The notes under the pieces were generated by a model. The model was not told where the DNA came from. It saw only the letters and a list, made by a program, of their open reading frames with translations, and ran no database searches. Positions 1-64,000 of a DNA stretch of 64,000 nucleotides are shown piece by piece. Numbering within the stretch: position 1 is the first letter of the stretch; every line of letters starts with the position of its first letter. The position numbers and the translations under genes were made by a program. Source of the stretch: Geodermatophilus bullaregiensis (lineage in GTDB: Bacteria; Actinomycetota; Actinomycetes; Mycobacteriales; Geodermatophilaceae); NCBI RefSeq assembly GCF_016907675.1, contig NZ_JAFBCJ010000001.1, positions 3,782,001 to 3,846,000 of the forward strand. Direction: 5' to 3'.

Positions 1-668
1 AAGAAGGGGCCGTGGTCGCTTCCGGCGACGTGCAGCACCGGACAGCGCACCCGGGTGGCAGTGGAGGCGTCGAACGGCCAGGCGAGCAGCGCCGGGATGT
101 CGACGTCGAGGAAGGTCCGGCTGTCGCGCAACACCTGCGCCGAGCTGCCCGGGATGACGCCGTCGAGCCGGCCGCGCCAATCGGGCCCCATCGTGCGCGT
201 GAGGAAGCGGTCGACGGCGACCTCCGCTCCCCGCGCCTGCCGGTCACCCAGGAGGTCGGCGTTGGCGGCGCGGAACATGGCATCCCCGGGGCCGTGCACC
301 GGTGGCGGTTCGACCAGCGTGAGCGTGCGGATCAGGTCGGGGTGGTCCACGGCCATCTGGATGGCCACCGCGGCGCTGTAGGAGGCACCGAGGACGTGCA
401 CCCTCTGGAGGCCGAGCGCCGCCAGCAGTCGTGCGCAGTCACCCGCGTCCTGTGCCACGGAACCGGGTGGCGTGGCCGGGCTGCTGCCGGCATAGCCGCG
501 CCGGTGGTAGTGAACGACCCGGAACCGCCGCCGCAGCCGCTCGGCCAGCGGCAGGAACTCGTCCGCCGTCAGCGCGGTGGGCACGAGGGTGACGGGGTCG
601 CCAGAGCCGAGGATCACCGTCTCCAGGTCGCCGCCGTCGATCGCGACCCGCGCCATCGACTCCCTCAT
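1..668 (-). CDS. alpha/beta hydrolase, 3' end beyond window
   Basis: The minus strand is open from ATG at 668 (a second in-frame ATG at 656) to the left edge, so the C-terminus is missing. The translation begins MRESMARVAIDGG and has the alpha/beta-hydrolase layout: an oxyanion-loop region (LVPTALTADEF), the RRGYAGSS segment, and the nucleophile elbow in VLGASYSAA (Gly-x-Ser-x-Ser). Near the edge CPVLHVAGSDHGPF resembles the strand that precedes the acid residue. The catalytic His would lie outside the window. Family membership is clear from fold motifs, but the substrate cannot be told. It is separated from the next gene by more than 1 kb of degraded DNA. Confidence 0.7.
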   Translation of the reverse strand, partial: MRESMARVAIDGGDLETVILGSGDPVTLVPTALTADEFLPLAERLRRRFRVVHYHRRGYAGSSPATPPGSVAQDAGDCARLLAALGLQRVHVLGASYSAAVAIQMAVDHPDLIRTLTLVEPPPVHGPGDAMFRAANADLLGDRQARGAEVAVDRFLTRTMGPDWRGRLDGVIPGSSAQVLRDSRTFLDVDIPALLAWPFDASTATRVRCPVLHVAGSDHGPF

Positions 669-788
669 GGCGGCGATGGTGGAAGGCCTATGGGGCCGCA
701 GTCCAGGCATCGGGCACGCGGGAGCAGGCAGTTCGGCGAGTCACCGCTTGCACCTGATGGCGAACGGCGCGAGCAGCCCCGAGATCGG

Positions 789-1031
789 TCACGAAGCGCG
801 GACGACGTGTGACATGTCCTCCGTGCCGCCGAACTGGCTGCCACGAGGAGCTGACGCTCTGGGGACCAGGCTGGCGACCGCGGGCAGGATCGTGTCCAGG
901 TGTTCGCGTCGGCCGAGGTGTCGGGACAGGGCCCGCCAGTTCTTGAGATGGCTGATGCTGTGCTCGAAGCGGATCCTCGGGACGCGTGAGTTCGGCGGTC
1001 CAGTGCGCCGCGGCGAGGGCGTCGAGGGCAA
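789..1031 (-). pseudogene. IS5-family DDE transposase, C-terminal remnant
   Basis: The minus-strand peptide contains RFEHSISHLKNWRALSRHLG followed by RREHLDTILPAVASLV. This matches the C-terminal helix region of IS5-group DDE_4 transposases (typically EHxIAHLKNWRxL...RREHLxDTVQAVAGLL). Nothing upstream in the same frame resembles the catalytic core, so only the tail survives. The remnant has the same orientation as the N-terminal transposase remnant at 6131-6390. The two may come from one disrupted element or from two relatives. Confidence 0.55.
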
Positions 1032-1129
1032 GTAGGTCCCGCGACACCGCGCGGGCGTGACGCGGCGGTGACGGAGGCGGGTTCCCCACTTGCACGTCGC
1101 CGAGAACAGGTCACCCTCAGGAGAGCGGA

Positions 1130-1495
1130 ATGCCGACGAACCAAGACTTCCACAACGGTGGTCAATGGTTCGACATCCATCTCCAGGAGGATGGCAACCT
1201 CCATCTTGGGGCCAATGGAAGGAGTGGCAGAGGCGTTACGCGGATGGTGATCGCCGATGACTCCGGTGAGGTTGCAGTCGGCGGCCACGGTCAGACGGCA
1301 CAACTACAACTCAAGGGTGTGTTGGACGAAACACAGTTCTTCTGGGGGGTTGGCGCAGGAAGCAGCTGCGGTCCTCGGTGGGTCGGCCGAGATGTCGGCC
1401 CAGGATCTGTAGCCGTTCCTCCGGTGGTCCGGGGATCTCGAGGCCGTCGGTCAGGGCGACCTCCAGTTACCCTCCGGCCACCCGTCAGCGGCTGA
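1130..1495 (+). CDS. short hypothetical protein, probably truncated
   Basis: ATG at 1130 is preceded by a good Shine-Dalgarno sequence (AGGAG about 8 nt upstream). The first 80 or so codons look coding but use codons unlike the surrounding genes (many CAA, AAT, CAT, CTA), and encode a Gly/His/Gln-rich beta-type sequence (FDIHLQEDGNLHLGANG, then GEVAVGGHGQTAQLQL). After about residue 78 the sequence turns into Arg/Pro-rich, shadow-like translation, so the true C-terminus is probably lost. I do not recognise the family. It may be the start of a gene cut off by the rearrangements in this segment. Confidence 0.3.
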   Translation: MPTNQDFHNGGQWFDIHLQEDGNLHLGANGRSGRGVTRMVIADDSGEVAVGGHGQTAQLQLKGVLDETQFFWGVGAGSSCGPRWVGRDVGPGSVAVPPVVRGSRGRRSGRPPVTLRPPVSG

Positions 1496-1764
1496 CCTAC
1501 CGTACTTCTCGGCTGTCCAGCTGGATCATCCGCGTCGCCTCCGCGGCGGCCGGCGGCAGGTCATCGGGCTGGTGAGCGCTGTGCCAGCCTCACGAGGACG
1601 CCAGGATCGAGCGTCTTCGCTGGTCGGGTGCCTGACGCGGCTGGGCTGCACCCGCATCGGCTCGCCCGGGATCATCGGGCAGCGACCACCAGAAGCGCTG
1701 TGCAGAGCCGCGAACCGCAGTTGGCGCATGAGCGGAAGCGGGTGAGTCATCGGGCGAGTTCTCG

Positions 1765-1890
1765 CGCCCCGGATCCGCGTGGACACCGCCCTTGCCGCCA
1801 CACCCTCCGCTGACGACGCCCATCTGCGCAGTGTCTTCGCCAGACTCGGTGTCAGCTCGCGGACCCAGCTCGCGCTGCAGATCGACCACA
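1765..1890 (+). pseudogene. LuxR-type helix-turn-helix remnant
   Basis: The plus strand encodes AHLRSVFARLGVSSRTQLAL, which is the recognition helix and last helix of a LuxR HTH domain (usual pattern VxxHLRxVFxKLGVxSRxxLA). The upstream part of the domain (the LTxRExEVxxLVAxG region) is not readable in frame and contains a stop near 1746, so the gene is decayed. A complete LAL-type LuxR regulator with its own intact HTH is at 3404-6109, so this is a separate relic. Confidence 0.5.
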
Positions 1891-2037
1891 CACCGGTCGA
1901 CGACCGAAGGAACGCCCAGGCTCGCATAGCCGGCACCGGAGCACGGACACCCTGCCCCTCGTCGGCACGGGGTCGTGTCGGCGCGCGGGTCATCGACGCT
2001 CCACACGAAGCGCGCCCGTCGGAGCCGCCGGGCGCGG

Positions 2038-3294
2038 TCACCACCACAGCGGTCCCCAGCGACGTGCGTCCGCCTGCACTCGGGACCACGGGATGTCCTC
2101 GCTCTTGGCGCGGCCGATGGGGTTGATGCCCCAGCGCATGGTCAGGTTGGCCCGCAGGGTGTGCAACCGGTTCTCGAAGAGCATCTTCTCGCTGATCCAG
2201 GAGATCGCGTCCAGCTCCGGTTTCCACACCGCGCTGTATCTCTGCGCCGCCCCGGACAGGCCGGTGGCGCTGGGTTCGGCAGTGCCGATGGACCTGTCCA
2301 ATGCGACGGCCGCCTCCATGGCGGCGTTGACACCCTGGCCGATGGGTGGGAAGGGGCCGGCTGCGTCACCCAGCAGCACGGCTCGTCCGCCGTCCAGCCG
2401 GGAACACGTGAGTTTCTGGCCGATGTGGTAGCAGGTCCGGTCGGCAAAGGCCGCGACCGCTGCGTCACTGGCGAGGTCGAGCACGCGCGGGGAGTGCTGC
2501 TGCAGGTAGGCCCGGGCCGCCGCGGCCGAGGAGAACGAGAGCGGCCGGCGGGTGCCGATCCCGCAGAACCAGCGCGGCCTGTCGGACTCGTCGTCGCCGG
2601 GGATCGCGCCGGCGACGCAGAACGGCCGGGTCGCCAGGGCCTGGAGGTAGGTCTCGTCGAGCTGGTCGACGAGCCGGTCGAGCGCGATCATCGTGAGGTA
2701 GTTGGGCAGTGACTTCCGTGCCACGGTGAATCCGGGAACGCGCCGCTGCATGGCGTCGCGGACAACGGAGCCGGCGCCGTCCGCGCCGACGACGAGGTCG
2801 AACTGCCGGGTCATCGGTTCCCCGCCCGGCGGCGTGTACGACACGGCTCCGGTCAGCACGCCGACCTCGCTGACACGGCAGCCGTACTCCACGTGGACCG
2901 CGTCCTTGTGGCGATCGCTGATCACCGCGGTGAGCGCCCGCAGGATGTCGCCACGGGCGCCGGTCCATCCCGGGCCCGGCCAGTCCTCGACCACCCGGCC
3001 CCCGTACTGGATGCCCCGGAACGGGAGCAGCCGGTCGTCGAAGTGTCCGGTGGCGTCGATGTGTCGCAGGGCCTGCAGGCCGTGCCCGGTGATGTCGATG
3101 GTGTACGAGCGGTCCGGGTTGAAGCGCGGGGCCATCTCGGGGTGCGTGTCCCGCTCGAAGACCGTGGTGGCGATCCCGCGCCGAGCGAGCGCGATGGCCG
3201 CCACCAGCCCGGCCGGCCCGCCTCCGATGATGGCGATCCCCTTCGGCTCGTCGTGCTGTCGGGCCCAGGGCTCCTCGGCGGTGTGGTTCGACAT
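2038..3294 (-). CDS. FAD-dependent monooxygenase (kynurenine/salicylate hydroxylase-like)
   Basis: A class A flavoprotein monooxygenase of 418 aa: NAD(P)H reduces FAD, which activates O2 to hydroxylate a small, probably aromatic, substrate. The N-terminus has the dinucleotide motif GGGPAGLVAA (about residues 22-31). The mid-part has the VVGADGAGS DG motif, and the second FAD motif reads LLGDAAGPFPPIGQGVNAAM. The ATG at 3294 is chosen because GAGGGGAG precedes it by about 7 nt; the open frame extends upstream to 3384 without such a site. No membrane segment is visible. It is divergent from the LuxR regulator at 3404 with about 110 bp between them, which suggests local control by that regulator. 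The substrate is unknown. Confidence 0.82.
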   Translation of the reverse strand: MSNHTAEEPWARQHDEPKGIAIIGGGPAGLVAAIALARRGIATTVFERDTHPEMAPRFNPDRSYTIDITGHGLQALRHIDATGHFDDRLLPFRGIQYGGRVVEDWPGPGWTGARGDILRALTAVISDRHKDAVHVEYGCRVSEVGVLTGAVSYTPPGGEPMTRQFDLVVGADGAGSVVRDAMQRRVPGFTVARKSLPNYLTMIALDRLVDQLDETYLQALATRPFCVAGAIPGDDESDRPRWFCGIGTRRPLSFSSAAAARAYLQQHSPRVLDLASDAAVAAFADRTCYHIGQKLTCSRLDGGRAVLLGDAAGPFPPIGQGVNAAMEAAVALDRSIGTAEPSATGLSGAAQRYSAVWKPELDAISWISEKMLFENRLHTLRANLTMRWGINPIGRAKSEDIPWSRVQADARRWGPLWW

Positions 3295-3391
3295 GGCCGG
3301 CTCCCCTCGTCGGCGTCGGATGTGTGCCGATGGCCAGGTTGGCGGGCGCAGAACCGCGATCGCATCGATGACCTCCCCAGTCATGCGGGAC

Positions 3392-3397
3392 TAACCT
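3392..3397 (+). promoter_or_regulatory. -10 element of a leaderless promoter for the LuxR gene
   Basis: TAACCT ends 6 nt before the GTG start at 3404. With a TSS 6-7 nt after the -10 the transcript would begin at the start codon. There is no Shine-Dalgarno sequence in the gap. The same 6-7 nt spacing recurs before several other genes here. Confidence 0.5.
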
Positions 3398-3403
3398 GAC
3401 CGG

Positions 3404-6109
3404 GTGCTGCTCGGCCGCCGGTCGGAGCGCATCCGCCTCGACGGCGTGCTTGCGGATGCGCGGGCATCGCGCAGCCAGGTGCTTGTGGTCCGCGGCGACC
3501 CCGGGGTCGGAAAGTCCGCGCTGCTCTCGTGGGCGGCGGAGCGAGCGGGGTCTGCTCGTTGCCTGCGGGCGGCCGGCGTGGAGTCCGAGCTGGAACTGCC
3601 GTTCGCGGTGCTGCAGCAGCTGCTCACCCCTGTGACCGACCGGCTCGACACGCTGCCCCCCGTGCAGGCCGATGCCCTGCGCGGGGCGCTCGGCCTGGGG
3701 CCGGGGCGCGGCGGCGACCGGTTCCTCGTCGGCGTCGGCCTGCTGTCGCTGCTCGGCGAGGTCGCGGCGGACGCCGGGGCGGTCTGCCTGGTGGACGACG
3801 CGCAGTGGGCGGACTCGGCCTCGGTGGAGGCGCTGGTCTTCGCGGCCCGGCGGCTCGAGGCCGAGGGTGCCGGACTGATCCTCGCCACCCGCGCCACCGG
3901 CCGGGATGCGTTCGTCGCCGCGGGCCTGCCGGAGCTGGTGCTCGATGGCCTCGACCCGGAGGCCGCGGCCGCCCTGATCGCCGAGCGGGCACCCACTGCG
4001 ACCGAGGACGTCCGCCGGCGGCTGGTCGCCGGCACCGGCGGGAACCCGCTGGCGCTCGTCGAGGTGCCTGGCGTGATGAGCGCGGCGCAGCTGACCGGGC
4101 TGGAGCCGTTGCCCGACCCGCTGCCCGTCGGCGGCGGCGTTGAGCGAGTGTTCGCGGCGCTGGCGGCGCGGCTGCCGGAGATCACCCGCCGGCTCCTGCT
4201 CCTGGCGGCCGCCGACGACACCGGCCGGCTCGGCGTGATCAGCCGAGCGGCCGCGGCGGAGGGCCTCGAGCTGGCCGCGTTCGGTCCCGCGGAGGCCAGC
4301 GGCCTCGTCCGGATTGTCGGCGAACGGGTGGAGTTCCGACATCCTCTAGTGCGGTCGGCGGTGTACCAGGACGCCGGCTTCACTGACCGCCGGGCGGCGC
4401 ACCACTGCCTGGCGGCCGTCCTCGACGGCGCGGAGGACCTCGACCGCCGGGCCTGGCACCTCGCGGCCGGAGCGGTGAGCCCCGACGACGCCGTCGCCGA
4501 TCTCCTAGAGGCGTCGGCCGAACGGGCGCGCACCCGGTCCGGTCCCGCCGCCGCCGCGGCGGCTCTCTCCCGATCTGCGACGCTGACCGGGCGGTCCGAC
4601 ATCCGCGGCCTGCGGCTGGTGGCTGCGGCCGAGGCGAGCTGGAACGCCGGTCACCCGACGCGCGCAGTGCAGTTGCTGGACGACGCGGAACCCTTCCTCC
4701 GGGCGCCCGAGCAGCGCGCAGGACTGTGTGGCCTGCGTGGCCTCATCGAGTTGAGCGGGGGATCGCCGGAGACCGCCTATCCGCTCCTCGTCACCGCGGC
4801 GCTGGAAGCTCCGGACCGGTCGTCCGCCCTGGCCCGACTCGCGCTCGCCGGCGAGGCGGCCTCGCTCGCCGGCGGCCAACGGGCCGTCGAGCTCGGCCGC
4901 CTGGTCCAGCAGGTGGTGCCTGGGGACGCCGGCGAGGACGGGCCGGTCGTGGATCTGCTGTTGGGGACGGCGGAGGTCGCGGCCGGGGACTGGGCGGCCG
5001 GCGCCGCCCGGCTGCGCCGGGTGACGAGTGCCGCCCGGCGGACCGAGGACCCCCTGGTGCTGCTGCGGGCCGGGCAGGCGGGGCTGCTCCTCGGTGATGA
5101 GGTGGCCGCCCGGCGCTGCTACCTGGGAGCGGAGGCGGTCCTCCGCCGCACCGGGACCCTCGGGCTCCTGGCCACGACGCTCAACCGGCTCGCCTTCTCC
5201 TACGCCCAATCGGGGCTGCTCGGCGATGCCGAGCGAACCTGTCAGGAGGGCGTGCGGCTCGCCCGCGAGCTCGGCCAGCAGTCGGCCACGGCCGACGTCG
5301 TGCTCGCCCTGGTCGCCGCCTGGCGGGGAGACGAGGAGACCTGCCGACGGCACGCCGTGGGCGCCGTTGAGGAGGCCGAAGCGCGTCGACTGGGCGCCGT
5401 CCGGGCCGGCGCCGGCTGGGCGCTCGGGTTGCTCGAGCTCGGTCTCGGTCGCCCGGACCAGGCGCTCGCGAGACTGGGTCCTGTGGTGGCCGGGCGAGGA
5501 CTGAGTCATGCGGCAGTGGCGCTCTGGGCGACTCCCGACCTGGTCGAGGCCGCGGCGCGGGCCGGCCGTCCCGAGGACGGGCGCGACGCGCTGCAGCGGT
5601 TCGGGGGCTGGGCCCGACGGGCCGGGACGCCCTGGGGGATCGCGCTCGCCCACCGGGGCACCGCGCAACTCGCCGGAGGGGACCTGGCCAGCTTCGAGGA
5701 GGCGCTGGACTCGCACGAGGCGGCCACCCGGCCGCTCGACGAGGCGCGCACCCGGCTGGCCTACGGCGAGACACTCCGGCGGTTGCGTCGCCGGGTGGAC
5801 GCGCGGCTCGCGCTGCGGCCGGCCGCGGAGGCCTTCGACCGGGCGGGCGCGCTGCCGTGGGCGGAACGGGCGCGCGCGGAGCTCCGCGCCACGGGGGAGA
5901 CCTTCGGCCGCCGTGCGGCCACGGAGTGGGACCGGCTCACGCCGCAGGAGCTGGAGATCGCGCGGCTGGCCGCGGGCGGTTCGTCGAACCCCGAGATCGC
6001 CACCCGCCTGTTCCTGTCCCGGAAGACCGTGGAGTTCCACCTGCACAAGGTCTTCACCAAGCTCGGCGTCGGCGGCCGGACCGAGCTTGCCCGGATCGCG
6101 CAGGACTAG
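3404..6109 (+). CDS. LAL-type LuxR transcriptional regulator with AAA ATPase domain
   Basis: A 901-aa large ATP-binding LuxR regulator. The N-terminal AAA-type ATPase has Walker A GDPGVGKSALL (about residue 30) and Walker B CLVDDAQWAD (about residue 128). The middle is a long helical, TPR-like sensor region rich in Ala/Leu/Arg. The C-terminus is a LuxR HTH (LTPQELEIARLAAGG, then KTVEFHLHKVFTKLGV) ending at the last residues. Start is GTG with a -10 box just upstream and no ribosome binding site, so the mRNA is probably leaderless. Proteins of this family are usually activators gated by a small molecule. The divergent FAD monooxygenase is the obvious target, by inference. Confidence 0.9.
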   Translation: MLLGRRSERIRLDGVLADARASRSQVLVVRGDPGVGKSALLSWAAERAGSARCLRAAGVESELELPFAVLQQLLTPVTDRLDTLPPVQADALRGALGLGPGRGGDRFLVGVGLLSLLGEVAADAGAVCLVDDAQWADSASVEALVFAARRLEAEGAGLILATRATGRDAFVAAGLPELVLDGLDPEAAAALIAERAPTATEDVRRRLVAGTGGNPLALVEVPGVMSAAQLTGLEPLPDPLPVGGGVERVFAALAARLPEITRRLLLLAAADDTGRLGVISRAAAAEGLELAAFGPAEASGLVRIVGERVEFRHPLVRSAVYQDAGFTDRRAAHHCLAAVLDGAEDLDRRAWHLAAGAVSPDDAVADLLEASAERARTRSGPAAAAAALSRSATLTGRSDIRGLRLVAAAEASWNAGHPTRAVQLLDDAEPFLRAPEQRAGLCGLRGLIELSGGSPETAYPLLVTAALEAPDRSSALARLALAGEAASLAGGQRAVELGRLVQQVVPGDAGEDGPVVDLLLGTAEVAAGDWAAGAARLRRVTSAARRTEDPLVLLRAGQAGLLLGDEVAARRCYLGAEAVLRRTGTLGLLATTLNRLAFSYAQSGLLGDAERTCQEGVRLARELGQQSATADVVLALVAAWRGDEETCRRHAVGAVEEAEARRLGAVRAGAGWALGLLELGLGRPDQALARLGPVVAGRGLSHAAVALWATPDLVEAAARAGRPEDGRDALQRFGGWARRAGTPWGIALAHRGTAQLAGGDLASFEEALDSHEAATRPLDEARTRLAYGETLRRLRRRVDARLALRPAAEAFDRAGALPWAERARAELRATGETFGRRAATEWDRLTPQELEIARLAAGGSSNPEIATRLFLSRKTVEFHLHKVFTKLGVGGRTELARIAQD

Positions 6110-6130
6110 GGAGGTCCCGGGTGCGACTGG

Positions 6131-6390
6131 CGCCCAGGTGGGCGATCGTGTCGACCAGGGTCGAGCGGGACACCCCGAACCAGCAGGCCAAGACGTCATG
6201 GGTGACGCCGTGACGCAGATGCACGAGGGTGGCCAGCAGTCGGTCGACGAACACCAGCCGGCACCGGGCGCCGGCCCCGACCGCCCGCCGGCGTGGCCGA
6301 TCGGCCAGCCGTGCGTCCTGACGCGCCTGCCAGCGCGGTCCCAGCTCGGCGACCAACTCAGCCAGCACTTCCCGGGAGAGTCCGGTCACC
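6131..6390 (-). pseudogene. IS5-family transposase, N-terminal HTH remnant
   Basis: The minus strand encodes VTGLSREVLAELVAELGPRW, then RHGVTHDVLACWFGVSRSTL. These are hallmarks of the N-terminal HTH_Tnp_4 region of IS5-group transposases. The homology stops at about 6131, and the DDE catalytic domain is absent; the LuxR gene ends 22 bp further left. It has no clear start codon of its own and is a relic. Confidence 0.6.
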
Positions 6391-8401
6391 GGCGATCGGC
6401 GACAGCGGCGGCACGGGGCAGTGTCCTCGACACACCACCACCCTGCTCCGTCCGTCCGCGCGAGTCGCCCCGCAACCGTCCACGAGGTCGTCGGAGACAC
6501 TCGGGGCCGCGGCGGCAGGAGTGGCTCGGCCTGGCGTGGTCGCAGTTGTGGTCGCAGTTGGCGGCGTTCGCGTCCGTGCGCCGATGTTCGCCGTTGTACG
6601 AACCAGCACGTCGATCAACGTACGGAACGACGGCGAACCGCCGTGAACGCGATCGACGGCCTGGCAGTGTGGGGGTCAGGGGTTCGAGTCCCCTCAGCTC
6701 TACCAGATAGTTGTTTCTCGAACCCCTGACCGCGGAAGCGGTCAGGGGTTCGTTCTGTCTTGAGGCTGACGGACGACGTGCGGTCGTCTGCCAGCCGTGG
6801 GACAGAGCCTGCAGCTCAGCAATGGTTATCGACCGCAGGCGCAGGTCGCGCTGGACCTCAGGTGCCAGGAGCAGGCGGAAGGGCTCGGCCAGCTCGCGGT
6901 TGACGGACTCGTCGTCGAAGACCAGCAGCTTGGCGAAGAACACCTGGTTGAACTGCCGGCGCAGCTTCGGCTCAGCCAAGGCGTACGCCCGGTAGCAGTC
7001 CTGGGCCAGGGCCAAGGCGTCGTCAAGCGTGCCGAGCACCCGCTGCAGCCGTTCGTCGGCGTCCTGGAGGTAGGCGGCAGCGATGGCGAGCTCGCGGCTG
7101 ATGCGCTCCTGCTCGCTTCTCAGCAGGTCCAGCGGCAGGGCGCCGGCGTAAAAGGCCTGGAGCAGCTTCTCGCGCTCAGCCTGCAGCTGCTCCCGGCGGT
7201 GCTGCTGGCGGGCCCGCTCGGCCACCAGCTGCTCGTTGGCCGCCCGGAACTCCTGGCGCAGCAGGCGCTGCAGCTCAGCGGCGGCTGCTGCATCGAGCCG
7301 GATGGTCTGGTACTCCTGCTCGACCAGATCCTCGACGACGTCGATCGGCAGGGCTCGCTGCCGGCAGTCCGTCCGCCGCTCATGCCGCCCGGCGCAGATG
7401 AAGTACTCGTAGCGGGTGCCGTGGCGGTTGGTCTTGTGGTCGACGAGCAGCCGGGAGCCGCAGCGGCCGCAGAAGACGCTGCCCTTGAGGTAGTGGTGGT
7501 GGAGACGCTGCTTCTCGCCGGCGTAGCCCTGGGCGCTCAAACGGTCCTGGACGGCCTGCCACAGCTCAGCTGAGACCAAGGGCTCGTGGCGGCCGGGGTA
7601 CTCGACGCCGCGGTAGCGGACGACGCCCTTGTAGTAGGGATGCTTGAGCAGCCGGGTGAAGTGGCTCAGCACCAAGGGCTTGGCGGTCCGGGCCTTGCTC
7701 GGCCGGGTGGTCAGACCGCGGGCGGTCAGTTCCGTCAGCAGGCCCCGCAAGGTCCAGTCGCCGCCGGCGTAGGCCTCGAAGGCCCAGCGCATCAGCGGCG
7801 CGCGCTCGGGATCAAGCTCGACAGTGCGCAGCTCGCGGCCATGATCGGAGCGGATGACGTTCTGGTAGCCGACGGGCGCCCGGCCGGTGGTGCCGCCGCC
7901 GGCGGCCTTCTGCACCAGGCCCTTGGAGACCTCAGCGCCGAGGTTCCGGGAGTAGAACTCGGCGATCGAGCTCATGATGCCGTGCAGCAGCATGCCGCTC
8001 GGCGTCTCGTCGATGTTCTCGGAAACTGAGACGAGCCGGGCGCCAGCCTGCTGGATGGCCAGGTTGATCATGACGTCGTCCGCCCGGGAGCGGGCCAGGG
8101 GGTCGACCTTGTGCACCACGACGTAGGTGATGGGCTGCTGCCGGAGGAACTGCAGTAGCCGCTGCAGCTCCGGTCGGTCGGCGCTGCGGGCGCTCTCGCC
8201 GCGGTCGACGAACTCCTCGACGACCGAGGCGCCGAGCGCCTCGGCCTTGCGGTAGCAGGCCTGACGCTGGGCCGGGATGGAGAAGCCCTCCGCCTCGCCG
8301 CCGCGCTCGGCCTGTTCCTTAGTGCTCACCCGCAGGTAGATCACCGCAGTAGCCGAGGCGGATTCGGGCAGGACCGGGCTCTCCGACTTGGACAGGCTCA
8401 C
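6386..8401 (-). CDS. large serine recombinase (integrase), tail fused to host DNA
   Basis: Site-specific recombinase for integration and excision of the element. The N-terminal resolvase domain has AVIYLRVSTKEQ with the nucleophile Ser in RVST, then DRGESARSADRPELQRLL. The recombinase domain spans roughly residues 170-290. The zinc ribbon is FCGRCGSRLL...FICAGRH...DC (about residues 305-345), followed by a coiled coil rich in Gln/Arg/Glu (about 380-470). The start is GTG 8401, overlapping the upstream frame. Residues after about 550 translate the inverted repeat and the tRNA fragment (LVELRGLEPLTPTLP) and then low-complexity Arg-rich host sequence. The native protein therefore probably ended near residue 550-565 before integration. 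Confidence 0.85.
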   Translation of the reverse strand: MSLSKSESPVLPESASATAVIYLRVSTKEQAERGGEAEGFSIPAQRQACYRKAEALGASVVEEFVDRGESARSADRPELQRLLQFLRQQPITYVVVHKVDPLARSRADDVMINLAIQQAGARLVSVSENIDETPSGMLLHGIMSSIAEFYSRNLGAEVSKGLVQKAAGGGTTGRAPVGYQNVIRSDHGRELRTVELDPERAPLMRWAFEAYAGGDWTLRGLLTELTARGLTTRPSKARTAKPLVLSHFTRLLKHPYYKGVVRYRGVEYPGRHEPLVSAELWQAVQDRLSAQGYAGEKQRLHHHYLKGSVFCGRCGSRLLVDHKTNRHGTRYEYFICAGRHERRTDCRQRALPIDVVEDLVEQEYQTIRLDAAAAAELQRLLRQEFRAANEQLVAERARQQHRREQLQAEREKLLQAFYAGALPLDLLRSEQERISRELAIAAAYLQDADERLQRVLGTLDDALALAQDCYRAYALAEPKLRRQFNQVFFAKLLVFDDESVNRELAEPFRLLLAPEVQRDLRLRSITIAELQALSHGWQTTARRPSASRQNEPLTASAVRGSRNNYLVELRGLEPLTPTLPGRRSRSRRFAVVPYVDRRAGSYNGEHRRTDANAANCDHNCDHARPSHSCRRGPECLRRPRGRLRGDSRGRTEQGGGVSRTLPRAAAVADRR
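6671..6705 (+). other. 3' end of a tRNA gene (T arm, acceptor strand, CCA); likely attachment site
   Basis: T stem AGGGG (6678-6682), T loop TTCGAGT, stem CCCCT (6690-6694), 3' acceptor strand CAGCTCT, discriminator A and encoded CCA (6703-6705). The matching 5' acceptor strand (AGAGCTG or GGAGCTG) and a D arm are not present in the 80 bases upstream, so this is a 3' fragment. It abuts the 3' end of the serine recombinase gene, as expected of an att junction. Confidence 0.6.
6719..6752. repeat. 15-bp perfect inverted repeat sharing the tRNA T-arm sequence
   Basis: Arms 6719-6733 and 6738-6752 are perfectly complementary around a GGAA loop. The right arm repeats GGTCAGGGGTTCG, the same 13 bases as the tRNA fragment at 6674-6686. 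It could be an att half-site, an intrinsic terminator for the recombinase gene, or both. The recombinase frame reads through it. Confidence 0.6.
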
Positions 8402-9095
8402 GCCGGACTCCTCATCCAGGGGCGCTTCAGGCGGGCGTAGGTGGCTGAGTCTGCGCCCGCGGCGCGTTGTCCGTCGGCGGCTGTCCCCAGGCCGAGGTGA
8501 GCCAAGCGGCGGCTCATGGCCGGCGGTGAGACCCCGAAGCGGTTACACAGGCCGCTCCGGCCATGCAGGTATTGGCAACCCTCACCCCAGGCTCGGTAGA
8601 CCCAACGCTTGGGCATGAGCAGGCAGGCGGCGAAGTAGTCGGCGGCCAGCTCAGCCTGGCTGTAGGCCGACAAGCCGGGGCGGTCGACGTACAGCTCGTC
8701 GTGGTAGCGGTGGTCGATGACGTGCTTGAACTCGTGCGCCAGGCTGAAGCGCTGGCGCCGTAGCGGCTCGGACCCATTGACCACAATGAGCCAGCGGCCG
8801 GCCTGCCACGAGGTGCAGCCGGAGACCGGCAGGTCGACGTCGGTGCGCAGCAGCACCCGGGGCAGTTCGGCGATCAGGGCGGCTGGCGTTGGCGGCCGGA
8901 TAGGCCGGCCAGCTCAAGCAAGGCCGTGGCCTGCCACTCGGCGACCTGAGCGGCCTCAGCCGGATTGAGCGGCCGGCGCGGCGCCTTGGCCCGCAGCACC
9001 GCCAGGACGGCGCGTTCACCGTGCGGTGCCAGCCGCGACGTCGGCAACGGCATGTCGTCATGGATGTGGTTTATTGCTACTTTCTTTCCCTTCAT
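8398..9095 (-). pseudogene. ImmA/IrrE-type metalloprotease, frameshifted
   Basis: Two overlapping-frame pieces make one ImmA/IrrE protein. The first, ATG 9095 (RBS GGGAGG upstream), gives a 73-aa N-terminal helix region ending LLELAGLSG and stops at 8874. Continuing in the next frame gives PTPAALIAELPRVLLRTD and then the protease domain with the zinc motif HEFKHVIDH and the downstream acidic segment AELAADYFAACLLMP. ImmA-type proteases cleave the partner XRE repressor to induce a mobile element. The XRE gene lies 15 bp upstream. A GTG at 8856 could start a shorter protein, but it would lack the conserved N-terminus. A real frameshift, programmed shifting or a sequence error are all possible. 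Confidence 0.65.
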
Positions 9096-9110
9096 ATCTC
9101 CCTCCTTTCG

Positions 9111-9485
9111 TTAGTGCATATCAGGTTTCTCGTCTTCGCCGTCATGCGGACCCTGGTGCAAGTCGCCGTAGCGGGCGACGTAGTTTGTTACTTCGTCAAT
9201 GACGGCGTCAGGCAGGTCGTACTTGGCCCGCAGGTACAGCGGCAGTGGCGGCAGCTGGTCGCGCGTCCGTTCGTCGAGCAGGCCAAAGACCGTGGCCTCC
9301 GGCAGCTCCAGGGCGGCGGCGATGCGCTGGAGGTTCTCCGGTGACGGCTGCCGGACCTCACCGAGCTCGATGCGGGCCAGGTAGGACTTGTGGAGCCCCG
9401 TTAGGTCAGCCAGTTGGCTGAGGCTGAGACTGGCTTCCTGACGACGGTTTCTCAGTAATGTGCCGAGCGGTGTTTTGTGGTGCAT
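9111..9485 (-). CDS. XRE-family transcriptional repressor
   Basis: A 124-aa protein with a canonical HTH_3 domain in its first 65 residues: GTLLRNRRQEASLSLSQLADLTGLHKSYLARIELG read in pieces, with recognition helix GLHKSYLARIE and the typical IAAALELPEATVFGL ending. The C-terminus is acidic and short. It lies directly upstream of the ImmA/IrrE gene in the same operon, the arrangement of ICEBs1 ImmR/ImmA, so it probably keeps the element silent. A 20-bp palindrome 39 bp upstream of its start (9524-9544), repeated before the transfer operon at 13.2 kb, is its likely operator. Confidence 0.82.
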   Translation of the reverse strand: MHHKTPLGTLLRNRRQEASLSLSQLADLTGLHKSYLARIELGEVRQPSPENLQRIAAALELPEATVFGLLDERTRDQLPPLPLYLRAKYDLPDAVIDEVTNYVARYGDLHQGPHDGEDEKPDMH

Positions 9486-9523
9486 GTAGGGATTTCCTGT
9501 CTAGTGCCTCTATTATCGTCCAT

Positions 9524-9544
9524 TCGTCGCAGGCCTGCAACGAC
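9524..9544. promoter_or_regulatory. palindromic operator, copy 1
   Basis: The core GCAGGCCTGC is a perfect palindrome inside CGTCGCAGGCCTGCAACG. It lies 39 bp upstream of the XRE start codon and matches two sites at 13.2 kb (consensus CGTYGCAGGCNTGCRACG). Binding by the XRE protein is inference. Confidence 0.6.
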
Positions 9545-9565
9545 AATGTGCTAGTTGGAAGTGTG

Positions 9566-9889
9566 TTAGCTGTAGCCGTCGAAGACGTATGTGCCGCCGT
9601 TGTCCGGCAGATCGACGATGTGGTAATGCCCGGCCTGCTCGAAATCAGCGACGACTGCAGCCCCGTCAAGCCGGACGTACGCCCGCAGCCAGTCGGGCAG
9701 CCGCTACAGCCGACGGTCGGCGCCAAGCTCGGACAGCAACTGCTCCCCGAAGGCCTGGCGGTCCCGGTAGCGGCCAAGGTAGGCCTGGTGGAAGCGGTCG
9801 ACGTCCTGGCTGCCGGTCCAGTATTGGAAGGCGTCCCAGGCGATGCTCGTCTCCCGGGCGGCCTGGTCCGCTGCTTGTTCGTGGTTCAT
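9566..9889 (-). pseudogene. ArdA-like antirestriction protein with in-frame amber stop
   Basis: ATG 9889 follows a strong RBS (AGGAGG). The frame encodes AWDAFQYWTGSQDVDRFHQA, YLGRYRDRQAFGEQLLSELG and then a TAG after ADRRL. Without any frame change it continues RLPDWLRAYVRLDGAAVVAD and GHYHIVDLPDNGGTYVF to TAA at 9566. The combined sequence resembles the C-terminal half of ArdA DNA-mimic proteins (FxxAYxGxYxSxxxFAExLxxExG...LPxWLxxYxDxxAxxxDL). Such proteins protect a transferring element from restriction enzymes. One nonsense codon separates it from a full-length reading frame of 107 codons. Confidence 0.55.
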
Positions 9890-9905
9890 GGTTCCTCCTT
9901 TCCTT

Positions 9906-10723
9906 TTAGTGATCTCCGGCGTCGGGCTCCGCCGGAGGTGGTCGGCTGTCCAGTTCGCCTTCCGTCAAGGCCGGCAAGGCCTCGGACTGCAGGGCGACGG
10001 CGTGCAGCTCGGACGTCAGGCGCGGCGACCGCAGCAGCCGGCGCAGCTGTTGGGCCCGCTGGTCGCTCGGCACCAGCCAGACCACCCGGGGAAGGCCTCA
10101 GCCGTGGCCTCGACGCCGCCGCGGTAGGCGGTCTCGTACTGCCGTAGCTTGCCGAGCAGCGCGGGGGAGTGCTCGGTGCCCTGGTCAAGCTCGACGAAGG
10201 CGTGCAGGGCCTCCTCGCCGATGCCGATGACCAGGTGCAGGTCGGGCTTGAGCCAGTCGCCGTCAGCCATCCGTCGCCAGGAGCGCGGCTCTGTCTCGAG
10301 CGTCAGCAGGTCGAGCAGGCCGCGCTGTTCGGCCTGGCGCAGCTCGACGTACAGGTCGCCGATGGCCAGGGTGTGCCGCAGGAAGCCGTCGCGGACCTCA
10401 TGCAGCCGGCGCCGCGGTGCGCCCGGATGCAGCAGCCGGACACCGGCCGGCCCGAGCCCGTAAACGAAGCCGCTGCTGCCAGCGCGCAAGCCGCCGATCT
10501 GGCGCTCCAGGCGAGCCAATAGGCCGTGCCGGGTCAGCCGGGCGAGCAGACGCCGGGCGGCCCGGGCAGCCGTCTCACCTTCGCCGACGTGCAGCCGCTG
10601 CAGCTGCCGGCCGCTGAGCAGCCGGCAGCGGTCGACATCGCCGAGCACCGCCCAGTCGCGGGCCGTCAGCTCCTGCCGCAAGCGCTCCAGTCCCGCCGCC
10701 GAGAGGCGGGGGGCGACGGTCAT
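9906..10723 (-). pseudogene. replication-relaxation family protein, 1-nt frameshift near C-terminus
   Basis: ATG 10723 with RBS GGAGGT. The first ~205 residues match Replic_Relax (PF13814) proteins of actinobacterial plasmids and integrative elements. They have a winged-helix start (LGDVDRCRLLSGRQLQRL), the LARLTRHGLLARLER segment, and FLRHTLAIGDLYVELRQA, then AFVELDQGTEHSPALLGKLR. In the present frame the end degenerates (EAFPGWSGWCRATSG) and stops at 10016. Adding one C in the CCCC run near 10090 restores FPRVVWLVPSDQRAQQLRRL and continues to TAA at 9906, 17 nt before the ArdA-like start. The function of the family in conjugative DNA processing is inferred from its company (TraG-like ATPase next door). 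Confidence 0.65.
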
Positions 10724-10847
10724 GAGGGACCTCCGTGCCACACCTCTGTCCCGTCCCGTGGGGACGGCGACTGGCCACCTGACCAGGGCGAAGGCCCGAG
10801 CGTCCAGCACCTGACCGGAGAGGCGATCGGATACCTGGGACGACGGT

Positions 10848-13004
10848 TCATGCCGGCCTCCGGGTGCGGCCGATCGGCCGGTTGCCGTTGCCGGGTCCGT
10901 CGATGACGGCTTGCAGGGCCTCGTCGGTTTCCTGGCGCGGCACGCCGTAGTGCTCCTGGCTGTACCGCCGGATCGTCTCCGGATCGCTCGCCTGCTCCGG
11001 GGCCGGCCTGGTCAGCCCCGACATGTAGGGTGTTACGGCTGCGCCGACGCTGAGCCGGAGGTAGACCTCGTGGGCCGCCAGCTGGGTGAAGTCCTCCGGC
11101 TGGACTTCGCGGTGGCCGCGGGCCAGCAGCCGGGCGTCGTCGGCGGCGGTCTGGAAGATGACCCGGCTGCGGGCGTTGGCCAGGGCGCCGCTGCGCAGGG
11201 CCGGGTTCAGCTGGTCGAGGTGCTGGTTGGCGATGGCGAACATCAGGCCCAGCCCGCGCGCCTGGGCCAGCATGTCTCCGAGGTCGCCGGGCAGGGCGGC
11301 GTAGTCCTGGAGCTCGTCGACGACCACCGACACCAGGTGCCGCCGCTCCGGCGGGATGGCTTGGCGGCCGAGGGCAGCCTGCCATAGCTGGTTCAGCAGC
11401 AAGGTGCCGAGCAAGCGGGCGCTGTCCGGGCCGAGCACGCCCTTCGCCAGGTTGGCCAGCAGGATGGGTCGGCGGCTGGAGAAGAGGTCCGGCAGGCTGA
11501 AGCGCGGCGCCACCTGGCCGAGGACCGCGCGCAAGGCCGGCCGGGCGGTCAGGGCGCGCACCTTGTTCAGCACCGCCGCCACCGTCTGAGCCTGGGCTTC
11601 ATCGCTGAGGCGCTCGAAGGCAGCCCAGATCGGGGAGACGCCCAGCGGATCGTCCAGCTTGCCGACGATGCGGCGCCGGAAGCTGCCGTTGGTCAATAGC
11701 GGTGGCAGCAAGGCCAGACTGGTGCCAGGGGTGCGGGCCAGCGTCAGCAGGCTGGCGTGCAGCAACTCAGCCAGGCGCGGGCCCCAGCTCTCGCTGTTCA
11801 GGCGGGCCAAGACGCTCAGCAGCTGGTCGGCGACCAGGTCAGGCGGAGCGGTCGTGGCCAGCGGGTTCAGCCCGACCGGTGCCTCGTCGGCCGGATCGAG
11901 CAGCACGATGTCGTCCTGGCGGTGATCCGGCACCCGAGCCAGCACGTCCTGGACCAGGTCGCCTTTCGGCTCCAGGACGACAACCGTCCGTCCGGCGGCC
12001 ATATCCTGGACAATCAGGTTGAGCAGCGTCGTCGACTTACCGACGCCCGTTGGGCCCAAGATCCACAAATGGTGGGCGCTGTCGACGGGCGTCAAGGCCA
12101 GGGGCCGCTCGGCCAGCGGGTCGACGGCGACGATGCGCCCGGACCTTGGCACCTCCGGCGGCACTGGCAGCAGCCTGGACGGCCGGCGGGCGACGGGCGG
12201 CAGGGGCAGGTCGGACAGGGGCCAGGCCAGCAAGGCGGTCAGCTCATGCAGGTTGCAGGCCAGGCCCCAGAACAGCGGCTGCCGTACGGCCATGACCGCG
12301 CTCGGCCGGAGCGGGCGGACGCCGAGGCGGGCGCCGGGCCCTTCGGCGGTCCGCAGGGCGCTAAGCAGCTGACCGAGCAAGGACAGGCCCCGCTCCCGGC
12401 TGGTGGCCTGGATGGCGATGCGGCCGACCAGGCGCCAGCCGGCTTCGCCCTGCTTGCTGCGCAGGGCGCGGCGGGCTTCGGCGTCGAGCTCGGCGGGCGC
12501 TTTGAACGGGGCGCTGGCCATGGCCCGCGGCCAGGACTCGCTGAGGACCGGGCTGTGCCTGTTTGGTACGACAACAGGCCGCCGCACCGGGCCGAGCAGC
12601 CACTGCAAGGTGACGATCTCGTCGGTGCGGGCCACGGCCAGGGCGGTGAGGACAGTCTGGCTGACGGCCGCCGGCTCGTCGGTCCGCAGCGGCTGGGGGG
12701 AGGAGGACGACCACAACCGCCAGGCCGTCTGTGGCTGGCCGACATCCGGACCGTCACCCGGCTCGAAAGCCAGGCCGGGCACCGCGCTACGGGCCTGGGC
12801 CAGCAGGCCGGTCATCCGCTCCGAGGGCAGCCGCAGGAAGTGATTGACGCGGCCGGCGTGCCCGACGGCCTGGAAGGTCACCGGCCGGTCCTGGTGAGCG
12901 CTGCCCAGGCCGTGGAAGGCACGGAGCAAGCTCGTCAGCTGCGCCGGCTCGACGACGACCGGGAAGCGGGGCCGGAACCACTCGGGCGCCGTAGCGCCGC
13001 TCAT
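10848..13004 (-). CDS. TraG/VirD4-like conjugation coupling ATPase
   Basis: A 718-aa P-loop ATPase. The N-terminal ~300 residues carry no recognisable motif. The motor domain has Walker A ILGPTGVGKSTTLLNLI (about residue 320), the VVVLEPKGDLV strand, Walker B VVVDELQDYA (about residue 565) and a downstream FAIANQHLDQL sensor region typical of type IV coupling proteins. No N-terminal transmembrane segment is obvious, unlike VirD4. It most likely pumps or docks element DNA during transfer. Its start overlaps the stop of the small upstream gene (ATGA), so the two are translationally coupled. The replication-relaxation gene follows downstream. Confidence 0.82.
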   Translation of the reverse strand: MSGATAPEWFRPRFPVVVEPAQLTSLLRAFHGLGSAHQDRPVTFQAVGHAGRVNHFLRLPSERMTGLLAQARSAVPGLAFEPGDGPDVGQPQTAWRLWSSSSPQPLRTDEPAAVSQTVLTALAVARTDEIVTLQWLLGPVRRPVVVPNRHSPVLSESWPRAMASAPFKAPAELDAEARRALRSKQGEAGWRLVGRIAIQATSRERGLSLLGQLLSALRTAEGPGARLGVRPLRPSAVMAVRQPLFWGLACNLHELTALLAWPLSDLPLPPVARRPSRLLPVPPEVPRSGRIVAVDPLAERPLALTPVDSAHHLWILGPTGVGKSTTLLNLIVQDMAAGRTVVVLEPKGDLVQDVLARVPDHRQDDIVLLDPADEAPVGLNPLATTAPPDLVADQLLSVLARLNSESWGPRLAELLHASLLTLARTPGTSLALLPPLLTNGSFRRRIVGKLDDPLGVSPIWAAFERLSDEAQAQTVAAVLNKVRALTARPALRAVLGQVAPRFSLPDLFSSRRPILLANLAKGVLGPDSARLLGTLLLNQLWQAALGRQAIPPERRHLVSVVVDELQDYAALPGDLGDMLAQARGLGLMFAIANQHLDQLNPALRSGALANARSRVIFQTAADDARLLARGHREVQPEDFTQLAAHEVYLRLSVGAAVTPYMSGLTRPAPEQASDPETIRRYSQEHYGVPRQETDEALQAVIDGPGNGNRPIGRTRRPA

Positions 13005-13192
13005 CGGGCCTGCTCCTTGGGCGATGGCCCGGCATCGGGGGTAGTGCCATTAGCGGCAGCCGCCTGGTGGGCTGCCTCAGCCTCCGCTTCAGCCCGCGCG
13101 CTCGCCAGCTCGATGAGCGCCCGGCTCAGCTTCTGCAGGTCCGGTTCCTTGCGCCGTATCGCACGAATGCGCAGGCGCCTTTTGTTTGGCAT
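13001..13192 (-). CDS. small basic/Ala-rich protein, first gene of transfer operon
   Basis: A 63-aa protein starting MPNKRRLRIRAIRRKEPDL, strongly basic at the N-terminus, followed by an Ala/Glu-rich helix and a disordered tail. ATG 13192 is chosen over the upstream in-frame ATG 13210 because AGGGGG sits 8 nt before it. It overlaps the ATPase gene by 4 nt. The operator pair at 13224-13277 lies just upstream, so this is probably the leader gene of the repressor-controlled transfer operon. The basic arm suggests nucleic-acid binding. No family recognised. Confidence 0.55.
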   Translation of the reverse strand: MPNKRRLRIRAIRRKEPDLQKLSRALIELASARAEAEAEAAHQAAAANGTTPDAGPSPKEQAR

Positions 13193-13223
13193 AGCTCTAC
13201 CCCCTTTCATGTATTAGCGCGAT

Positions 13224-13243
13224 TCGTCGCAGGCATGCGACGA
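13224..13243. promoter_or_regulatory. palindromic operator, copy 2
   Basis: TCGTCGCAGGCATGCGACGA is a near-perfect 20-bp palindrome located 32 bp upstream of the transfer operon's first start codon. It shares its core with the site upstream of the XRE repressor. Confidence 0.62.
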
Positions 13244-13259
13244 TGTCCATTTCAGTATG

Positions 13260-13277
13260 CGTTGCAAGCCTGCGACG
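13260..13277. promoter_or_regulatory. palindromic operator, copy 3
   Basis: CGTTGCAAGCCTGCGACG is the third copy, in inverted sense relative to copy 1 (its complement reads CGTCGCAGGCTTGCAACG). It is centred 35 bp from copy 2, allowing two repressor dimers over one promoter region. Confidence 0.6.
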
Positions 13278-13369
13278 TTCAATAGTGAATGACAATTCCA
13301 CAATACCGAGCGGTCGTTGCCATCCTCCGACGAAGCGAAGCAATTTGAGATGTTGTTAATTACCGCACC

Positions 13370-13406
13370 GTGGGGCCGCCGTCCGGGTGATGGACGACGG
13401 CCCCAC
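13370..13406. terminator. hairpin between the transfer operon promoter and the small membrane gene
   Basis: Arms 13370-13384 and 13392-13406 pair with one G/T mismatch around a 7-nt loop. It lies 34 bp past the TGA of the minus-strand gene at 13441-13608, so it can terminate that operon before it enters the repressor-controlled region. Confidence 0.55.
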
Positions 13407-13440
13407 CAGTGCAGCTCCGGCAGGAGCCTTTACTGACCGC

Positions 13441-13608
13441 TCACCAGGAGCGGTGGTTGCGGTAGACGGTGATGACGGTGACGGTGATGCCGCCGAGCAC
13501 GACAACGTCGACCACGTAGGGGATGAGCGGGCGGATGAACGCGACGGCCTCCTGGAGCAGGATGCCGAAGATGATCAGCAGCACGAGCAGTTCCCATCCC
13601 CGCTGCAT
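13441..13608 (-). CDS. 55-aa membrane protein
   Basis: ATG 13608 to TGA 13441. The sequence MQRGWELLVLLIIFGILLQE is followed by a second hydrophobic stretch (VVDVVVLGGITVTVITV) and the basic tail YRNHRSW, so two membrane helices are predicted. It is the last gene of a tight three-gene run (13826-14170, 13611-13826, then this one) with 2-nt spacing. GGAG lies 11 nt before the start. No family recognised. Small membrane proteins near conjugation genes sometimes act in mating-channel assembly or exclusion, but that is inference only. Confidence 0.5.
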   Translation of the reverse strand: MQRGWELLVLLIIFGILLQEAVAFIRPLIPYVVDVVVLGGITVTVITVYRNHRSW

Positions 13609-13610
13609 CG

Positions 13611-13826
13611 CTAGCTGCTCCGCCGGCGCCTGAGCTCGTCGCGCGCGGCGAAGTAGGCGTCGTGGACGCGCTGGATCTGCTGCATGGCGACCACCTCGCC
13701 CTGCACCAGGAGGTGCAACTCGGCCAGCCGATCCCGTTCAGCGCGCAGGTAGTGCATCGCCAGGGCGTAGCCGGTGACGATGAGCACGACCGCGATGCCG
13801 ACGATGTCGAAGACGAGGCCGAACAT
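13611..13826 (-). CDS. 71-aa single-pass membrane protein with coiled tail
   Basis: One N-terminal membrane helix (LVFDIVGIAVVLIVTGYALA) followed by a charged amphipathic helix (YLRAERDRLAELHLLVQGE) and a basic end (RDELRRRRSS). The start codon at 13826 overlaps the stop of the upstream gene (TGATG), so translation is coupled. The topology suggests a cytoplasmic coiled-coil domain tethered to the membrane. Family unknown. Confidence 0.5.
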   Translation of the reverse strand: MFGLVFDIVGIAVVLIVTGYALAMHYLRAERDRLAELHLLVQGEVVAMQQIQRVHDAYFAARDELRRRRSS

Positions 13827-14170
13827 CAGCCGTACGCCTGGCCGGTGGTGCGGATGGCGTCCAGCCCGACGGCGGTGAAGACGTCGACCACCCAGCGCTG
13901 GCGGCGCCCGGCGTTGAACGGGTCGCGGGCGATTGCTGCCGCCTCCTCAGCCTCCAGGTCTTCGAGGGCGTACAGGACCTCGTCGACGACCCGCCGGGTG
14001 GTCTGGACGCGGGTTACACCGACCAGGCCACGGCCGAGCTGCTTCGCGACGGCGTACTGGGTGGCCCTCTTAATCGGACGCGGCAGGACCAGCCGGCCGA
14101 TGAGCTCGCCTTCGATGACGCGTTCCTGCTGACGCAGGCCGGCGCTGCCGCGCGCTGGGACTTGCAACAT
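13826..14170 (-). CDS. 114-aa hypothetical protein of the mobile element
   Basis: A soluble, mostly helical protein (RRVVDEVLYALEDLEAEEAA) with no membrane segment and no recognised motif. The start is ATG 14170; only a weak purine-rich site precedes it. It is the first gene of the three-gene run ending at 13441 and is divergent from the plus-strand gene starting at 14418. The ordinary codon usage of the neighbourhood and the coupled downstream start support it being real. The function is unknown. Confidence 0.5.
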   Translation of the reverse strand: MLQVPARGSAGLRQQERVIEGELIGRLVLPRPIKRATQYAVAKQLGRGLVGVTRVQTTRRVVDEVLYALEDLEAEEAAAIARDPFNAGRRQRWVVDVFTAVGLDAIRTTGQAYG

Positions 14171-14417
14171 GGAGTGCTCTCTACTGTCTCTGACGACTGC
14201 CGGGCGCAGCCGTCATCGGAGCCGGTCGAGGTCAGACCGGCAGCGGCTGCCTACTGCTGGCTGGCGCCTGTCCACCAGCCCGCCGCGACGCCGGGGCAGG
14301 GACAGCACGGGGGCGCCGGACAGGTCCGTGGCGGCGCCCTGTCTCAGGGACAGCGCACCGACCGTCCGGCTAACAGGTCAGTCGCGGTTGCCCAGGACGG
14401 CCGCTACCGTCCGGCAC

Positions 14418-15560
14418 ATGGCCGGGCAGGAAGCAGAGCGTCTGCTGATGGCCCAGTTGCTCGGCAAGGCGCTGACGAACCTGCGCGCCGGTATCGGCTG
14501 GCACAAACCCGATGAGGGCTGGCTCAAGCCGTTCCCTGAGGCGCTGCGCAGCTTCTTGGGCGTCGACACGGCGGCGCCGCCGGCTCAGCAACGGGCAAAG
14601 CTTGCAGCCGCGATAGAGCGCGGGCTCAATCGCCTGCCGGAGGCCGACAGAGAGCTCATTGACTGGGCCTGGAACCGCAGCGAGTATGACGGAACTGAGA
14701 AGTGGTCCGATCGCCGGGTGAACCACCGAACAATCAGGGGCTACAAGTCAGTTGAACGAGCCGTCGGGGCGTCAATCAAGAAGCTTGTTGCGGCGATGAT
14801 GCCGCTGCCCGAACCGCCACTGGAAGCAGCACCCGGTCAGGCACCGTCGGCCAAGAACGAGCTCTACCGCGTTTGGGCCTACCGCAAGGACTGGAGTCAA
14901 AAGCGCCTCGACGTCTCGATCTATGTCGAGCCCAACCGGGTGATCGTCCGGGAGACGCGGGACATCGCGGCTCGCCATGACGGCGTCGAGCGCTTCTCCG
15001 TCCGGCGCAGCTACTACTGGGCCGGCACCGCGGTGCAGGTGGATGTCGCCGAGGGCGCCGAACTGGAGCAGGCTTTCGAGCCCAACACGCAGGCGGTGCT
15101 GCTACTCATCCGCGTCCCGCCGACCGCCCGTGGTGATCGGCGCCGCTTCGTGGTTACCTATGAGACGCAGGACATGGCACCCGTCTACAGCAGCGGCTGG
15201 CTCGAGTTCGACGCCTTCACGGCGCGACTACAATTTCGTAACATCCGGCCCAAGACGGTCTGGCTTATCGAGCACTTCCCGCCCAAGATGTTCACGACGG
15301 AGAACATCCGACCGGTGCTGGAGACGTACGCCGAGCCGGTAACGGACGAGGTTGATGCAGTCTGTTACTACGAGCACACCTTCGAGCCGTCCGACTTCAC
15401 GGATGAGGGCGTGGCCTGGGAGCTGCCGGACACGCCGTGGCGCGGCGGTGGACGATCCGACCAGGCGAACCAGGCGCCGCCGAGGCCATCACGCTGTCGA
15501 ACTGACCCGACCCAAGGAACGACGTACCGGCCTAACGGCTCGCCAGCTCCCATACCGTGA
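14418..15560 (+). CDS. 380-aa protein of unknown function
   Basis: ATG 14418 is preferred to the far upstream open frame because homology-like sequence starts there (MAGQEAERLLMAQLLGKALT). The N-terminal ~130 residues are helical and HTH-like (LNRLPEADRELIDWAWNRSE, then DRRVNHRTIRGYKSVERAVG). From about residue 165 the protein becomes beta-rich (WSQKRLDVSIYVEPNRVIVR, then YYWAGTAVQVDVAEGAELEQ), ending in a Pro/Ser-rich tail. No signal peptide or membrane helix. The last 29 bp overlap the end of the convergent membrane-protein gene. I do not recognise a family. Its position beside a kinase and sensor-protein set suggests a signalling or effector role, as inference. Confidence 0.6.
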   Translation: MAGQEAERLLMAQLLGKALTNLRAGIGWHKPDEGWLKPFPEALRSFLGVDTAAPPAQQRAKLAAAIERGLNRLPEADRELIDWAWNRSEYDGTEKWSDRRVNHRTIRGYKSVERAVGASIKKLVAAMMPLPEPPLEAAPGQAPSAKNELYRVWAYRKDWSQKRLDVSIYVEPNRVIVRETRDIAARHDGVERFSVRRSYYWAGTAVQVDVAEGAELEQAFEPNTQAVLLLIRVPPTARGDRRRFVVTYETQDMAPVYSSGWLEFDAFTARLQFRNIRPKTVWLIEHFPPKMFTTENIRPVLETYAEPVTDEVDAVCYYEHTFEPSDFTDEGVAWELPDTPWRGGGRSDQANQAPPRPSRCRTDPTQGTTYRPNGSPAPIP

Positions 15561-16236
15561 TGCTGAAGGTGATCAGGTCATCGGATTGGTTCACTAGGCG
15601 AATGACCGCGTAGCGACCCTCTTCCGTGCGGATGCAGAGGTCGCGTCCATCAAGCTCATTTGGCTCGTTCCCCGAGAAGGCCGACGTGTAGGCTGTCCGG
15701 GTGCTGCAAATTTCGTAAGATCCAGCCTGGCCAGGATCAAGGAACTGCTGACTTGCACTGTGGACCCGCAGGTAGCCGGTGTTCAGCGAGACCGCCCCCG
15801 GATCGTAATCGGTTAGTTGTCCTGCCCGCCAGGTCTCTTCGGTGCTCGGCGCATTGATGTCGATGGCGTCGCCGTTGATGACCAGCTGCACCTCACCTTG
15901 ATGGCGGATCGGAGGCGTCGCAGGGCGATTGGCCGTCGTCGTTGACGGAATCGGAACTGGGGCCGGGGTCGGGGTCGGGGTCGTTGACGAGGTTGCATCC
16001 GGTGTGCTTGATGTTGGAGCCGCGTCAGGCGACGCACTTGAGGACACTGCTGGGCTGGAGCCGTTCACATTGATCGTAATTGCCCCCTGCGCACTGGCGA
16101 AGAGGCCTACCGCTAGAGTCGCAAGAGCGCCTAGTACGCCGCTTGCCAATCCGTTCATCAAGGGGTGCCGAGCAAGCCAATGCCCCTGGTTCGCAGGTCC
16201 ATTAGGTCCCGCTCCTTGCGTCCCGCCAGCCGTCAT
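15532..16236 (-). CDS. membrane-anchored protein with the kinase-type extracellular domain
   Basis: A 234-aa protein: a short cytoplasmic N-terminus, one membrane helix (about residues 27-50, GLASGVLGALATLAVGLFAS), a Ser/Thr/Pro linker with a TPTPTPAPVPIP run, then a ~125-aa extracellular domain. That domain begins IRHQGEVQLVINGDAIDINA and ends FSITVWELASR, with two conserved Cys (EICSTRT, DLCIRTEEGR) likely forming a disulfide. The same domain forms the C-terminus of the Ser/Thr kinase at 19344-20954, with most positions identical by eye. It could be a decoy or co-receptor that senses the same cell-wall ligand. Convergent overlap with the 380-aa gene. Confidence 0.68.
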   Translation of the reverse strand: MTAGGTQGAGPNGPANQGHWLARHPLMNGLASGVLGALATLAVGLFASAQGAITINVNGSSPAVSSSASPDAAPTSSTPDATSSTTPTPTPAPVPIPSTTTANRPATPPIRHQGEVQLVINGDAIDINAPSTEETWRAGQLTDYDPGAVSLNTGYLRVHSASQQFLDPGQAGSYEICSTRTAYTSAFSGNEPNELDGRDLCIRTEEGRYAVIRLVNQSDDLITFSITVWELASR

Positions 16237-16773
16237 GCTTCCCCCAATCCGGTGCCATTCGCCGTGTCCCTAATTTCGAGGCCCGACAGGTCATCGTCTG
16301 CTACGGAGAACTCGGTAGCCTGCTGAGCTTGCTGTTGCAGTTCCATCCAGTTTATATTCATAATGCCCCTAACACGTGCTTGTCCCTTGACCATCCGACA
16401 GCGCAACGTGACCTGAAGGTGCCGCTGATGTCCAGTACGTATTGCTTGATCATAACATCTATGTCGCTATGGAGCCAATTCATGAAGAGGTCCAGCGGGA
16501 GGTCGCACCTTCTCTTCAGGAACATGCCGTTCCAGCGAGTCGTACCTGTCCCGCTGGTCACCGAAAGGCGTAAGTGGCCCAGCGGTGGGACGGTTGGAGG
16601 CCGGACGCACATTACTCGGGTTCGGCAACAAATCACGTCGACCCGCTAGTTAGTCGTTAACGACGTATGGTGGATGGAGCCTCGAACGAGCGCCGCGCCG
16701 CGCGCAGGGTCTCGAGTGTCTAATAGTAGTCACTGGTCGTATTCGGGGCTGTCAGACCAGTTGCTCTTCGGCG
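16237..16773. other. lower-GC gap without a convincing gene
   Basis: This 537-bp stretch has markedly lower GC than the rest of the window. A minus-strand open frame of 92 codons (16358-16636) exists, but it has no clear ribosome binding site, no codon bias and no recognisable motif. I see no RNA gene. Confidence 0.35.
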
Positions 16774-17682
16774 TCAACCTGACGCGCCCGCAAGTGTCAC
16801 TCGCACGCTATCTAGAATCGTCACGTCAACTGGGAGTGCTTCAAAGGCGACAGTGATGTCGCTGCCATGGTCTCGAAACGCCGTGTCGATTGAATTGGAG
16901 CCGGCTATTCCAGCGACTAGGAACAGGTCGTACGACCTGCCTATGTCTTCGGGACCTTGGCCGATAACCACCGAGAATTCCCACCGATTCTCCTGGTCGA
17001 TAATCAGTGGTCTCGTGTTGACTGTATAGTAGCGATTGTCTTCGGGCCTCGTGAGAATCCAAAGGGAATAGTTGTCAGGAAGGTCTGCCAAGCCGCGGGC
17101 TAGGATCGGACTTGCGACCTCGTCGCCATCTGCGGGGAACGTGAAGTTGGCGGCGGTCGTCACGGGCGGAGGCGTCGCAGGGTCCGCAATGGGGGAGATG
17201 CCCACGTTTAGACCGACGATGGTGGCAGCGCCTACGACTATACCGGTTAAACCGATGACGCAAGTAGTGGCGAGCATCCGTTTCCGACGAGGCCTGAGCC
17301 TGACTGGCTTCGACCCGTCGAACCGCTCGGTGCCAAGCGCTTGCTTGGATGCACCTGGAAGCCTCCCCAGCTGACCGAAAGGCTTGGAGCCAGTCGATTC
17401 AGGTTCGACTGACTTATGCTCGAAAGATGTGTCTTCCTGCGATTGCGGCCTGCGCCTCCGACTCAAGGGCCGGGCTAGTCCATAGTAGGTGGCTAGTCCC
17501 AAAAGCAACGCTCCGATGGCCGTTCCACCCCAGCCGAAGGCGCCAGCAATAAGCAACAGGCAACCCATTACGACTGCGGTCGCCAACAGTGCGGTGAGGC
17601 GGGCAACGAAGACCCGCACTGGTGGCCTACTTCCCGCGAAGGAGTGGAGTCTGCGAGTCTTCTCCAGGAGTCGCTCGGTCAT
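16774..17682 (-). CDS. 302-aa multi-pass membrane protein with extracellular beta domain
   Basis: Two hydrophobic helices close together near residues 25-70 (LLATAVVMGCLLLIAGAFGW, then AIGALLLGLATYYGLA), a charged cytoplasmic loop of ~65 residues rich in Arg/Ser/Glu, a third helix near 135-155 (CVIGLTGIVVGAATIVGL) and a C-terminal extracellular domain. That domain contains FTFPADGDEVASPILARG and SLWILTRPEDNRYYTV, the look of an Ig-like module common on bacterial surface sensors. The start overlaps the upstream gene by 4 nt (ATGA). I cannot name a family; with its neighbours it forms a membrane signalling set. Confidence 0.6.
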   Translation of the reverse strand: MTERLLEKTRRLHSFAGSRPPVRVFVARLTALLATAVVMGCLLLIAGAFGWGGTAIGALLLGLATYYGLARPLSRRRRPQSQEDTSFEHKSVEPESTGSKPFGQLGRLPGASKQALGTERFDGSKPVRLRPRRKRMLATTCVIGLTGIVVGAATIVGLNVGISPIADPATPPPVTTAANFTFPADGDEVASPILARGLADLPDNYSLWILTRPEDNRYYTVNTRPLIIDQENRWEFSVVIGQGPEDIGRSYDLFLVAGIAGSNSIDTAFRDHGSDITVAFEALPVDVTILDSVRVTLAGASG

Positions 17683-18062
17683 TCCCGACCGTCCTTAGGT
17701 TGTGTCATAGCTGACGAGCCGCCTCCAGAATCCCTCTGCGCCTGAATGACTTCTTGAATCTCAATCATCCGAGCATCGCGCCTTTGGGACTTATAGTGAT
17801 GGCGGTAGGTATCGTTGGCCCCCCGAAGATCCCAGTATATGAAGATTAGAACCAGCAGGAGCGTGGCGCCCGCGAGTATCATCCGCCCGACTTCCCAATC
17901 GAGGTGGCCTTTACTGGGCACCTGTGCAATCGCCCAGTCGAATGCCCATAGAATCAGGGCCCAGCTAGCGAGTAGGATGCTGTCGAAAAAGATGACAAGC
18001 AGGATATTCAGCCTGCCAGTCACCATTGAACGTATCGGACCCGTAGTCCCGGGTTCATGCAT
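17679..18062 (-). CDS. two-helix membrane protein
   Basis: ATG 18062 (AAGG 4-7 nt upstream) gives a 127-aa protein with two membrane helices (LNILLVIFFDSILLASWALI; MILAGATLLLVLIFIYWDL) and a charged, helical cytoplasmic tail (YKSQRRDARMIEIQEVIQAQ). An in-frame earlier ATG (18089) adds only a Gly-rich segment. The stop overlaps the start of the 302-aa membrane protein gene, so the two are a coupled pair and probably work together in one membrane complex. No family recognised. Confidence 0.55.
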   Translation of the reverse strand: MHEPGTTGPIRSMVTGRLNILLVIFFDSILLASWALILWAFDWAIAQVPSKGHLDWEVGRMILAGATLLLVLIFIYWDLRGANDTYRHHYKSQRRDARMIEIQEVIQAQRDSGGGSSAMTQPKDGRE

Positions 18063-18339
18063 ACCTTCGGCTCTCCCCCCTCCCTGCAAGGCGAGGCAGC
18101 CCTGCAGGGTTCAGCAAGCCTAGACGCGACGCGCTGTGTCCGCAGCCAAGGTCAACGCACTGGAGTGGTTGCTGCATCGTGGCGTGCGCGCATCGTAGCC
18201 GGGAAGCTGCGGGGAACTGCTGCGCAAGGTCCCCCTTCGTCATCGAACCGCGCGCCCTTCCTCAACGATCTCGCCCGTGGCTGTCCCGTCCAGGTACGCC
18301 AGCACCGTTTAAGGCCCGTAGCACGACACTGGGGTTTTC

Positions 18340-18459
18340 TCAACGCATTGGTCGTTCGGTGGTGGTGAGGATAAGGGCTGCGGCGACGATGGCACCGATT
18401 CGTCGTGGGCAGAGTCGGATTCCGTTCAAGGCCTTCCAGCGGGTCTTGAGCCAGGGCCC
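18340..18459 (-). pseudogene. transposase C-terminal scrap
   Basis: The minus strand encodes GPWLKTRWKALNGIRLCPRR, then IGAIVAAALILTTTERPMR and a stop. The pattern (LKxRWxALxxIxLxPxRIGxIxAAALVL) is that of the end of IS5-type DDE transposases. Only these ~40 residues remain, and the match starts exactly at the left edge of the inverted-repeat element at 18452. Confidence 0.45.
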
Positions 18460-18701
18460 GTGCAAAGTCAGCTTTGCACGGTCTGACCTGCGGTTATGGC
18501 GGCCAGCGGCCGAGGTCGAGCCTGCTGAGCCGCCGCTGTGCCCCTCACCTGCATGGTGAGCACTTGACTTAAGCCCAGGTCGGAGCGACTTGGCGGTCGG
18601 TCTCTGGACACGACGGCCCGGAGTCGGCACCGGATCGCAGCCTCTCTACGCCGGCATCCGAGCAGGTCAACCGCGTGTCTGATGACTTTGCACGGGCCCT
18701 G
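18452..18701. mobile_element. 250-bp element with 19-bp perfect terminal inverted repeats
   Basis: CAGGGCCCGTGCAAAGTCA at 18452-18470 is repeated in perfect inverted form at 18683-18701. The 212 bp between hold no gene. A further partial copy of the repeat (GCTTTGCACGG) follows the left end, making a small hairpin. It has the form of a MITE or of paired IS ends. I see no clear target-site duplication. Confidence 0.5.
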
Positions 18702-18794
18702 CCCTGACCCTGGGAGCCCGTCCCTACATCAACTCCGGCCGCCACCAGCGCCGCTGCATCAGGCCGTCACGTCGCCGACCGAAGCCGGTGAGAA

Positions 18795-19224
18795 AGCCTC
18801 AGTGATGCCGCAGTGCGTTCTTCACGACCGTATGGTCTTTACCGAAGTGATCACCGATCCGCGTCAGCGACTACCCCTCCCCATACAGCCGGATGGCTGC
18901 TTTGACCTGCTCGTCTGTCAGTCCGCGCCGCCGCAGCACGCCGTTGGTGTTGAGCAGCCTCAGCACCGCGCCTTGGCTCAGTCCGTACGTCCGTTGGAGG
19001 TACTTGGTGGATTGATCTGCCTGATAGTCGGCGAAGAGCTGGGCGGTACCGTTCAGGCCCGCTCGGTCCTCGGCTCGCTGCTTCTGACGGGGTGTCCCTG
19101 GTGGAACCGACCGTGCCGCACCTTGCGGGAGTAGCCGCCAGACTGCGAGCAGTCGCTTGAACGCTCGACCGGGGGGTGAGCCGAGCCGCCAGCTCCCACT
19201 CGTCTGGGGTCAGGAGGTCGACAT
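18795..19224 (-). pseudogene. decayed copy of the HTH gene at 21083
   Basis: The minus strand encodes YLQRTYGLSQGAVLRLLNTN, then GLTDEQVKAAIRLYGEG, a TAG, and SLTRIGDHFGKDHTVVKNAL. This parallels the HTH protein at 21083-21352 position by position. Upstream pieces in shifted frames (VDLLTPDEWELAARL, then AFKRLLAVWRLLP) match that gene's extended N-terminus. At least two frameshifts and one nonsense codon make it a pseudogene. Confidence 0.6.
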
Positions 19225-19343
19225 TTTAACCCTCGCCGCGCGTCGAAGGGGGAGCGTCACCAAGGTGAGGGCTATATGGACGACCAGTGGTGCATCATGA
19301 GGCCTCGACTCAATGAGCCGGGCGCTGTCAAATGCTCGATTGC

Positions 19344-20954
19344 TTATCTGTCGGCTAGCTCCCACACGGTGATGCTTAGCGTGGCGGTCTCATCAGTGTA
19401 GTCAACAAGACGGATGGTAGCGAAGCGCCCCTCCGCCGTGCGTATGCAGAAGTCCCGCCCATCAAGTTCGTTTACCGATCGCCCAGGAAAAACTTTCGTG
19501 TAGGTCGTTTGAGTGCTGCAGACTTCGTATGATCCGATCTCGCCGGGGCCAAGCAATGTGCCACTCGCATCCCAAACGTATAAATTGCCTGCGTCCAGCG
19601 AGACAGCCCCTGTGTCGGAGAGGTCTAGTTGTCCCACTCGCCATGTGGGATCGTTACTTGGGGCGTTGATGTCGATTGAGTCACCATTACGAGCGAGTTG
19701 CACGTCTCCCTGATGCCTGATCGTCGGTGGACCTGCGCTAACAGATGCGCTCGTGGAGGACGAAGCTGGCGCAGGAGCGCTTGACGGTGGACCCGTGTCC
19801 GAAGAGCTCGCGCCGGACGCGGCCGGGGCGCTGCTGGTGACCTCGGGGGCGCCCGTCTCTGAAGGGTTGTTGGGGGACCCCAGTTGGATGCCTACATAGA
19901 GAGCGCCAATTACTGTAAGGATGCCAGCCAATAGTCCGCGGGCTCGTAAGCCGTTCCGGGAGGCCGGTTCCGGGCGCTCCTGGCGTGGATGTCCGGCTAC
20001 CCCTGTCACCGGAGGCGGCGGGTTCATCCCTGCGCCGTAGGTCGAGCCTGCGCCATAGCTCTGGGCCTGGGTTGGGCCCGCGAAATTGGCGTGGCCGGCA
20101 CCGCTCGTAGCCGCGCTGGTCCGTGCGAGCACCGCCTCGAGCCGCTCTGTGACCTCCTGACAGGTCTCCGGCCGCTGGTTGGGATCGTCTGACATCGCCT
20201 GCCGCAGCACGCCGTCCATACCCGCTGGAAGCTCGGGCCGGAGGACGTGGGCCTGCGGGAAGTCGTTGCGCAACTTGGTGGCGATCAGGGTCGCCCAATC
20301 GTCACCGATGAAGGGGCGCCGACCGGTCAGCATCTCAAACACCACCGCGGCGAAGGCGTACACGTCGATCCGTGGGGTTACCGGCGCCTTGATGTCCAGT
20401 TGCTCGGGAGCGGCGTACTCCCAGGTTCCGATCGGATGAGTGGTCAACCGGTGCTGGTAAGCGAGGTCCTTGGAGATCCCGAGGTCGGATAGGACGAGGC
20501 TCTCCCGGCCGTGTTCGAGGCGCCGCAAAAGCACGTTCATCGGCTTCACGTCGCGGTGGACGATCCCGACTTGGTGCAGGTAGTCGATGGCACCGCTCAG
20601 TTGCCGCGCGAGGGCCAGCGCCCGCGGCACGGGCAACGGTCCGCGCGCCGCGCCGAGCTCGGCGTCGAGGTTCGGCCCCTCAATGAACTCCATGGCGAAC
20701 CAAGGCACGCCGCGGGACTCGTACTCAAAGACGGTGACGATCGCCGGGTGGTTGAGCCTGGCGAGGTTTTTCACCTCGTCGGCGAAACGCTGGCGGACCG
20801 TAGCGTCGCCTGCCGCGAGCTCGTGGCACACCTTGATCGCGACGTCACGGTCGAGGACGGGGTCCCAGGCGCGGTAGACGGCGCCGCCACCGCCGCTTCC
20901 CAACTCCTCCCGGACGTGGTACCTGCCAATCCGACCGTTCTCCGGAACTGCCAT
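19344..20954 (-). CDS. eukaryotic-type Ser/Thr protein kinase with extracellular sensor domain
   Basis: A 536-aa PknB-like kinase. The catalytic domain covers residues ~10-275, with Gly loop LGSGGGGAVYRA, catalytic Lys in DVAIKVCHE, catalytic loop IVHRDVKPMNVLL, DLG in place of DFG (SDLGISKD), and activation-segment end GTWEYAAPEQ. A Pro/Gly/Ala-rich juxtamembrane segment follows. The single membrane helix is at about 335-355 (GLLAGILTVIGALYVGIQLG), then a Ser/Pro/Ala linker and a 125-aa extracellular domain with two Cys (EVCSTQT, DFCIRTAEGR). That domain is nearly the same as in the protein at 15532-16236. It replaces the PASTA repeats of typical PknB. Intact and flanked by two copies of an HTH gene. 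Confidence 0.88.
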   Translation of the reverse strand: MAVPENGRIGRYHVREELGSGGGGAVYRAWDPVLDRDVAIKVCHELAAGDATVRQRFADEVKNLARLNHPAIVTVFEYESRGVPWFAMEFIEGPNLDAELGAARGPLPVPRALALARQLSGAIDYLHQVGIVHRDVKPMNVLLRRLEHGRESLVLSDLGISKDLAYQHRLTTHPIGTWEYAAPEQLDIKAPVTPRIDVYAFAAVVFEMLTGRRPFIGDDWATLIATKLRNDFPQAHVLRPELPAGMDGVLRQAMSDDPNQRPETCQEVTERLEAVLARTSAATSGAGHANFAGPTQAQSYGAGSTYGAGMNPPPPVTGVAGHPRQERPEPASRNGLRARGLLAGILTVIGALYVGIQLGSPNNPSETGAPEVTSSAPAASGASSSDTGPPSSAPAPASSSTSASVSAGPPTIRHQGDVQLARNGDSIDINAPSNDPTWRVGQLDLSDTGAVSLDAGNLYVWDASGTLLGPGEIGSYEVCSTQTTYTKVFPGRSVNELDGRDFCIRTAEGRFATIRLVDYTDETATLSITVWELADR

Positions 20955-21082
20955 CCATCCACGCCTGTTTCATCGTCCAACGGGTGTCGGGGCAGTATCC
21001 GACACCGCGAGCGGTGCCGTCCACACCGATCAGGCCGGCCAGTTGTCAAGGCCCCGGTGCTGAGTTGTGGAGCTGACCTCCT

Positions 21083-21352
21083 CTAGCTGGGCGGACTGTT
21101 CCGGCTTAGTACACCGGCCCGGCGAAGAGCGTTCCTTACGACGGTGTAGTCCTTGCCGAAGCAGTCTCCGATCCGCGTCAGTGACCAGGCTTGGCTATAC
21201 AGTCGGATAGCTTCCTGGATTTGCTCGTCTGTCAGGCCGCGCCGCCGGCGCGGCACACCGTTCGCGTCGAGCAGCCGCAGGACCGCGCCCTGGCTCAAGC
21301 CGTACGTCCGCTGCAGTTTCTTGGTAGACCGGCCGGCCTGGTAGGCGGCCAC
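21083..21352 (-). CDS. helix-turn-helix protein (recombinase-type HTH), start uncertain
   Basis: A GTG-started 89-aa frame with two HTH motifs: KLQRTYGLSQGAVLRLLDAN and LTRIGDCFGKDYTVVRNALR, separated by RRRRGLTDEQIQEAIRLYSQ. The frame stays open well upstream of the GTG (to about 21600) and encodes VDLEARLSNPNTAFKQLLKR and WRQLPTDLQPLIKTRKRR. That matches the N-terminus of this actinobacterial HTH family, so the real protein may start further upstream where no good start codon is evident. The family resembles the C-terminal DNA-binding part of resolvases. A decayed copy lies at 18795-19224. Confidence 0.5.
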   Translation of the reverse strand: MAAYQAGRSTKKLQRTYGLSQGAVLRLLDANGVPRRRRGLTDEQIQEAIRLYSQAWSLTRIGDCFGKDYTVVRNALRRAGVLSRNSPPS

Positions 21353-21646
21353 CAGCTCGGCGACGCCGCCCGGCCCGAGTCGGTCCTCGGCTCGCTGCGG
21401 TGGGCGGCGCTTCCGCGTTTTGATCAGTGGCTGCAGATCAGTTGGCAGTTGCCGCCAGCGCTTCAGCAGTTGCTTGAATGCTGTATTAGGGTTCGAGAGC
21501 CGAGCCTCCAGGTCTACCCCGTTGACCAGGTCGTTCCCCGTCCCGGGGAGCGGCCTGAGTCGTCTGTGGTCGTGGTCGGCCCGGCCGTGCCCGCCGACAG
21601 CACAGCCCCCTTGAACGGCGGCCTCCAGGCAAGGGTGCGAGCGCCG

Positions 21647-23443
21647 TCAGCCGATCCCGAACTCGCGCATCTTGCGGTACAGCGTGTTGCGCCCGATGCC
21701 GAGGGCCTGCGCGGCCCGGCTCCGGTTGCCGCACGCTGCGCGCAGTGCCTCGGCCACGGCTTCGCGTTCCGCCGACTGCAGCAGCCCGACTGTCCGCCGG
21801 GAGGTGCGGAGCTCATCGGGCAGGTCGTCGGTCTCGACCGTCCCACCTGCGGCGCGGCGGGCCAGGAGCCCCACCGTGTTGCGGAGCTCGGCGAGGTTGC
21901 CCGGCCAGGGCCAGGACACCAGCAGATCCCAGACGGCCGGCGAGAACCGCGTCGCGGACTCCGGTTCCGATAGCTCCGCGAGCATCGCGTGGACGAGCGC
22001 CGGCAGGTGCTCGCGGCTCTGCGCGAGCGCGGGGAGCCGCACGGTGGTGGTGACCCGGCGGACGAGGCCGAGCACGGCGTCGTCGGCGTTGTCGAGGTCG
22101 ACCGTGATCACGACCGGGATCCCCGGCGCGACGAGTGCCTGCACCTGCGGGACCGTCGGTGAGGGACTCGCGTGCACCCGGCGCAGCACCAGCCCGCGGC
22201 CCTCCGTGACGGCCGTCCGCGCCGCCTCGAACCAGCCGGCGTCGAGATGGGGCTCGACGACCAGCGGGTCAGCACCGCCCGCCCGGCGCAACGTCCGCAG
22301 CGCCGTCCGCAGCTTCCCCGTGCCGCTCCCCCCGGTCAGGGCGATCGTCTCGCCGTGCCGGACGGCCGTCTCGAGCTGGCGGTCGACGTCGTCGCGGAAG
22401 TGCAGTGGCTCGCGGACCGCGACGGGTACGACCCCCGAGATGACGGGAGCGGCCACGGGCGGATCGTCCGGCGGCCGTGCGGGTCGGCGGGGCAGCAGCC
22501 GCACGCTGTAGGCGACGGTGCCGCCGTCGCGGATCGGTTCCACCAGCGCGTCGTGCAGGCCGTCCGTGAGCGGGACCTGCATCTGCCGGATCCGGTCCGG
22601 TCCGTGCTCTGACAGGAACCGCCACAACAACGGGTGCAGCTCCGGCCCCGTGTGGGCGAGACCGAGACGATTGGCGAGCACCGCCTCCTCGTCGACGACC
22701 AGCGCTCCGGTCCCGGTGCGCTCCAGTACGAGGTAGGCGTGCACGAGCAGCCGGCGCCGCTCTCCGGCCTCGTCCAGGATCCGCGCCTCGATCTGCCGCC
22801 CGACGTCGCCGGTCATCACCGTCATGAGCGCGTGCACGTCGCGCATCGAGCAGGCCAACGAGAACGACCCGATCAACCGTCCCGTACCGGGCTCGATGAT
22901 GGGCGTGCTGGCGCAGGTGAGCTCCTCCAGCAGGGGGTTGTAGTGCTCCGGACCTCGGACCAGCACCGGCCGGCGCTCGACGAGCGCGGTCCCGATCCCG
23001 TTGGTGCCGACCGACCGCTCGGAGTAGTCGAACCCCTCTGCCGCGCTGGCCCGGTCCATGACCACGCGCTGCCGGCGCGTGGCGGCGTGCCGCAGCACGA
23101 TCCGGCCGCGGGCGTCGGACAGCACCATCGCCACGGGGACGTCGCCGAAGCTGTCCCTGAGGCGGTCCAGGACAGGGCCCGCGGCCCGACACAGCGCCGG
23201 TAGCGTGTCCCCGGGTTCTCGGTAGTCGATGCGCTCCGGTGCCACCGGTACCCGGTCGCCGATACAGCGGCGCCAGCTCTTCTCGATGTGCTCGGGTACC
23301 CCGCTCCTACCGGGCAGGGTGCTCAAGAGCCCGCCATCGACCAGTGCCTCCCGGGTGCGCCTGGTGTACTCCCGTTCGGCTGACGACAGGGTCGGCAGGT
23401 CCCGGTTCTCGTCTCGACGCATCATCGCCCCGCGGTCGTCCAT
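21647..23443 (-). CDS. AcoR-like GAF/Fis transcriptional activator lacking the sigma-54 loop
   Basis: A 598-aa regulator. A GAF-type sensor occupies residues ~60-250 (RSVGTNGIGTALVERRPVLV is the AcoR signature). A degenerate AAA+ domain follows with an altered P-loop TGGSGTGKLRTALRT, and the C-terminus is a Fis-type HTH (EALRAACGNRSRAAQALGIG, then RNTLYRKMREFG). The GAFTGA sigma-54 contact loop is not visible, in line with actinomycetes lacking sigma-54. ATG 23443 is chosen; the frame runs further upstream without support. It is divergent from the esterase-BVMO pair with 292 bp between. In Gordonia and Rhodococcus, similar regulators control ketone-oxidation operons, so it is the likely activator of the pair. 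Confidence 0.82.
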   Translation of the reverse strand: MDDRGAMMRRDENRDLPTLSSAEREYTRRTREALVDGGLLSTLPGRSGVPEHIEKSWRRCIGDRVPVAPERIDYREPGDTLPALCRAAGPVLDRLRDSFGDVPVAMVLSDARGRIVLRHAATRRQRVVMDRASAAEGFDYSERSVGTNGIGTALVERRPVLVRGPEHYNPLLEELTCASTPIIEPGTGRLIGSFSLACSMRDVHALMTVMTGDVGRQIEARILDEAGERRRLLVHAYLVLERTGTGALVVDEEAVLANRLGLAHTGPELHPLLWRFLSEHGPDRIRQMQVPLTDGLHDALVEPIRDGGTVAYSVRLLPRRPARPPDDPPVAAPVISGVVPVAVREPLHFRDDVDRQLETAVRHGETIALTGGSGTGKLRTALRTLRRAGGADPLVVEPHLDAGWFEAARTAVTEGRGLVLRRVHASPSPTVPQVQALVAPGIPVVITVDLDNADDAVLGLVRRVTTTVRLPALAQSREHLPALVHAMLAELSEPESATRFSPAVWDLLVSWPWPGNLAELRNTVGLLARRAAGGTVETDDLPDELRTSRRTVGLLQSAEREAVAEALRAACGNRSRAAQALGIGRNTLYRKMREFGIG

Positions 23444-23625
23444 CCGGGTGCCGCCCCGTCGTGCACGGCCCCTCTGTCCACCGCCTCCACCGTGCCGCAC
23501 ATCACACTCCGTCTGCCAGTACCGGTCGCGATCCGATCCCGGACGTGGAGCGGGCCGCTCCCCTCGGCCTGGCAGATCGCCGGAGACGCCGCTGTCCTCG
23601 CCAGTGGCGGAGGAGGCCCGTGGGC

Positions 23626-23657
23626 GTTCCAGATCGGAACACCCACGGGATCCGTGG
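23626..23657. promoter_or_regulatory. two adjacent palindromes in the AcoR-like/esterase intergenic region
   Basis: GTTCCAGATCGGAAC (23626-23640) and CCACGGGATCCGTGG (23643-23657) are 15-bp dyads spaced 2 bp apart, 79 bp upstream of the esterase start. They are candidate binding sites for the divergent activator. No binding data; inference from position and symmetry. Confidence 0.4.
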
Positions 23658-23735
23658 ACTGACGACAGTGAGTCGTACGTCACAAGGGACGGGGCCGCCC
23701 CGACGGTCCGTGACACGAGATCGAGGAGGAACCAG

Positions 23736-24665
23736 GTGACAACGGTGCCGTCGACCCCCCCGGCCGACCCGTCGGCCGAGTCCGACGCCCTGCGCGCGCT
23801 CTACGCCGACTGGTCGGACATCATCGCCACCACGCCCGACCTGACCATGCGGCTCTTCCGCAGCATCTTCGACGAGTGGCACCAGGTCACCCGGGAGCCG
23901 GAGGGCGTGACCTACCGCGAGGAGACCGTCGGCGGGGTGCCGGGGATCTGGGCGCTGCCGACCGGTGCGGACACCTCCGAGGTGCTGCTCTACACCCACG
24001 GCGGCGGCTTCGCCGTCGGCTCGGCCTCCAGCCACCGCAAGCTGGCGGCGCACGTGGCCAAGGCGCTGGGCGTCACGTCGTTCGTCCTCGACTACCGCCG
24101 CGCCCCCGAGCACCCACACCCGGCCCAGGTGGAGGACGGCGTCGCGGCGTTCACCGCACTGACCGAGCGCGGCATCGCGCCGGCCGACATCACCACGATC
24201 GGCGACTCGGCGGGCGGCAACCTGGCCGTCGCCATCGCCCTGGCGCTGCGCGAGCAGGGCAAGCCGATGCCCGGCCGGGTGATCGCGTTCTCGCCCTGGC
24301 TGGACATGGAGAACTCGGGCGAGACGCTGGTGACCAACGCCGCGACCGACGCGCTGGTCACCGTCCCGCTGCTCGAGGGCATGATCGCCGGCGTCCTCGG
24401 CGAGGGGGAGATCGACCCCACGACGCCGCTGGCGAACCCGCTCCACGCCGACTTCTCCGGCTTCCCGAAGCTCTACGTCAATGCGGGTTCGGTGGAGGTG
24501 CTCGTCGACAACGCGACCCGACTCGCCGACAAGGCGGAGGCCGCGGGCGTCGACGTGACCCTGTCGGTGGCCGAGGGCATGCAGCACGTCTTCCCGTTCC
24601 TGGCCGGCAACGCGCGCGAGGCCGACGACGAGATCGCCGCGATCGCGAAGTGGTACCGCAGCTGA
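23736..24665 (+). CDS. alpha/beta hydrolase, hormone-sensitive-lipase family esterase
   Basis: GTG 23736 follows GAGGAGG by 7 nt. A 309-aa family IV (HSL) carboxylesterase: oxyanion motif HGGGFAVGS (about residue 87), nucleophile elbow GDSAGGNLA (about 155), and catalytic His in GMQHVFPF near the C-terminus. It would hydrolyse the ester made by the Baeyer-Villiger monooxygenase encoded 64 bp downstream, giving an alcohol and an acid. This parallels the acmA/acmB pairing of acetone degradation in Gordonia (established knowledge; assignment here is inference). Confidence 0.87.
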   Translation: MTTVPSTPPADPSAESDALRALYADWSDIIATTPDLTMRLFRSIFDEWHQVTREPEGVTYREETVGGVPGIWALPTGADTSEVLLYTHGGGFAVGSASSHRKLAAHVAKALGVTSFVLDYRRAPEHPHPAQVEDGVAAFTALTERGIAPADITTIGDSAGGNLAVAIALALREQGKPMPGRVIAFSPWLDMENSGETLVTNAATDALVTVPLLEGMIAGVLGEGEIDPTTPLANPLHADFSGFPKLYVNAGSVEVLVDNATRLADKAEAAGVDVTLSVAEGMQHVFPFLAGNAREADDEIAAIAKWYRS

Positions 24666-24729
24666 CCGCGACCACGCCCGTCATCACCCCCGTCGGGGCG
24701 CCACCGCCCTCGAGACCCCAGGAGGATCC

Positions 24730-26355
24730 GTGAGCACCAGTCGTACCCCGGATGTCGACGCGATCGTCATCGGTGCCGGCTTCGGCGGCATCTACATGCT
24801 GCACAAGCTGCGCAACGAACTCGGCCTGACCGTCAAGGCCCTGGAGAAGGGCGGCGGCGTCGGCGGCACCTGGTACTTCAACCGGTACCCCGGCGCGAAG
24901 TCCGACACCGAGGGCTTCGTCTACCGCTACTCCTTCGACAAGGACCTGCTCCAGGAGTGGGACTGGTCCACCCGCTACCTGGACCAGCCGGACGTCCTCG
25001 CCTATCTCGAGCACGTCGTCGAGCGCTACGACCTCGGCCGCGACATCCAGCTCGACACCGAGGTGACCGGGGCCGCCTTCGACGAGCACACCGACCTCTG
25101 GACGGTGACCACCGCCGACGGCACGAGCCTCACCAGCCGCTACCTCGTCAACGCCCTCGGCCTGCTGGCCAGGACCAACATCCCCGACATCCCCGGTCGC
25201 GACACCTTCAGCGGCACACTCGTCCACACCAACGCCTGGCCGCACGACCTCGACATCACCGGCAAGCGGGTCGGTGTGATCGGCACCGGCTCGACCGGTA
25301 CGCAGTTCATCGTCGCCGCCGCGAGGACGGCGAGCCACCTCACCGTCTTCCAACGCTCGCCCCAGTACTGCGTGCCGTCCGGGAACGGCCCGGTGGACCA
25401 GGCCGAGGTCGACCGGACCAAGGAGAACTTCGACGCCATCTGGGAGCAGGTGCGCAACTCCGTCGTCGCCTTCGGTTTCGAGGAGAGCGGCGTCGAGGCG
25501 ATGAGCGTCTCCGAGGAGGAGCGTCGTCGTGTGTTCCAGGAGAACTGGGACAAGGGCAACGGGTTCCGGTTCATGTTCGGCACCTTCGCCGACATCGCCG
25601 TCGACCCCGAGGCGAACGCCGCCGCCGCGGCGTTCATCCGGTCGAAGATCGCCGAGATCGTCGACGACCCGGAGACGGCGCGGAAGCTGACCCCGACCGA
25701 CCTCTACGCCAAGCGCCCGCTGTGCAACGAGGGCTACTACGAGACCTACAACCGGGGCAACGTCGAGCTGGTCTCGATCAAGGAGAACCCGATCCGGGAG
25801 ATCACCCCCGCCGGTGTGCGCACTTCCGACGGGGTCGAGCGCGAGTTCGACGTCCTGGTCTTCGCCACCGGGTTCGACGCGGTCGACGGCAACTACCGGG
25901 CGATGGACCTGCGCGGGCGTGGTGGCCGGCACATCAACGAGCACTGGACCGACGGGCCGACCAGCTACCTGGGTCTGTCGAAGGCCGGCTTCCCGAACAT
26001 GTTCATGATCCTCGGCCCGAACGGCCCCTTCACCAACCTGCCGCCGAGCATCGAGGCGCAGGTCGACTGGATCGGCGAGCTCATCGGCACCGCCGAGCGC
26101 AACGGTGTGCGGACCATCGAGCCGACGCAGGTCGCGGAGGACGCCTGGACCGCCACCTGCGATCAGATCGCCAACACGACGCTCTTCCCGAAGGCCGACT
26201 CGTGGATCTTCGGAGCGAACGTCCCGGGGAAGAAGAACGCGGTCATGTTCTTCATGGCCGGGATTGGTGCCTACCGGCAGAAGCTCGCTGAGGTCGCCAA
26301 GAACGGCTACGAGGGCTTCGAGTTGAGCAAGCAGACCGAGGCGGCGGGCGTCTGA
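24730..26355 (+). CDS. Baeyer-Villiger monooxygenase
   Basis: GTG 24730 with AGGAGG 6 nt upstream. A 541-aa class B flavoprotein monooxygenase: N-terminal FAD motif VIGAGFGGIYML, the BVMO fingerprint FSGTLVHTNAWPHD (FxGxxxHxxxWP) at about residue 160, and NADPH Rossmann motif GVIGTGSTGTQFI. FATGFDAVDGNY is the second conserved ATG-type motif. It inserts an oxygen next to a ketone using NADPH and O2 to give an ester or lactone, then hydrolysed by the upstream esterase. Length and motifs match cyclohexanone/acetone-type BVMOs; the ketone cannot be specified. A long terminator follows directly. Confidence 0.92.
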   Translation: MSTSRTPDVDAIVIGAGFGGIYMLHKLRNELGLTVKALEKGGGVGGTWYFNRYPGAKSDTEGFVYRYSFDKDLLQEWDWSTRYLDQPDVLAYLEHVVERYDLGRDIQLDTEVTGAAFDEHTDLWTVTTADGTSLTSRYLVNALGLLARTNIPDIPGRDTFSGTLVHTNAWPHDLDITGKRVGVIGTGSTGTQFIVAAARTASHLTVFQRSPQYCVPSGNGPVDQAEVDRTKENFDAIWEQVRNSVVAFGFEESGVEAMSVSEEERRRVFQENWDKGNGFRFMFGTFADIAVDPEANAAAAAFIRSKIAEIVDDPETARKLTPTDLYAKRPLCNEGYYETYNRGNVELVSIKENPIREITPAGVRTSDGVEREFDVLVFATGFDAVDGNYRAMDLRGRGGRHINEHWTDGPTSYLGLSKAGFPNMFMILGPNGPFTNLPPSIEAQVDWIGELIGTAERNGVRTIEPTQVAEDAWTATCDQIANTTLFPKADSWIFGANVPGKKNAVMFFMAGIGAYRQKLAEVAKNGYEGFELSKQTEAAGV

Positions 26356-26361
26356 CGCCCC

Positions 26362-26412
26362 GTCGGCACGAGGACGGGCCCGGCCGACGGCCGGGCCCGT
26401 CCTCGTGCCGAC
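26362..26412. terminator. intrinsic terminator after the BVMO gene
   Basis: Perfect 24-bp arms (26362-26385 and 26389-26412) around a 3-nt loop, starting 6 bp after the stop codon. The stem is extremely GC-rich and lacks a T tract, as usual for actinomycete terminators. Confidence 0.85.
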
Positions 26413-27084
26413 AGGTCAGGACACCACGGCGGGTGCCGGGGCGGAGGCCGCGTCATGCGGTCCCAGGCGGCCCGGACCCCGGTGCGCCCGGGGTGGTGCG
26501 GATCCCGTGCACCTGAGGCGTCGGCCGGGGCTGTCGCCTGCCGCCCGCCGTCTCGGACCGCACCCCCCGACCGGGGAGGACCACCGGCGGGCCGCAGGAG
26601 TCGGCCCGGCATCCACCGTGTGACCGCGCAGTCGCTCCCTGCTACCATCCAGCTCGCCGACTCCCAGCCACGGTGATCGGCTCGATCGCCCCGCGCGTCG
26701 CCCCACGGACCCCGCTGACCAACGGTGTGAGGCGGCTGGCGGACGTCCGTCCAGCGTCGCAGACGGGCCCCGCACCGCCGCGAGGCCCTCATCGGTTCAC
26801 CGGAACGCCGGCGTGATCCCGATGAGGGCCGCCACCTGATCCACCTGTGCCTCTCGTCCCACCAGCGACCACAGGAGACGTGCCGTCGTGACCGGAGCCG
26901 CCACCCGAGCAGCCGTCCTCGGCGGACCCGTGCAGGCCGAACCCGGTCGCACTCCTCCCCAGCTCCCACCGTCGAGATCTCCCCGCACGTCCGGTCGACC
27001 CGTCATCAGGTGCGGCCGAGGCCCCGAGCAGGCGGGGCGCACGACTCGATCCCTCCTCGCTCCACACCGACCCGAAGGACTCTC
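26413..27084. other. 672-bp gap without a convincing gene
   Basis: Open frames exist on both strands but are Arg/Pro/Gly-rich shadow translations with no start-site support or motif. The stretch presumably holds the promoter and leader of the glycosidase gene at 27085. I see no RNA structure I can name. Confidence 0.4.
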
Positions 27085-28698
<1,614 letters not shown>

Positions 28699-28704
28699 GC
28701 AGCC

Positions 28705-28752
28705 GGTTCCGGGCCCCGTCCCCACCACGCGGTGGGGACGGGGCCCGGAACC
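28705..28752. terminator. bidirectional hairpin terminator
   Basis: Perfect 22-bp arms (28705-28726, 28731-28752) with an ACGC loop between the convergent glycosidase and ABC permease genes. Confidence 0.85.
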
Positions 28753-28774
28753 GTCCGGCCGGGACGCCGCGGGG

Positions 28775-29617
28775 TCAGTCGCGCGAGCGGCGGCGGAACG
28801 CCGCGACGGCGAGCGGCGCGAAGACGGCCGCCAGCAGGAGCGACCACGCGATCGACACCACCACCGGGTGCTGCAGCGGCCACGCGGCGTCCGCCGGGGC
28901 GGCCGGGCCGTTGCCCCACAGCTCGCGGCACGCCTGGGTCAGGGCCGAGACCGGGTTCCACTCCGCGATCGCGCGCAGCCACGCCGGCATGCTCTCCGGC
29001 GGCGCGAACGTGTTGGCCACGAACGTCAGCGGGAACATGACCGTGAACATGAAGCCCTGCACGGCCTCGACGGTCCGCATGAGCGAGCCGACCCAGATGC
29101 CCAGCCAGATCAGCGCGAAGCCGAAGAGCAGCAGCAGCAGGAACGCCACCACGGCGTCCACGACGCCGTTGCGGATCCGCCAGCCGATCAGCAGCCCGGT
29201 CACGCCCATGACGGCGATGCCGATGCTGGAGTGGATCAGGCTGGAGATGCTCCGTCCGACCAGCACCGACGACCGGGGGATGGGCAGGGACTTGAACCGG
29301 TCGACGATGCCCTTCTGCAGGTCGCTGGTCAGCCCCATGGCGACGATGGCGGAGGAGAACACCATCGTCTGGACCATGATCCCGGGGAGCAGGAACTCCT
29401 TGTAGTCGGTGCCGCGCACGGCGATCGCGCCGCCGAACACGTAGGCGAAGAGCAGCACGAACATCACCGACTGCACCGTGACGTCCATGAGCATCTCGGG
29501 CATCCGCCGGATGTGCACCAGGTTGCGCCACACGATGGTCGCCGACGCCCGCAGCAGCGACGGCGGGGCGATGGCCGGCCGGGCGGCCGGTGGCCGGGTG
29601 GTCTGGACGGCGGTCAC
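28775..29617 (-). CDS. ABC-2 type transporter permease (DrrB-like)
   Basis: A 280-aa ABC-2 membrane protein: about six hydrophobic segments (for example MFVLLFAYVFGGAIAV, IGIAVMGVTGLLIGW, AFLLLLLFGFALIWLGIWVG) and the family signature around VANTFAPPESMPAWLRAIAE and WNPVSALTQACREL. DrrB-like permeases pair with DrrA ATPases to export drugs or lipids. The start is GTG 29617, overlapping the ATPase stop by 4 nt (GTGA), so the two subunits are co-translated. The substrate is not predictable; the MerR-type promoter upstream of the operon suggests induction by a toxic or redox-active compound. Confidence 0.88.
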   Translation of the reverse strand: MTAVQTTRPPAARPAIAPPSLLRASATIVWRNLVHIRRMPEMLMDVTVQSVMFVLLFAYVFGGAIAVRGTDYKEFLLPGIMVQTMVFSSAIVAMGLTSDLQKGIVDRFKSLPIPRSSVLVGRSISSLIHSSIGIAVMGVTGLLIGWRIRNGVVDAVVAFLLLLLFGFALIWLGIWVGSLMRTVEAVQGFMFTVMFPLTFVANTFAPPESMPAWLRAIAEWNPVSALTQACRELWGNGPAAPADAAWPLQHPVVVSIAWSLLLAAVFAPLAVAAFRRRSRD

Positions 29618-30597
29618 TGGACGACTCCCTCGTCGGTCGGTTCCGGGGTCGCGTCGGACTCGGCGCGGTGCCCGGTCAGGTGCAGGAACACGTCGTCCAG
29701 GCTGGGCCGGGCCAGCCCGAGGTCGTCGAGTTCGATGCCGCTGCGCTCGAAGACGGCGGCGATCCGGGTCATGTCGCCCAGTCCGCCGGCCTGCGCCGTC
29801 AGCCGCCGGCTGCCCCGCTCCACGTGCACCTCGGGGGAGTGCGCGCGCATCAGCCCGGCGGCTTCGTCGAGGTCCGCCGCGTGGGTCAGCGTCACCACGA
29901 CGCTGGCCTGCCCGGCCTGGTCCTTGAGCTGCGTCGGGGTCCCGGCGGCGATGACCCGGCCCTTGTCGACCACCACGATCTCGTCGGCGAGGTGGTCGGC
30001 CTCCTCCAGGTACTGCGTCGTCAGCACCAGCGTGGTGCCCTCCTGGACGAGTTCCCGGAGCACCTCCCACAGCCCCGACCGGCTCTGCGGGTCCAGGCCG
30101 GTGGTGGGCTCGTCGAGGAAGAGGATCGGTGGTGCCGCCAGCAGGCTCACTGCGAGGTCGAGGCGGCGGCGCATGCCGCCGGAGTAGGACTTCGCCGGCC
30201 GGTCGGCGGCCCCGACGAGGTCGAAGCGGGTGAGCAGGTCCTCGGTCGCCTCGCGGACGTAGCTCCTGGCCAGCCCGTACAGGCTGCCGATCAGCCGGAG
30301 GTTCTCGCGCCCGGTGAGGATCTCGTCGACCGTCGCCGCCTGACCGGTGAGGCCCATGCTGCGACGGACCTCGTTGGGCTGCTCGCGGATGTCGAAACCG
30401 GCCACCCGGCCGGTCCCGCTCGTCGGCACGCTCAGCGTGGTGAGCATCCGCACCAGGGTGGTCTTCCCGGCGCCGTTGGGGCCGAGCAGGCCGAGGACCG
30501 AGCCGGTGGGGACGACGAAGCTGACGCCGTCCACGGCGCGGTTGTCGCCGAAGTGCTTGACCAGGTCGACGGCCTCCACCGCCGGGGCGGGGCTCAT
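29614..30597 (-). CDS. ABC transporter ATP-binding protein (DrrA-like)
   Basis: A 327-aa ATPase: Walker A LGPNGAGKTTLVRML, Q-loop region GLTGQAATVDEILTG, signature YSGGMRRRLDLAVSL, Walker B ILFLDEPTTGLDP, and switch His in place as LTTQYLEEADHLAD (Gln is usual in DrrA-type exporters). The C-terminal ~90 residues form the DrrA regulatory extension ending FLHLTGHRAE. ATG 30597 is chosen; the open frame extends further upstream but without RBS or homology. It forms an exporter with the downstream permease. A SoxR/MerR-type palindrome with a 19-bp promoter spacer lies about 75 bp upstream. Confidence 0.92.
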   Translation of the reverse strand: MSPAPAVEAVDLVKHFGDNRAVDGVSFVVPTGSVLGLLGPNGAGKTTLVRMLTTLSVPTSGTGRVAGFDIREQPNEVRRSMGLTGQAATVDEILTGRENLRLIGSLYGLARSYVREATEDLLTRFDLVGAADRPAKSYSGGMRRRLDLAVSLLAAPPILFLDEPTTGLDPQSRSGLWEVLRELVQEGTTLVLTTQYLEEADHLADEIVVVDKGRVIAAGTPTQLKDQAGQASVVVTLTHAADLDEAAGLMRAHSPEVHVERGSRRLTAQAGGLGDMTRIAAVFERSGIELDDLGLARPSLDDVFLHLTGHRAESDATPEPTDEGVVQ

Positions 30598-30663
30598 GCC
30601 GTCCCCCCGGGCTCGGCTGCCGCCGGTCGTGCGGCGGGGTGTGCTGACAGGGGCATGCGAGCC

Positions 30664-30694
30664 AGGATGCAACCTCAAGCGGACTTGAGGACAA
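30664..30694 (-). promoter_or_regulatory. MerR/SoxR-type promoter of the ABC exporter operon
   Basis: On the minus strand: -35 TTGTCC (30689-30694), a 19-bp spacer, and -10 CATCCT (30664-30669). The palindrome CCTCAAGCGGACTTGAGG (30673-30690) fills the spacer and has the same half-sites as the E. coli soxS box. A 19-bp spacer with a centred dyad is the hallmark of MerR-family promoters. No MerR gene is in the window. Confidence 0.6.
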
Positions 30695-30829
30695 GGGTTT
30701 TCCACGTCGCCGTCCGGGCGGGACCAGGGCCCGCACGGTGCGCTGCGGCAGGCCGATGAGTCCCGGGCCGCCGGGCGGTCGGAGCTGCCACGCACCCTCG
30801 CACGAGGGACCGGACCGAGGAGCCCCGCC

Positions 30830-31600
30830 ATGACCGCCACCACCGCCGGGTACGCCGACGTCAACGGCCTGCACCTCTACCACGAGGTGCACGGCGATCG
30901 AGGCACTCCGCTGGTGCTGCTGCACGGCGGCATGCTCACCATCGACCTGAGCTTCGCGGGGCTCATCCCGGGTCTGGCGCAGCGCCACCGCGTCGTCGCC
31001 GTCGAGCTGCAGGGGCACGGGCGCACCGCCGACGTCGACCGCCCGATCACGCCGGCCAACTCGGCCGGGGACGTCGTGGCGCTGCTCGACCACCTCGGCA
31101 TCGAGCGGGCGCACGTCCTGGGGCACAGCATGGGCGGTGCCGTGGCGCTCGAGCTCGCCGTCTCCCACCCGGACCGCGTCCTGTCCGTGGTGCCCTGCTC
31201 GGCCAGTGTGCGACCCGACGGCATGCACGAGGACTTCCTCGACCCGCAGAAGATGGCGACCTCCACCCGCATGCCCACGGAGCAGGACCTCGCCGACTTC
31301 ACGGAGGCCTACCGGCGGCTGTCGCCCCACCCGGAGCACTTCGAGGAGTTCCTCGCGTCCCTGTCCGCCTCGCAGGCCGACCTCGTGGGCTGGTCGGACG
31401 AGGAGCTGGCCGGCATCACCGCCCCGGTGCTCCTGGTGCAGGGGGACCACGACTTCACCACCGTCGAGCACGCCGCCCTCGTGCTGCGGCTCATCCCCGG
31501 GTCACAGCTGGCCGTCCTGCCCGGGACGACGCACATGCAGGTGACCCGGCGCGCGGACCTGCTGCTCCCCCTCCTGGCGGCGTTCCTGGGCGACCGCTGA
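30830..31600 (+). CDS. alpha/beta hydrolase
   Basis: A 256-aa alpha/beta hydrolase of the 3-oxoadipate enol-lactonase/haloperoxidase-like group: oxyanion loop VLLHGGMLTID, nucleophile elbow VLGHSMGGAV (Ser about residue 103), acid Asp in VQGDHDFTT and catalytic His in PGTTHMQV. ATG 30830 has GAGGAG about 10 nt upstream. No signal peptide, so cytoplasmic. It is divergent from the ABC exporter, sharing the 230-bp region with the MerR-type operator, so it might be co-regulated. The substrate is unknown. Confidence 0.87.
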   Translation: MTATTAGYADVNGLHLYHEVHGDRGTPLVLLHGGMLTIDLSFAGLIPGLAQRHRVVAVELQGHGRTADVDRPITPANSAGDVVALLDHLGIERAHVLGHSMGGAVALELAVSHPDRVLSVVPCSASVRPDGMHEDFLDPQKMATSTRMPTEQDLADFTEAYRRLSPHPEHFEEFLASLSASQADLVGWSDEELAGITAPVLLVQGDHDFTTVEHAALVLRLIPGSQLAVLPGTTHMQVTRRADLLLPLLAAFLGDR

Positions 31601-31630
31601 CCGCCTGGCCCCGGCCTCCGCGCCGCTGCG

Positions 31631-32869
31631 TCAGGAGCGCGCCGGGGTGCGGCGGGCGAACGCGGGCGCGTGCTCGGGCCGCAGCCCCACGCCGATCAGG
31701 TACGCGGGGACGACGGACAGCCGGGGGAGCCGGTGCACCAGTGCGAGCACCGGCGCGGGTGGGCCCGGGCGCCGTCCCTCGACGAGCGGTCCGACCAGGG
31801 CGCGGTGCAGCGCCCGCTGCAGGCCCTGCACGAGCACGGTCGGCAGGAGGCGGCGGGCACGGACCGCGGCCAGGTCGCCCGTGGTCAGCGTGCCCTTCCG
31901 CAGCGGCCCGGCGAGCAGGGTCGCCGCGGCCACGGCGTCCTGGACGGCGAGGTTGATGCCGACGCCCCCGACCGGCGACATCGCGTGCGCGGCGTCGCCG
32001 ATGCAGAGCAGGCCGTCGACGTGCCAGTGCAGGAGCCGGTCGACGCGCACGTCGAGGTGCTTGACGTCGTCCATCGAGGCCAGCGCGTCCACCCGGTCCC
32101 GGAACTCGGGGATCAGCTCGGCGACGTCGCGCCGGAACGCCTCGATGCCGCGGGCGCGCAGCTCCGGGTCGGCGCCCTTGCGGCCGATGTAGGCCACCTG
32201 CAGGAACGTCTCGCGCGGGATGACCACGGCGAAGCGGCCCGGTGCCGCCCGCGGGGCGAGCGCGGCCGGACGGTCGCTCGGCAGGCGGGGGACCCGGAAC
32301 CACCAGGCGTCGATGGGGACGGGGAAGGACGTCGGCCGCAGCCCCGCCTGCCGGCGCGCGACCGAGCCGCGGCCGTCGCAGGCCACGGTGAGGTCGGCCC
32401 GGATCTCGCCGGTGGCGCCGTCCGCGGTGCGGTAGCGCACCCCGACGACCCGGTCGCCCTCGCGCAGCAGGTCGGTCATCTCGGTGCGCATCCGCAGCGT
32501 GTAGGACGGCTCCCGTCGTCCGGCGTCGGCGAGCAGGTCCAGCAGGTCCCACTGCGGCACCATCGCGACGTAGGGGTGGGGGACCCTCAGCCGGCGGAAG
32601 TCCCCGATCGTCACCGTGCCGCCGTCGGCCGTCGGGAAGACCACCTGCTCGAGCCTCGTCTGCGGCAGCCGGGCGAACTCGTCGCCGAGGCCGAGCTCGT
32701 CGAGCAGCTGCAGCGTCGAGGGGTGCACGGTGTCGCCGCGGAAGTCGCGGAGGAAGTCGGCGTGCTTCTCCAGCACGGTCACCTCGACACCGGCGCGGGC
32801 CAGCAGCAGGCCCAGCACCATCCCGGCCGGGCCACCCCCGACCACCAGACACGTCGTCCGCTCGTCCAT
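31631..32869 (-). CDS. FAD-dependent oxidoreductase/monooxygenase
   Basis: A 412-aa class A flavin monooxygenase-like protein: FAD motif VVGGGPAGMVLGLLLARAG at the N-terminus, DG motif VACDGRGSVAR (about residue 165) and GD motif CIGDAAHAMSPVGGVGIN (about 285). The last ~70 residues are helical and basic. ATG 32869 is followed directly by this canonical sequence. Family members hydroxylate aromatic or polyketide substrates, and some inactivate drugs. It is convergent with the hydrolase at 30830 (30 bp apart) and adjacent to a GNAT acetyltransferase on the other strand. Substrate unknown. Confidence 0.85.
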   Translation of the reverse strand: MDERTTCLVVGGGPAGMVLGLLLARAGVEVTVLEKHADFLRDFRGDTVHPSTLQLLDELGLGDEFARLPQTRLEQVVFPTADGGTVTIGDFRRLRVPHPYVAMVPQWDLLDLLADAGRREPSYTLRMRTEMTDLLREGDRVVGVRYRTADGATGEIRADLTVACDGRGSVARRQAGLRPTSFPVPIDAWWFRVPRLPSDRPAALAPRAAPGRFAVVIPRETFLQVAYIGRKGADPELRARGIEAFRRDVAELIPEFRDRVDALASMDDVKHLDVRVDRLLHWHVDGLLCIGDAAHAMSPVGGVGINLAVQDAVAAATLLAGPLRKGTLTTGDLAAVRARRLLPTVLVQGLQRALHRALVGPLVEGRRPGPPAPVLALVHRLPRLSVVPAYLIGVGLRPEHAPAFARRTPARS

Positions 32870-32969
32870 CGCCGGCCTCCTCGGGGACGGCCCCGTGCCG
32901 ACGCAGTCTCCCGCGCCGGCCGGGTCGGCACCACCACCCCGCGCGTCCGGTCGGCGCTAGCGTGGCCCG

Positions 32970-33548
32970 GTGCCGATCGAGGTCGTGCCGGCGACGAGGC
33001 CGCGGTTCGACGACGTGGCGACGGTGCTGGGGCCGAAGAGCCCGGGCGCCAACGTCTGCTGGTGTCTGAGCCACCGGCTGGACTCGAGGACGAACCGGTC
33101 CCTGGTCGGACCGGCACGCGCCGAGTACGTCCGCGCACTCACCGGCCGACCCATCGCCCCAGGGGTGCTCGCGTACGACGACGGCGAGGTGGTCGGCTGG
33201 GCCGCGGTCGCGCCGCGGTCGGAGCTGCCCTTCGAACGCTCGACGAAGATCCCGCACGTCGACGACCTGCCCGTGTGGTCCCTGTGGTGCATCCGCGTGC
33301 GACCGGGTCACCGCGGCAGGGGCATCGCGCACGCTCTGGTCCGTGGGGCAGTGGACTACGCCGCGTCGTGCGGCGCCCCGGCCGTCGAGGGCTACCCGGT
33401 GGACAACGAAGGCCGGCACGTCGACCTGACGATGGCCTACGTCGGCACCCGGAGACTGTTCGAGGCGGCCGGGTTCACCAAGGTCGCGGACACCCGGGCC
33501 GTCTCCGGCGGCTTCCCCCGGGTCCTCGTGCGCCGCGTCCTCGCCTGA
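32970..33548 (+). CDS. GNAT family N-acetyltransferase
   Basis: A 192-aa GNAT protein. The acetyl-CoA motif A is WCIRVRPGHRGRGIAHAL (R/Q-x-x-G-x-G/A), preceded by the GWAAVAPRSEL strand and followed by YVGTRRLFEAAGFTKVAD, the usual motif B end. GTG 32970 stands 6 nt behind TAGCGT (32958-32963), a -10 box, with no Shine-Dalgarno sequence, so translation is probably leaderless. An unusual N-terminal CWCLSHRLD segment is typical of a subgroup of actinobacterial GNATs. The acceptor is unknown. Confidence 0.82.
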   Translation: MPIEVVPATRPRFDDVATVLGPKSPGANVCWCLSHRLDSRTNRSLVGPARAEYVRALTGRPIAPGVLAYDDGEVVGWAAVAPRSELPFERSTKIPHVDDLPVWSLWCIRVRPGHRGRGIAHALVRGAVDYAASCGAPAVEGYPVDNEGRHVDLTMAYVGTRRLFEAAGFTKVADTRAVSGGFPRVLVRRVLA

Positions 33549-33559
33549 CGAGCCCGGCG

Positions 33560-33700
33560 GCGGGCCCGGGGCTCGGGGCGCGACGGCGAGCACCGGCCGG
33601 TCGGCGTCGAGCGGGATCCGCCGGGCGGTGCTGCCCACGAGCAGCGTGCCGACCGGCGCCCATCGGGATCGCGCGACGTCCAGGTCGTCCGGCGTAGGAC
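33560..33700 (-). pseudogene. universal stress protein C-terminal remnant
   Basis: The minus strand encodes VGTLLVGSTARRIPLDADRP followed by VLAVAPR. That is the C-terminal nucleotide-binding motif of UspA proteins (G-x-GS-x-A-x-x-x-x-x-x-x-RPVLxV). Nothing homologous precedes it and no start codon serves it, so it is a scrap left between the acetyltransferase and the LysR gene. Confidence 0.45.
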
Positions 33701-33754
33701 GCCCGGGTCATGACCGTCCGGATTCGTCGAGGCATTGGTTGATACCTTCTCGGC

Positions 33755-34645
33755 ATGGCCTTCACCCTGGAGCAGCTCCGCGGCTTCGTGGCCGTCGCCG
33801 ACGAGCTGCACTTCGGCCGTGCGGCCGCTCGGCTGAGCATGACCCAGCCGCCGTTGAGCCGGCAGATCCAGAAGCTCGAGCGGGTCGTCGGCGCCCAGCT
33901 GCTGGAGCGGGACAACCGCCGGGTCACCCTGACCGCCGCCGGCCGGGTCTTCCTCGTGGAGGCTCGGCGGCTGCTCGGTCTTGCGGACTCCGCGCCCGAG
34001 CTCGCCCGGCGGGTGTCCTCCGGGGCCAGTGGCGTGGTGCGCATCGGCTTCACCGCCGCCTCGGCCTACGGGGTGCTCGGCGAGCTGCTCGACGACCTGG
34101 CGCAGGAGCTGCCCGACGTCGACGTCGACCTCGCCGAGATGGTGACCCGCGAGCAGGTGGCGGGGCTGCTCAACGAGGGGATCGACCTCGGCCTGGGGCG
34201 ACCGCCCTTCGACGAGGAGGCGTTCGGACACCGCCTGCTGCACCGCGAGGCGCTGCTGGTCGCCGCGCCGGTGGGGCACCGGCTGCTGGGACTGGGCCGG
34301 CCGGTGACGGCCGCGGACCTGGCGTCGGTCCCCGTCGTCATGCACTCGCCGACCGCGGCGAAGTACTTCTACGACCTGGTGGCCGGCGTGGTGCCGATCG
34401 CCGCGGAGAACACGGTGCACACCGTGAGCCAGGTGCTCACCATGCTGTGGCTGGTCGCGGCCGGGCGGGGTGTGGCGTTCGTCCCGGCGTCCGCCGCCCG
34501 GCTGTCGATCGAGGGTGTGGCGTTCGTGCGGCTGGAGACGCCGGTGCCCGAGCCGGTCGAGCTGCACCTGCTCTGGGCCACGGGCTCGAAGAACCCTGCC
34601 CTGTGGCGGGCGCTCGCGGTGCTGGAGCAGCGGGCCCGCCGTTGA
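33755..34645 (+). CDS. LysR-family transcriptional regulator
   Basis: A 296-aa LTTR: N-terminal winged HTH ([20 protein letters not shown], then [19 protein letters not shown]) and a periplasmic-binding-protein-like effector domain ([37 protein letters not shown]). It immediately precedes kdgD and the semialdehyde dehydrogenase gene on the same strand, so it most likely responds to a sugar acid such as glucarate or galactarate. GATACC 8 nt before the ATG is a plausible -10 box. The sequence GTTGATACC there recurs just after the gene, perhaps a shared regulator half-site. Confidence 0.88.
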
Positions 34646-34669
34646 TACCCCCAGTGCATCGTCCGATGC
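34641..34669. promoter_or_regulatory. candidate LysR operator upstream of kdgD
   Basis: GCATCGTCCGATGC (34656-34669) is a perfect 6-2-6 dyad, 107 bp before the kdgD start. GTTGATACC (34641-34649) repeats the sequence at 33738-33746 upstream of the LysR gene. Regulator binding is inference. Confidence 0.45.
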
Positions 34670-34775
34670 GCGAATGCGATTGGACGGGCATCGGATGGGC
34701 TTCCTACGGTGGCCGCGACCACAGCCCGCGCCGCCGGACGACCCGGCGCGGACCCGTCGGACCCGAGGACGATCC

Positions 34776-35690
34776 GTGACGCTGCTGCCCCCCGACGCCC
34801 TCGCCGACCGGCTGAAGTCCGGCCTGCTCTCCTTCCCGGTGACCCACTTCGACGCCGAGCTGCAGTTCGACGAGACCCGGTACCGCGAGCACCTGGCGTG
34901 GCAGGCCAGTTTCGACGTCGCCGGCCTGTTCGCCGCCGGCGGCACGGGCGAGGGCTTCTCGCTGACCCCGGCGGAGATCGACCGGGTCGTCCGCGTCGCG
35001 GTCGACGAGGTGGCCGACCGGGTCCCGGTCGTCGCCCCGGCCACCGGCGGCACCGCCGTCGCCGTCGCCCAGGCGCAGGCCGCGCAGGCCGCCGGCGCCT
35101 CGGGGCTGCTGCTCTTCCCGCCCTACCTCACCGAGGCCAGCCAGCGGGGCCTGGCCGACCACGTCAGCGCCGTCTGCCGGGCCACCGACCTGGGGGTGGT
35201 CGTCTACAGCCGGGCCAACGCGGTGCTCACCGACACCACCGTCGCCGAGGTCGCCGACCGCAACCCCAACCTGATCGGCCTCAAGGACGGCGTGGGCGAC
35301 ATCGAGCAGATGACCCGCACCTGCGCCCGCGTCGGGGACCGGCTGGTCTACGTCGGCGGGCTGCCCACGGCCGAGACCTTCGCGCTGCCGCTGCTCCAGC
35401 TGGGCGTGAGCACCTACTCCTCGGCGCTGTACAACTTCCTGCCCGAGTTCGCGCTGCGGTTCTACGCGGCGGTGCGCGCCCAGGACCGCGCCGCCGTCTA
35501 CCGGATGCTCAACGACTTCGTGATCCCCTACCTCGACATCCGCGACCGGGCCCGGGGCTACGCGGTCTCCATCGTCAAGGCCGGCCTCACCGCGGTCGGG
35601 CGGGGCGGCGGCCCGGTGCGCCCGCCGCTGTCGGACCTGACCGAGGCCGAGCTCGCCGAGCTCACCGCCCTGGTCGACAAGGTCTCCTGA
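34776..35690 (+). CDS. kdgD: 5-dehydro-4-deoxyglucarate dehydratase
   Basis: A 304-aa DapA/NAL-superfamily enzyme that dehydrates and decarboxylates 5-keto-4-deoxyglucarate to 2-ketoglutarate semialdehyde (glucarate/galactarate catabolism). Visible signatures: [20 protein letters not shown] at the N-terminus, the [15 protein letters not shown] motif, VVYSRANAV with the catalytic Tyr, and [15 protein letters not shown] with the Schiff-base Lys. The KdgD-type start [11 protein letters not shown] distinguishes it from DapA. The start is GTG 34776 with CGAGGAC about 8 nt upstream. The next gene encodes the dehydrogenase for its product, so the pair forms the end of the pathway into the TCA cycle. 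No glucarate dehydratase gene is in the window. Confidence 0.88.
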
Positions 35691-35765
35691 CCCCGCCCGG
35701 ACGGTCGACCGCGTCACCGTCGGCGCGATCCGCTGACCACCCGCACCGCAGCACAGGAGGCAACC

Positions 35766-37280
35766 GTGTCCGACGTCGTCAGCACCGATCCCCGCACCGG
35801 CGAGGCCGTCGAGGTCGTCGCCCAGGAGACCACGACCGCCGAGGTCGAGCGGCTCTGCGCCGCCGCGCTCGGCGCGGCCCCCGGCCTGGACACCCTCGGC
35901 CGGGACGGGCGGGCGGCGCTGCTGCGCGCCCTCGCCGACGCCCTGGAGGCCCGGCGGGAGGACGTCGTCGCCGTCGCCGACCGCGAGACGGCGCTGGGCC
36001 CGACCCGGCTCGACGGCGAGCTCACCCGCACCTGCTACCAGCTGCGGCTCTTCGCCGAGGTGCTCGACGAGGGCAGCTACCTCGAGGCCGCGATCGACCA
36101 CGCCGGCGACACCCCGATGGGCCCCCGGCCCGACCTGCGCCGGATGCTGATCCCGCTCGGCCCGGTCGCGGTGTTCGGTGCCAGCAACTTCCCGCTGGCC
36201 TTCTCCGTGCCCGGCGGTGACACCGCCTCCGCGTTCGCGGCCGGCTGCCCCGTCGTCGTCAAGGCGCACGGCTCGCACCCGGCGACCTCGCAGCTGGTGT
36301 TCGACGTCCTGGACGCCGCGGCCCGCAAGGTCGGGGCGCCCGACGGCACGCTGGGCATCGTGCACGGCCTGCAGGCCGGCGCCGACCTGGTGGCCCACCC
36401 CGCCATCCGCGCCGTCGGCTTCACCGGCTCGGTGAACGGCGGCCGCGCACTGCTGGAGATCATCGAGCGGCGTCCGGACCCGGTGCCGTTCTTCGGCGAG
36501 CTCTCCAGCCTCAACCCGGTGGTCGTCACCCCGCAGGCGGCCGCCGAGCGCGGCACGGCGATCGGCACCGAGCTGGTCGGCTCCTCCACCCTCGGCGGCG
36601 GCCAGTTCTGCACCAAGCCGGGTCTGGCCTTCGTGCCGGCCGGGCCCGAGGGCGACGCCGTCGTCGGCGCCATGGCCGAGGCCGTGCGCGGCACCGGCGC
36701 CCCGGTGCTGCTCAGCGAGGGCATCGCCGCCTCCTACGGCCGCACCTCCGACGGCCTGGCCGGGGCGCCGGGCGTCGAGGAGATCGCCCGCGGCGGCGAC
36801 CCGTCCGGCCGCGGGTTCGAGGCCGTGCCCCGGCTGTTGCAGACGACCGCCGCCGCGCTGCCCGAACAGGTCACCGAGGAGTGCTTCGGGCCGGTCTCGG
36901 TCGTGGCCCGCTACGACGGCGAGGCCGAGCTGTCCGCGGCGCTGGAGCAGATGCCGTCGTCCCTGACGGCCACCGTGCTGCGCGGCGCGGGGGAGACCGA
37001 GCTGCCGCTGGCGGTCTCCGAGCAGCTGCGCACGCGGGCCGGCCGGCTGGTCTACGACGCCTACCCCACCGGCGTGGCGGTCTCCTGGGCCCAGCACCAC
37101 GGCGGCCCGTGGCCGTCGACGAACTCGCAGCACACCTCGGTGGGGACGACGGCGATCCGCCGGTTCCTGCGCCCGGTCACCTGGCAGGGCGCGCCGCAGG
37201 AGGTGCTCCCGCCCGAGCTCACCGACGACTTCCGCGGCATCCCGCGGCGCATCGACGGCGTCCTCGAGCTGCCGCGGTGA
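35766..37280 (+). CDS. aldehyde dehydrogenase, alpha-ketoglutarate semialdehyde type
   Basis: A 504-aa NADP-type aldehyde dehydrogenase: IPLGPVAVFGASNFPLAFSV (cofactor side), AVGFTGSVNGGRALLEII, FFGELSSLNPVVV with the general-base Glu region, and the catalytic Cys in LGGGQFCTKPG. The GGQFCTKPG/ELSSxNP pattern is that of ketoglutarate semialdehyde dehydrogenases. It converts the KdgD product to 2-ketoglutarate. GTG 35766 has CAGGAGG 5-11 nt upstream. The stop overlaps the following ATP-grasp gene (GTGA). Confidence 0.88.
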   Translation: MSDVVSTDPRTGEAVEVVAQETTTAEVERLCAAALGAAPGLDTLGRDGRAALLRALADALEARREDVVAVADRETALGPTRLDGELTRTCYQLRLFAEVLDEGSYLEAAIDHAGDTPMGPRPDLRRMLIPLGPVAVFGASNFPLAFSVPGGDTASAFAAGCPVVVKAHGSHPATSQLVFDVLDAAARKVGAPDGTLGIVHGLQAGADLVAHPAIRAVGFTGSVNGGRALLEIIERRPDPVPFFGELSSLNPVVVTPQAAAERGTAIGTELVGSSTLGGGQFCTKPGLAFVPAGPEGDAVVGAMAEAVRGTGAPVLLSEGIAASYGRTSDGLAGAPGVEEIARGGDPSGRGFEAVPRLLQTTAAALPEQVTEECFGPVSVVARYDGEAELSAALEQMPSSLTATVLRGAGETELPLAVSEQLRTRAGRLVYDAYPTGVAVSWAQHHGGPWPSTNSQHTSVGTTAIRRFLRPVTWQGAPQEVLPPELTDDFRGIPRRIDGVLELPR

Positions 37281-38143
37281 CCAAGCGGGTCGCCCTGGTC
37301 GGCTCCGAGCGCGGCCTGCGCGTCGACCCCGACCTCCCGCTCGCCGCCCCGGCGCTGCAGGAGGCCGGGTTCGCCGTCGACCTCGTCCGCTGGGACGACC
37401 CCGCGGTGGACTGGGCCGGCCACGACCTCGCCGTCGTCCGGTCCTGCTGGGACCACGCCTGGCGGCGGGAGGAGTTCCTGGCGTGGGCCGACGCCGTCCC
37501 GCTGCTGCGCAACCCGGCGCCGGTGCTGCGCTGGAACAGCGACAAGACGCACCTGCGCGACCTGGAGCGCTGCGGGCTCCCGGTGGTGCCCACCGTCTGG
37601 GACCCCACCACGGCCGACGAGCTGCCCGACGCGGAGGAGTGGGTGGTCAAGCCGTCGGTGTCGGCCGGCTCCCGGGACACCGCGCGGTGGTCCGGTGCCG
37701 GGGACGCCCTGGCGCACGCCGGCGAGCTGGCGGCCGCGGGCCGCACGGCGATGGTCCAGCCGTACCTGTCCAGCGTGGACGACGCCGGCGAGACGGCGCT
37801 GCTGTTCACCGGCGGCCGCTTCTCCCATGCCGTGCGCAAGGGGCCGCTGCTGGCGCGTGGCGAGGGCGTCCGCCAGGACCGGGACAGCCGCAGCGACCTG
37901 CGGCCGGTCGAGGCGACACCGGAGCAGCGGGAGGTGGCGCAGGCGGTCCTCGACGCCGTCCCGTCGCTGGTGCCGGAGGCGGGGCCCCTGCTGTACGCGC
38001 GGATCGACCTCGTCGCCGGCGCCGGGGGGCGACCGGTGCTGCTCGAGCTGGAGCTCACCGAGCCGAGCCTGTTCCTCCCGCAGGCGCCGCCGGAGGCCCT
38101 GCCCCGGTTGGCCCGGGCGGTCGGGGACGCGATCGCGGCGTGA
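37277..38143 (+). CDS. ATP-grasp protein (cycloserine ligase DcsG-like family)
   Basis: A 288-aa ATP-grasp enzyme with the family's typical pieces: AVVRSCWDHAWRREEFLAWA, NPAPVLRWNSDKTHLRDLE, EEWVVKPSVSAGSRDTARW (ATP lysine), MVQPYLSSVDDAGETALLF and LLELELTEPSLFL (metal Glu region). The closest characterised member of this group known to me is DcsG, which closes D-cycloserine, but most relatives are uncharacterised ligases. It is translationally coupled to the semialdehyde dehydrogenase by a GTGA overlap, unexpected for a glucarate pathway. The role is unknown; carboxylate-amine ligation is the family inference. Confidence 0.75.
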   Translation: MTKRVALVGSERGLRVDPDLPLAAPALQEAGFAVDLVRWDDPAVDWAGHDLAVVRSCWDHAWRREEFLAWADAVPLLRNPAPVLRWNSDKTHLRDLERCGLPVVPTVWDPTTADELPDAEEWVVKPSVSAGSRDTARWSGAGDALAHAGELAAAGRTAMVQPYLSSVDDAGETALLFTGGRFSHAVRKGPLLARGEGVRQDRDSRSDLRPVEATPEQREVAQAVLDAVPSLVPEAGPLLYARIDLVAGAGGRPVLLELELTEPSLFLPQAPPEALPRLARAVGDAIAA

Positions 38144-38308
38144 ACGGGTGGTGGGTGGCTCCGCCGCCCGCACGCGGTCGTCGCCGTCGGCCGGCTCGAC
38201 CTCGACCCGGTGCCCCCAGGGGGGTGCGGAGGGTCCGCCGTCACTCCTCCGGGTCCCTCGGACGGTGCGTCCGCCCAGCGTGCTTGCGCAGGTCGGCACA
38301 CTCTCGGG

Positions 38309-39829
38309 GTGATCGAGAGCGCCGACGACGCCGGGACGACCCCCCGCACCCCCACCGTCCCGGCGCCCACGGACGACGCCCTGCTCGTCCCGGGGGAGAC
38401 CTGCTGGCGGATCGAGCGCGCCGAGCGGCACGCCGTCTTCGTCGACGCCGCCGACTACTTCGCCGCCCTCAAGCGCGCCGTCCTGCGGGCCGAGCGGCGG
38501 GTGCTGTTCATCGGCTGGGACTTCGACCCGCGCATCCGCCTGGACCCGCGCGCCGGCGGCCGCGCCCGCGACGACCGGCTGGGCCGCGTCCTCGAGCGGG
38601 CGGTGAAGGAGAACCCGCGGCTGGAGATCGGCGTCCTGCAGTGGGACCTCGGCATGGTCGCCGCCCTGGGCCGCGGCCTGACGCCGATCGTGCTGCTCGA
38701 CCGCCGCACCCCCGACCGGCTGCGCATGACCGTCGACACCCACCACCCGCTCGGCGGCGCGCACCACCAGAAGATCGTCGTCATCGACGACTGCCTGGCC
38801 TTCGCCGGCGGCATCGACGTCACCACCGACCGGTGGGACACCTCCGAGCACCTCGACCGCCACCCGATGCGGCACCGCCCGCACTCCACCCGGCTGCGCG
38901 GTCCGTGGCACGACGTCACCAACCTGGTGTCCGGGCCGGCCGCCCGCGTGATCGGCGACCTGGCCCGGGAACGCTGGGAGAGCGGCACCGGCCAGCGCCT
39001 GGAACCGGTGACCGACGTCGAGGCGTGCTGGCCCGACGGCGTCGAGCCGTTCCTCACCGACGTCGACGTCGCCGTCTCGCGCACCCGGCCCGCGTACCGC
39101 GGCGACGAGCTGGTGCACGAGATCGAGCTGCTGTGGCTGGCCGCGATCGCCGCCGCCCGGCGCACCGTCTACATCGAGACGCAGTACTTCGCCAACCGCC
39201 GCGTCGCCGAGGCGATCGCCGAGCGGCTGGGGGAGGAGGACGGGCCGGAGTTCGTCGTCCTCAACCCCGAGAGCGCCGACGGCTGGCTCGAGGAGAAGGC
39301 CATGGGCACCGCCCGGGCCAAGCTGGTCGACCACGTCCGCCGCGCCGACCGGTACGACCGGTTCCGGCTGCTCGTGCCGGTCACCGACGGACGCCGGCCG
39401 GTCTACGTGCACGCGAAGGTCATGTGCGTCGACGACCGGCTGCTGCGGATCGGCTCGTCCAACCTCAACAACCGGTCGATGGGCCTGGACACCGAGTGCG
39501 ACCTGTCGATCGAGGCCCGCACCGGCGACGACCGGGAGGCGGAGGTGTCGGCCGCCGTCCTGGGCCTGCGGCACCGGCTGCTCGGCGAGCACCTGGGGGT
39601 CGCCCCCGAGGAGGTCGCGGCCACCGTCGAGCGCTGCGGCGGGTCGCTGGTGCGCGCCGTCGACTCCCTGCTGCGGCTGACCGGCCGCTCGCTGGTGCCC
39701 TTCGAGCCACCCCACCTCGACCCGCTCGAGCGCTTCCTCGCCGACACCGAGCTGCTCGACGCCGAGCACACGCCCAACCGCTGGCGTCGTGTGCAGCGGG
39801 CCTTCACCGCCCGCCGCCGCCGCCGCTGA
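38309..39829 (+). CDS. phospholipase D-like protein
   Basis: A 506-aa protein with two HKD half-sites: HHQKIVVIDDCLAFAGGIDV (about residue 150) and HAKVMCVDDRLLRIGSSNLN (about residue 368). N-terminal RVLFIGWDFDPRIRL and YIETQYFANRRVAEAIA are shared with the large PLD/cardiolipin-synthase group. No signal peptide or membrane helix is apparent. It would hydrolyse phospholipids or transfer phosphatidyl groups via a phospho-His intermediate. GTG 38309 is 6 nt after CACACT, so it is likely leaderless. Confidence 0.85.
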   Translation: MIESADDAGTTPRTPTVPAPTDDALLVPGETCWRIERAERHAVFVDAADYFAALKRAVLRAERRVLFIGWDFDPRIRLDPRAGGRARDDRLGRVLERAVKENPRLEIGVLQWDLGMVAALGRGLTPIVLLDRRTPDRLRMTVDTHHPLGGAHHQKIVVIDDCLAFAGGIDVTTDRWDTSEHLDRHPMRHRPHSTRLRGPWHDVTNLVSGPAARVIGDLARERWESGTGQRLEPVTDVEACWPDGVEPFLTDVDVAVSRTRPAYRGDELVHEIELLWLAAIAAARRTVYIETQYFANRRVAEAIAERLGEEDGPEFVVLNPESADGWLEEKAMGTARAKLVDHVRRADRYDRFRLLVPVTDGRRPVYVHAKVMCVDDRLLRIGSSNLNNRSMGLDTECDLSIEARTGDDREAEVSAAVLGLRHRLLGEHLGVAPEEVAATVERCGGSLVRAVDSLLRLTGRSLVPFEPPHLDPLERFLADTELLDAEHTPNRWRRVQRAFTARRRRR

Positions 39830-39880
39830 CCGCCCGGCCACCGCGCCGGTCCCGTCGGACCCCCGCGGTAGGAAGGCGGC

Positions 39881-40819
39881 GTGGGCAGTGCAGACGCCGG
39901 GCGCCCGGTCGACCTGCTGGCGGCGCCGTCGAGCGCGGCCGCGCACTGGCCCGGCCAGGAGCGGGCGTGGGCGGCGCTCGAGGCCGCCGGCCTGCCGCAG
40001 GCGATCGCGCGCTCCCGTGTGGTCGCCACCCGGGTGCTGTTCGAGCCCGCGCGGTGGACCGCGGGTGCGGCGCCGGCCGGCCGGGTGCGCGACGCGGCCC
40101 GGGTCGCGGCCGGGCTGGGCGTGCTGCGCGACGCGGTGAGCGGGTCGCTGCGGAGCGGCCGGCTGCCCGTGGTGGTCGGCGGCGAGTGCACGACCACGAT
40201 CGGCCTCGTCGCCGGCGCCCGCGCCGCCGGGCTCCGCCCGGGGCTGGTCTACGTCGACGGCGGGGTCGACCTGCGCACGCCGGCCGACAACCCCACCGGG
40301 GTCGCCGACTCGATGGCGCTGGCGCACCTGCTGGCCCTGCCGGGGTGCGACGAGGACCTGCTCGCCGTCGGGCCGGTCCGGCCGCTGCTCGGGGTCGGGG
40401 AGGTGCACGCCCTCGGGGTCCGTCCCACCGAGCCCGATGCCGCCACCGCAGGCCGCCTCGGCCTGCCCCGGACGCCCGCGGCACAGGTGGCTGCCGACCC
40501 GGCCGGCAGCGCCGCCGCGGCCGCGGCCGCCGTCAGCGGGCCCGACGGCTTCCTCGTGCACCTCGACGTCGACGTCGTCGAGTTCCTCGACCTGCCGCTG
40601 GCCGACGTCCCCGACCACGGGCAGGGCCTGCCGCTGGACGTCGTGGCCGCCGTGCTGCAGCGGCTGTGCGCCCACCCCGGGTTCCGTGGGCTGTGCACGA
40701 CCGAGGTCAACCCCGACCACGCCGCCGGCCCCGACGACGTCGGCCGGCTCGTCGGGGTGCTCGTCACTGCCCTGGCCGACGTCGCCGACGTCTCGTTCCC
40801 GCCCGGGAGCGCCGGGTAG
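39881..40819 (+). CDS. arginase/agmatinase-fold protein with altered metal site
   Basis: A 312-aa ureohydrolase-fold protein. The usual metal motifs are recognisable but changed: GGDHS is VVGGECTTTIGL, DAHxD is VYVDGGVDLRTP, while HLDVDVVEFLDLP keeps the DxD. Loss of both His ligands suggests a single or no Mn site, as in some actinobacterial arginase-like proteins. It may therefore not be an arginase. The start is GTG 39881, 6 nt after TAGGAA (39869-39874), probably leaderless. An SDR gene follows after 10 bp. Confidence 0.75.
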   Translation: MGSADAGRPVDLLAAPSSAAAHWPGQERAWAALEAAGLPQAIARSRVVATRVLFEPARWTAGAAPAGRVRDAARVAAGLGVLRDAVSGSLRSGRLPVVVGGECTTTIGLVAGARAAGLRPGLVYVDGGVDLRTPADNPTGVADSMALAHLLALPGCDEDLLAVGPVRPLLGVGEVHALGVRPTEPDAATAGRLGLPRTPAAQVAADPAGSAAAAAAAVSGPDGFLVHLDVDVVEFLDLPLADVPDHGQGLPLDVVAAVLQRLCAHPGFRGLCTTEVNPDHAAGPDDVGRLVGVLVTALADVADVSFPPGSAG

Positions 40820-40829
40820 GAGGGCCGGC

Positions 40830-41603
40830 ATGGGCACCGCGACCTTCGACTTCTCCGGCTCCGTCGTCCTCGTGACCGGAGGCGGTTCCGGCATCGGGCT
40901 GGCGATCACCCGCGCCTTCCTCGACGCCGGGGCGACGGTGGCGGTCACCGGACGGCGCCGGGAGCGGCTGGAGTCCGCGCTCGCCGGCGTCCCCGCGGAG
41001 CGCGCCGCGCCGCTGCCGGCCGACGTCTCCGACCCCGCGCAGGTGCGGCAGGTCGTCGCCGACGTCGTCGGCCGGTTCGGCCGGCTCGACGTCGTGGTCA
41101 GCAACGCCGCCGGCTACGAGACCGGCCCGCTGACCGACCTGGCCGACGACGCCTGGGAGCGGCTGCGCGCCACCAACGTCGACGCCTTCTTCCACCTGGC
41201 CAAGGCCGCGCTGCCCCACCTGGCGGAGGTGCGCGGCACCCTCGTCGCCGTCTCCTCGGTGTCGGGCCTGCGCGGCGACTGGGGGCAGGCGGCCTACAAC
41301 GCCACCAAGGCGGCGATCACCAACTTCGTCCGCTCGCTGGCCCTGGACTGGGGCCCGCGGGGCGTGCGGCTCAACGCCGTCGCGCCGGCGTTCACGCTCA
41401 CCGAGCTGACCGAGGGCGTCGGCCGCGACGCCGCGGCGCTGGCGCCCTTCGAGGACCGCATCGCCCTGGGCCGGCCCGGGGAGCCCGACGACGTCGCCCC
41501 GGCGGTGCTCTTCCTCGCCAGCGAGGCCGCCCGCTACGTCACCGGGGCGGTGCTGCCGGTCGACGGCGGCACCAGCGCCTCCACGGGCCAGCCGCACGTC
41601 TGA
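40830..41603 (+). CDS. short-chain dehydrogenase/reductase
   Basis: A 257-aa classical SDR: cofactor motif VTGGGSGIGLAI, NAAG (VVSNAAGYET), catalytic Ser in VAVSSVSGL, YxxxK in AAYNATKAAITNF, and the C-terminal FLASEAARYVTGAVLPVDGG. The Arg pair in TGRRRERL suggests NADP(H) preference. ATG 40830 with GGAGGG 6 nt upstream. It probably forms an operon with the arginase-like gene. The substrate cannot be told. Confidence 0.9.
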   Translation: MGTATFDFSGSVVLVTGGGSGIGLAITRAFLDAGATVAVTGRRRERLESALAGVPAERAAPLPADVSDPAQVRQVVADVVGRFGRLDVVVSNAAGYETGPLTDLADDAWERLRATNVDAFFHLAKAALPHLAEVRGTLVAVSSVSGLRGDWGQAAYNATKAAITNFVRSLALDWGPRGVRLNAVAPAFTLTELTEGVGRDAAALAPFEDRIALGRPGEPDDVAPAVLFLASEAARYVTGAVLPVDGGTSASTGQPHV

Positions 41604-41712
41604 GCCGTGCTCGAGGTCGGCTGCGGTCACCGCACGACGGCCGCGGCGGAGTTGCGCCGCCCCGCCGACGGGTAGAGCAGCGGGAGACACCCGACGACGT
41701 GAGGAACCCGCG

Positions 41713-42888
41713 ATGACCGACGAACTGCTCGGCGACCTCTACGACTACGAGTCCCTGCTGAGCGAGGACGAGCGCAAGGAGCTGCTGGGCATCCGGCGCT
41801 TCCTGGACGAGGAGGTCCGGCCGCGGGTCAACGACTCGTGGGAGTCGGCCACCTTCCCCATGGACCTCGTCCCGCGCTTCGCCGAGGAGGGCATGGTCGG
41901 GCGCAGCTACGACCTGGAGCACCGGCCCCGCGCCTCCCGGCTGTTCACCGGCTTCATCTCCCTGGAGGCCTCGCGGGTCGACCCGTCGATGGCGACCTTC
42001 CTCGGTGTGCACAACGGCCTGTCGATGGGGTCGATCGTGCTGCTGGGCTCGGACGAGCAGCGGGCGCGCTGGGTGCCCGACATGGTGGCGCTGCAGAAGA
42101 TCGGGGCGTTCGCGCTGACCGAGCCGCACGGGGGCTCCGACGTCGCGCAGGGCCTGGAGACCACCTGCCGCCGGGACGGGGACGAGTGGGTGATCGACGG
42201 CGCCAAGCGGTGGATCGGCAACGGCACCTTCGCCGACGTCGTGATCGTGTTCGCCCGTGACGTGGCCGACGACCAGGTGAAGACCCTCGTCGTCGAGAAG
42301 GGCACCCCCGGCTTCACCGCCACCAAGATGGAGGGGAAGTACGCCCTGCGGACGGTGCAGAACGCCGACATCGTCCTCGAGGACTGCCGGGTGCCGGCGG
42401 AGAACAAGCTGGCGGAGGGCAACTCGTTCCGGGACGTCAACCGGGTGCTCAAGCTGACCCGGGGCGGCGTCGCCTGGAACGCGGTCGGCTGCCAGATGGG
42501 CGCCTTCGAGGCGGCCATCGCCTACGCCAAGGAGCGGGTGCAGTTCGGCCGCCCCATCGCCGGGTTCCAGCTGATCCAGGACCTGCTCGCCCGCATGGCC
42601 GGCAACGTGACCGCCAGCCTCGGCATGGCGGTGCGGGTGTCGCAGCTGCAGGAGGACGGCGTCTTCCGCGACGAGCAGGCCGCGCTGGCCAAGGCGTTCG
42701 TGACCGGTCGTGCGCGGGAGACCGTCGCGCTGGCCCGCGAGCTGTTCGGGGGCAACGGGATCCTGCTGGAGAACGACGTCGTGCGGTACTTCGCCGACGC
42801 CGAGGCGCTGTACTCCTACGAGGGCACCCGCGAGATCAACAGCCTCATCGTCGGGCGGGCGCTCACCGGGGTCAGCGCGTTCGTCTGA
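41713..42888 (+). CDS. acyl-CoA dehydrogenase (glutaryl-CoA dehydrogenase-like)
   Basis: A 391-aa acyl-CoA dehydrogenase: FAD-binding signatures KIGAFALTEPHGGSDVAQGL and KRWIGNGTFADVVIVFAR, the C-terminal helix QFGRPIAGFQLIQDLLARM, and ARELFGGNGILLENDVVRYF. The catalytic base Glu is in YSYEGTREINSLIVGRALTG, the position used by glutaryl-CoA and short-chain enzymes. ATG 41713 with GAGGAA about 8 nt upstream. A strong terminator follows. It most likely acts in fatty or dicarboxylic acid beta-oxidation. Confidence 0.9.
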   Translation: MTDELLGDLYDYESLLSEDERKELLGIRRFLDEEVRPRVNDSWESATFPMDLVPRFAEEGMVGRSYDLEHRPRASRLFTGFISLEASRVDPSMATFLGVHNGLSMGSIVLLGSDEQRARWVPDMVALQKIGAFALTEPHGGSDVAQGLETTCRRDGDEWVIDGAKRWIGNGTFADVVIVFARDVADDQVKTLVVEKGTPGFTATKMEGKYALRTVQNADIVLEDCRVPAENKLAEGNSFRDVNRVLKLTRGGVAWNAVGCQMGAFEAAIAYAKERVQFGRPIAGFQLIQDLLARMAGNVTASLGMAVRVSQLQEDGVFRDEQAALAKAFVTGRARETVALARELFGGNGILLENDVVRYFADAEALYSYEGTREINSLIVGRALTGVSAFV

Positions 42889-42914
42889 CCCTGCCGCGGG
42901 CCGGTCCCCCGAAC

Positions 42915-42956
42915 AGCAGCGCGCCCCGCCGGGAGATCCCGGCGGGGCGCGCTGCT
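42915..42956. terminator. bidirectional hairpin terminator
   Basis: Arms 42915-42934 and 42937-42956 are perfectly complementary. It lies between the acyl-CoA dehydrogenase gene and the convergent DUF3618 gene. Confidence 0.8.
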
Positions 42957-42987
42957 CCGGTGGCCTTCCCGCAGGGAGGTCCTCCGG

Positions 42988-43689
42988 TCAGCTGTTCGAG
43001 GTCTGGCTCTGCACGGACTGGCGGGACTGCTGGGCCTGGCCCTGCACGTCCTGCGCGGCCGACTGGCCCTCCGCCTTGACGGTGGTCGCGGCGTCCTGCG
43101 CGGTCGACCGGACCTCCTCCACGGCCTGCTGCGCGGCCGGCCTGAGCTGCTCGCCGACCTCCTGCGCGACCTGCTTGGCCGGCTGGAGCAGCTCGTCCTT
43201 GTGCTCACGGACCGCGGTCTCGGCCTGCTGCGCCAGCTGCCGCTCCTTGTCCGAGGCCGGCAGCAGGCTGGAGACCAGCCAGCCGACGCCGAAGGCGATC
43301 AGCCCGGCCGCGAGCGGGTTGCCCTGCGTCTGGCGGACCACCGCGTCGGGCGCCTGCTGGACGGCCTGCGCCGCGGTCTGCGCGGCGTCCTGCACGGTGC
43401 CGGCGGCGTTCTGTGCCGCACCCTGCACGGAGCCCGCCGCGTTGTGGGCGGCACCCTGCACCGAGCCCACGGCGTTCTGCGCGGTCCCGCGCGTGGAGGA
43501 CCTCGTGTCGTGCGCCGACCCCATCACCGACTCCTTGGCTCGGGCGAAACGGCCCTTGGCCGAGGCCATGCGCCGGTCGACGACGCGGGCCGGGTTGACC
43601 TTCTCGTTGAGGGCGTCGACGTCGTAGCTCAGCTCGCGCCGGGTGTCCTCGATCTGCCGCCGGATGACTTCCGGGTCACTGCTGGTCAT
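42988..43689 (-). CDS. DUF3618 domain protein with LEA-like Ala/Gln repeats
   Basis: A 233-aa protein. The N-terminal DUF3618 segment is PEVIRRQIEDTRRELSYDVD. A repeat region follows (residues ~65-115) built from GxAQNAxGSVQGAAHNAAG-like 7-8-residue units, then one membrane helix (LAAGLIAFGVGWLVSSLLP). The tail has amphipathic Ala/Gln/Val/Glu repeats. The composition is like LEA or apolipoprotein-type amphipathic helices that coat membranes. It is the third gene of an operon with a holin-like and another repeat protein, the usual context of DUF3618. A role in envelope or desiccation stress is inference. Confidence 0.78.
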   Translation of the reverse strand: MTSSDPEVIRRQIEDTRRELSYDVDALNEKVNPARVVDRRMASAKGRFARAKESVMGSAHDTRSSTRGTAQNAVGSVQGAAHNAAGSVQGAAQNAAGTVQDAAQTAAQAVQQAPDAVVRQTQGNPLAAGLIAFGVGWLVSSLLPASDKERQLAQQAETAVREHKDELLQPAKQVAQEVGEQLRPAAQQAVEEVRSTAQDAATTVKAEGQSAAQDVQGQAQQSRQSVQSQTSNS

Positions 43690-43737
43690 GTCTGCTCCAG
43701 GGAGGTGGGGCCCCGGCCGGGAGGCCGGGGCCGCGGG

Positions 43738-44340
43738 TCAGTGGGGCTTGAGGGCGCCGGGCACCTGCTGGAGGGTGTCCACGGTGCGTTCGGGCTTGGG
43801 GTTGACCTGGCGGAACTTCTTGCGCCCCATCACGAAGGCGACGGCGCCGATGACGCCCCAGAGGACCGCCACGATCAGGGCCGCCAGGCCGGCGTCCATG
43901 ACGTTCTCCAGCGCCCACCACAGGGCGAAGGACAGGAACATCAGCACCATGTAGCCGGCGAAGCCGGCGGCGCCGAACATGCCCGCGCCCTGGCCGGCCT
44001 TCTTGGCCTCGACCGTGATCTCGGCCTTGGCCAGCGCGAGCTCCTGGCGCATCAGCACCGAGAGGTCCGTGGTGACCTCGCTGATCAGCTGGCCGACGGA
44101 GGTGCCGTCGACGTCGGGCCGGCCGGCCTCGGTCATCGGCGTGCCCCGCTCACCGGCGTGTGTGCCGAAGGAGGGGTCGGTGCCGTAAGCCGGATCGGTG
44201 CCGTAGGCCGAGGCGCCGCCGTATCCCTGGTCCGCCTGCTCCTGCCCGTAGGTGGGCGGGGCGGCGTAGTCGGACGGGGGTGGCTCCGGCGGGTAGCCCT
44301 GACCACCGACAGGGGTGGCGCCGGAGTACGGGGTGCTCAT
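43738..44340 (-). CDS. phage-holin-3_6 family (DUF1469-like) membrane protein
   Basis: A 200-aa protein: a Pro/Gly/Tyr-rich disordered N-terminus, then VGQLISEVTTDLSVLMRQEL and ALAKAEITVEAKKAG, the signature start of the actinobacterial phage-holin-like (Phage_holin_3_6) domain. Two membrane helices follow (AAGFAGYMVLMFLSFALWWA; LAALIVAVLWGVIGAVAFVM). It is regularly adjacent to DUF3618 genes. Here it lies between the DUF3618 gene and another repeat protein, with 2-nt spacing to the upstream gene, so they are one operon. Despite the name, no lysis role is implied. Confidence 0.82.
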   Translation of the reverse strand: MSTPYSGATPVGGQGYPPEPPPSDYAAPPTYGQEQADQGYGGASAYGTDPAYGTDPSFGTHAGERGTPMTEAGRPDVDGTSVGQLISEVTTDLSVLMRQELALAKAEITVEAKKAGQGAGMFGAAGFAGYMVLMFLSFALWWALENVMDAGLAALIVAVLWGVIGAVAFVMGRKKFRQVNPKPERTVDTLQQVPGALKPH

Positions 44341-44342
44341 CG

Positions 44343-45203
44343 TCAGACCCCCTGACCCGGACGGCGGGTCGGGTCGTCCCAGCCGGCGGGGGCGGCCGGC
44401 GGCACGACGCTGCCGGCCGGCGGCGTCGTCCCGTACGGCGGCGGCGGCAGCGGCGTACCCGTGGTCGCCTGCTCGCCGTAGCCCGTCGTGGTCTCGTAAG
44501 CCGTCGTGCCCGTCGTGCTCTCGTACCCGGAGTAGGACGGGGTCGGCTCGACGTAGGTGCCCTGCGAGTAGTCGCTCTGGCCGTAGGTGCCCTGGCCGTG
44601 GGTGCCCTGCGTCGAGGCGAACTGCGAGGTGCCCGAGCTGTTCGCGTGGGCGGCCTTGACGCCGCTGGTGAGGCGTCCGGCGAGCACACCGGCGAGCGCG
44701 GCCCCCAGGAGGAAGGTGCCGGGCCTGCGGCGGGCGAAGGAGCGCACCTCGTCGAGCAGGTCGGCCGGCTCGGAGTTCTGCAGGAAGCGGGCGAAGTCGT
44801 CGACCCTGCTCGAGGCCTGCTGGATCAGGTCACGGGCCGGACCGGGAGCCGGCGCGTTCCCGTCGACCATGCCGCGCAGCTGCTCGGCCAGGCCCGACAG
44901 GCTCTGACCGGCCTTCTGCTGCTGCGTGACGGCCTGCTGGCGGACCTGCGTGCGGCCCTGCTCGACCAGGCTCCGTGCCTGCTGCTTGGTCTCGGCGGCG
45001 ACGTTCCTCGCCTGGTCGGCGGCGGTCGAGGCGACCTGGCTGCCGGCCTGCTTGGCGGTCTGGCCGACGTTCTTCGCCTCGTCCCTGGCCACGTCGGTGG
45101 TCGAGGGGGAGCCGGTGCTGGTCGAGGTCGTACTCGTGTCCCCGTAGCCGGTCGCGCCCGAGGAGGGCGGCGGCGGGAGGGGGGCGTCGATGGAGTGGGT
45201 CAT
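44343..45203 (-). CDS. membrane-associated Ala/Gln-rich stress-type protein
   Basis: A 286-aa protein: a disordered N-terminus rich in Pro/Ser/Thr, a long amphipathic helix region (ADQARNVAAETKQQARSLVE, then GRTQVRQQAVTQQQKAGQSL) resembling LEA/apolipoprotein repeats, one membrane helix (RPGTFLLGAALAGVLAGRLT), and a Gly/Ser/Thr/Tyr-rich tail ending in prolines. ATG 45203 is preceded by AGGAGG. It is the first gene of the three-gene operon ending at 42988. Homologues next to DUF3618 are uncharacterised; an envelope-stress role is inference. Confidence 0.72.
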   Translation of the reverse strand: MTHSIDAPLPPPPSSGATGYGDTSTTSTSTGSPSTTDVARDEAKNVGQTAKQAGSQVASTAADQARNVAAETKQQARSLVEQGRTQVRQQAVTQQQKAGQSLSGLAEQLRGMVDGNAPAPGPARDLIQQASSRVDDFARFLQNSEPADLLDEVRSFARRRPGTFLLGAALAGVLAGRLTSGVKAAHANSSGTSQFASTQGTHGQGTYGQSDYSQGTYVEPTPSYSGYESTTGTTAYETTTGYGEQATTGTPLPPPPYGTTPPAGSVVPPAAPAGWDDPTRRPGQGV

Positions 45204-45467
45204 CGTTCCTCCTGAGTGGATCTCGGTCGGAGCAGGCGCTACCCAGTACGCGATCACCCACACATGCCGGCGACGGCCGTCGCCCGGATGTGTGCAGATC
45301 AGCGCGCTGCCGGCGCCGGTGCGCCGGTCGGCTGGGAGCCCGGGGAAGGGGCGGTGGGAACCGGCAGGGCCGGCGGCCCGTGCCCGGCGACGTCGCCGTT
45401 CCCGCTGGCCACGCACTACCCGGACGCCCGGGTCCGAAACCGGGACGGAAGCACGGCGGCGGCGGAG

Positions 45468-45486
45468 TAAGGTGAGCCTTCCCTGA
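45468..45486 (+). promoter_or_regulatory. IdeR/DtxR-type iron box
   Basis: TAAGGTGAGCCTTCCCTGA agrees with TWAGGTWAGSCTWACCTWA at 16 of 19 positions. It covers the probable -10 (TAAGGT) and lies 15 bp upstream of the siderophore-interacting protein start. Iron repression is the expected outcome. Confidence 0.75.
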
Positions 45487-45501
45487 CCTCGAGGAGAGCC
45501 C

Positions 45502-46344
45502 ATGGCCGACGACCGCCCGCGCCGCAAGCGGACCCCCCGCACCGGGACCGTCCTGCGCACCACCCGTGTGACGCCGCACCTCGTGCGCGTCGTCCTGGGT
45601 GGGGAGGGGCTGGCCGGCTTCGCGCCGGAGCACACCGACTCCTACGTCAAGCTGCTCTTCGCGCCGGCCGGTGCGTCCTACACCGCGCCGTTCGACGTCG
45701 AGGACGTCCAGGCGCGGCTGCCGCGCGAGCAGTGGCCGGTGACCCGCACCTACACCGTCCGCTCGTGGGACGCCGGCCGCGGCGAGCTGACCCTCGACGT
45801 GGTGCTGCACGGCGACGAGGGGGTCGCCGGGCCCTGGGCGGCGGCGGCCCGGCCGGGGGAGACGCTGCAGATGTTCGGCCCCGGCGGGGCCTGGTCGCCG
45901 GCCGCGGACGCCGACTGGCACCTGCTGGTCGGGGACGAGACGGCGCTGCCGGCCATCGCCGCCACGCTGGAGTCCCTGCCCGCCGGCGCCCGCGCGGAGG
46001 TGTTCGTCGAGGTCGCCGGCCCGGAGGAGGAGCAGGACCTCGCCGTCGCCCCGGGCGTGCGCGTCACGTGGGTGCACCGCGGCGCGGCCGCCGGGGTCGC
46101 CCTCGTCGCGGCCGTCTGCGGGGCCGACCTGCCCGACGGCGACGTGCACGCCTTCGTCCACGGCGAGGCCGGGGCCGTCCGCGAGCTGCGCCGCTTCCTG
46201 CGGACCGGACTCGGCGTCCCGCGCGACCGGATGTCGGTGTCGGGCTACTGGCGGCTGGGCCGCACCGAGGACGGCTGGCAGGCCGAGAAGCGCGAGTGGA
46301 ACGCCGCCGTCGAGGCGGAGGACGCCGGCCTGGGCGTCGCCTAG
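45502..46344 (+). CDS. siderophore-interacting protein (FAD ferric-siderophore reductase)
   Basis: A 280-aa SIP/ViuB-type flavoreductase. The FAD-binding motif is WPVTRTYTVRSWD (RxYTxR, about residue 80), then GPWAAAARPGETLQMFGPGG, and the NAD(P)-binding half includes HLLVGDETALPAIAATLES and AFVHGEAGAVRELRRFL. It releases iron from imported ferric siderophores by reduction in the cytoplasm. ATG 45502 has GAGGAG 9 nt upstream. The iron box overlapping its promoter fits this role well. The following gene is convergent. Confidence 0.92.
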   Translation: MADDRPRRKRTPRTGTVLRTTRVTPHLVRVVLGGEGLAGFAPEHTDSYVKLLFAPAGASYTAPFDVEDVQARLPREQWPVTRTYTVRSWDAGRGELTLDVVLHGDEGVAGPWAAAARPGETLQMFGPGGAWSPAADADWHLLVGDETALPAIAATLESLPAGARAEVFVEVAGPEEEQDLAVAPGVRVTWVHRGAAAGVALVAAVCGADLPDGDVHAFVHGEAGAVRELRRFLRTGLGVPRDRMSVSGYWRLGRTEDGWQAEKREWNAAVEAEDAGLGVA

Positions 46345-46357
46345 CCGGAGGGCCGCC

Positions 46358-47152
46358 TCACGGGGTCCACGGGAACCGCGGCCCGCGGCGCTCGGTGAAC
46401 GCGGCGACGCCCTCGGCGAGCTCGCCCGCGGCGATCGTCTCGCGGTACCAGCGCGCCGCCTCCGCCTCGCCGTCGCCGCCGGCGACCACCGCGGCGACGA
46501 CCTCCTTGGTCGCGCGCTGGGTCAGCGCCGAGCGCGAGGCGAGCACCTCGGCGAGGCGCCGCACCTCGCCGGCGAGGTCGCCGGCCTCCAGCAGCCGGTC
46601 GACCAGGCCGGTGCGCAGCGCGGTCTCGGCGTCGACGAGCTCGCCGGAGTACAGCAGGTAGCGGGCCGTCGACGGTCCGACGAGCTGCACCAGCTGGCGG
46701 GTCGACGTCGGGGTGTAGACGATCCCGACCTTGGCCGGGGTGACGCCGAAGACGCCGGTCGGGTCGGTGAAGCGCAGGTCGCAGCAGGTGGCCAGCTCGA
46801 CGCCGCCGCCGATGCAGTGCCCGCGGACCATCGCGATGGTCGGCCGGGGGAAGTCGCGCAGCGCGGCCTGGGCGGCGAGGTTGTCGCGGCGCAGCCGGGC
46901 CATCGGGTCCTCGGCGTCCGGCCCGCCGAGCAGGTCACCGATGTCCGCGCCGGCGCAGAAGCTCGGCCCGGCGCCGGTGACGACGAGGACGCGCACCGCC
47001 GGGTCCCCGGCCAGCCCGGCCAGGACGCCCGGCAGCGCCGCCCACATGCCCGCCGTCAGGGCGTTGCGCTTCTCCGGCCGGTCGATGGTGAGGACGGCGA
47101 CCGCGCCGTCCCGCGTCACGCGCAGGTGCTCGGCCCGGGGCGGCCCGCTCAC
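46358..47152 (-). CDS. enoyl-CoA hydratase/isomerase family protein
   Basis: A 264-aa crotonase-fold protein: LTIDRPEKRNALTAGMWAAL, oxyanion motif SFCAGADIGDLLG and GHCIGGGVELATCCDLRF (first catalytic Glu present). The second motif reads VFGVTPAKVGIVYTP, where the usual second Glu of hydratases (FGxPE) is missing, so it may be an isomerase-like or other crotonase rather than a true hydratase. GTG 47152 is favoured because the preceding frame is Pro/Thr-rich. It starts 4 nt after the peptidase stop, so the two genes are co-transcribed. Confidence 0.85.
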   Translation of the reverse strand: MSGPPRAEHLRVTRDGAVAVLTIDRPEKRNALTAGMWAALPGVLAGLAGDPAVRVLVVTGAGPSFCAGADIGDLLGGPDAEDPMARLRRDNLAAQAALRDFPRPTIAMVRGHCIGGGVELATCCDLRFTDPTGVFGVTPAKVGIVYTPTSTRQLVQLVGPSTARYLLYSGELVDAETALRTGLVDRLLEAGDLAGEVRRLAEVLASRSALTQRATKEVVAAVVAGGDGEAEAARWYRETIAAGELAEGVAAFTERRGPRFPWTP

Positions 47153-47156
47153 GCCG

Positions 47157-48071
47157 TCACCCCAGGTCGTCGGTGGCGAAGGTGTCGCACTGCGCCGGGT
47201 CACCGGTCCGGTAGCCGGTGAGGAACCAGCGCTGGCGCTGCTCCGACGAGCCGTGCGTGAAGGCGTCCTGGTCCACCGTGCCGCCGCCGAGGTTCTCCTG
47301 GATAAAGTCGTCGCCGATCCGGCCGGCGGTGTCCAGGGCCCGGTCGACGTCGTCCTGGGTGATCTCGGCGATCAGCGGCTCGCCGGACTCGTCGGGCACC
47401 GTCTCGGCGTGGTTGGCCCAGGCGCCGGCGTAGCAGTCGGCCTGCAGCTCCAGGCGGACGGTGCCGCTGGCCGGACCGGTCTCGCCCGGCGTCACCTGCC
47501 GGTTGGTGCCGAGCAGGTTCTGCACGTGGTGGCCGTACTCGTGGGCCAGCACGTAGGCGTTGGGGAACAGCCCGCCCTCGGCGCCGAACTGCGAGCGCAG
47601 GGTGTCGAAGAAGGACAGGTCGATGTACACGAGCTGGTCGGCCGGGCAGTAGAACGGTCCCGAGCCGCTCGTGGCGCCGCCGCAGCCGGTCGGCGTCTGG
47701 CCGGAGAAGAAGACCGTGTCGGTGGGGACGTACTGCGACCCGAGCGCCTGCGACCAGTAGTCCTGGATGGAGTCGACGTCGGCGACGACGGCGCACTCCA
47801 CCGAGCTGTTGGCGTCCTCGCTGTCGTCGCAGGACTGCTCGAGGGCGGCGTTGTCGGCGGTCTGGCCCTGGCCGAGGCCCTCCAGCGCACCGATGGCCGC
47901 GCCGCCACCACCGCCCCCGCCGAGCACCTGGACCAGGACGAGCACCAGCAGCCCGACGACGCCGAGCCCCCCGCCCCCGACGGCCAGCCCCCGGCCCCCG
48001 CCGAGACCACCGCGGCCGCGCCGGTCCTGGATCGACGACGTGTCGAGGTCGCCGCCCTCCCTGTACCGCAT
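47157..48071 (-). CDS. neutral zinc metallopeptidase (YpfJ/KPN_00787 family)
   Basis: A 304-aa protein: ATG 48071, a Gly-rich start, one membrane helix (GLGVVGLLVLVLVQVL), a Gly-rich stretch, then an extracytoplasmic domain. Zinc motif VLAHEYGHHVQNLLG with the downstream ligand in LQADCYAGAWANH, and DLSFFDTLRSQFGA typical of the family. Several Cys (SCDD, GCGG, YCPAD) may be disulfide-linked. The C-terminal GSSEQRQRWFLTGY is a family hallmark. The physiological substrate is unknown. Confidence 0.9.
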   Translation of the reverse strand: MRYREGGDLDTSSIQDRRGRGGLGGGRGLAVGGGGLGVVGLLVLVLVQVLGGGGGGGAAIGALEGLGQGQTADNAALEQSCDDSEDANSSVECAVVADVDSIQDYWSQALGSQYVPTDTVFFSGQTPTGCGGATSGSGPFYCPADQLVYIDLSFFDTLRSQFGAEGGLFPNAYVLAHEYGHHVQNLLGTNRQVTPGETGPASGTVRLELQADCYAGAWANHAETVPDESGEPLIAEITQDDVDRALDTAGRIGDDFIQENLGGGTVDQDAFTHGSSEQRQRWFLTGYRTGDPAQCDTFATDDLG

Positions 48072-48176
48072 CCCGTCCCGTCCTCCCCGTGCCGGTGTGC
48101 TGCTCGACCGTGCCACCGGCCCCGGGGGACCGCGACCCGGCAGGGGACGGGCAGGCGGCCGGGCCGTCTGCCGGGG

Positions 48177-49022
48177 TCAGGCGCGCTCTGCCGGCTCCGC
48201 GCCGGTGCGCGGGGCGGCGTCGGGCCGGTCGCGCAGGAACAGGTACCAGTAGGACGTCCCGACGAAGAGGACCGCGCCGACGAGGTTGCCCGCGCCCGCG
48301 ACCAGCCAGTTGACCAGCGTGTCGTCCCACCCGACGTCCTCGACCCCGGCGAACAGGGCGGCCGGCAGGAAGAACATGTTGGCCACGACGTGGTCGAAGC
48401 CCATGGCGACGAAGGCCATGACGGGGAAGAAGACGGCGAGGATCTTCCCGGAGACGCTGGTCGAGGCCAGCGACATCCACACCGCGAGGCAGACCAGCCA
48501 GTTGCAGCCCACACCGCGCAGGAAGGTCTCCCACACGGTGTGGTGCACCTTGCCGTCGGCGATCTCGGCCAGCCGGGTGAAGGTGAGCTGGGCGCTGCCG
48601 GTGCTGTCCGGGTCGCCGATGACGCCGGTCGAGACGGCCAGGAAGTAGGCGACGAACAGGGCGCCGAGCAGGTTGCCGAAGAGCACGAGGGTGACGTTGC
48701 GGACGACGTCCGCCACGGTGATCTTGCCGTTCATCGCGCCCAGCGGGACCAGCATCATGTTGCCGGTCGCCAGGTCGGACCCGGCGATGAGCACGAGCAC
48801 CAGACCCAGGGTGAACGCCGCACCCATGAACAGCGTGGGCAGCGTCCCCCAGGTGTCGGAGTCCAGCCCGGAGGAGACGGTGATCGCGACCAGGGCGCCG
48901 AAGGAGATGTAGGCGCCGGCGAGGAAGGCGCTGACCAGCACGCGGTCCCACGTGCGGTGCACCTTCTTGGCGCCGGTCGCGGCGGCGACCTGGGCGATCT
49001 CGGCGGGTTCCTTGGCGGTCAT
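48177..49022 (-). CDS. formate/nitrite transporter family protein
   Basis: A 281-aa FNT channel: about six hydrophobic helices with the family signatures GAYISFGALVAITV, LIAGSDLATGNMMLVPLGAMNG, WLVCLAVWMSLAS, AFVAMGFDHVVANMFFLPAAL and NLVGAVLFVG. It conducts formate, nitrite or related monovalent anions across the plasma membrane. ATG 49022 follows a purine-rich site. It is divergent from the lipoprotein gene at 49173; no formate or nitrite enzyme gene is adjacent, so the substrate is open. Confidence 0.9.
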   Translation of the reverse strand: MTAKEPAEIAQVAAATGAKKVHRTWDRVLVSAFLAGAYISFGALVAITVSSGLDSDTWGTLPTLFMGAAFTLGLVLVLIAGSDLATGNMMLVPLGAMNGKITVADVVRNVTLVLFGNLLGALFVAYFLAVSTGVIGDPDSTGSAQLTFTRLAEIADGKVHHTVWETFLRGVGCNWLVCLAVWMSLASTSVSGKILAVFFPVMAFVAMGFDHVVANMFFLPAALFAGVEDVGWDDTLVNWLVAGAGNLVGAVLFVGTSYWYLFLRDRPDAAPRTGAEPAERA

Positions 49023-49172
49023 GGCGCCTCCCGGGGACAGCGGCCTCGCCGCCGGACGTTAGCGGTACGGGACCGTCCGCGCCGCCCGAGCGGGTGCGCG
49101 GACGCCGACCGCGGTCCCGGCCGGGGGGCGGGGCCCTAGTGTCTGGGTCGTCCACCGAGGCGGGAGGGGTCC

Positions 49173-49559
49173 ATGGCGTTCTCGAACCGGGTGCGCGGCG
49201 CCCTCACCACCACCGTGCTGGCGACCGCCGCCACCGGCTTCCTCGCCGGCTGCGGCACCGACGAGGAGGCCGAGGAGCAGGTCGCCTACTGCACCGACGA
49301 GGACGGCGAGATCGTCGACGACGACTACTGCGACGACGACTACCGCGGCGGCGGAGGCCTGTTCTTCCTGTACCTCGGTGCCTTCCGGCCGGGCCTCCCG
49401 GTCGGCACCGTGCTGCCCGCCGGCGGCACCCGCATCAACCCCACCGACACCGCCGCCCGGCAGCGCTACGGCCTCCCGGGCACCGGCAAGGTCACCGGCG
49501 GGCAGCGGGTCACCGGCGGCATCGGCTCGGGCTCCGGCGGCACGAGCTCCGGCTCCTGA
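49173..49559 (+). CDS. YgiB-like lipoprotein, acidic and Cys-containing
   Basis: A 128-aa exported lipoprotein: basic start, hydrophobic LTTTVLATAATGF, lipobox LAGC (Cys about residue 27), an acidic segment with Cys (YCTDEDGEIVDDDYCDDDY), and a Gly/Ser-rich tail VTGGIGSGSGGTSSGS. This plan (lipobox, acidic Cys-rich middle, Gly/Ser end) is that of E. coli YgiB. A glutathionylspermidine-synthase-like YgiC homologue is encoded 4 bp downstream, exactly the ygiBC pairing. ATG 49173 with GGGAGGGG upstream. Confidence 0.7.
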   Translation: MAFSNRVRGALTTTVLATAATGFLAGCGTDEEAEEQVAYCTDEDGEIVDDDYCDDDYRGGGGLFFLYLGAFRPGLPVGTVLPAGGTRINPTDTAARQRYGLPGTGKVTGGQRVTGGIGSGSGGTSSGS

Positions 49560-49563
49560 GGCC

Positions 49564-50790
49564 GTGCGGCGCGTCGAGGGCGGTGTCGTCCGGCCCGGGT
49601 GGGAGGCCGAGATCGAGGCGCAGGGCCTGGTCTACAACCGGACCCACCTGCCCGGCGGCGAGGTCCGCAGCTACTGGCGCGAGGGCCCCTTCTACGACTT
49701 CACGTCGGCCGAGGTGCAGCGGCTCGAGGGCTGGGTGGCCCAGTTGTTCGAGATGTGCGTGGCGGCCGGCGACCACGTCGTCGAGCACGACCTGTTCGAC
49801 CGGATGGGCATCCCGCTGATCGCCCGCTCGGGGATCCGGGCCACCTGGGAGAGCGAGCCGCCCAGCGTCTACGGCCGCTTCGACCTGCGCTACGACGGTT
49901 CCGGCCCGCCCAGGCTGCTCGAGTTCAACGCCGACACCCCGACCGGGCTGGTGGAGTCGGCGGTGACCCAGTGGAACTGGCACCTGTTCACCGGGCAGGG
50001 CCGCGACCAGTGGAACGCGCTGCACGAGAAGCTCGTCGCGGCCTGGCAGCGCAACCTCACCCGGTGGGAGCGGCGGACCGGCCTGCGCCCGCGGGTGCAC
50101 CTGGCGTGGACCAGCGAGGAGACCTCCGGCGAGGACCGCATGACCGTCGCCTACCTCATGGACACCGTCGTCCAGGCCGGGTACGAGGCGGTCGAGCTGG
50201 TGGTCGAGGACATCGCGCTCGACTCCGGCGACGGCCGCTTCTACGACGCGCAGGGCCGCCACCTCGACGTCGTCTTCAAGCTCTACCCCTGGGAGTGGCT
50301 GATCGAGGACGAGTTCGGTGCCGCCGTCCTCGCCGACGCCGCCCGTCCCGGCGGCACCACCTGGATCGAGCCGCTCTACAAGATGCTGTGGAGCACCAAG
50401 GCGCTGCTGCCGGTGCTCTGGCGGCTGTTCGGCGGCGACCCCGTGCTCTCGCAGCTGCTGCTGCCGGCCTACTTCGCCGACGAGATGCCCTCGTCGTGGC
50501 GGACCTACGTGCGCAAGCCGATGTGGGGCCGTGAGGGCGCCAACGTCGAGATCGTGCGCGACGGGCAGGTGGTCACCGCGATGCCCGGCCGGTACGGCAC
50601 CGAGGGCCACGTCGTCCAGGAGTTCGCGCCGCTGCCGGACTTCGCCGGCGTCGACGGGCCGCACCACCCGGTGCTGGGCGCCTGGGTGGTCGACGGCGAG
50701 CCGGCCGGGCTGGGCATCCGCGAGAGCGACGGGCTGATCACCGACAACCTCAGCTTCTTCGTGCCGCACACCATCGACCACGGCGGCTGA
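49564..50790 (+). CDS. glutathionylspermidine synthase-like ATP-grasp protein (YgiC/YjfC family)
   Basis: A 408-aa GSP_synth domain protein (PF03738): YWREGPFYDFTSAEVQRLEG, LLEFNADTPTGLVESAVTQW, VFKLYPWEWLIEDEFGAAVL, YVRKPMWGREGANVEIVRDG (ATP-grasp lysine and phosphate loop) and LGAWVVDGEPAGLGIRESDG. Bacterial YgiC-type proteins have this ligase domain but no amidase and do not make glutathionylspermidine in vitro; the product is unknown. GTG 49564 is 4 bp after the YgiB-like stop, giving a two-gene operon. The usual partner relation suggests modification of the exported partner. Confidence 0.87.
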   Translation: MRRVEGGVVRPGWEAEIEAQGLVYNRTHLPGGEVRSYWREGPFYDFTSAEVQRLEGWVAQLFEMCVAAGDHVVEHDLFDRMGIPLIARSGIRATWESEPPSVYGRFDLRYDGSGPPRLLEFNADTPTGLVESAVTQWNWHLFTGQGRDQWNALHEKLVAAWQRNLTRWERRTGLRPRVHLAWTSEETSGEDRMTVAYLMDTVVQAGYEAVELVVEDIALDSGDGRFYDAQGRHLDVVFKLYPWEWLIEDEFGAAVLADAARPGGTTWIEPLYKMLWSTKALLPVLWRLFGGDPVLSQLLLPAYFADEMPSSWRTYVRKPMWGREGANVEIVRDGQVVTAMPGRYGTEGHVVQEFAPLPDFAGVDGPHHPVLGAWVVDGEPAGLGIRESDGLITDNLSFFVPHTIDHGG

Positions 50791-50799
50791 CGGCCGCGG

Positions 50800-51348
50800 T
50801 CAGGCCGGCCGGTAGGTCAGCAGGGTGACGCCGGAGGTGAACGTCCGGCTGCTCGTCGCGGTCAGCCGGACGTCGGTGCCGTCGGGGTACAGCCGCCGGC
50901 CGCGGCCGAGCACCCGCGGGTGCACGAACAGCCGGTACTCGTCGACCAGGCCGGCGCCGATCAGCGCGTGGCACAGCCGGATGCTGCCGGTGACCCCGAC
51001 CTCGCCGTCGCGCCCGGCCAGCAGGCCGGTGACCTCCTCGACCGGGTCGCCGGAGAGCACGGTCGTGTTCGCCCAGCCGGGCTCGGTGAGGGTGCGGGAG
51101 ACGACGGCCTTCTCCACCGCGTCGAGGTGCGCGGTGATGCCGGTGGTGTCGCCGGTCTGCTGCGGCCAGTAGCCGCGCATGTCCTCGAAGGTCCGGCGGC
51201 CGACGAGGAAGACCGACTGGGCGGCCATCTGCTCGCGGACGGCGGCGAGCTGGTCACCGCCGTCGCCCTCCTGCGGGAGGAACCAGTCGCCGAGCATCTC
51301 GGCGACGCCGTCGACGGTGACGTTCTGGGTGATGACGAGCCGGGCCAT
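50800..51348 (-). CDS. dihydrofolate reductase/RibD C-terminal family protein
   Basis: A 182-aa RibD_C-type reductase: VITQNVTVDGVAEMLGDWF, SVFLVGRRTFEDMRGYWPQQ, EKAVVSRTLTEPGWANTTVL, GVTGSIRLCHALIGAGLVDE and LFVHPRVLGRGRRLYPDG. These are the substrate and NADPH segments of the YyaP/DfrA-like group, which are usually not true folate enzymes. The start is ATG 51348. Convergent with the YgiC-like gene, 9 bp apart. Exact substrate unknown. Confidence 0.88.
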   Translation of the reverse strand: MARLVITQNVTVDGVAEMLGDWFLPQEGDGGDQLAAVREQMAAQSVFLVGRRTFEDMRGYWPQQTGDTTGITAHLDAVEKAVVSRTLTEPGWANTTVLSGDPVEEVTGLLAGRDGEVGVTGSIRLCHALIGAGLVDEYRLFVHPRVLGRGRRLYPDGTDVRLTATSSRTFTSGVTLLTYRPA

Positions 51349-51432
51349 GTCGCTCCTCGGGTCGGGGGTGTCCCCGGTGCAGACCGTGCGGGGGGCCCGA
51401 ACTCGTCGGCCGGGCGCGGTTACGGTCGGGAC

Positions 51433-51879
51433 ATGCCACTCGCAGGGGAGTACGAGCCGAGCTCGCAGCAGTGGGTCCGCGACCAGGTGGAGCGGTACGA
51501 GGCGACCGGCGGCCGGGAGGCCAACACGCTGCTCGACACCGGCCTGCCCGTCGTCATCTTCTCCACGCGCGGCGCGAGGACCGGCAAGGTCCGCAAGCAG
51601 CCGCTGATGCGCGTGGAGGAGGACGGCGTGTACGCGATGGTCGGGTCGCAGGGCGGGGCGCCGACGGACCCGGCCTGGGTCGCCAACCTGCGCGAGCACC
51701 CCGACCAGGTGACGGTGCAGGACGGCCCGGAGCCGTGGGACGGCGTCGCCCGCGAGATCACCGGCGAGGAGCGGGCGGAGTGGTGGGAGCGGGCCGTGGC
51801 GGCCTACCCGCCCTACGCGGAGTACCAGCAGAAGACCGACCGGGTCATCCCCGTCTTCCTGGTCGAGCGGAAGCGCTGA
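51433..51879 (+). CDS. deazaflavin (F420)-dependent nitroreductase family protein
   Basis: A 148-aa protein of the DDN/F420 split-barrel family: VVIFSTRGARTGKVRKQPLM, VGSQGGAPTDPAWVANLREH and WWERAVAAYPPYAEYQQKTD, ending RVIPVFLVER. These proteins reduce substrates with F420H2, which supports an F420-making actinomycete. ATG 51433 lies 6 nt after TACGGT (51421-51426), so it is probably leaderless. Individual substrate unknown. Confidence 0.88.
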   Translation: MPLAGEYEPSSQQWVRDQVERYEATGGREANTLLDTGLPVVIFSTRGARTGKVRKQPLMRVEEDGVYAMVGSQGGAPTDPAWVANLREHPDQVTVQDGPEPWDGVAREITGEERAEWWERAVAAYPPYAEYQQKTDRVIPVFLVERKR

Positions 51880-51886
51880 TCGAGGA

Positions 51887-51913
51887 CCCTCGTGCCGGGA
51901 CCCGGCACGGGGG
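51887..51913. terminator. hairpin terminator between convergent genes
   Basis: CGTGCCGGG (51891-51899) pairs with CCCGGCACG (51901-51909), extended by flanking C/T and G bases. It separates the nitroreductase-family gene from the convergent aldo/keto reductase gene. Confidence 0.6.
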
Positions 51914-51933
51914 CCGGCGGCACCGGACAGCAG

Positions 51934-52905
51934 TCAGAACCCGACGACGGCGTGCGGGGTGTAGGGCTCCTCGAGCCGGGCGACCTCCTCGTCGGTCAGG
52001 TGCAGGTCGACCGCGGCGACGGCGTCGTCGAGGTGCGCCGCCTTCGTGACGCCGACGATCGGGGCGGTCACCACCGGCTTGGCCAGCAGCCAGGCCAGCG
52101 CCACCTGCGCCCGCGGGACGCCGCGCTCGCGGGCCACCTCGGCCACCCGCTCGACGACCGCGCGGTCGCTGCGCTCGTCGTAGAGGCGGCGGCCGAACGC
52201 GTCGTTCTCGGAGCGGTGGGTCGCCTCGTCCCAGTCGCGGGTGAGCCGGCCACGGGCCAGCGGGCTCCACGGGATCACCCCGATGCCCTGGTCGGCGCAC
52301 AGCGGCAGCATCTCCCGCTCCTCCTCGCGGTTGAGCAGGTTGTAGTGGTCCTGCATCGACACGAACCGGTGCCAGCCGCGCTCGCCGGCCGTGTGCAGCG
52401 CCTTGCCGAACTGCCAGGCCCACATGCTGCTCGCGCCCAGGTAGCGGACCTTGCCGCTGCGCACGCACGCGTCCAGCGCCTCGAGGGTCTCCTCGATCGG
52501 CGTCGCGGGGTCCCAGCGGTGGATCTGGTAGAGGTCGACGTGGTCGACCTGCAGCCGGCGCAGGCTCGCCTCGAGCTCGCGCAGGACAGCCACCCGGGAG
52601 AGGCCGCCGCCGTTGGGGCCGGGTCGCATCCGGCCGTGCACCTTGGTGGCGAGGACGACGTCGTCGCGGGCGGTGAACTCGCGGATCGCCTTGCCGGTGA
52701 TCTCCTCGCTGGAGCCGGCGGAGTAGACGTTGGCGGTGTCGAGGACGGTGACGCCGGCCTCGAGCGCCTTCCGGACCAGCGGCATCGCCTCGTCCTCGGG
52801 GAGGCTCCACGGCGTCATCCCGCGCTGGGGCTCGCCGAAGCTCATCATCCCGAGCCAGATGCGCGAGACCTCCAGGCCGGTGGCGCCCAGCCGCGTGTGC
52901 TCCAT
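51934..52905 (-). CDS. aldo/keto reductase
   Basis: A 323-aa AKR: LGATGLEVSRIWLGMMSFGE, GVTVLDTANVYSAGSSEEIT with catalytic Asp and Tyr, VVLATKVHGRM with the Lys, HVDLYQIHRWDPATPIEETL with the His, and SMQDHYNLLNREEEREML, then TAPIVGVTKAAHLDDAV (NADP binding). The start is ATG 52905. NADPH-dependent reduction of a carbonyl is the family activity. It is one of two AKR genes in this window, and they are not close copies. Confidence 0.9.
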   Translation of the reverse strand: MEHTRLGATGLEVSRIWLGMMSFGEPQRGMTPWSLPEDEAMPLVRKALEAGVTVLDTANVYSAGSSEEITGKAIREFTARDDVVLATKVHGRMRPGPNGGGLSRVAVLRELEASLRRLQVDHVDLYQIHRWDPATPIEETLEALDACVRSGKVRYLGASSMWAWQFGKALHTAGERGWHRFVSMQDHYNLLNREEEREMLPLCADQGIGVIPWSPLARGRLTRDWDEATHRSENDAFGRRLYDERSDRAVVERVAEVARERGVPRAQVALAWLLAKPVVTAPIVGVTKAAHLDDAVAAVDLHLTDEEVARLEEPYTPHAVVGF

Positions 52906-53038
52906 GCGTCCAGCCAACCGCCCCGGTCCGACGGCGGCCACCGCTCCGGGGTGCGCCGTCGCCGACGGTGCCGGCGGTGCTCGTGCACCGCGGGTGCTGC
53001 AGGACCGGCAGTGCAGGAGGACCACCGGCGCTGCGCGC

Positions 53039-54103
53039 TCAGGGGAGGGCGGCGGCCAGGTCGGGGACGCGCTCGGCGACGCCGGCGGGGAAGGCGGTGA
53101 ACGGCTCGGCGGTCACGGTGCGGCGGGCGCCCGTGCCGGTCCGCCGCCAGGTGCCCACCACCTGCCCCCCGACGACGACGGTCGAGCGGAAGACGCCGTT
53201 GCCGCCCGGCACGATGCGGTCGGCGAACTCCGGCGGCACCGCGCACGTGCGGTCGGCGTAGCCGAGGACGAACTCGTCGAACCCGGGCAGCAGGTGCAGA
53301 CCCTCGGCGTCGGCGCGGTGCGCGGCGAGCCGCTCGGGCGTGGCCGGGTCCAGGTACAGCTCGGTGCCCTCGACGTCGACCGCCTCCAGCGCCGGGCGGG
53401 CCAGCGCCAGCCCCGCGCGGGCGTCGCGGACCGTGGTCCCGGCCCACCGGACCAGGTCGGCGACCGTCGCCGGGCCGTGGCCGGTGAAGAACCGCAGCGC
53501 CAGCTCGCCGAACGCCTCCTCGCCCTCGAGCCGGCGCGGCTCGCGGACCCACTCGTCGAGCAGCACGAAGGACTGGTCGCCGCCCGCGGCCGGGCCGAGC
53601 ACGAGCGTGCCGGTCTGCGCGAGGTACCAGAGCAGGTGGTAGCCGCGCTGGCCGCTCACCTCGACGCCGCCGTCACGGATGGCGGTGAGCAGGTCGGCGC
53701 GGGACAGCCGCCGGCCGCCGGTCAGTGCGCCGAGCGCGGCCTCGCGCGCCTGCTCGCAGTCGGCCTCGGTCAGCCCCAGGGTCGCCCGCCGCCTCGCCGC
53801 ACCCGCGAGCACCCGCGGGCCGAGCACGGCGAGCATCCAGGGCAGGTCCTCGGCGGCGACCAGGTGCAACGTGCTGCGCATCGGCCACGAGCGGACGACG
53901 TCCCCGGCGTCCAGCGCCGCCACGACGCCGGCGCGCGACCGGTCGGCGGTGCGCAGCGCCACCGAGGTGAGCGCGCCGGGGAGGTCCTGCCCCTGCACCG
54001 CGCCGAGCGCCCGCACCGCGGCGGCCGCGTCGGGGAACGGCGGGCCGGCCACCCGCTGGGCGACCAGCCGCAGCAGTGCGACCTCGCGGGGCGACGTGGT
54101 CAT
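53039..54103 (-). CDS. AlkZ-like winged-helix DNA glycosylase (HTH_42)
   Basis: A 354-aa HTH_42/AlkZ-family protein: ALGAVQGQDLPGALTSVALR, with the QxQ catalytic motif (QGQ) of DNA glycosylases AlkZ/YcaQ, then SWPMRSTLHLVAAEDLPWML, GYHLLWYLAQTGTLVLGPAA and LLPGFDEFVLGYADRTC, followed by GVFRSTVVVGGQVVGTWRR. Family members unhook interstrand crosslinks or protect antibiotic producers. ATG 54103 is chosen as the frame opens there. Confidence 0.85.
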   Translation of the reverse strand: MTTSPREVALLRLVAQRVAGPPFPDAAAAVRALGAVQGQDLPGALTSVALRTADRSRAGVVAALDAGDVVRSWPMRSTLHLVAAEDLPWMLAVLGPRVLAGAARRRATLGLTEADCEQAREAALGALTGGRRLSRADLLTAIRDGGVEVSGQRGYHLLWYLAQTGTLVLGPAAGGDQSFVLLDEWVREPRRLEGEEAFGELALRFFTGHGPATVADLVRWAGTTVRDARAGLALARPALEAVDVEGTELYLDPATPERLAAHRADAEGLHLLPGFDEFVLGYADRTCAVPPEFADRIVPGGNGVFRSTVVVGGQVVGTWRRTGTGARRTVTAEPFTAFPAGVAERVPDLAAALP

Positions 54104-54141
54104 GCCGGCACTCTGCCAGCCGTCGCTGACAGACTCGCCGG

Positions 54142-54741
54142 GTGCGCGCCGAGGACTGGGACGCCCGATACGCCGACCGGCAGCAGTGGTCGGCCGAGCC
54201 CAACCCGCTGGTCGCCGAGCTGGTGGGGCCGCTGCCTCCCGGCGACGCCGTCGACCTGGCGGCGGGGGAGGGCCGGCACGCGCTGTGGCTGGCCGGCCGC
54301 GGCTGGCGGGCCAGCGCCGTCGACTTCTCCGCCACCGGGCTGGCCCGCGGGCAGGCCCAGCCCGGCGCGGACCGGGTCACCTGGGTGACCGCCGACGTCA
54401 CCGCCTGGGACACCGCGCCGGCCTCGCAGGACCTCGTGCTGGTGGCCTACCTGCACCTGCCGGCCGAGGGGACGACGGCGCTGCTGCGGCGCGCCGTCGG
54501 CTGGCTGCGCCCGGGCGGCCGGCTGCTCGTGCTCGGCCACGACGTCGACAACCCGGCGCACGGCGTCGGCGGGCCGCAGGACCCGGCCATCCTGCACAGC
54601 ACCGGGCGGCTGGCCCCGGTGGCGGAGCTGCTCGACGTCGACCGGCTCGGGCAGGTGCGCCGCGCGACGCCGGCGGGGACTGCCCTGGACACCCTGCTGT
54701 GGGGACGGCGGCCCGCGGGTCCCGTCGGTGCCCGGCGGTAG
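54142..54741 (+). CDS. class I SAM-dependent methyltransferase
   Basis: A 199-aa methyltransferase: DWDARYADRQQWSAEPNPLV at the N-terminus, motif I VDLAAGEGRHALWLAGRGWR (about residue 38), the SAVDFSATGLARG acidic strand, then LVLVAYLHLPAEGTTALLRR and LRPGGRLLVLGHD. The start is GTG 54142, with CAGACT 6 nt upstream and no Shine-Dalgarno site, so it is probably leaderless. The substrate is not predictable. It is divergent from the AlkZ-like gene with 38 bp between. Confidence 0.88.
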   Translation: MRAEDWDARYADRQQWSAEPNPLVAELVGPLPPGDAVDLAAGEGRHALWLAGRGWRASAVDFSATGLARGQAQPGADRVTWVTADVTAWDTAPASQDLVLVAYLHLPAEGTTALLRRAVGWLRPGGRLLVLGHDVDNPAHGVGGPQDPAILHSTGRLAPVAELLDVDRLGQVRRATPAGTALDTLLWGRRPAGPVGARR

Positions 54742-54751
54742 CGTCCGACGC

Positions 54752-54877
54752 GTGATGGGGATGGGCGGAGCCGGCGGCCCGGGGGCCGAGCGGCGGCGAC
54801 GGCTGGTGGCCGCGGTGATCGTCCTGGCGATGGTGCTCGCCGCCGGCGCGACCGTGCTGTCCCTGGTCCTCGACTGA
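54752..54877 (+). CDS. 41-aa membrane protein
   Basis: GTG 54752 to TGA 54875-54877: a Gly/Arg N-terminus followed by one helix (LVAAVIVLAMVLAAGATVLS). A -10 box TAGCGT (54739-54744) ends 7 nt before the start, and it lies right after the methyltransferase. Tiny single-helix proteins of this type are common in actinomycetes. No family recognised. Confidence 0.5.
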   Translation: MMGMGGAGGPGAERRRRLVAAVIVLAMVLAAGATVLSLVLD

Positions 54878-54891
54878 GAGGGGTGTGCGCG

Positions 54892-55317
54892 GTGACCGGA
54901 CCGATCGAGGAGTGGTTCGCCGCGGCCGGGCCGCGCGCCGAGGAGCTCCGGCGGGTCGACGCCCTGGTGCGGGCGGCCGCGCCCGGCCTGGACCGGCAGC
55001 TGGTGGCCGCCGGGTCGGGGCAGGTCCTGGGCTACGGGATGATGCCCTACCGGCCGCGGTCGGCCAGGGAGACGACGCAGTGGCCGCTCATCGCCCTCGC
55101 CGCGCAGAAGCGGCACCTGTCGCTGTACGTGTGCGCCGTCGTCGACGGGGCCTACCTGCCCGAGACGCGCGCCGAGCGGCTGGGGAGGGTGTCCTGCGGG
55201 AAGAGCTGCATCCGCTTCAGCTCGCTCGACCGCATCGACAGCGGCGAGCTGTCGGCCCTCCTGCGGGACGCCGTCGCGGCGACGTCGACCGGCGTGAACG
55301 CGTACTTCGCGACCTGA
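54892..55317 (+). CDS. DUF1801-like protein
   Basis: A ~141-aa protein with the small basic-fold pattern of DUF1801/YdhG proteins: DALVRAAAPGLDRQLVAAGS, VLGYGMMPYRPRSARETTQW, PLIALAAQKRHLSLYVCAVV and GKSCIRFSSLDRIDSGELSA. GTG 54892 is preferred to GTG 54883 because GAGAGGGG is spaced 8 nt from it. It has no signal peptide. The function of the family is unknown. Confidence 0.78.
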   Translation: MTGPIEEWFAAAGPRAEELRRVDALVRAAAPGLDRQLVAAGSGQVLGYGMMPYRPRSARETTQWPLIALAAQKRHLSLYVCAVVDGAYLPETRAERLGRVSCGKSCIRFSSLDRIDSGELSALLRDAVAATSTGVNAYFAT

Positions 55318-55408
55318 CCCCGTGACCTTGGTCCCTGGTCCCCGGGGGCGGGCTCGGCCAGGCTGTAGCCCCAACGGAACCGGATCGGCCGAGAGGTGCA
55401 GCCCCCGC

Positions 55409-55615
55409 ATGACGTCGACCGACGACCTCGCCCTCGACCCAGCCGTGGACCTGGCGGTGGCGCGCCTCGTGGACGAGTTCCGCCCGCGGCTGCGCCCGCA
55501 GGTGGTCGGCAGCGTCGTCCGGTCGTGCCGCCGCGACCTCAGCGGCGTCCCGGCGACGGCGCTGCCCGAGCTGGTCGAGCGGCTGGCCCGCACCCGGCTG
55601 GAGTCGGTGGCCTGA
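55409..55615 (+). CDS. three-helix bundle dimerization domain protein
   Basis: A 68-aa protein: VARLVDEFRPRLRPQVVGSV, then VRSCRRDLSGVPATALPELV and ERLARTRLESVA, the pattern of small three-helix dimerization-domain proteins frequent in actinomycetes (often near stress genes). The start is ATG 55409. Function unknown. It precedes the ABC-F gene by 42 bp on the same strand. Confidence 0.7.
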   Translation: MTSTDDLALDPAVDLAVARLVDEFRPRLRPQVVGSVVRSCRRDLSGVPATALPELVERLARTRLESVA

Positions 55616-55657
55616 ACCCGCGCGAAACCGGGTTGCCCCGCGCCGGACGATGAGCCG

Positions 55658-57277
55658 GTGGGCTACGTCGACGTGAGCGGGGTCCGGCACACGCTGCCGG
55701 GCGGCCGGGTGCTGCTGGACGACGTCTCCTTCCGGGTCGGCGACGGCGCCCGCGCGGCGCTGGTCGGCGAGAACGGCGCGGGCAAGACGACGCTGCTGCG
55801 GATCGTCGCCGGCGACCTTGTGCCCGAGGCCGGCACGGTCAGCCGCAGCGGCGGCCTGGGCGTCATGCGGCAGTTCATCGGCTCGGTGCGCGACGACACC
55901 ACCGTGCAGCGCTTCCTCGTCGACCTGTCCGCGCCGGCGGTCCGGGAGGCCTGGGACACCCTCGAGGCCACCGAGCTGGCGCTCATGGAGACCGACGACG
56001 AGCCCGCGCAGCTGGCCTACGCCGGCGCTCTGGCGCAGTGGGGCGACGCGGGCGGCTACGAGGCCGAGGTCACTTGGGACACGGTCACCGTCGCCGCGCT
56101 CGGCGTCCCCTACGACCGCTGCAAGTACCGCGAGCTGTCGACGCTGTCCGGGGGTGAGCAGAAGCGGCTGGCGCTCGAGGCGCTGCTGCGCGGACCCGAG
56201 CAGGTCCTGCTGCTCGACGAGCCGGACAACTACCTCGACGTCCCGGGCAAGCGGTGGCTGGAGGAGCGGCTGCGGGAGACCCGCAAGACCGTGCTGTTCG
56301 TCAGCCACGACCGGGAGCTGCTCTCCCGCGTCGCCGACCGGGTGGTCACCGTCGAGGGCGGGACGACGTGGGTGCACGGCGGCGGCTTCGCCGGCTACCC
56401 CGAGGCCCGCGCGGCGCGGCACGAGCGGATGGCCGAGGTGCGCCGCCGCTGGGAGGAGGAGCACCAGCGGCTGGTCGACCTCGTGCGCACGCTGCAGCAG
56501 CAGGCGGCCAACTCCCCGGACATGGCCAGCCGCTACTCCGCCGCGCAGACCCGGCTGGCGAAGTTCGAGGCGGCCGGCCCGCCGCCGGACCGCCCGCCGG
56601 AGCAGCGGGTGGCGATGCGGCTGCGCGGCGGGCGCACCGGCGTCCGGGCCGTCACGGCCGAGCAGCTGGAGCTGTCCGGGCTGATGCGGCCCTTCGACCT
56701 GGAGGTCTGGTACGGCGACCGGGTCGCCGTGCTGGGCGCCAACGGCGCCGGGAAGTCGCACTTCCTGCGGCTGCTGGCCGGGCAGGACGTCGCGCACACC
56801 GGCTCGTGGCGGCTCGGCGCGCGCGTCGTCCCCGGGTTCTTCGCCCAGACCCACGCCCACCCCGAATGGCAGGACCGGACGCCGGTCGACCTGCTGTGGC
56901 ACGGCGAGCCCGGTCGTCCCGGCGTCGACCGGGGCCGGGCCATGGCGGTGCTGCGCCGCTACGGGCTCACCGACTCCGCCGACCAGCCGTTCCGCACGCT
57001 GTCGGGTGGGCAGCAGGCGCGGCTGCAGGTGCTCGTGCTGGAGCTGTCCGGCGCGACGCTGCTGCTCCTCGACGAGCCCACCGACAACCTCGACGTCCTC
57101 TCCGCCGAGGCGCTCGAGGAGGCGCTGGCCGCCTTCGACGGCACGGTCCTCGCGGTCACGCACGACCGCTGGTTCGCCCGCACCTTCGACCGGTTCCTCA
57201 TCTTCGGCGCCGACGGGCGGGTGTACGAGTCGGCCGAGCCGGTGTTCGACGAGACCCGGGTCGCCCGCGCCCGCTGA
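55658..57277 (+). CDS. ABC-F family ATPase
   Basis: A 539-aa soluble protein with two ABC cassettes: Walker A LVGENGAGKTTLLRIV and LGANGAGKSHFLRLLA, signatures LSGGEQKRLALEA and LSGGQQARLQVLV, and Walker B LLLDEPDNYLD and LLLDEPTDNLD. The cassettes are joined by an Arg/Glu-rich linker (RRRWEEEHQRLVDLVRTLQQ). ABC-F proteins act on the ribosome as translation factors or antibiotic resistance factors. No membrane segments. The start is GTG 55658, with a possible leaderless promoter. The specific class (Uup/EttA/ARE) cannot be told by eye. Confidence 0.9.
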   Translation: MGYVDVSGVRHTLPGGRVLLDDVSFRVGDGARAALVGENGAGKTTLLRIVAGDLVPEAGTVSRSGGLGVMRQFIGSVRDDTTVQRFLVDLSAPAVREAWDTLEATELALMETDDEPAQLAYAGALAQWGDAGGYEAEVTWDTVTVAALGVPYDRCKYRELSTLSGGEQKRLALEALLRGPEQVLLLDEPDNYLDVPGKRWLEERLRETRKTVLFVSHDRELLSRVADRVVTVEGGTTWVHGGGFAGYPEARAARHERMAEVRRRWEEEHQRLVDLVRTLQQQAANSPDMASRYSAAQTRLAKFEAAGPPPDRPPEQRVAMRLRGGRTGVRAVTAEQLELSGLMRPFDLEVWYGDRVAVLGANGAGKSHFLRLLAGQDVAHTGSWRLGARVVPGFFAQTHAHPEWQDRTPVDLLWHGEPGRPGVDRGRAMAVLRRYGLTDSADQPFRTLSGGQQARLQVLVLELSGATLLLLDEPTDNLDVLSAEALEEALAAFDGTVLAVTHDRWFARTFDRFLIFGADGRVYESAEPVFDETRVARAR

Positions 57278-57286
57278 CCGGCGGGA

Positions 57287-57640
57287 GCACCATCGGCGGT
57301 GGCCCGGGCCTACGGGAGCGCACCGTCAACGACGGGGACGTCGAGGGCTTCGTCGCCCTCTACGCCGCGGACGCCTGCCTGATCGGACCCGACGGCGCGA
57401 CCCTCACGGGCACCGCGGCGATCCGTGAGGCCATGACCCCGCTGTTCGCCCTGAGGGCCGCATGACGGTCGCCACCCACCACGTCGTCGAGACGGGGGAC
57501 CTGGCCCTGCTGGGGAGCGAGTGGAGCCACAGCGCCGGTGACGTGCAGATGTCGGGGGTCGCATCCGAGCTGGCGCAGCGGCAGGCGGGCGGCGGGTGGC
57601 TCCACGTCATCGACCCCCTACGCCGGCCGGCCTGCCGAGG
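57287..57640 (+). pseudogene. SnoaL/NTF2-like protein, frameshifted
   Basis: One SnoaL_2/DUF4440 gene in three frames: VNDGDVEGFVALYAADACLI and TAAIREAMTPLFAL, stopping at 57465; then ATHHVVETGDLALLGSEWSH and MSGVASELAQRQAGGGWLHV in the next frame; then, after a CCCCC run near 57620, PYAGRPAEAP in another. Together they cover a typical ~130-aa NTF2-like protein. The ATGA overlap at 57462 might suggest two coupled genes, but the domain is continuous across the shifts, so decay (or errors in sequencing) is more likely. Confidence 0.6.
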
Positions 57641-57734
57641 CGCCCGTGACGCAGGCGTCCGCGGCCGGCGGGGCCCGACTCGCCGCGCCGTCAGGACGCC
57701 TTGACAGTCAGGGCAGCCTGACGGACGCTGGGGC

Positions 57735-58130
57735 ATGGACGTCGACGACCTCGAACGGCAGCACACCCTCGGCAGCGCCGTCCGGCGGTACGAGGAGCTG
57801 CGCGCCCGGGACTCCCTGGCCGACCCCGACGACCCGGGCGGCCCGCGCCCGCTCTCCCGTGAGGAGGCGCTGGAGCTGCTGGCCCTCGGCGAGGTGATCG
57901 CCCGGCGCGCGGCCCAGGGGCGCCAGCTCACCGTGCGCACCGCGCGGACGACCGGGGCGTCATGGGCGCAGATCGGCCGCGCGCTCGGCGCGACCCGGCA
58001 GTCGGCGTGGGAGGCGCACCGGCGGTGGGTCGACGCCCAGGTCGCCCGCCGCGGCGAGTCCGGCCACATGGGCTTCGACGACGACGAGGCCGCCGAGGCG
58101 CGGGCGCTGCTCGCCAACGACGCCGACTGA
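57735..58130 (+). CDS. HTH-type actinobacterial DNA-binding protein
   Basis: A 131-aa protein: a charged N-terminal part, helices LSREEALELLALGEVIARRA, and a C-terminal HTH read as TGASWAQIGRALGATRQSAW, then EAHRRWVDAQ. This is a common small actinomycete HTH family of unknown targets. ATG 57735 is the only good start. It is not tied to its neighbours in an obvious operon. Confidence 0.78.
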   Translation: MDVDDLERQHTLGSAVRRYEELRARDSLADPDDPGGPRPLSREEALELLALGEVIARRAAQGRQLTVRTARTTGASWAQIGRALGATRQSAWEAHRRWVDAQVARRGESGHMGFDDDEAAEARALLANDAD

Positions 58131-58208
58131 GGGAGGACCTCCCTGCCCCCGCTCGCTCGCGGCGGGACCCTGCACGGGGGCCGTTCCCGCACGTCGCCGC
58201 GAGCGGGC

Positions 58209-59102
58209 TCACAGGTCGACGTCGGGCTCCCCGGTGCCGCCGATCCGGTCGAGCTCGGCCATCTCCGCCGGGCCGAGCACCCGTGCCGCGGCCTGCAGGT
58301 TCTCCTCCAGGTGCGCCACCGACGACGTCCCGGGGATGAGCAGCAGGTTCGGCGAGCGGGCCAGCAGCCAGGCCAGCGCGACCTGCATCGGCGTGGTCTC
58401 CAGCCGCCGGGCGACGGTCTCCAGGGCCGCCGACTGCAGTGGCGTGAACCCGCCGAGCGGGAAGAACGGCACGTAGGCGATGCCCTCGCGGGCCAGCGCG
58501 TCGACCATCGGGTCGTCGTCGCGGTGCACGAGGTTGTAGTGGTTCTGCACGCACACCACCGGGGCGATCGACCGCGCCTCGGCGAACTGCTGGGTGGTCA
58601 CGTTGGAGACGCCGAGGTGGCGGATCAGCCCCTGCTGCTGCAGCTCGGCCAGCACGCCGAACGGCTCGGCGAGCGAGCGCTCCACGGGCGCGTCGACGCC
58701 GGGCATCCGCAGGTTGACCACGTCGAGCACGTCGAGACCGAGGTGGTCGAGGTTGTCCTGCACCGCCGAGCGCAGCTCGTCGGGGGAGAGGGCCTCGGGC
58801 CACTCGCCGTCCGGCGTCCGCCGGGCGCCGACCTTGGTGACGATGGTGAGCTGCTCGGGGTAGGGGTGCAGGGCCTCGCGGATGATCTCGTTGGTGACGT
58901 GCGGGCCGTAGTAGTCGCTGGTGTCGACGTGGTCGACGCCGAGCTCGACGGCCCGGCGCAACACCGCGACGGCGGCCTCCCGGTCGGCCGGGGGCCCCAT
59001 GATGTGCGGGCCGGACAGCCGCATGGCGCCGTAGCCGATGCGGTTCACCGTGCGGTCCCCGAGCACGAACTGTCCTGACCTCTCGGCGGTCGTCGTCGTC
59101 AT
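58209..59102 (-). CDS. aldo/keto reductase
   Basis: A 297-aa AKR: VNRIGYGAMRLSGPHIMGPP, GVDHVDTSDYYGPHVTNEII (Asp and Tyr), TIVTKVGARRTPDGEWPEAL (Lys). The position of the catalytic His is taken by Asn in LDVVNLRMPGVDAPVERSLA (NLR instead of HxP). CVQNHYNLVHRDDDP and LLLIPGTSSVAHLEENLQAA complete the fold. It may therefore have weakened or altered reductase activity. The start is ATG 59102. Confidence 0.87.
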   Translation of the reverse strand: MTTTTAERSGQFVLGDRTVNRIGYGAMRLSGPHIMGPPADREAAVAVLRRAVELGVDHVDTSDYYGPHVTNEIIREALHPYPEQLTIVTKVGARRTPDGEWPEALSPDELRSAVQDNLDHLGLDVLDVVNLRMPGVDAPVERSLAEPFGVLAELQQQGLIRHLGVSNVTTQQFAEARSIAPVVCVQNHYNLVHRDDDPMVDALAREGIAYVPFFPLGGFTPLQSAALETVARRLETTPMQVALAWLLARSPNLLLIPGTSSVAHLEENLQAAARVLGPAEMAELDRIGGTGEPDVDL

Positions 59103-59143
59103 GACGGCTCCCTACCCGGTCGCGCGGTGCCACGCGCGGGACC

Positions 59144-60358
59144 TCAGGCGGCGCGGCGGACCTCCGCGCCGACGGTCTGCCGCCACTGCCGGACGTCGGC
59201 GTCGACCCGCGCGGTCTCCCGGTGGTCGGCCCGCCGGGCCAGCAGGGCCAGCACGGTCCCCGCCAGGGCCAGCGCGGCGCCCACCCACATCGGCGCGGTG
59301 TAGCCCAGGCCCCGCGAGATGACCAGCGCGCCCAGCGCCGCGCCCGCCGCGTTGGCCACGTTGAACGCCGCCTGGTTGGCGGCCGAGACCAGGCTGCCGC
59401 CGCGCACCCGGGCGGCCTCGATGACGCCGTTCTGCACCACCGGGCCCATGGAGAACGCCACGGTGCCGAACAGCACGAGCAGGACGACGGCGGCGACCGG
59501 CGTGCGCGCCAGGAAGGCGAAGGCGGCGAGCAGGACCACGGTGGCCAGCAGGCCGACCGCGACGAAGGAGAAGCCGTACCGGTCCCCGAGCCGGCCGCCG
59601 GCCAGCGTGCCGACCGTGGTGCCGACGCCGAACAGCGCCAGCACCGGCGTCACCCAGCCCTCGGGGATGCCGCCGAGCTCGGTGAGGATCGGGCTGACGT
59701 AACTGTAGACGGCGAACAGCGCCGCGAAGCCGACCATCGTCAGGCCCAGGACCAGCCACACCTGCCCGCGGCGGAACGCGGCGAGCTCGGCGCGCAGGTC
59801 GCCGCGCTCGCCCACCCCGGCCGGGACCCAGGCCAGCAGACCGGCGATGGTGACCAGGCCGATGACGGCGATCCCGCCGAGGACGAACCGCCAGCTGGTC
59901 TGCTGGGCGACGAAGGTGCCCAGCGGGACGCCGACGACGTTGGCCAGCGTGAGGCCGACGATCATGAGCGAGATGGCCTGGGTGGCCCGCTCCGGCGCGA
60001 CCAGCCGGCGGGCGGCGACCGCGCCGACGCCGAAGAAGGAGCCGTGCGCCAGCGCGGTGAGCACGCGGGCGGCGGCGAGCGTCTCGTAGGTGGGCGCCAG
60101 CGCCGAGAGCGCGTTGCCGACGACGAACACGACCATCAGCGCGACCAGCGTCTGCCGCGGGGAGAAACGGACCCCGAGCGCGGTGAGGGTCGGGGCGCCG
60201 ACGACGACGCCGACGGCGTAGGCGGAGATCAGCAGGCCGACGGCCGACACCGAGACGCCGAGACCGGTGGCGATCTCGGGCAGCATGCCCATGACCACGA
60301 ACTCGGTGGTGCCGATGCCGAAGGCGCCGACGGCGAGGGCGAGCAGGGCGCGAGGCAC
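59144..60358 (-). CDS. MFS transporter (AraJ/multidrug efflux-like)
   Basis: A 404-aa protein with 12 predicted helices. Signatures: GIGTTEFVVMGMLPEIATGL at the first helix, the loop motif GVRFSPRQTLVALMVVFVVG (variant of GxxxDRxGRR), LTALAHGSFFGVGAVAARRL and LGDRYGFSFVAVGLLATVV. It belongs to the DHA1 family of drug or sugar efflux proteins. The start is GTG 60358. It is convergent with no gene: the AKR gene lies downstream on the same strand, 41 bp away, so they may be one unit. Confidence 0.9.
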   Translation of the reverse strand: MPRALLALAVGAFGIGTTEFVVMGMLPEIATGLGVSVSAVGLLISAYAVGVVVGAPTLTALGVRFSPRQTLVALMVVFVVGNALSALAPTYETLAAARVLTALAHGSFFGVGAVAARRLVAPERATQAISLMIVGLTLANVVGVPLGTFVAQQTSWRFVLGGIAVIGLVTIAGLLAWVPAGVGERGDLRAELAAFRRGQVWLVLGLTMVGFAALFAVYSYVSPILTELGGIPEGWVTPVLALFGVGTTVGTLAGGRLGDRYGFSFVAVGLLATVVLLAAFAFLARTPVAAVVLLVLFGTVAFSMGPVVQNGVIEAARVRGGSLVSAANQAAFNVANAAGAALGALVISRGLGYTAPMWVGAALALAGTVLALLARRADHRETARVDADVRQWRQTVGAEVRRAA

Positions 60359-60470
60359 GGGGGAGCACTCCAGGGACGACGGCGGGCGTACGGACGTCGT
60401 CGTCCGGTCCCCTGGTGCATCGCCCGGATCCCGGCGGTCATGCCCCGGGTGCCGGGTGCGTCTGCTCACA

Positions 60471-60517
60471 CGTGCCCGTCCGCGGACCTGCACGGGGCGG
60501 GTCCGCGGACGGGCACG
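60471..60517. terminator. hairpin terminator
   Basis: 18-bp perfect arms (60471-60488, 60500-60517) with an 11-nt loop, starting 12 bp past the alcohol dehydrogenase stop codon and before the MFS promoter region. Confidence 0.8.
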
Positions 60518-60528
60518 GAGGGCCTGGG

Positions 60529-61710
60529 TCAGGGCTGGAGCAGCACCTTCACCGCGCCGTCCTTCTTCTCGCGGAAGTCGGCGTAGGCCTGCGGCGCCTG
60601 CTCGAGCGGGACCCGGTGGGTGGCGAAGTCGTCGACACCGAGCGGGTCGCCCTCCACCAGCAGCGGCAGGATGTCGGGCACCCAGCGCCACACGTTGGCC
60701 TGGCCCATGCGCAGCTGGACCTGCTTGTCGAACATCTTCGACAGCGGCATCGGGTCGGTGGCCCCGCCGTAGACGCCGGACAGCGAGATGGTCCCGCCGC
60801 GCCGCACCGCCTCGATGGCCGTGTTCAGCGCCGCCAGCCGGTCGACGCCGGCGACCTTCATCACCGGCGCCATGATCGCGTCCGGGATGATCGCCGTGGC
60901 CTTCTGCGCGAGGCTGGCCAGCGGGGAGCCGTGCGCCTCCATGCCGACGGCGTCGATGACCGCGTCGGGGCCGCGGCCGTCGGTGGCGTCGCGGATCGCA
61001 CCGACGACGTCGGCCTGGTCGGTGGAGCGGATGACCTCGGTGCCGCGGGCGATGGCCCGGGCGATGCGCTCCGGGACGACGTCGGAGGCGTACACGTCGT
61101 CGATGCCGAGGTGGTGGGCGATGCGGGTGCACATGTCGCCGATCGGCCCGAGCCCCAGCACGAGCAGCGTGCCGCCGGGCGGCACGGCGGCGTACTGGAC
61201 GGCCTGCCAGGAGGTCGGCAGGACGTCGGAGAGGTAGACGAAGCGGTCGTCGGGCAGGCCGCCGGGGACCTTGATCGGCAGCGTGTTGCCGAAGGGCACC
61301 CGCAGGTACTCGGCCTGCCCGCCGGGCACCTGGCCGTAGAGCTTCGTGTAGCCGAACAGCGAGGCGCCGAAGCCCTGCTCGCGGTTCTGGGTGGTCTCGC
61401 ACTGCGACTGCAGCCCCTGCGAGCACATCCAGCAGGTGCCACAGGAGATGTTGAACGGCACGACGACGCGGTCGCCCGGCTGCACGGCGGTCACCGCCGA
61501 CCCCACCTCGCGGACGACGCCCATCGGCTCGTGGCCCATGACGTCGCCCACGGACATGAACGGCGCCATGACCTCGATGAGGTGCAGGTCGGACCCGCAG
61601 ATGCCGCTCGAGGTGACCTCGACGACGACGTCGGTGTCCTCCTGGATGGTCGGGTCGGGGACGGTGTCCACCTGTACGTCGGCACGGCCGTGCCAGGTCA
61701 CTGCGCGCAT
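60529..61710 (-). CDS. zinc-dependent alcohol dehydrogenase
   Basis: A 393-aa medium-chain dehydrogenase: catalytic zinc ligands in SSGICGSDLHLIE and VMGHEPMGVV, structural-type Cys cluster CGTCWMCSQGLQSQC, NAD-binding LLVLGLGPIGDMCTRIA. The length and LHxIE/HEPMG pattern are those of the formaldehyde-dehydrogenase-like (FdhA/glutathione-independent) branch, which often acts on small alcohols or aldehydes. The start is ATG 61710 with a GAGGAG about 7 nt upstream. Substrate unknown. Confidence 0.88.
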   Translation of the reverse strand: MRAVTWHGRADVQVDTVPDPTIQEDTDVVVEVTSSGICGSDLHLIEVMAPFMSVGDVMGHEPMGVVREVGSAVTAVQPGDRVVVPFNISCGTCWMCSQGLQSQCETTQNREQGFGASLFGYTKLYGQVPGGQAEYLRVPFGNTLPIKVPGGLPDDRFVYLSDVLPTSWQAVQYAAVPPGGTLLVLGLGPIGDMCTRIAHHLGIDDVYASDVVPERIARAIARGTEVIRSTDQADVVGAIRDATDGRGPDAVIDAVGMEAHGSPLASLAQKATAIIPDAIMAPVMKVAGVDRLAALNTAIEAVRRGGTISLSGVYGGATDPMPLSKMFDKQVQLRMGQANVWRWVPDILPLLVEGDPLGVDDFATHRVPLEQAPQAYADFREKKDGAVKVLLQP

Positions 61711-61905
61711 GAGTCCGCTCCTCGGGTGCTCGTCCAGGGGTTCTGTCCCGGGTTCTGCCCCACGTGAGCCTCATCGCGCCCGGTTCAACGCTCAACCGGC
61801 GTGTTCGTGACCCAGCGTGAAGCCAGTTCGACGGGCCGTCGAACGACATCCGTGCAGCTCTGTGGGCAGCGCCACACAACCGCACCCACGTACCCACCCG
61901 GTCAG

Positions 61906-61922
61906 GTCACGAAAACATAACG
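61906..61922 (+). promoter_or_regulatory. candidate MtrA-type direct repeat upstream of the M23 peptidase gene
   Basis: GTCACGAAAACATAACG holds two TCAC/TAAC half-sites about 11 bp apart, the spacing expected for one face of the helix. MtrA controls M23 and Rpf-type cell wall hydrolases in actinomycetes. CATAAC could also be a -10. Assignment is tentative. Confidence 0.35.
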
Positions 61923-61996
61923 GCGTGTTTACATGGGTCCCGTCCGCTTCCCCGGGCACCGCACGAGATCCCCTGTCCCCGACGGAAGTCAGGTGC

Positions 61997-63181
61997 ATGA
62001 CCGAGCTCCACCCCGACCGCCTCTCCGACGGAGGGACCGCCCCGCGCACCGCCGCGGGCAGCCCCTCCCGCACGGCCGCAGCGACGACGCCCGCCCGGCG
62101 ACGTCCCACGGCCGGGACGGCGGCCCAGCGGAAGGCCCCGCAGCGACGTCAGGGGGAGACGTCGTCGGCGGGGGAGGGCACGGCACCGCGTCCGGCCCGC
62201 CGTCCCGGCCCGCGTCCGCGGCCGACGCCGCATCCCCGGTCGCGGCCCGGCACGGCTCCGGTGGCCGCCGTCGCCGACGCGGCCGAGCTGGTCGCGGCCG
62301 CCGACGCCCAGGCGCTGGCCGTCGTCGCACCGGCGCCGGACGCCGAGGTCGTCGACGCCGGGACCGAGACCGCCGCAGAGGGCGACGCCGCCGCCGGGGA
62401 CGCAGGTCTCCGCAGGGGCCGCCACGCGCCTCTCCGCCGGCTGCGCGCGCCGCGCCGCCGTCCCGGCCTCTACCTGGCCGTCGCCGTCGTGGGCGCGGTG
62501 GGGCTGGGCACGGCCACCGCCGGGGACGGGGTCGCGCTGGCCGAGGGCCCCACCCCGGTGGGCGCGTCGGTGAGCGTGGCCGAGGAGCTCGGCATCCGTG
62601 GCGAGGACCTGTCACCGGCCGCGCAGGCGGCGGTCATCGAGTCCGACGCCGAGGTGCTGCTCGGCGAGGTCACCGCCAGCCGCACCGCCCGCGAGGCCGA
62701 GGAGGCCGCCGCGGCGCAGGCCCAGGCCGAGGCCGACCGGGTCGCCTCGGAGGCCGCCGCTGCCGCAGCGGCCGAGGCCGCCCGTCCGCGGGCGGTCCTG
62801 CCGGTCGACGGCGCCCGGCTGACCAGCACGTTCGGCCCCCGGTGGGGCTCGCTGCACGCCGGCATCGACCTGGCCGCGCCGGTCGGCACGCCGGAGTACG
62901 CGGCTGCCGACGGCGTCGTCCTGGAGGCCGGCCCGGCCGGCGGCTACGGCCTGGTCGTGTACGTCCGGCACGGGAACGGTGACGTCACCGTCTACGGGCA
63001 CATGGAGGAGATCCTCGTGGAGCCCGGCCAGGTGGTCCGCGCCGGCGACACCATCGCGCTGCTGGGCAACCGCGGGCAGTCCACCGGCCCGCACCTGCAC
63101 TTCGAGGTGCACGTGGGCGGCATCGACGGCGAGCGCGTCGACCCGCTGCCGTGGCTGCGGGAGCGCGGCGTCACCGTCTGA
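61997..63181 (+). CDS. M23 family peptidoglycan endopeptidase
   Basis: A 394-aa envelope protein. ATG 61997 (purine-rich site upstream) is followed by a long Pro/Arg/Ala-rich, disordered cytoplasmic part. A membrane helix follows near residue 160 (GLYLAVAVVGAVGLGTATAG), then an Ala/Glu-rich coiled coil (REAEEAAAAQAQAEADRVAS). The LytM domain carries zinc ligands in HAGIDLAAP and GPHLHFEVHVGG, with the second motif YGHMEEI. It would cleave stem-peptide cross-links during growth or division. Followed by a cluster of 52-bp tandem repeats. Confidence 0.88.
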   Translation: MTELHPDRLSDGGTAPRTAAGSPSRTAAATTPARRRPTAGTAAQRKAPQRRQGETSSAGEGTAPRPARRPGPRPRPTPHPRSRPGTAPVAAVADAAELVAAADAQALAVVAPAPDAEVVDAGTETAAEGDAAAGDAGLRRGRHAPLRRLRAPRRRPGLYLAVAVVGAVGLGTATAGDGVALAEGPTPVGASVSVAEELGIRGEDLSPAAQAAVIESDAEVLLGEVTASRTAREAEEAAAAQAQAEADRVASEAAAAAAAEAARPRAVLPVDGARLTSTFGPRWGSLHAGIDLAAPVGTPEYAAADGVVLEAGPAGGYGLVVYVRHGNGDVTVYGHMEEILVEPGQVVRAGDTIALLGNRGQSTGPHLHFEVHVGGIDGERVDPLPWLRERGVTV

Positions 63182-63193
63182 GAAAGGACCCTG

Positions 63194-63349
63194 CTGCCCC
63201 CCACCCCTCGCAGGCTCGGGGCGGGACCCTGCAGCAGGGCCGCCGCTGCCCCCCACCCCTCGCAGGCTCGGGGCGGGACCCTGCAGCAGGGCCGCCGCTG
63301 CCCCCCACCCCTCGCAGGCTCGGGGCGGGACCCTGCAGCAGGGCCGCCG
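63194..63349. repeat. three perfect tandem copies of a 52-bp unit
   Basis: Copies 63194-63245, 63246-63297 and 63298-63349 are identical. Each can form a strong hairpin, CCCTGCTGC/GCAGCAGGG, with an inner CCCC/GGGG stem. The array begins 13 bp after the M23 stop codon and probably works as a multi-hairpin terminator. Copy number could vary between strains. Confidence 0.85.
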
Positions 63350-63415
63350 CTGTCCCGGCCCGGCCGGTCCGGGCAGGTGGGGCGGTCGGGGACACTGCCC
63401 TGCAGGAGGTGGGCG

Positions 63416-64000
63416 ATGGGTGCCGGGCACGACCACGGGACCGCCGCGGGGAGCTCCCGCGGACGGCTGGCCGTCGTCCTCGGGCTCACCGTCGCGGTGC
63501 TCGTGGCCGAGGTCGTCGGGGCGCTGGTGTCCGGGTCGCTGGCCCTGCTCGCCGACGCCGGGCACATGGCCACCGACGCGCTCGGGATCGGGCTGGCCCT
63601 CGGCGCGGTCACGCTGGCCCAGCGCCCGGCCCGCGGACGGCGCACCTTCGGCTGGCAGCGGGCGGAGATCCTCGCCGCCGTCGCCAACGGGCTGCTGCTC
63701 ACCGGCGTCGCGGTCGTGGTGGTCGTCGAGGCGGTGCGCCGCGTCGGGGACCCGCCCGAGATCGACTCCGGGGTGGTCCTGGGGGTCGCCGCCGCCGGGC
63801 TGGCCGCCAACCTCGCCGGCCTGGCGCTGCTGCACCGCGGCCGCCGCGGCTCGCTCGCCGTCCGCGGCGCCCACCTGGAGGTGCTCGGCGACGCGCTCGG
63901 CTCGGTGGCCGTCCTCGTCGCCGGTGGCGTCGTCGCCCTGACCGGGTGGACGCCGGTCGACACGCTCGCCGCGCTGCTGGTCGGCTGCCTGGTGCTCCCG
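63416..64000 (+). CDS. cation diffusion facilitator (CzcD-like), 3' end beyond window
   Basis: ATG 63416 has AGGAGG 7 nt upstream. The 195 visible residues start MGAGHDHGTAAG (His-rich start) and contain LLADAGHMATDALGIGLALG with the metal-binding Asp/His of CDF helix II, RTFGWQRAEILAAVANGLLL, and HLEVLGDALGSVAVLVAGGV with the helix V Asp. It exports zinc, cobalt or similar divalent metals in exchange for protons. The C-terminal cytoplasmic domain is outside the window. Confidence 0.9.
   Translation, partial: MGAGHDHGTAAGSSRGRLAVVLGLTVAVLVAEVVGALVSGSLALLADAGHMATDALGIGLALGAVTLAQRPARGRRTFGWQRAEILAAVANGLLLTGVAVVVVVEAVRRVGDPPEIDSGVVLGVAAAGLAANLAGLALLHRGRRGSLAVRGAHLEVLGDALGSVAVLVAGGVVALTGWTPVDTLAALLVGCLVLP

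Follow-up and report, generated by a model that had tools for sequence, protein, structure and literature searches.

A serine recombinase gene that runs into a tRNA gene

Why would the gene of an integrase continue, in frame, through its own attachment site and into a tRNA? The question is raised by a large serine recombinase encoded in a 64-kb stretch of the Geodermatophilus bullaregiensis chromosome (hereafter, the window), the frame of which passes, on its leftward course, a hairpin and then the 3' part of tRNA-Ala(GGC). We consider it very likely that this junction is the attL of a mobile element, C, that its recombinase targets the 3' ends of tRNA and tmRNA genes through the T-loop, and that attP lies within the recombinase gene itself, such that integration would cut off an HTH tail of the enzyme. 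The features at this end of the element are as follows.

6386..8401, minus strand: large serine recombinase as it now stands, 671 aa; intN read through attL and the tRNA fragment into the neighbouring stretch B, with its stop at 6386
6661..6704, plus strand: 3' part of tRNA-Ala(GGC), third chromosomal copy, giving the attB-type half-site of attL
6674-6686 (plus), 6719-6731 (minus) and 6740-6752 (plus): copies of a 13-mer; two more lie outside the window
6719..6752: terminator-like hairpin with a 15-bp stem and a 4-nt loop, overlapping the P' arm of attP

The protein contains the Pfam domains Resolvase, Recombinase and Zn_ribbon_recom, and we refer to its catalytic, recombinase, Zn-ribbon and coiled-coil part as intN. 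About 105 codons of the window intN lie past attP, the first dozen or so within the tRNA fragment and the rest within B. The preliminary description of this locus had a recombinase frame crossing its own attachment site, a 15-bp inverted repeat and a tRNA remnant, and all of this held, with the tRNA 3' end being the target. It also placed the 13-mer GGTCAGGGGTTCG in both the tRNA 3' part and the inverted repeat, which is correct: the 13-mer occurs exactly five times in the 5.2-Mb chromosome (0 times when the pattern is read backwards), and both arms of the hairpin carry it, which accounts for the three sightings in the window. Furthermore, a tRNA search of the 64-kb window yielded 0 genes and, as anticipated, the intact tRNA-Ala(GGC) lies elsewhere, 29 kb upstream (chromosome positions 3759246-3759320).

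Related recombinases at diverse tRNA genes

With the source genome counted each time, 13 of 98 genomes gave a recombinase match at E<=1e-40; in the order, a match at E<=1e-70 was present in 32 of 249. A tRNA or tmRNA gene, convergent with the recombinase, was located at its 3' end in 39 of the 43 relatives' loci searched. The targets cover nine tRNA isotypes (Ala 12, Arg 8, Val 4, Lys 3, Leu 3, Ser 2, Trp 2, Glu 1, Pro 1) as well as tmRNA (3). The four loci without a tRNA, which stand outside the 39-row alignment used below, are L032 and L143 at contig ends, L152, a tandem arrangement with the target displaced, and L154, at the recombinase 3' end of which no tRNA was found. Mapped on a 40-recombinase tree, the targets require 17 changes (minimum 9, shuffled mean 25.0), and close relatives can have unlike targets, as in the pairs L135 (Lys) and L137 (Val), L144 (tmRNA) and L153 (Ala), and L141 (Leu) and L145 (Val).

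Attachment sites and extent of element C

We aligned the 39 junctions, which are related by descent, with nt73 as the discriminator base. The tRNA side contains the T-loop motif TTCRA at nt54-58. On the recombinase side, the mirror motif TCGAAC, starting at nt89, is present with at most one mismatch in 34 of the 39 rows (exact in 12), compared to at most 2/39 rows at each other offset from 74 to 117. With nt71 taken as the centre, the tRNA motif lies 13 nt out and the P' motif 18 nt out. The P' arm also resembles the T-arm of its own tRNA more closely than those of the other tRNAs (124 of 240 positions, shuffled mean 99.7, 0 of 5000 shuffles as high), a resemblance that gives no clean probability because the rows are related.

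The opposite ends were sought by scanning each element for a left arm mirroring P' about nt71; an earlier scan centred between nt71 and nt72 had produced few clear matches, and centring on nt71 gave clear ones. In the window, the search led to position 21514, so that C would span 14.8 kb with the following sites and genes.

6700..21514 (about): mobile element C
6683..6687, plus strand: attB-type motif TTCGA of the T-loop (nt54-58), lying 13 nt from the centre of attP (nt71 = 6700)
6700..6703, plus strand: attL core, nt71-74, the crossover stretch in relatives
6718..6722, minus strand: T-loop motif in mirror image, TCGAA, forming the P' arm of attP at 18 nt from the centre
8398..8856, minus strand: IrrE/ImmA-like peptidase M78
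9111..9485, minus strand: HTH_3 regulator
10016..10810, minus strand: Replic_Relax (replication-relaxation) protein
10848..13004, minus strand: TrwB-like coupling ATPase
19344..20954, minus strand: Ser/Thr protein kinase
21083..21511, minus strand: intC, encoding a 142-aa tail that contains two HTH domains and that the predicted circle would place in frame with the recombinase
21492..21496, plus strand: distal P arm, TTCGA, 18 nt from nt71 (21514)
21514..21517, plus strand: attR core, nt71-74
21518..21570, plus strand: flank/terminator found behind tRNA-Ala in the genus, here displaced by insertions

Among the genes of C, those for the Replic_Relax protein and the TrwB-like ATPase are candidate transfer genes, of the kind expected in an integrative mobilizable element or AICE. 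In C, the P-arm motif is 5 bp farther from the core than the tRNA motif on the same side, regardless of the centre chosen. In serine integrases, according to the available text of PMC3783163, the motif bound by the zinc domain is 5 bp nearer the centre in attB than in attP; judged from its sequence, the shift in C is that known attP/attB rule of large serine recombinases. No clear motif was seen in the right half of attB.

Over 20 elements, the distal-arm site predicted from symmetry ranked first among 28,974-60,114 positions in 10 (one tied), second to fourth in 5, and 9-31 in 5. In 14 of the elements, shuffled arms equalled these ranks in 0-6 of 200 trials; in the other six (L137, L157, L023, L035, L145 and L146), they did so in 22-51. 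L135, the HTH part of which is fused to the next recombinase, is not part of this table.

To the right of 21514, matches of ~50-120 bp to the tRNA-Ala flank are present in 17 of the 25 other genomes of the genus, each at tRNA-Ala or at a copy of its 3' part. No longer host match beyond this flank was seen in the 25 genomes, and the empty site of C thus rests on the terminator region. The comparison with relatives lacking the element, which the preliminary description had proposed, gave matching element-free sites for three elements: C; G012, at a tRNA-Arg; and G061, at a tRNA-Ala(CGC), with its empty site in G088. The G012 site is perhaps not pristine, as its flank resembles the end of another element. 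For the element of L036, a flank search of the 2 genomes in that genus found no empty site. The P arm differs from the tRNA at nt70 in G012, L024 and L036, and at nt75 in L024 and L030, which places the crossover within nt71-74. A simple crossover does not account for nt72, which in element C is a T at attL (6701) as well as at attR (21515), the tRNA of the genus having a C there.

The hairpin at the P' arm is a property of many of these elements. A 60-base stretch at the window hairpin folds with -40.4 kcal/mol (z -5.8), and z values below -2 were obtained at the P' arm in 25 of 40 loci versus 1 of 40 control stretches deeper in the gene. The P' hairpin likely doubles as a terminator for the tRNA, the own terminator of which was displaced.

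The frame is open to attP and would continue in an HTH tail

At every one of the 40 loci (39 relatives plus the window), no stop interrupts the recombinase frame over at least 300 codons up to nt72 or at its entry into the tRNA, versus 0/40 loci for each of the two other frames. Spacer length from the last conserved residues to attP takes 27 different values across the 40 rows; the frame has thus been kept through many in-frame insertions and deletions. The earlier suggestion that the window ORF continues past its natural end did not survive this comparison, since a recombinase stop before the tRNA is found in 0/40 loci. The tail of intN read from the tRNA antisense strand ends inside the tRNA in 18 of the 40 loci and beyond it in the rest.

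Where does the frame lead when the two ends are joined? We modelled the circular form of seven elements, five with top-ranked distal ends and two, L024 (tied top) and L034 (second), with ends picked by eye before translation. In 7/7 cases, the frame stays open beyond attP and adds 97-148 residues, in which one or two HTH motifs occur. The circle would by itself explain the open frame, so that a function of the tRNA-encoded tail, though possible, is not needed. With a profile built from the seven modelled tails, HTH tail ORFs were detected in 21 of the 38 elements searched, including 14 of the 31 outside the profile set (L160 and L161, which are in the 39-row alignment, have no far side and were left out). 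No such tail was found in the other 17 of the 38, in searched stretches of 9-63 kb, some of which extend to contig ends. Certain elements have HTH matches in other places too. A few residues into some of the tails there is a potential start codon, namely Met at position 2 in L030 and L033.

The tails appear to be maintained as protein. Estimates of dN/dS for intC in five pairs were 0.27-0.53, dS being high; for the two most closely related pairs the ratios were 0.35 and 0.32 (dN/dS of 0.41/1.19 and 0.45/1.44 for intC, and of 0.10/0.70 and 0.12/0.51 for intN). These values point to constraint at the protein level but faster evolution than in intN. The structure model of the window intC consists of two three-helix HTH units (pLDDT 89.6, pTM 0.60). 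Foldseek returned weak matches only (best E 0.016), the bipartite HTH domains of the Mos1 and Tc3 transposases among them.

The HTH ORF at the far end might alternatively be a separate gene, for example, that of a directionality factor, next to attP, with the frame open by chance in G+C-rich DNA. HTH proteins are common in such elements, start codons are conceivable in some tails (L030, L033), and the fusion protein is predicted from sequence. We nevertheless regard a separate gene as improbable. The recombinase has a stop before attP in 0/40 loci and, in all 10 elements with a rank-1 distal site (one tied), the top position of the scan falls in frame within the HTH ORF. Four of these elements, L144, L148, L155 and L158, are outside the profile set, and in each, the best unconstrained position among 34-40 thousand lies in frame within the HTH ORF. 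If the frames are equally likely and the elements independent, the chance of all 10 being in frame is ~1 in 59,000. In 11 HTH-tailed elements, L135 counted, the top position of the arm scan is outside the HTH tail.

A further argument against a separate gene is G103, in which one continuous ORF of 733 aa, naturally unsplit, carries Resolvase, Recombinase, Zn_ribbon and HTH_23/HTH_7 domains. In the model of this protein (overall pLDDT 75.3), long coiled-coil helices are predicted after the Zn ribbon, at residues 380-427 and 433-476. G103 holds two elements in tandem; the frame of the second recombinase passes an attP-like site and continues in an HTH part that goes with the first one. This HTH part resembles the tail of L137, the recombinase of which is sister to the first recombinase of G103.

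Further intact copies were sought with less success. Among 46 places in 249 genomes, the 733-aa query aligned in full length only to itself, all other alignments ending at or before residue 608. Genomic contigs yielded no intact copy, only 9 distant loci (best 26-33% identity); matches in plasmids and phages, the latter searched with the window's protein only, were below 60% identical, with 0 records in which one place covered >80% of the query. In IMG/VR, there was one 89% relative, ending before attP. One scan there gave 67 loci, five of them 46-53% identical, including one on the contig of the 89% relative. No intact copy was recovered from IMG/VR in two scans that contained no relatives or among the nine of the 67 loci examined from the other; the sole HTH-tail match among these nine was weak (E 0.007) and not fused.

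Repeats of the tRNA 3' part fit neighbouring elements

Copies of the tRNA-Ala 3' part start at ~3781638 and ~3788661 on the chromosome, the latter being the window copy. The intact tRNA is followed by neighbour A (22.4 kb), the second copy of the 3' part, neighbour B (7.0 kb), the third copy and the serine recombinase. Next to the intact tRNA, neighbour A encodes a tyrosine integrase as well as an HTH_17 protein, and a direct repeat of the tRNA 3' part lies at its far end, which is the organization of a tRNA-targeting tyrosine-integrase element. Neighbour B contains genes for an abhydrolase, an FAD-binding protein and a LuxR-type regulator, a transposase-type HTH fragment and one ORF without a match; no integrase was found among its five scanned ORFs. 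The sequence left of the tRNA fragment, described earlier as host-derived, is more likely the end of the inserted stretch B.

The preliminary description suggested a tRNA-derived att core; extended to the 44-bp blocks, this would make the tRNA fragment and the direct repeats the attachment site of the serine recombinase. Three copies of the block exist and the recombinase abuts one of them, yet this assignment is very unlikely. A distal tRNA repeat of >27 aligned columns is absent from thirteen relatives' elements, and the two ends of C have only 6 bp in common (TCTACC). The right end of C at 21514 contradicts a 44-bp core as well: the second 13-mer copy expected to the right of the element is not present there. 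Moreover, the 44-bp blocks, which start at the anticodon loop, have extra copies in many genomes of the genus among the matches listed, whereas a relative of the window recombinase (E<=1e-40) is found in only 1 of the 25 other genomes. Because the blocks are common and the recombinase relatives rare, the blocks fit elements of the tyrosine type, not the serine enzyme; the 44-bp repeats are best assigned to the neighbouring elements, of which A has the tyrosine integrase beside the intact tRNA.

The blocks were considered as att sites of the serine enzyme and dropped, since relatives lack distal blocks; on reasoning, too, a half-site common to attP and attB would abolish directionality. Finally, although the family does not share what the window frame encodes past the tRNA fragment, that a decayed recombinase merely lost its stop and runs into unrelated sequence is hardly credible, given the same frame into the tRNA in 40/40 loci.

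Proposed integration mechanism

In the favoured reading, with attP in the recombinase gene, the nearly invariant T-loop sequence GTTCGA, 13 nt from the centre, would serve as one half-site of attB, and attP would carry the same motif mirrored on both arms, 18 nt out. The circle would encode an integrase of roughly 710 aa composed of the catalytic part, Zn ribbon, coiled coil and HTH tail (two HTH domains in C). By joining attP to the tRNA, the integrase would cut its own gene at attP: intN would stay beside the tRNA and gain a tail from its antisense strand, and intC, with the HTH part, would be left at the far end. Insertions at the same tRNA, A of the tyrosine type and B with no integrase left, would subsequently have pushed C away from the intact gene; with A and B inserted later, intN would now run into B.

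The HTH tail most likely has a part in integration or in the choice of direction, and its loss would commit the element to the integrated state. Its likeliest role, we infer, is either to be needed for efficient integration or to suppress excision, in which case the loss would separate the two directions. The catalytic, DNA-binding and coiled-coil parts would remain intact after the split, so that the event would not be a simple suicide and may be a change of state.

A broader proposal has, in our estimation, about an even chance of being right. A clade of bacterial large serine recombinases would carry attP in the integrase gene, and integration would trade the HTH tail for a tRNA-encoded peptide, as a one-way switch. 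Tandem insertion would rebuild a chimeric integrase, as in G103, and could re-arm the array, and the T-loop would allow hopping between isotypes and tmRNA.

The T-loop half-site would explain how one enzyme family can use many tRNA genes. The att rule (motif 13 nt out in the tRNA and 18 nt out in attP) predicts element ends and might be of use in genome engineering, for tools designed to insert next to tRNA genes. When its genes are annotated one by one, an element of this kind appears to begin with a ragged-tailed recombinase and to end with an orphan HTH ORF. If the proposal is true, the logic of archaeal suicidal integrases evolved also among bacteria, in the unrelated class of serine enzymes and without loss of the catalytic domain, and it becomes testable whether domain loss caused by integration replaces or assists a separate directionality factor.

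Comparison with known systems

The enzyme shares with large serine recombinases such as A118 LI integrase, Bxb1 and phiC31 the Resolvase, Recombinase and Zn-ribbon domains, the short core and, as far as sequence can tell, the 5-bp attP/attB motif shift (rule as given in the available text of PMC3783163). In contrast to A118 LI, Bxb1 and phiC31, attP here is inside the gene, an HTH tail is added at the C-terminus, the half-site is a tRNA T-loop, and many tRNA isotypes and tmRNA are targeted.

In 2011, integration at tRNA genes was described as rare for serine recombinases, the accessible part of PMC3218068 naming a single phage and a single Mycobacterium group. Like those, the Mycobacterium AICEs (tRNA-Leu) and phage phiRSM1 (tRNA-Ser), C has a serine recombinase integrating at a tRNA gene; each of them, however, has one target, and the same part of PMC3218068 describes neither a split gene nor a T-loop rule.

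In mycobacteriophage BPs, the gene altered by integration is reportedly the repressor, not the integrase. The integration-dependent immunity of this phage follows from a position of attP that makes integration alter a gene product, as outlined in the available text of PMC4557955.

The closest parallel in logic is that of the archaeal suicidal (SSV-type) tyrosine integrases, in which attP lies in the gene and integration, often at a tRNA, splits the N- and C-terminal parts; self-disrupting integrases are exclusively archaeal according to the accessible portion of a 2021 review of archaeal tyrosine recombinases (PMC8371274). No serine integrase with attP in its own gene was found among the titles and abstract openings listed, mostly of non-subscription papers. 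As in the SSV-type integrases, attP here is inside the integrase gene, which would be split on integration from the predicted circle. By domain membership, the enzyme is a large serine recombinase that would work like a suicidal integrase without being one. It differs from the SSV type in being of the serine class (by Pfam), not a Phage_integr_3-type tyrosine recombinase, and in having bacterial hosts; furthermore, unlike in the SSV-type enzymes, the catalytic part here would stay whole, and only the HTH tail would be lost.

Insertions at tRNA-Ala(GGC) and a second HTH-tail-like ORF in element C

The repeated 44-bp blocks start at the anticodon loop of tRNA-Ala(GGC) and, among the matches listed, recur in the genus; this tRNA gene looks like a hot spot for insertions across the genus. 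Element C, the 14.8-kb mobile element integrated here, also contains a second ORF resembling the HTH tail, the predicted C-terminal recombinase part encoded at the far end of the element.

Chromosome 3759246-3788704: tRNA-Ala(GGC) insertion region with repeated 44-bp blocks
Window 18874-19209, minus strand: second HTH-tail-like ORF of element C (E = 8e-18)

No good P arm (the attP arm at the HTH-tail end) was found at this ORF, which is perhaps a leftover of an older insertion. At both junctions of C (window 6701 and window 21515), tRNA position 72 is T, as opposed to C in the tRNA of the genus. Either the target already carried this base, or T was the outcome at the two ends alike when a mismatch was resolved.

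Related recombinase loci

Two HTH tails are located beyond the tmRNA insertion in locus L150 (joined coordinates):

17994-18314: HTH ORF 1, HTH tail with P arm
18974-19357: HTH ORF 2, HTH tail with P arm

The presence of two tails, each with its own P arm, suggests that insertions are stacked at the tmRNA. Locus L034 carries two stacked elements (around 22452 and 24897, joined coordinates), and the HTH part of the neighbouring element is joined in frame to a piece that looks like the remnant tail of a recombinase.

In two IMG/VR contigs (L271:7510-7583 and L274:7510-7583), serine recombinases far more remote (~30% identity) than the close relatives of the C enzyme also stop within a convergent tRNA-Gln gene. 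Recombinase frames running into the target tRNA may not be limited to the clade of the C recombinase.
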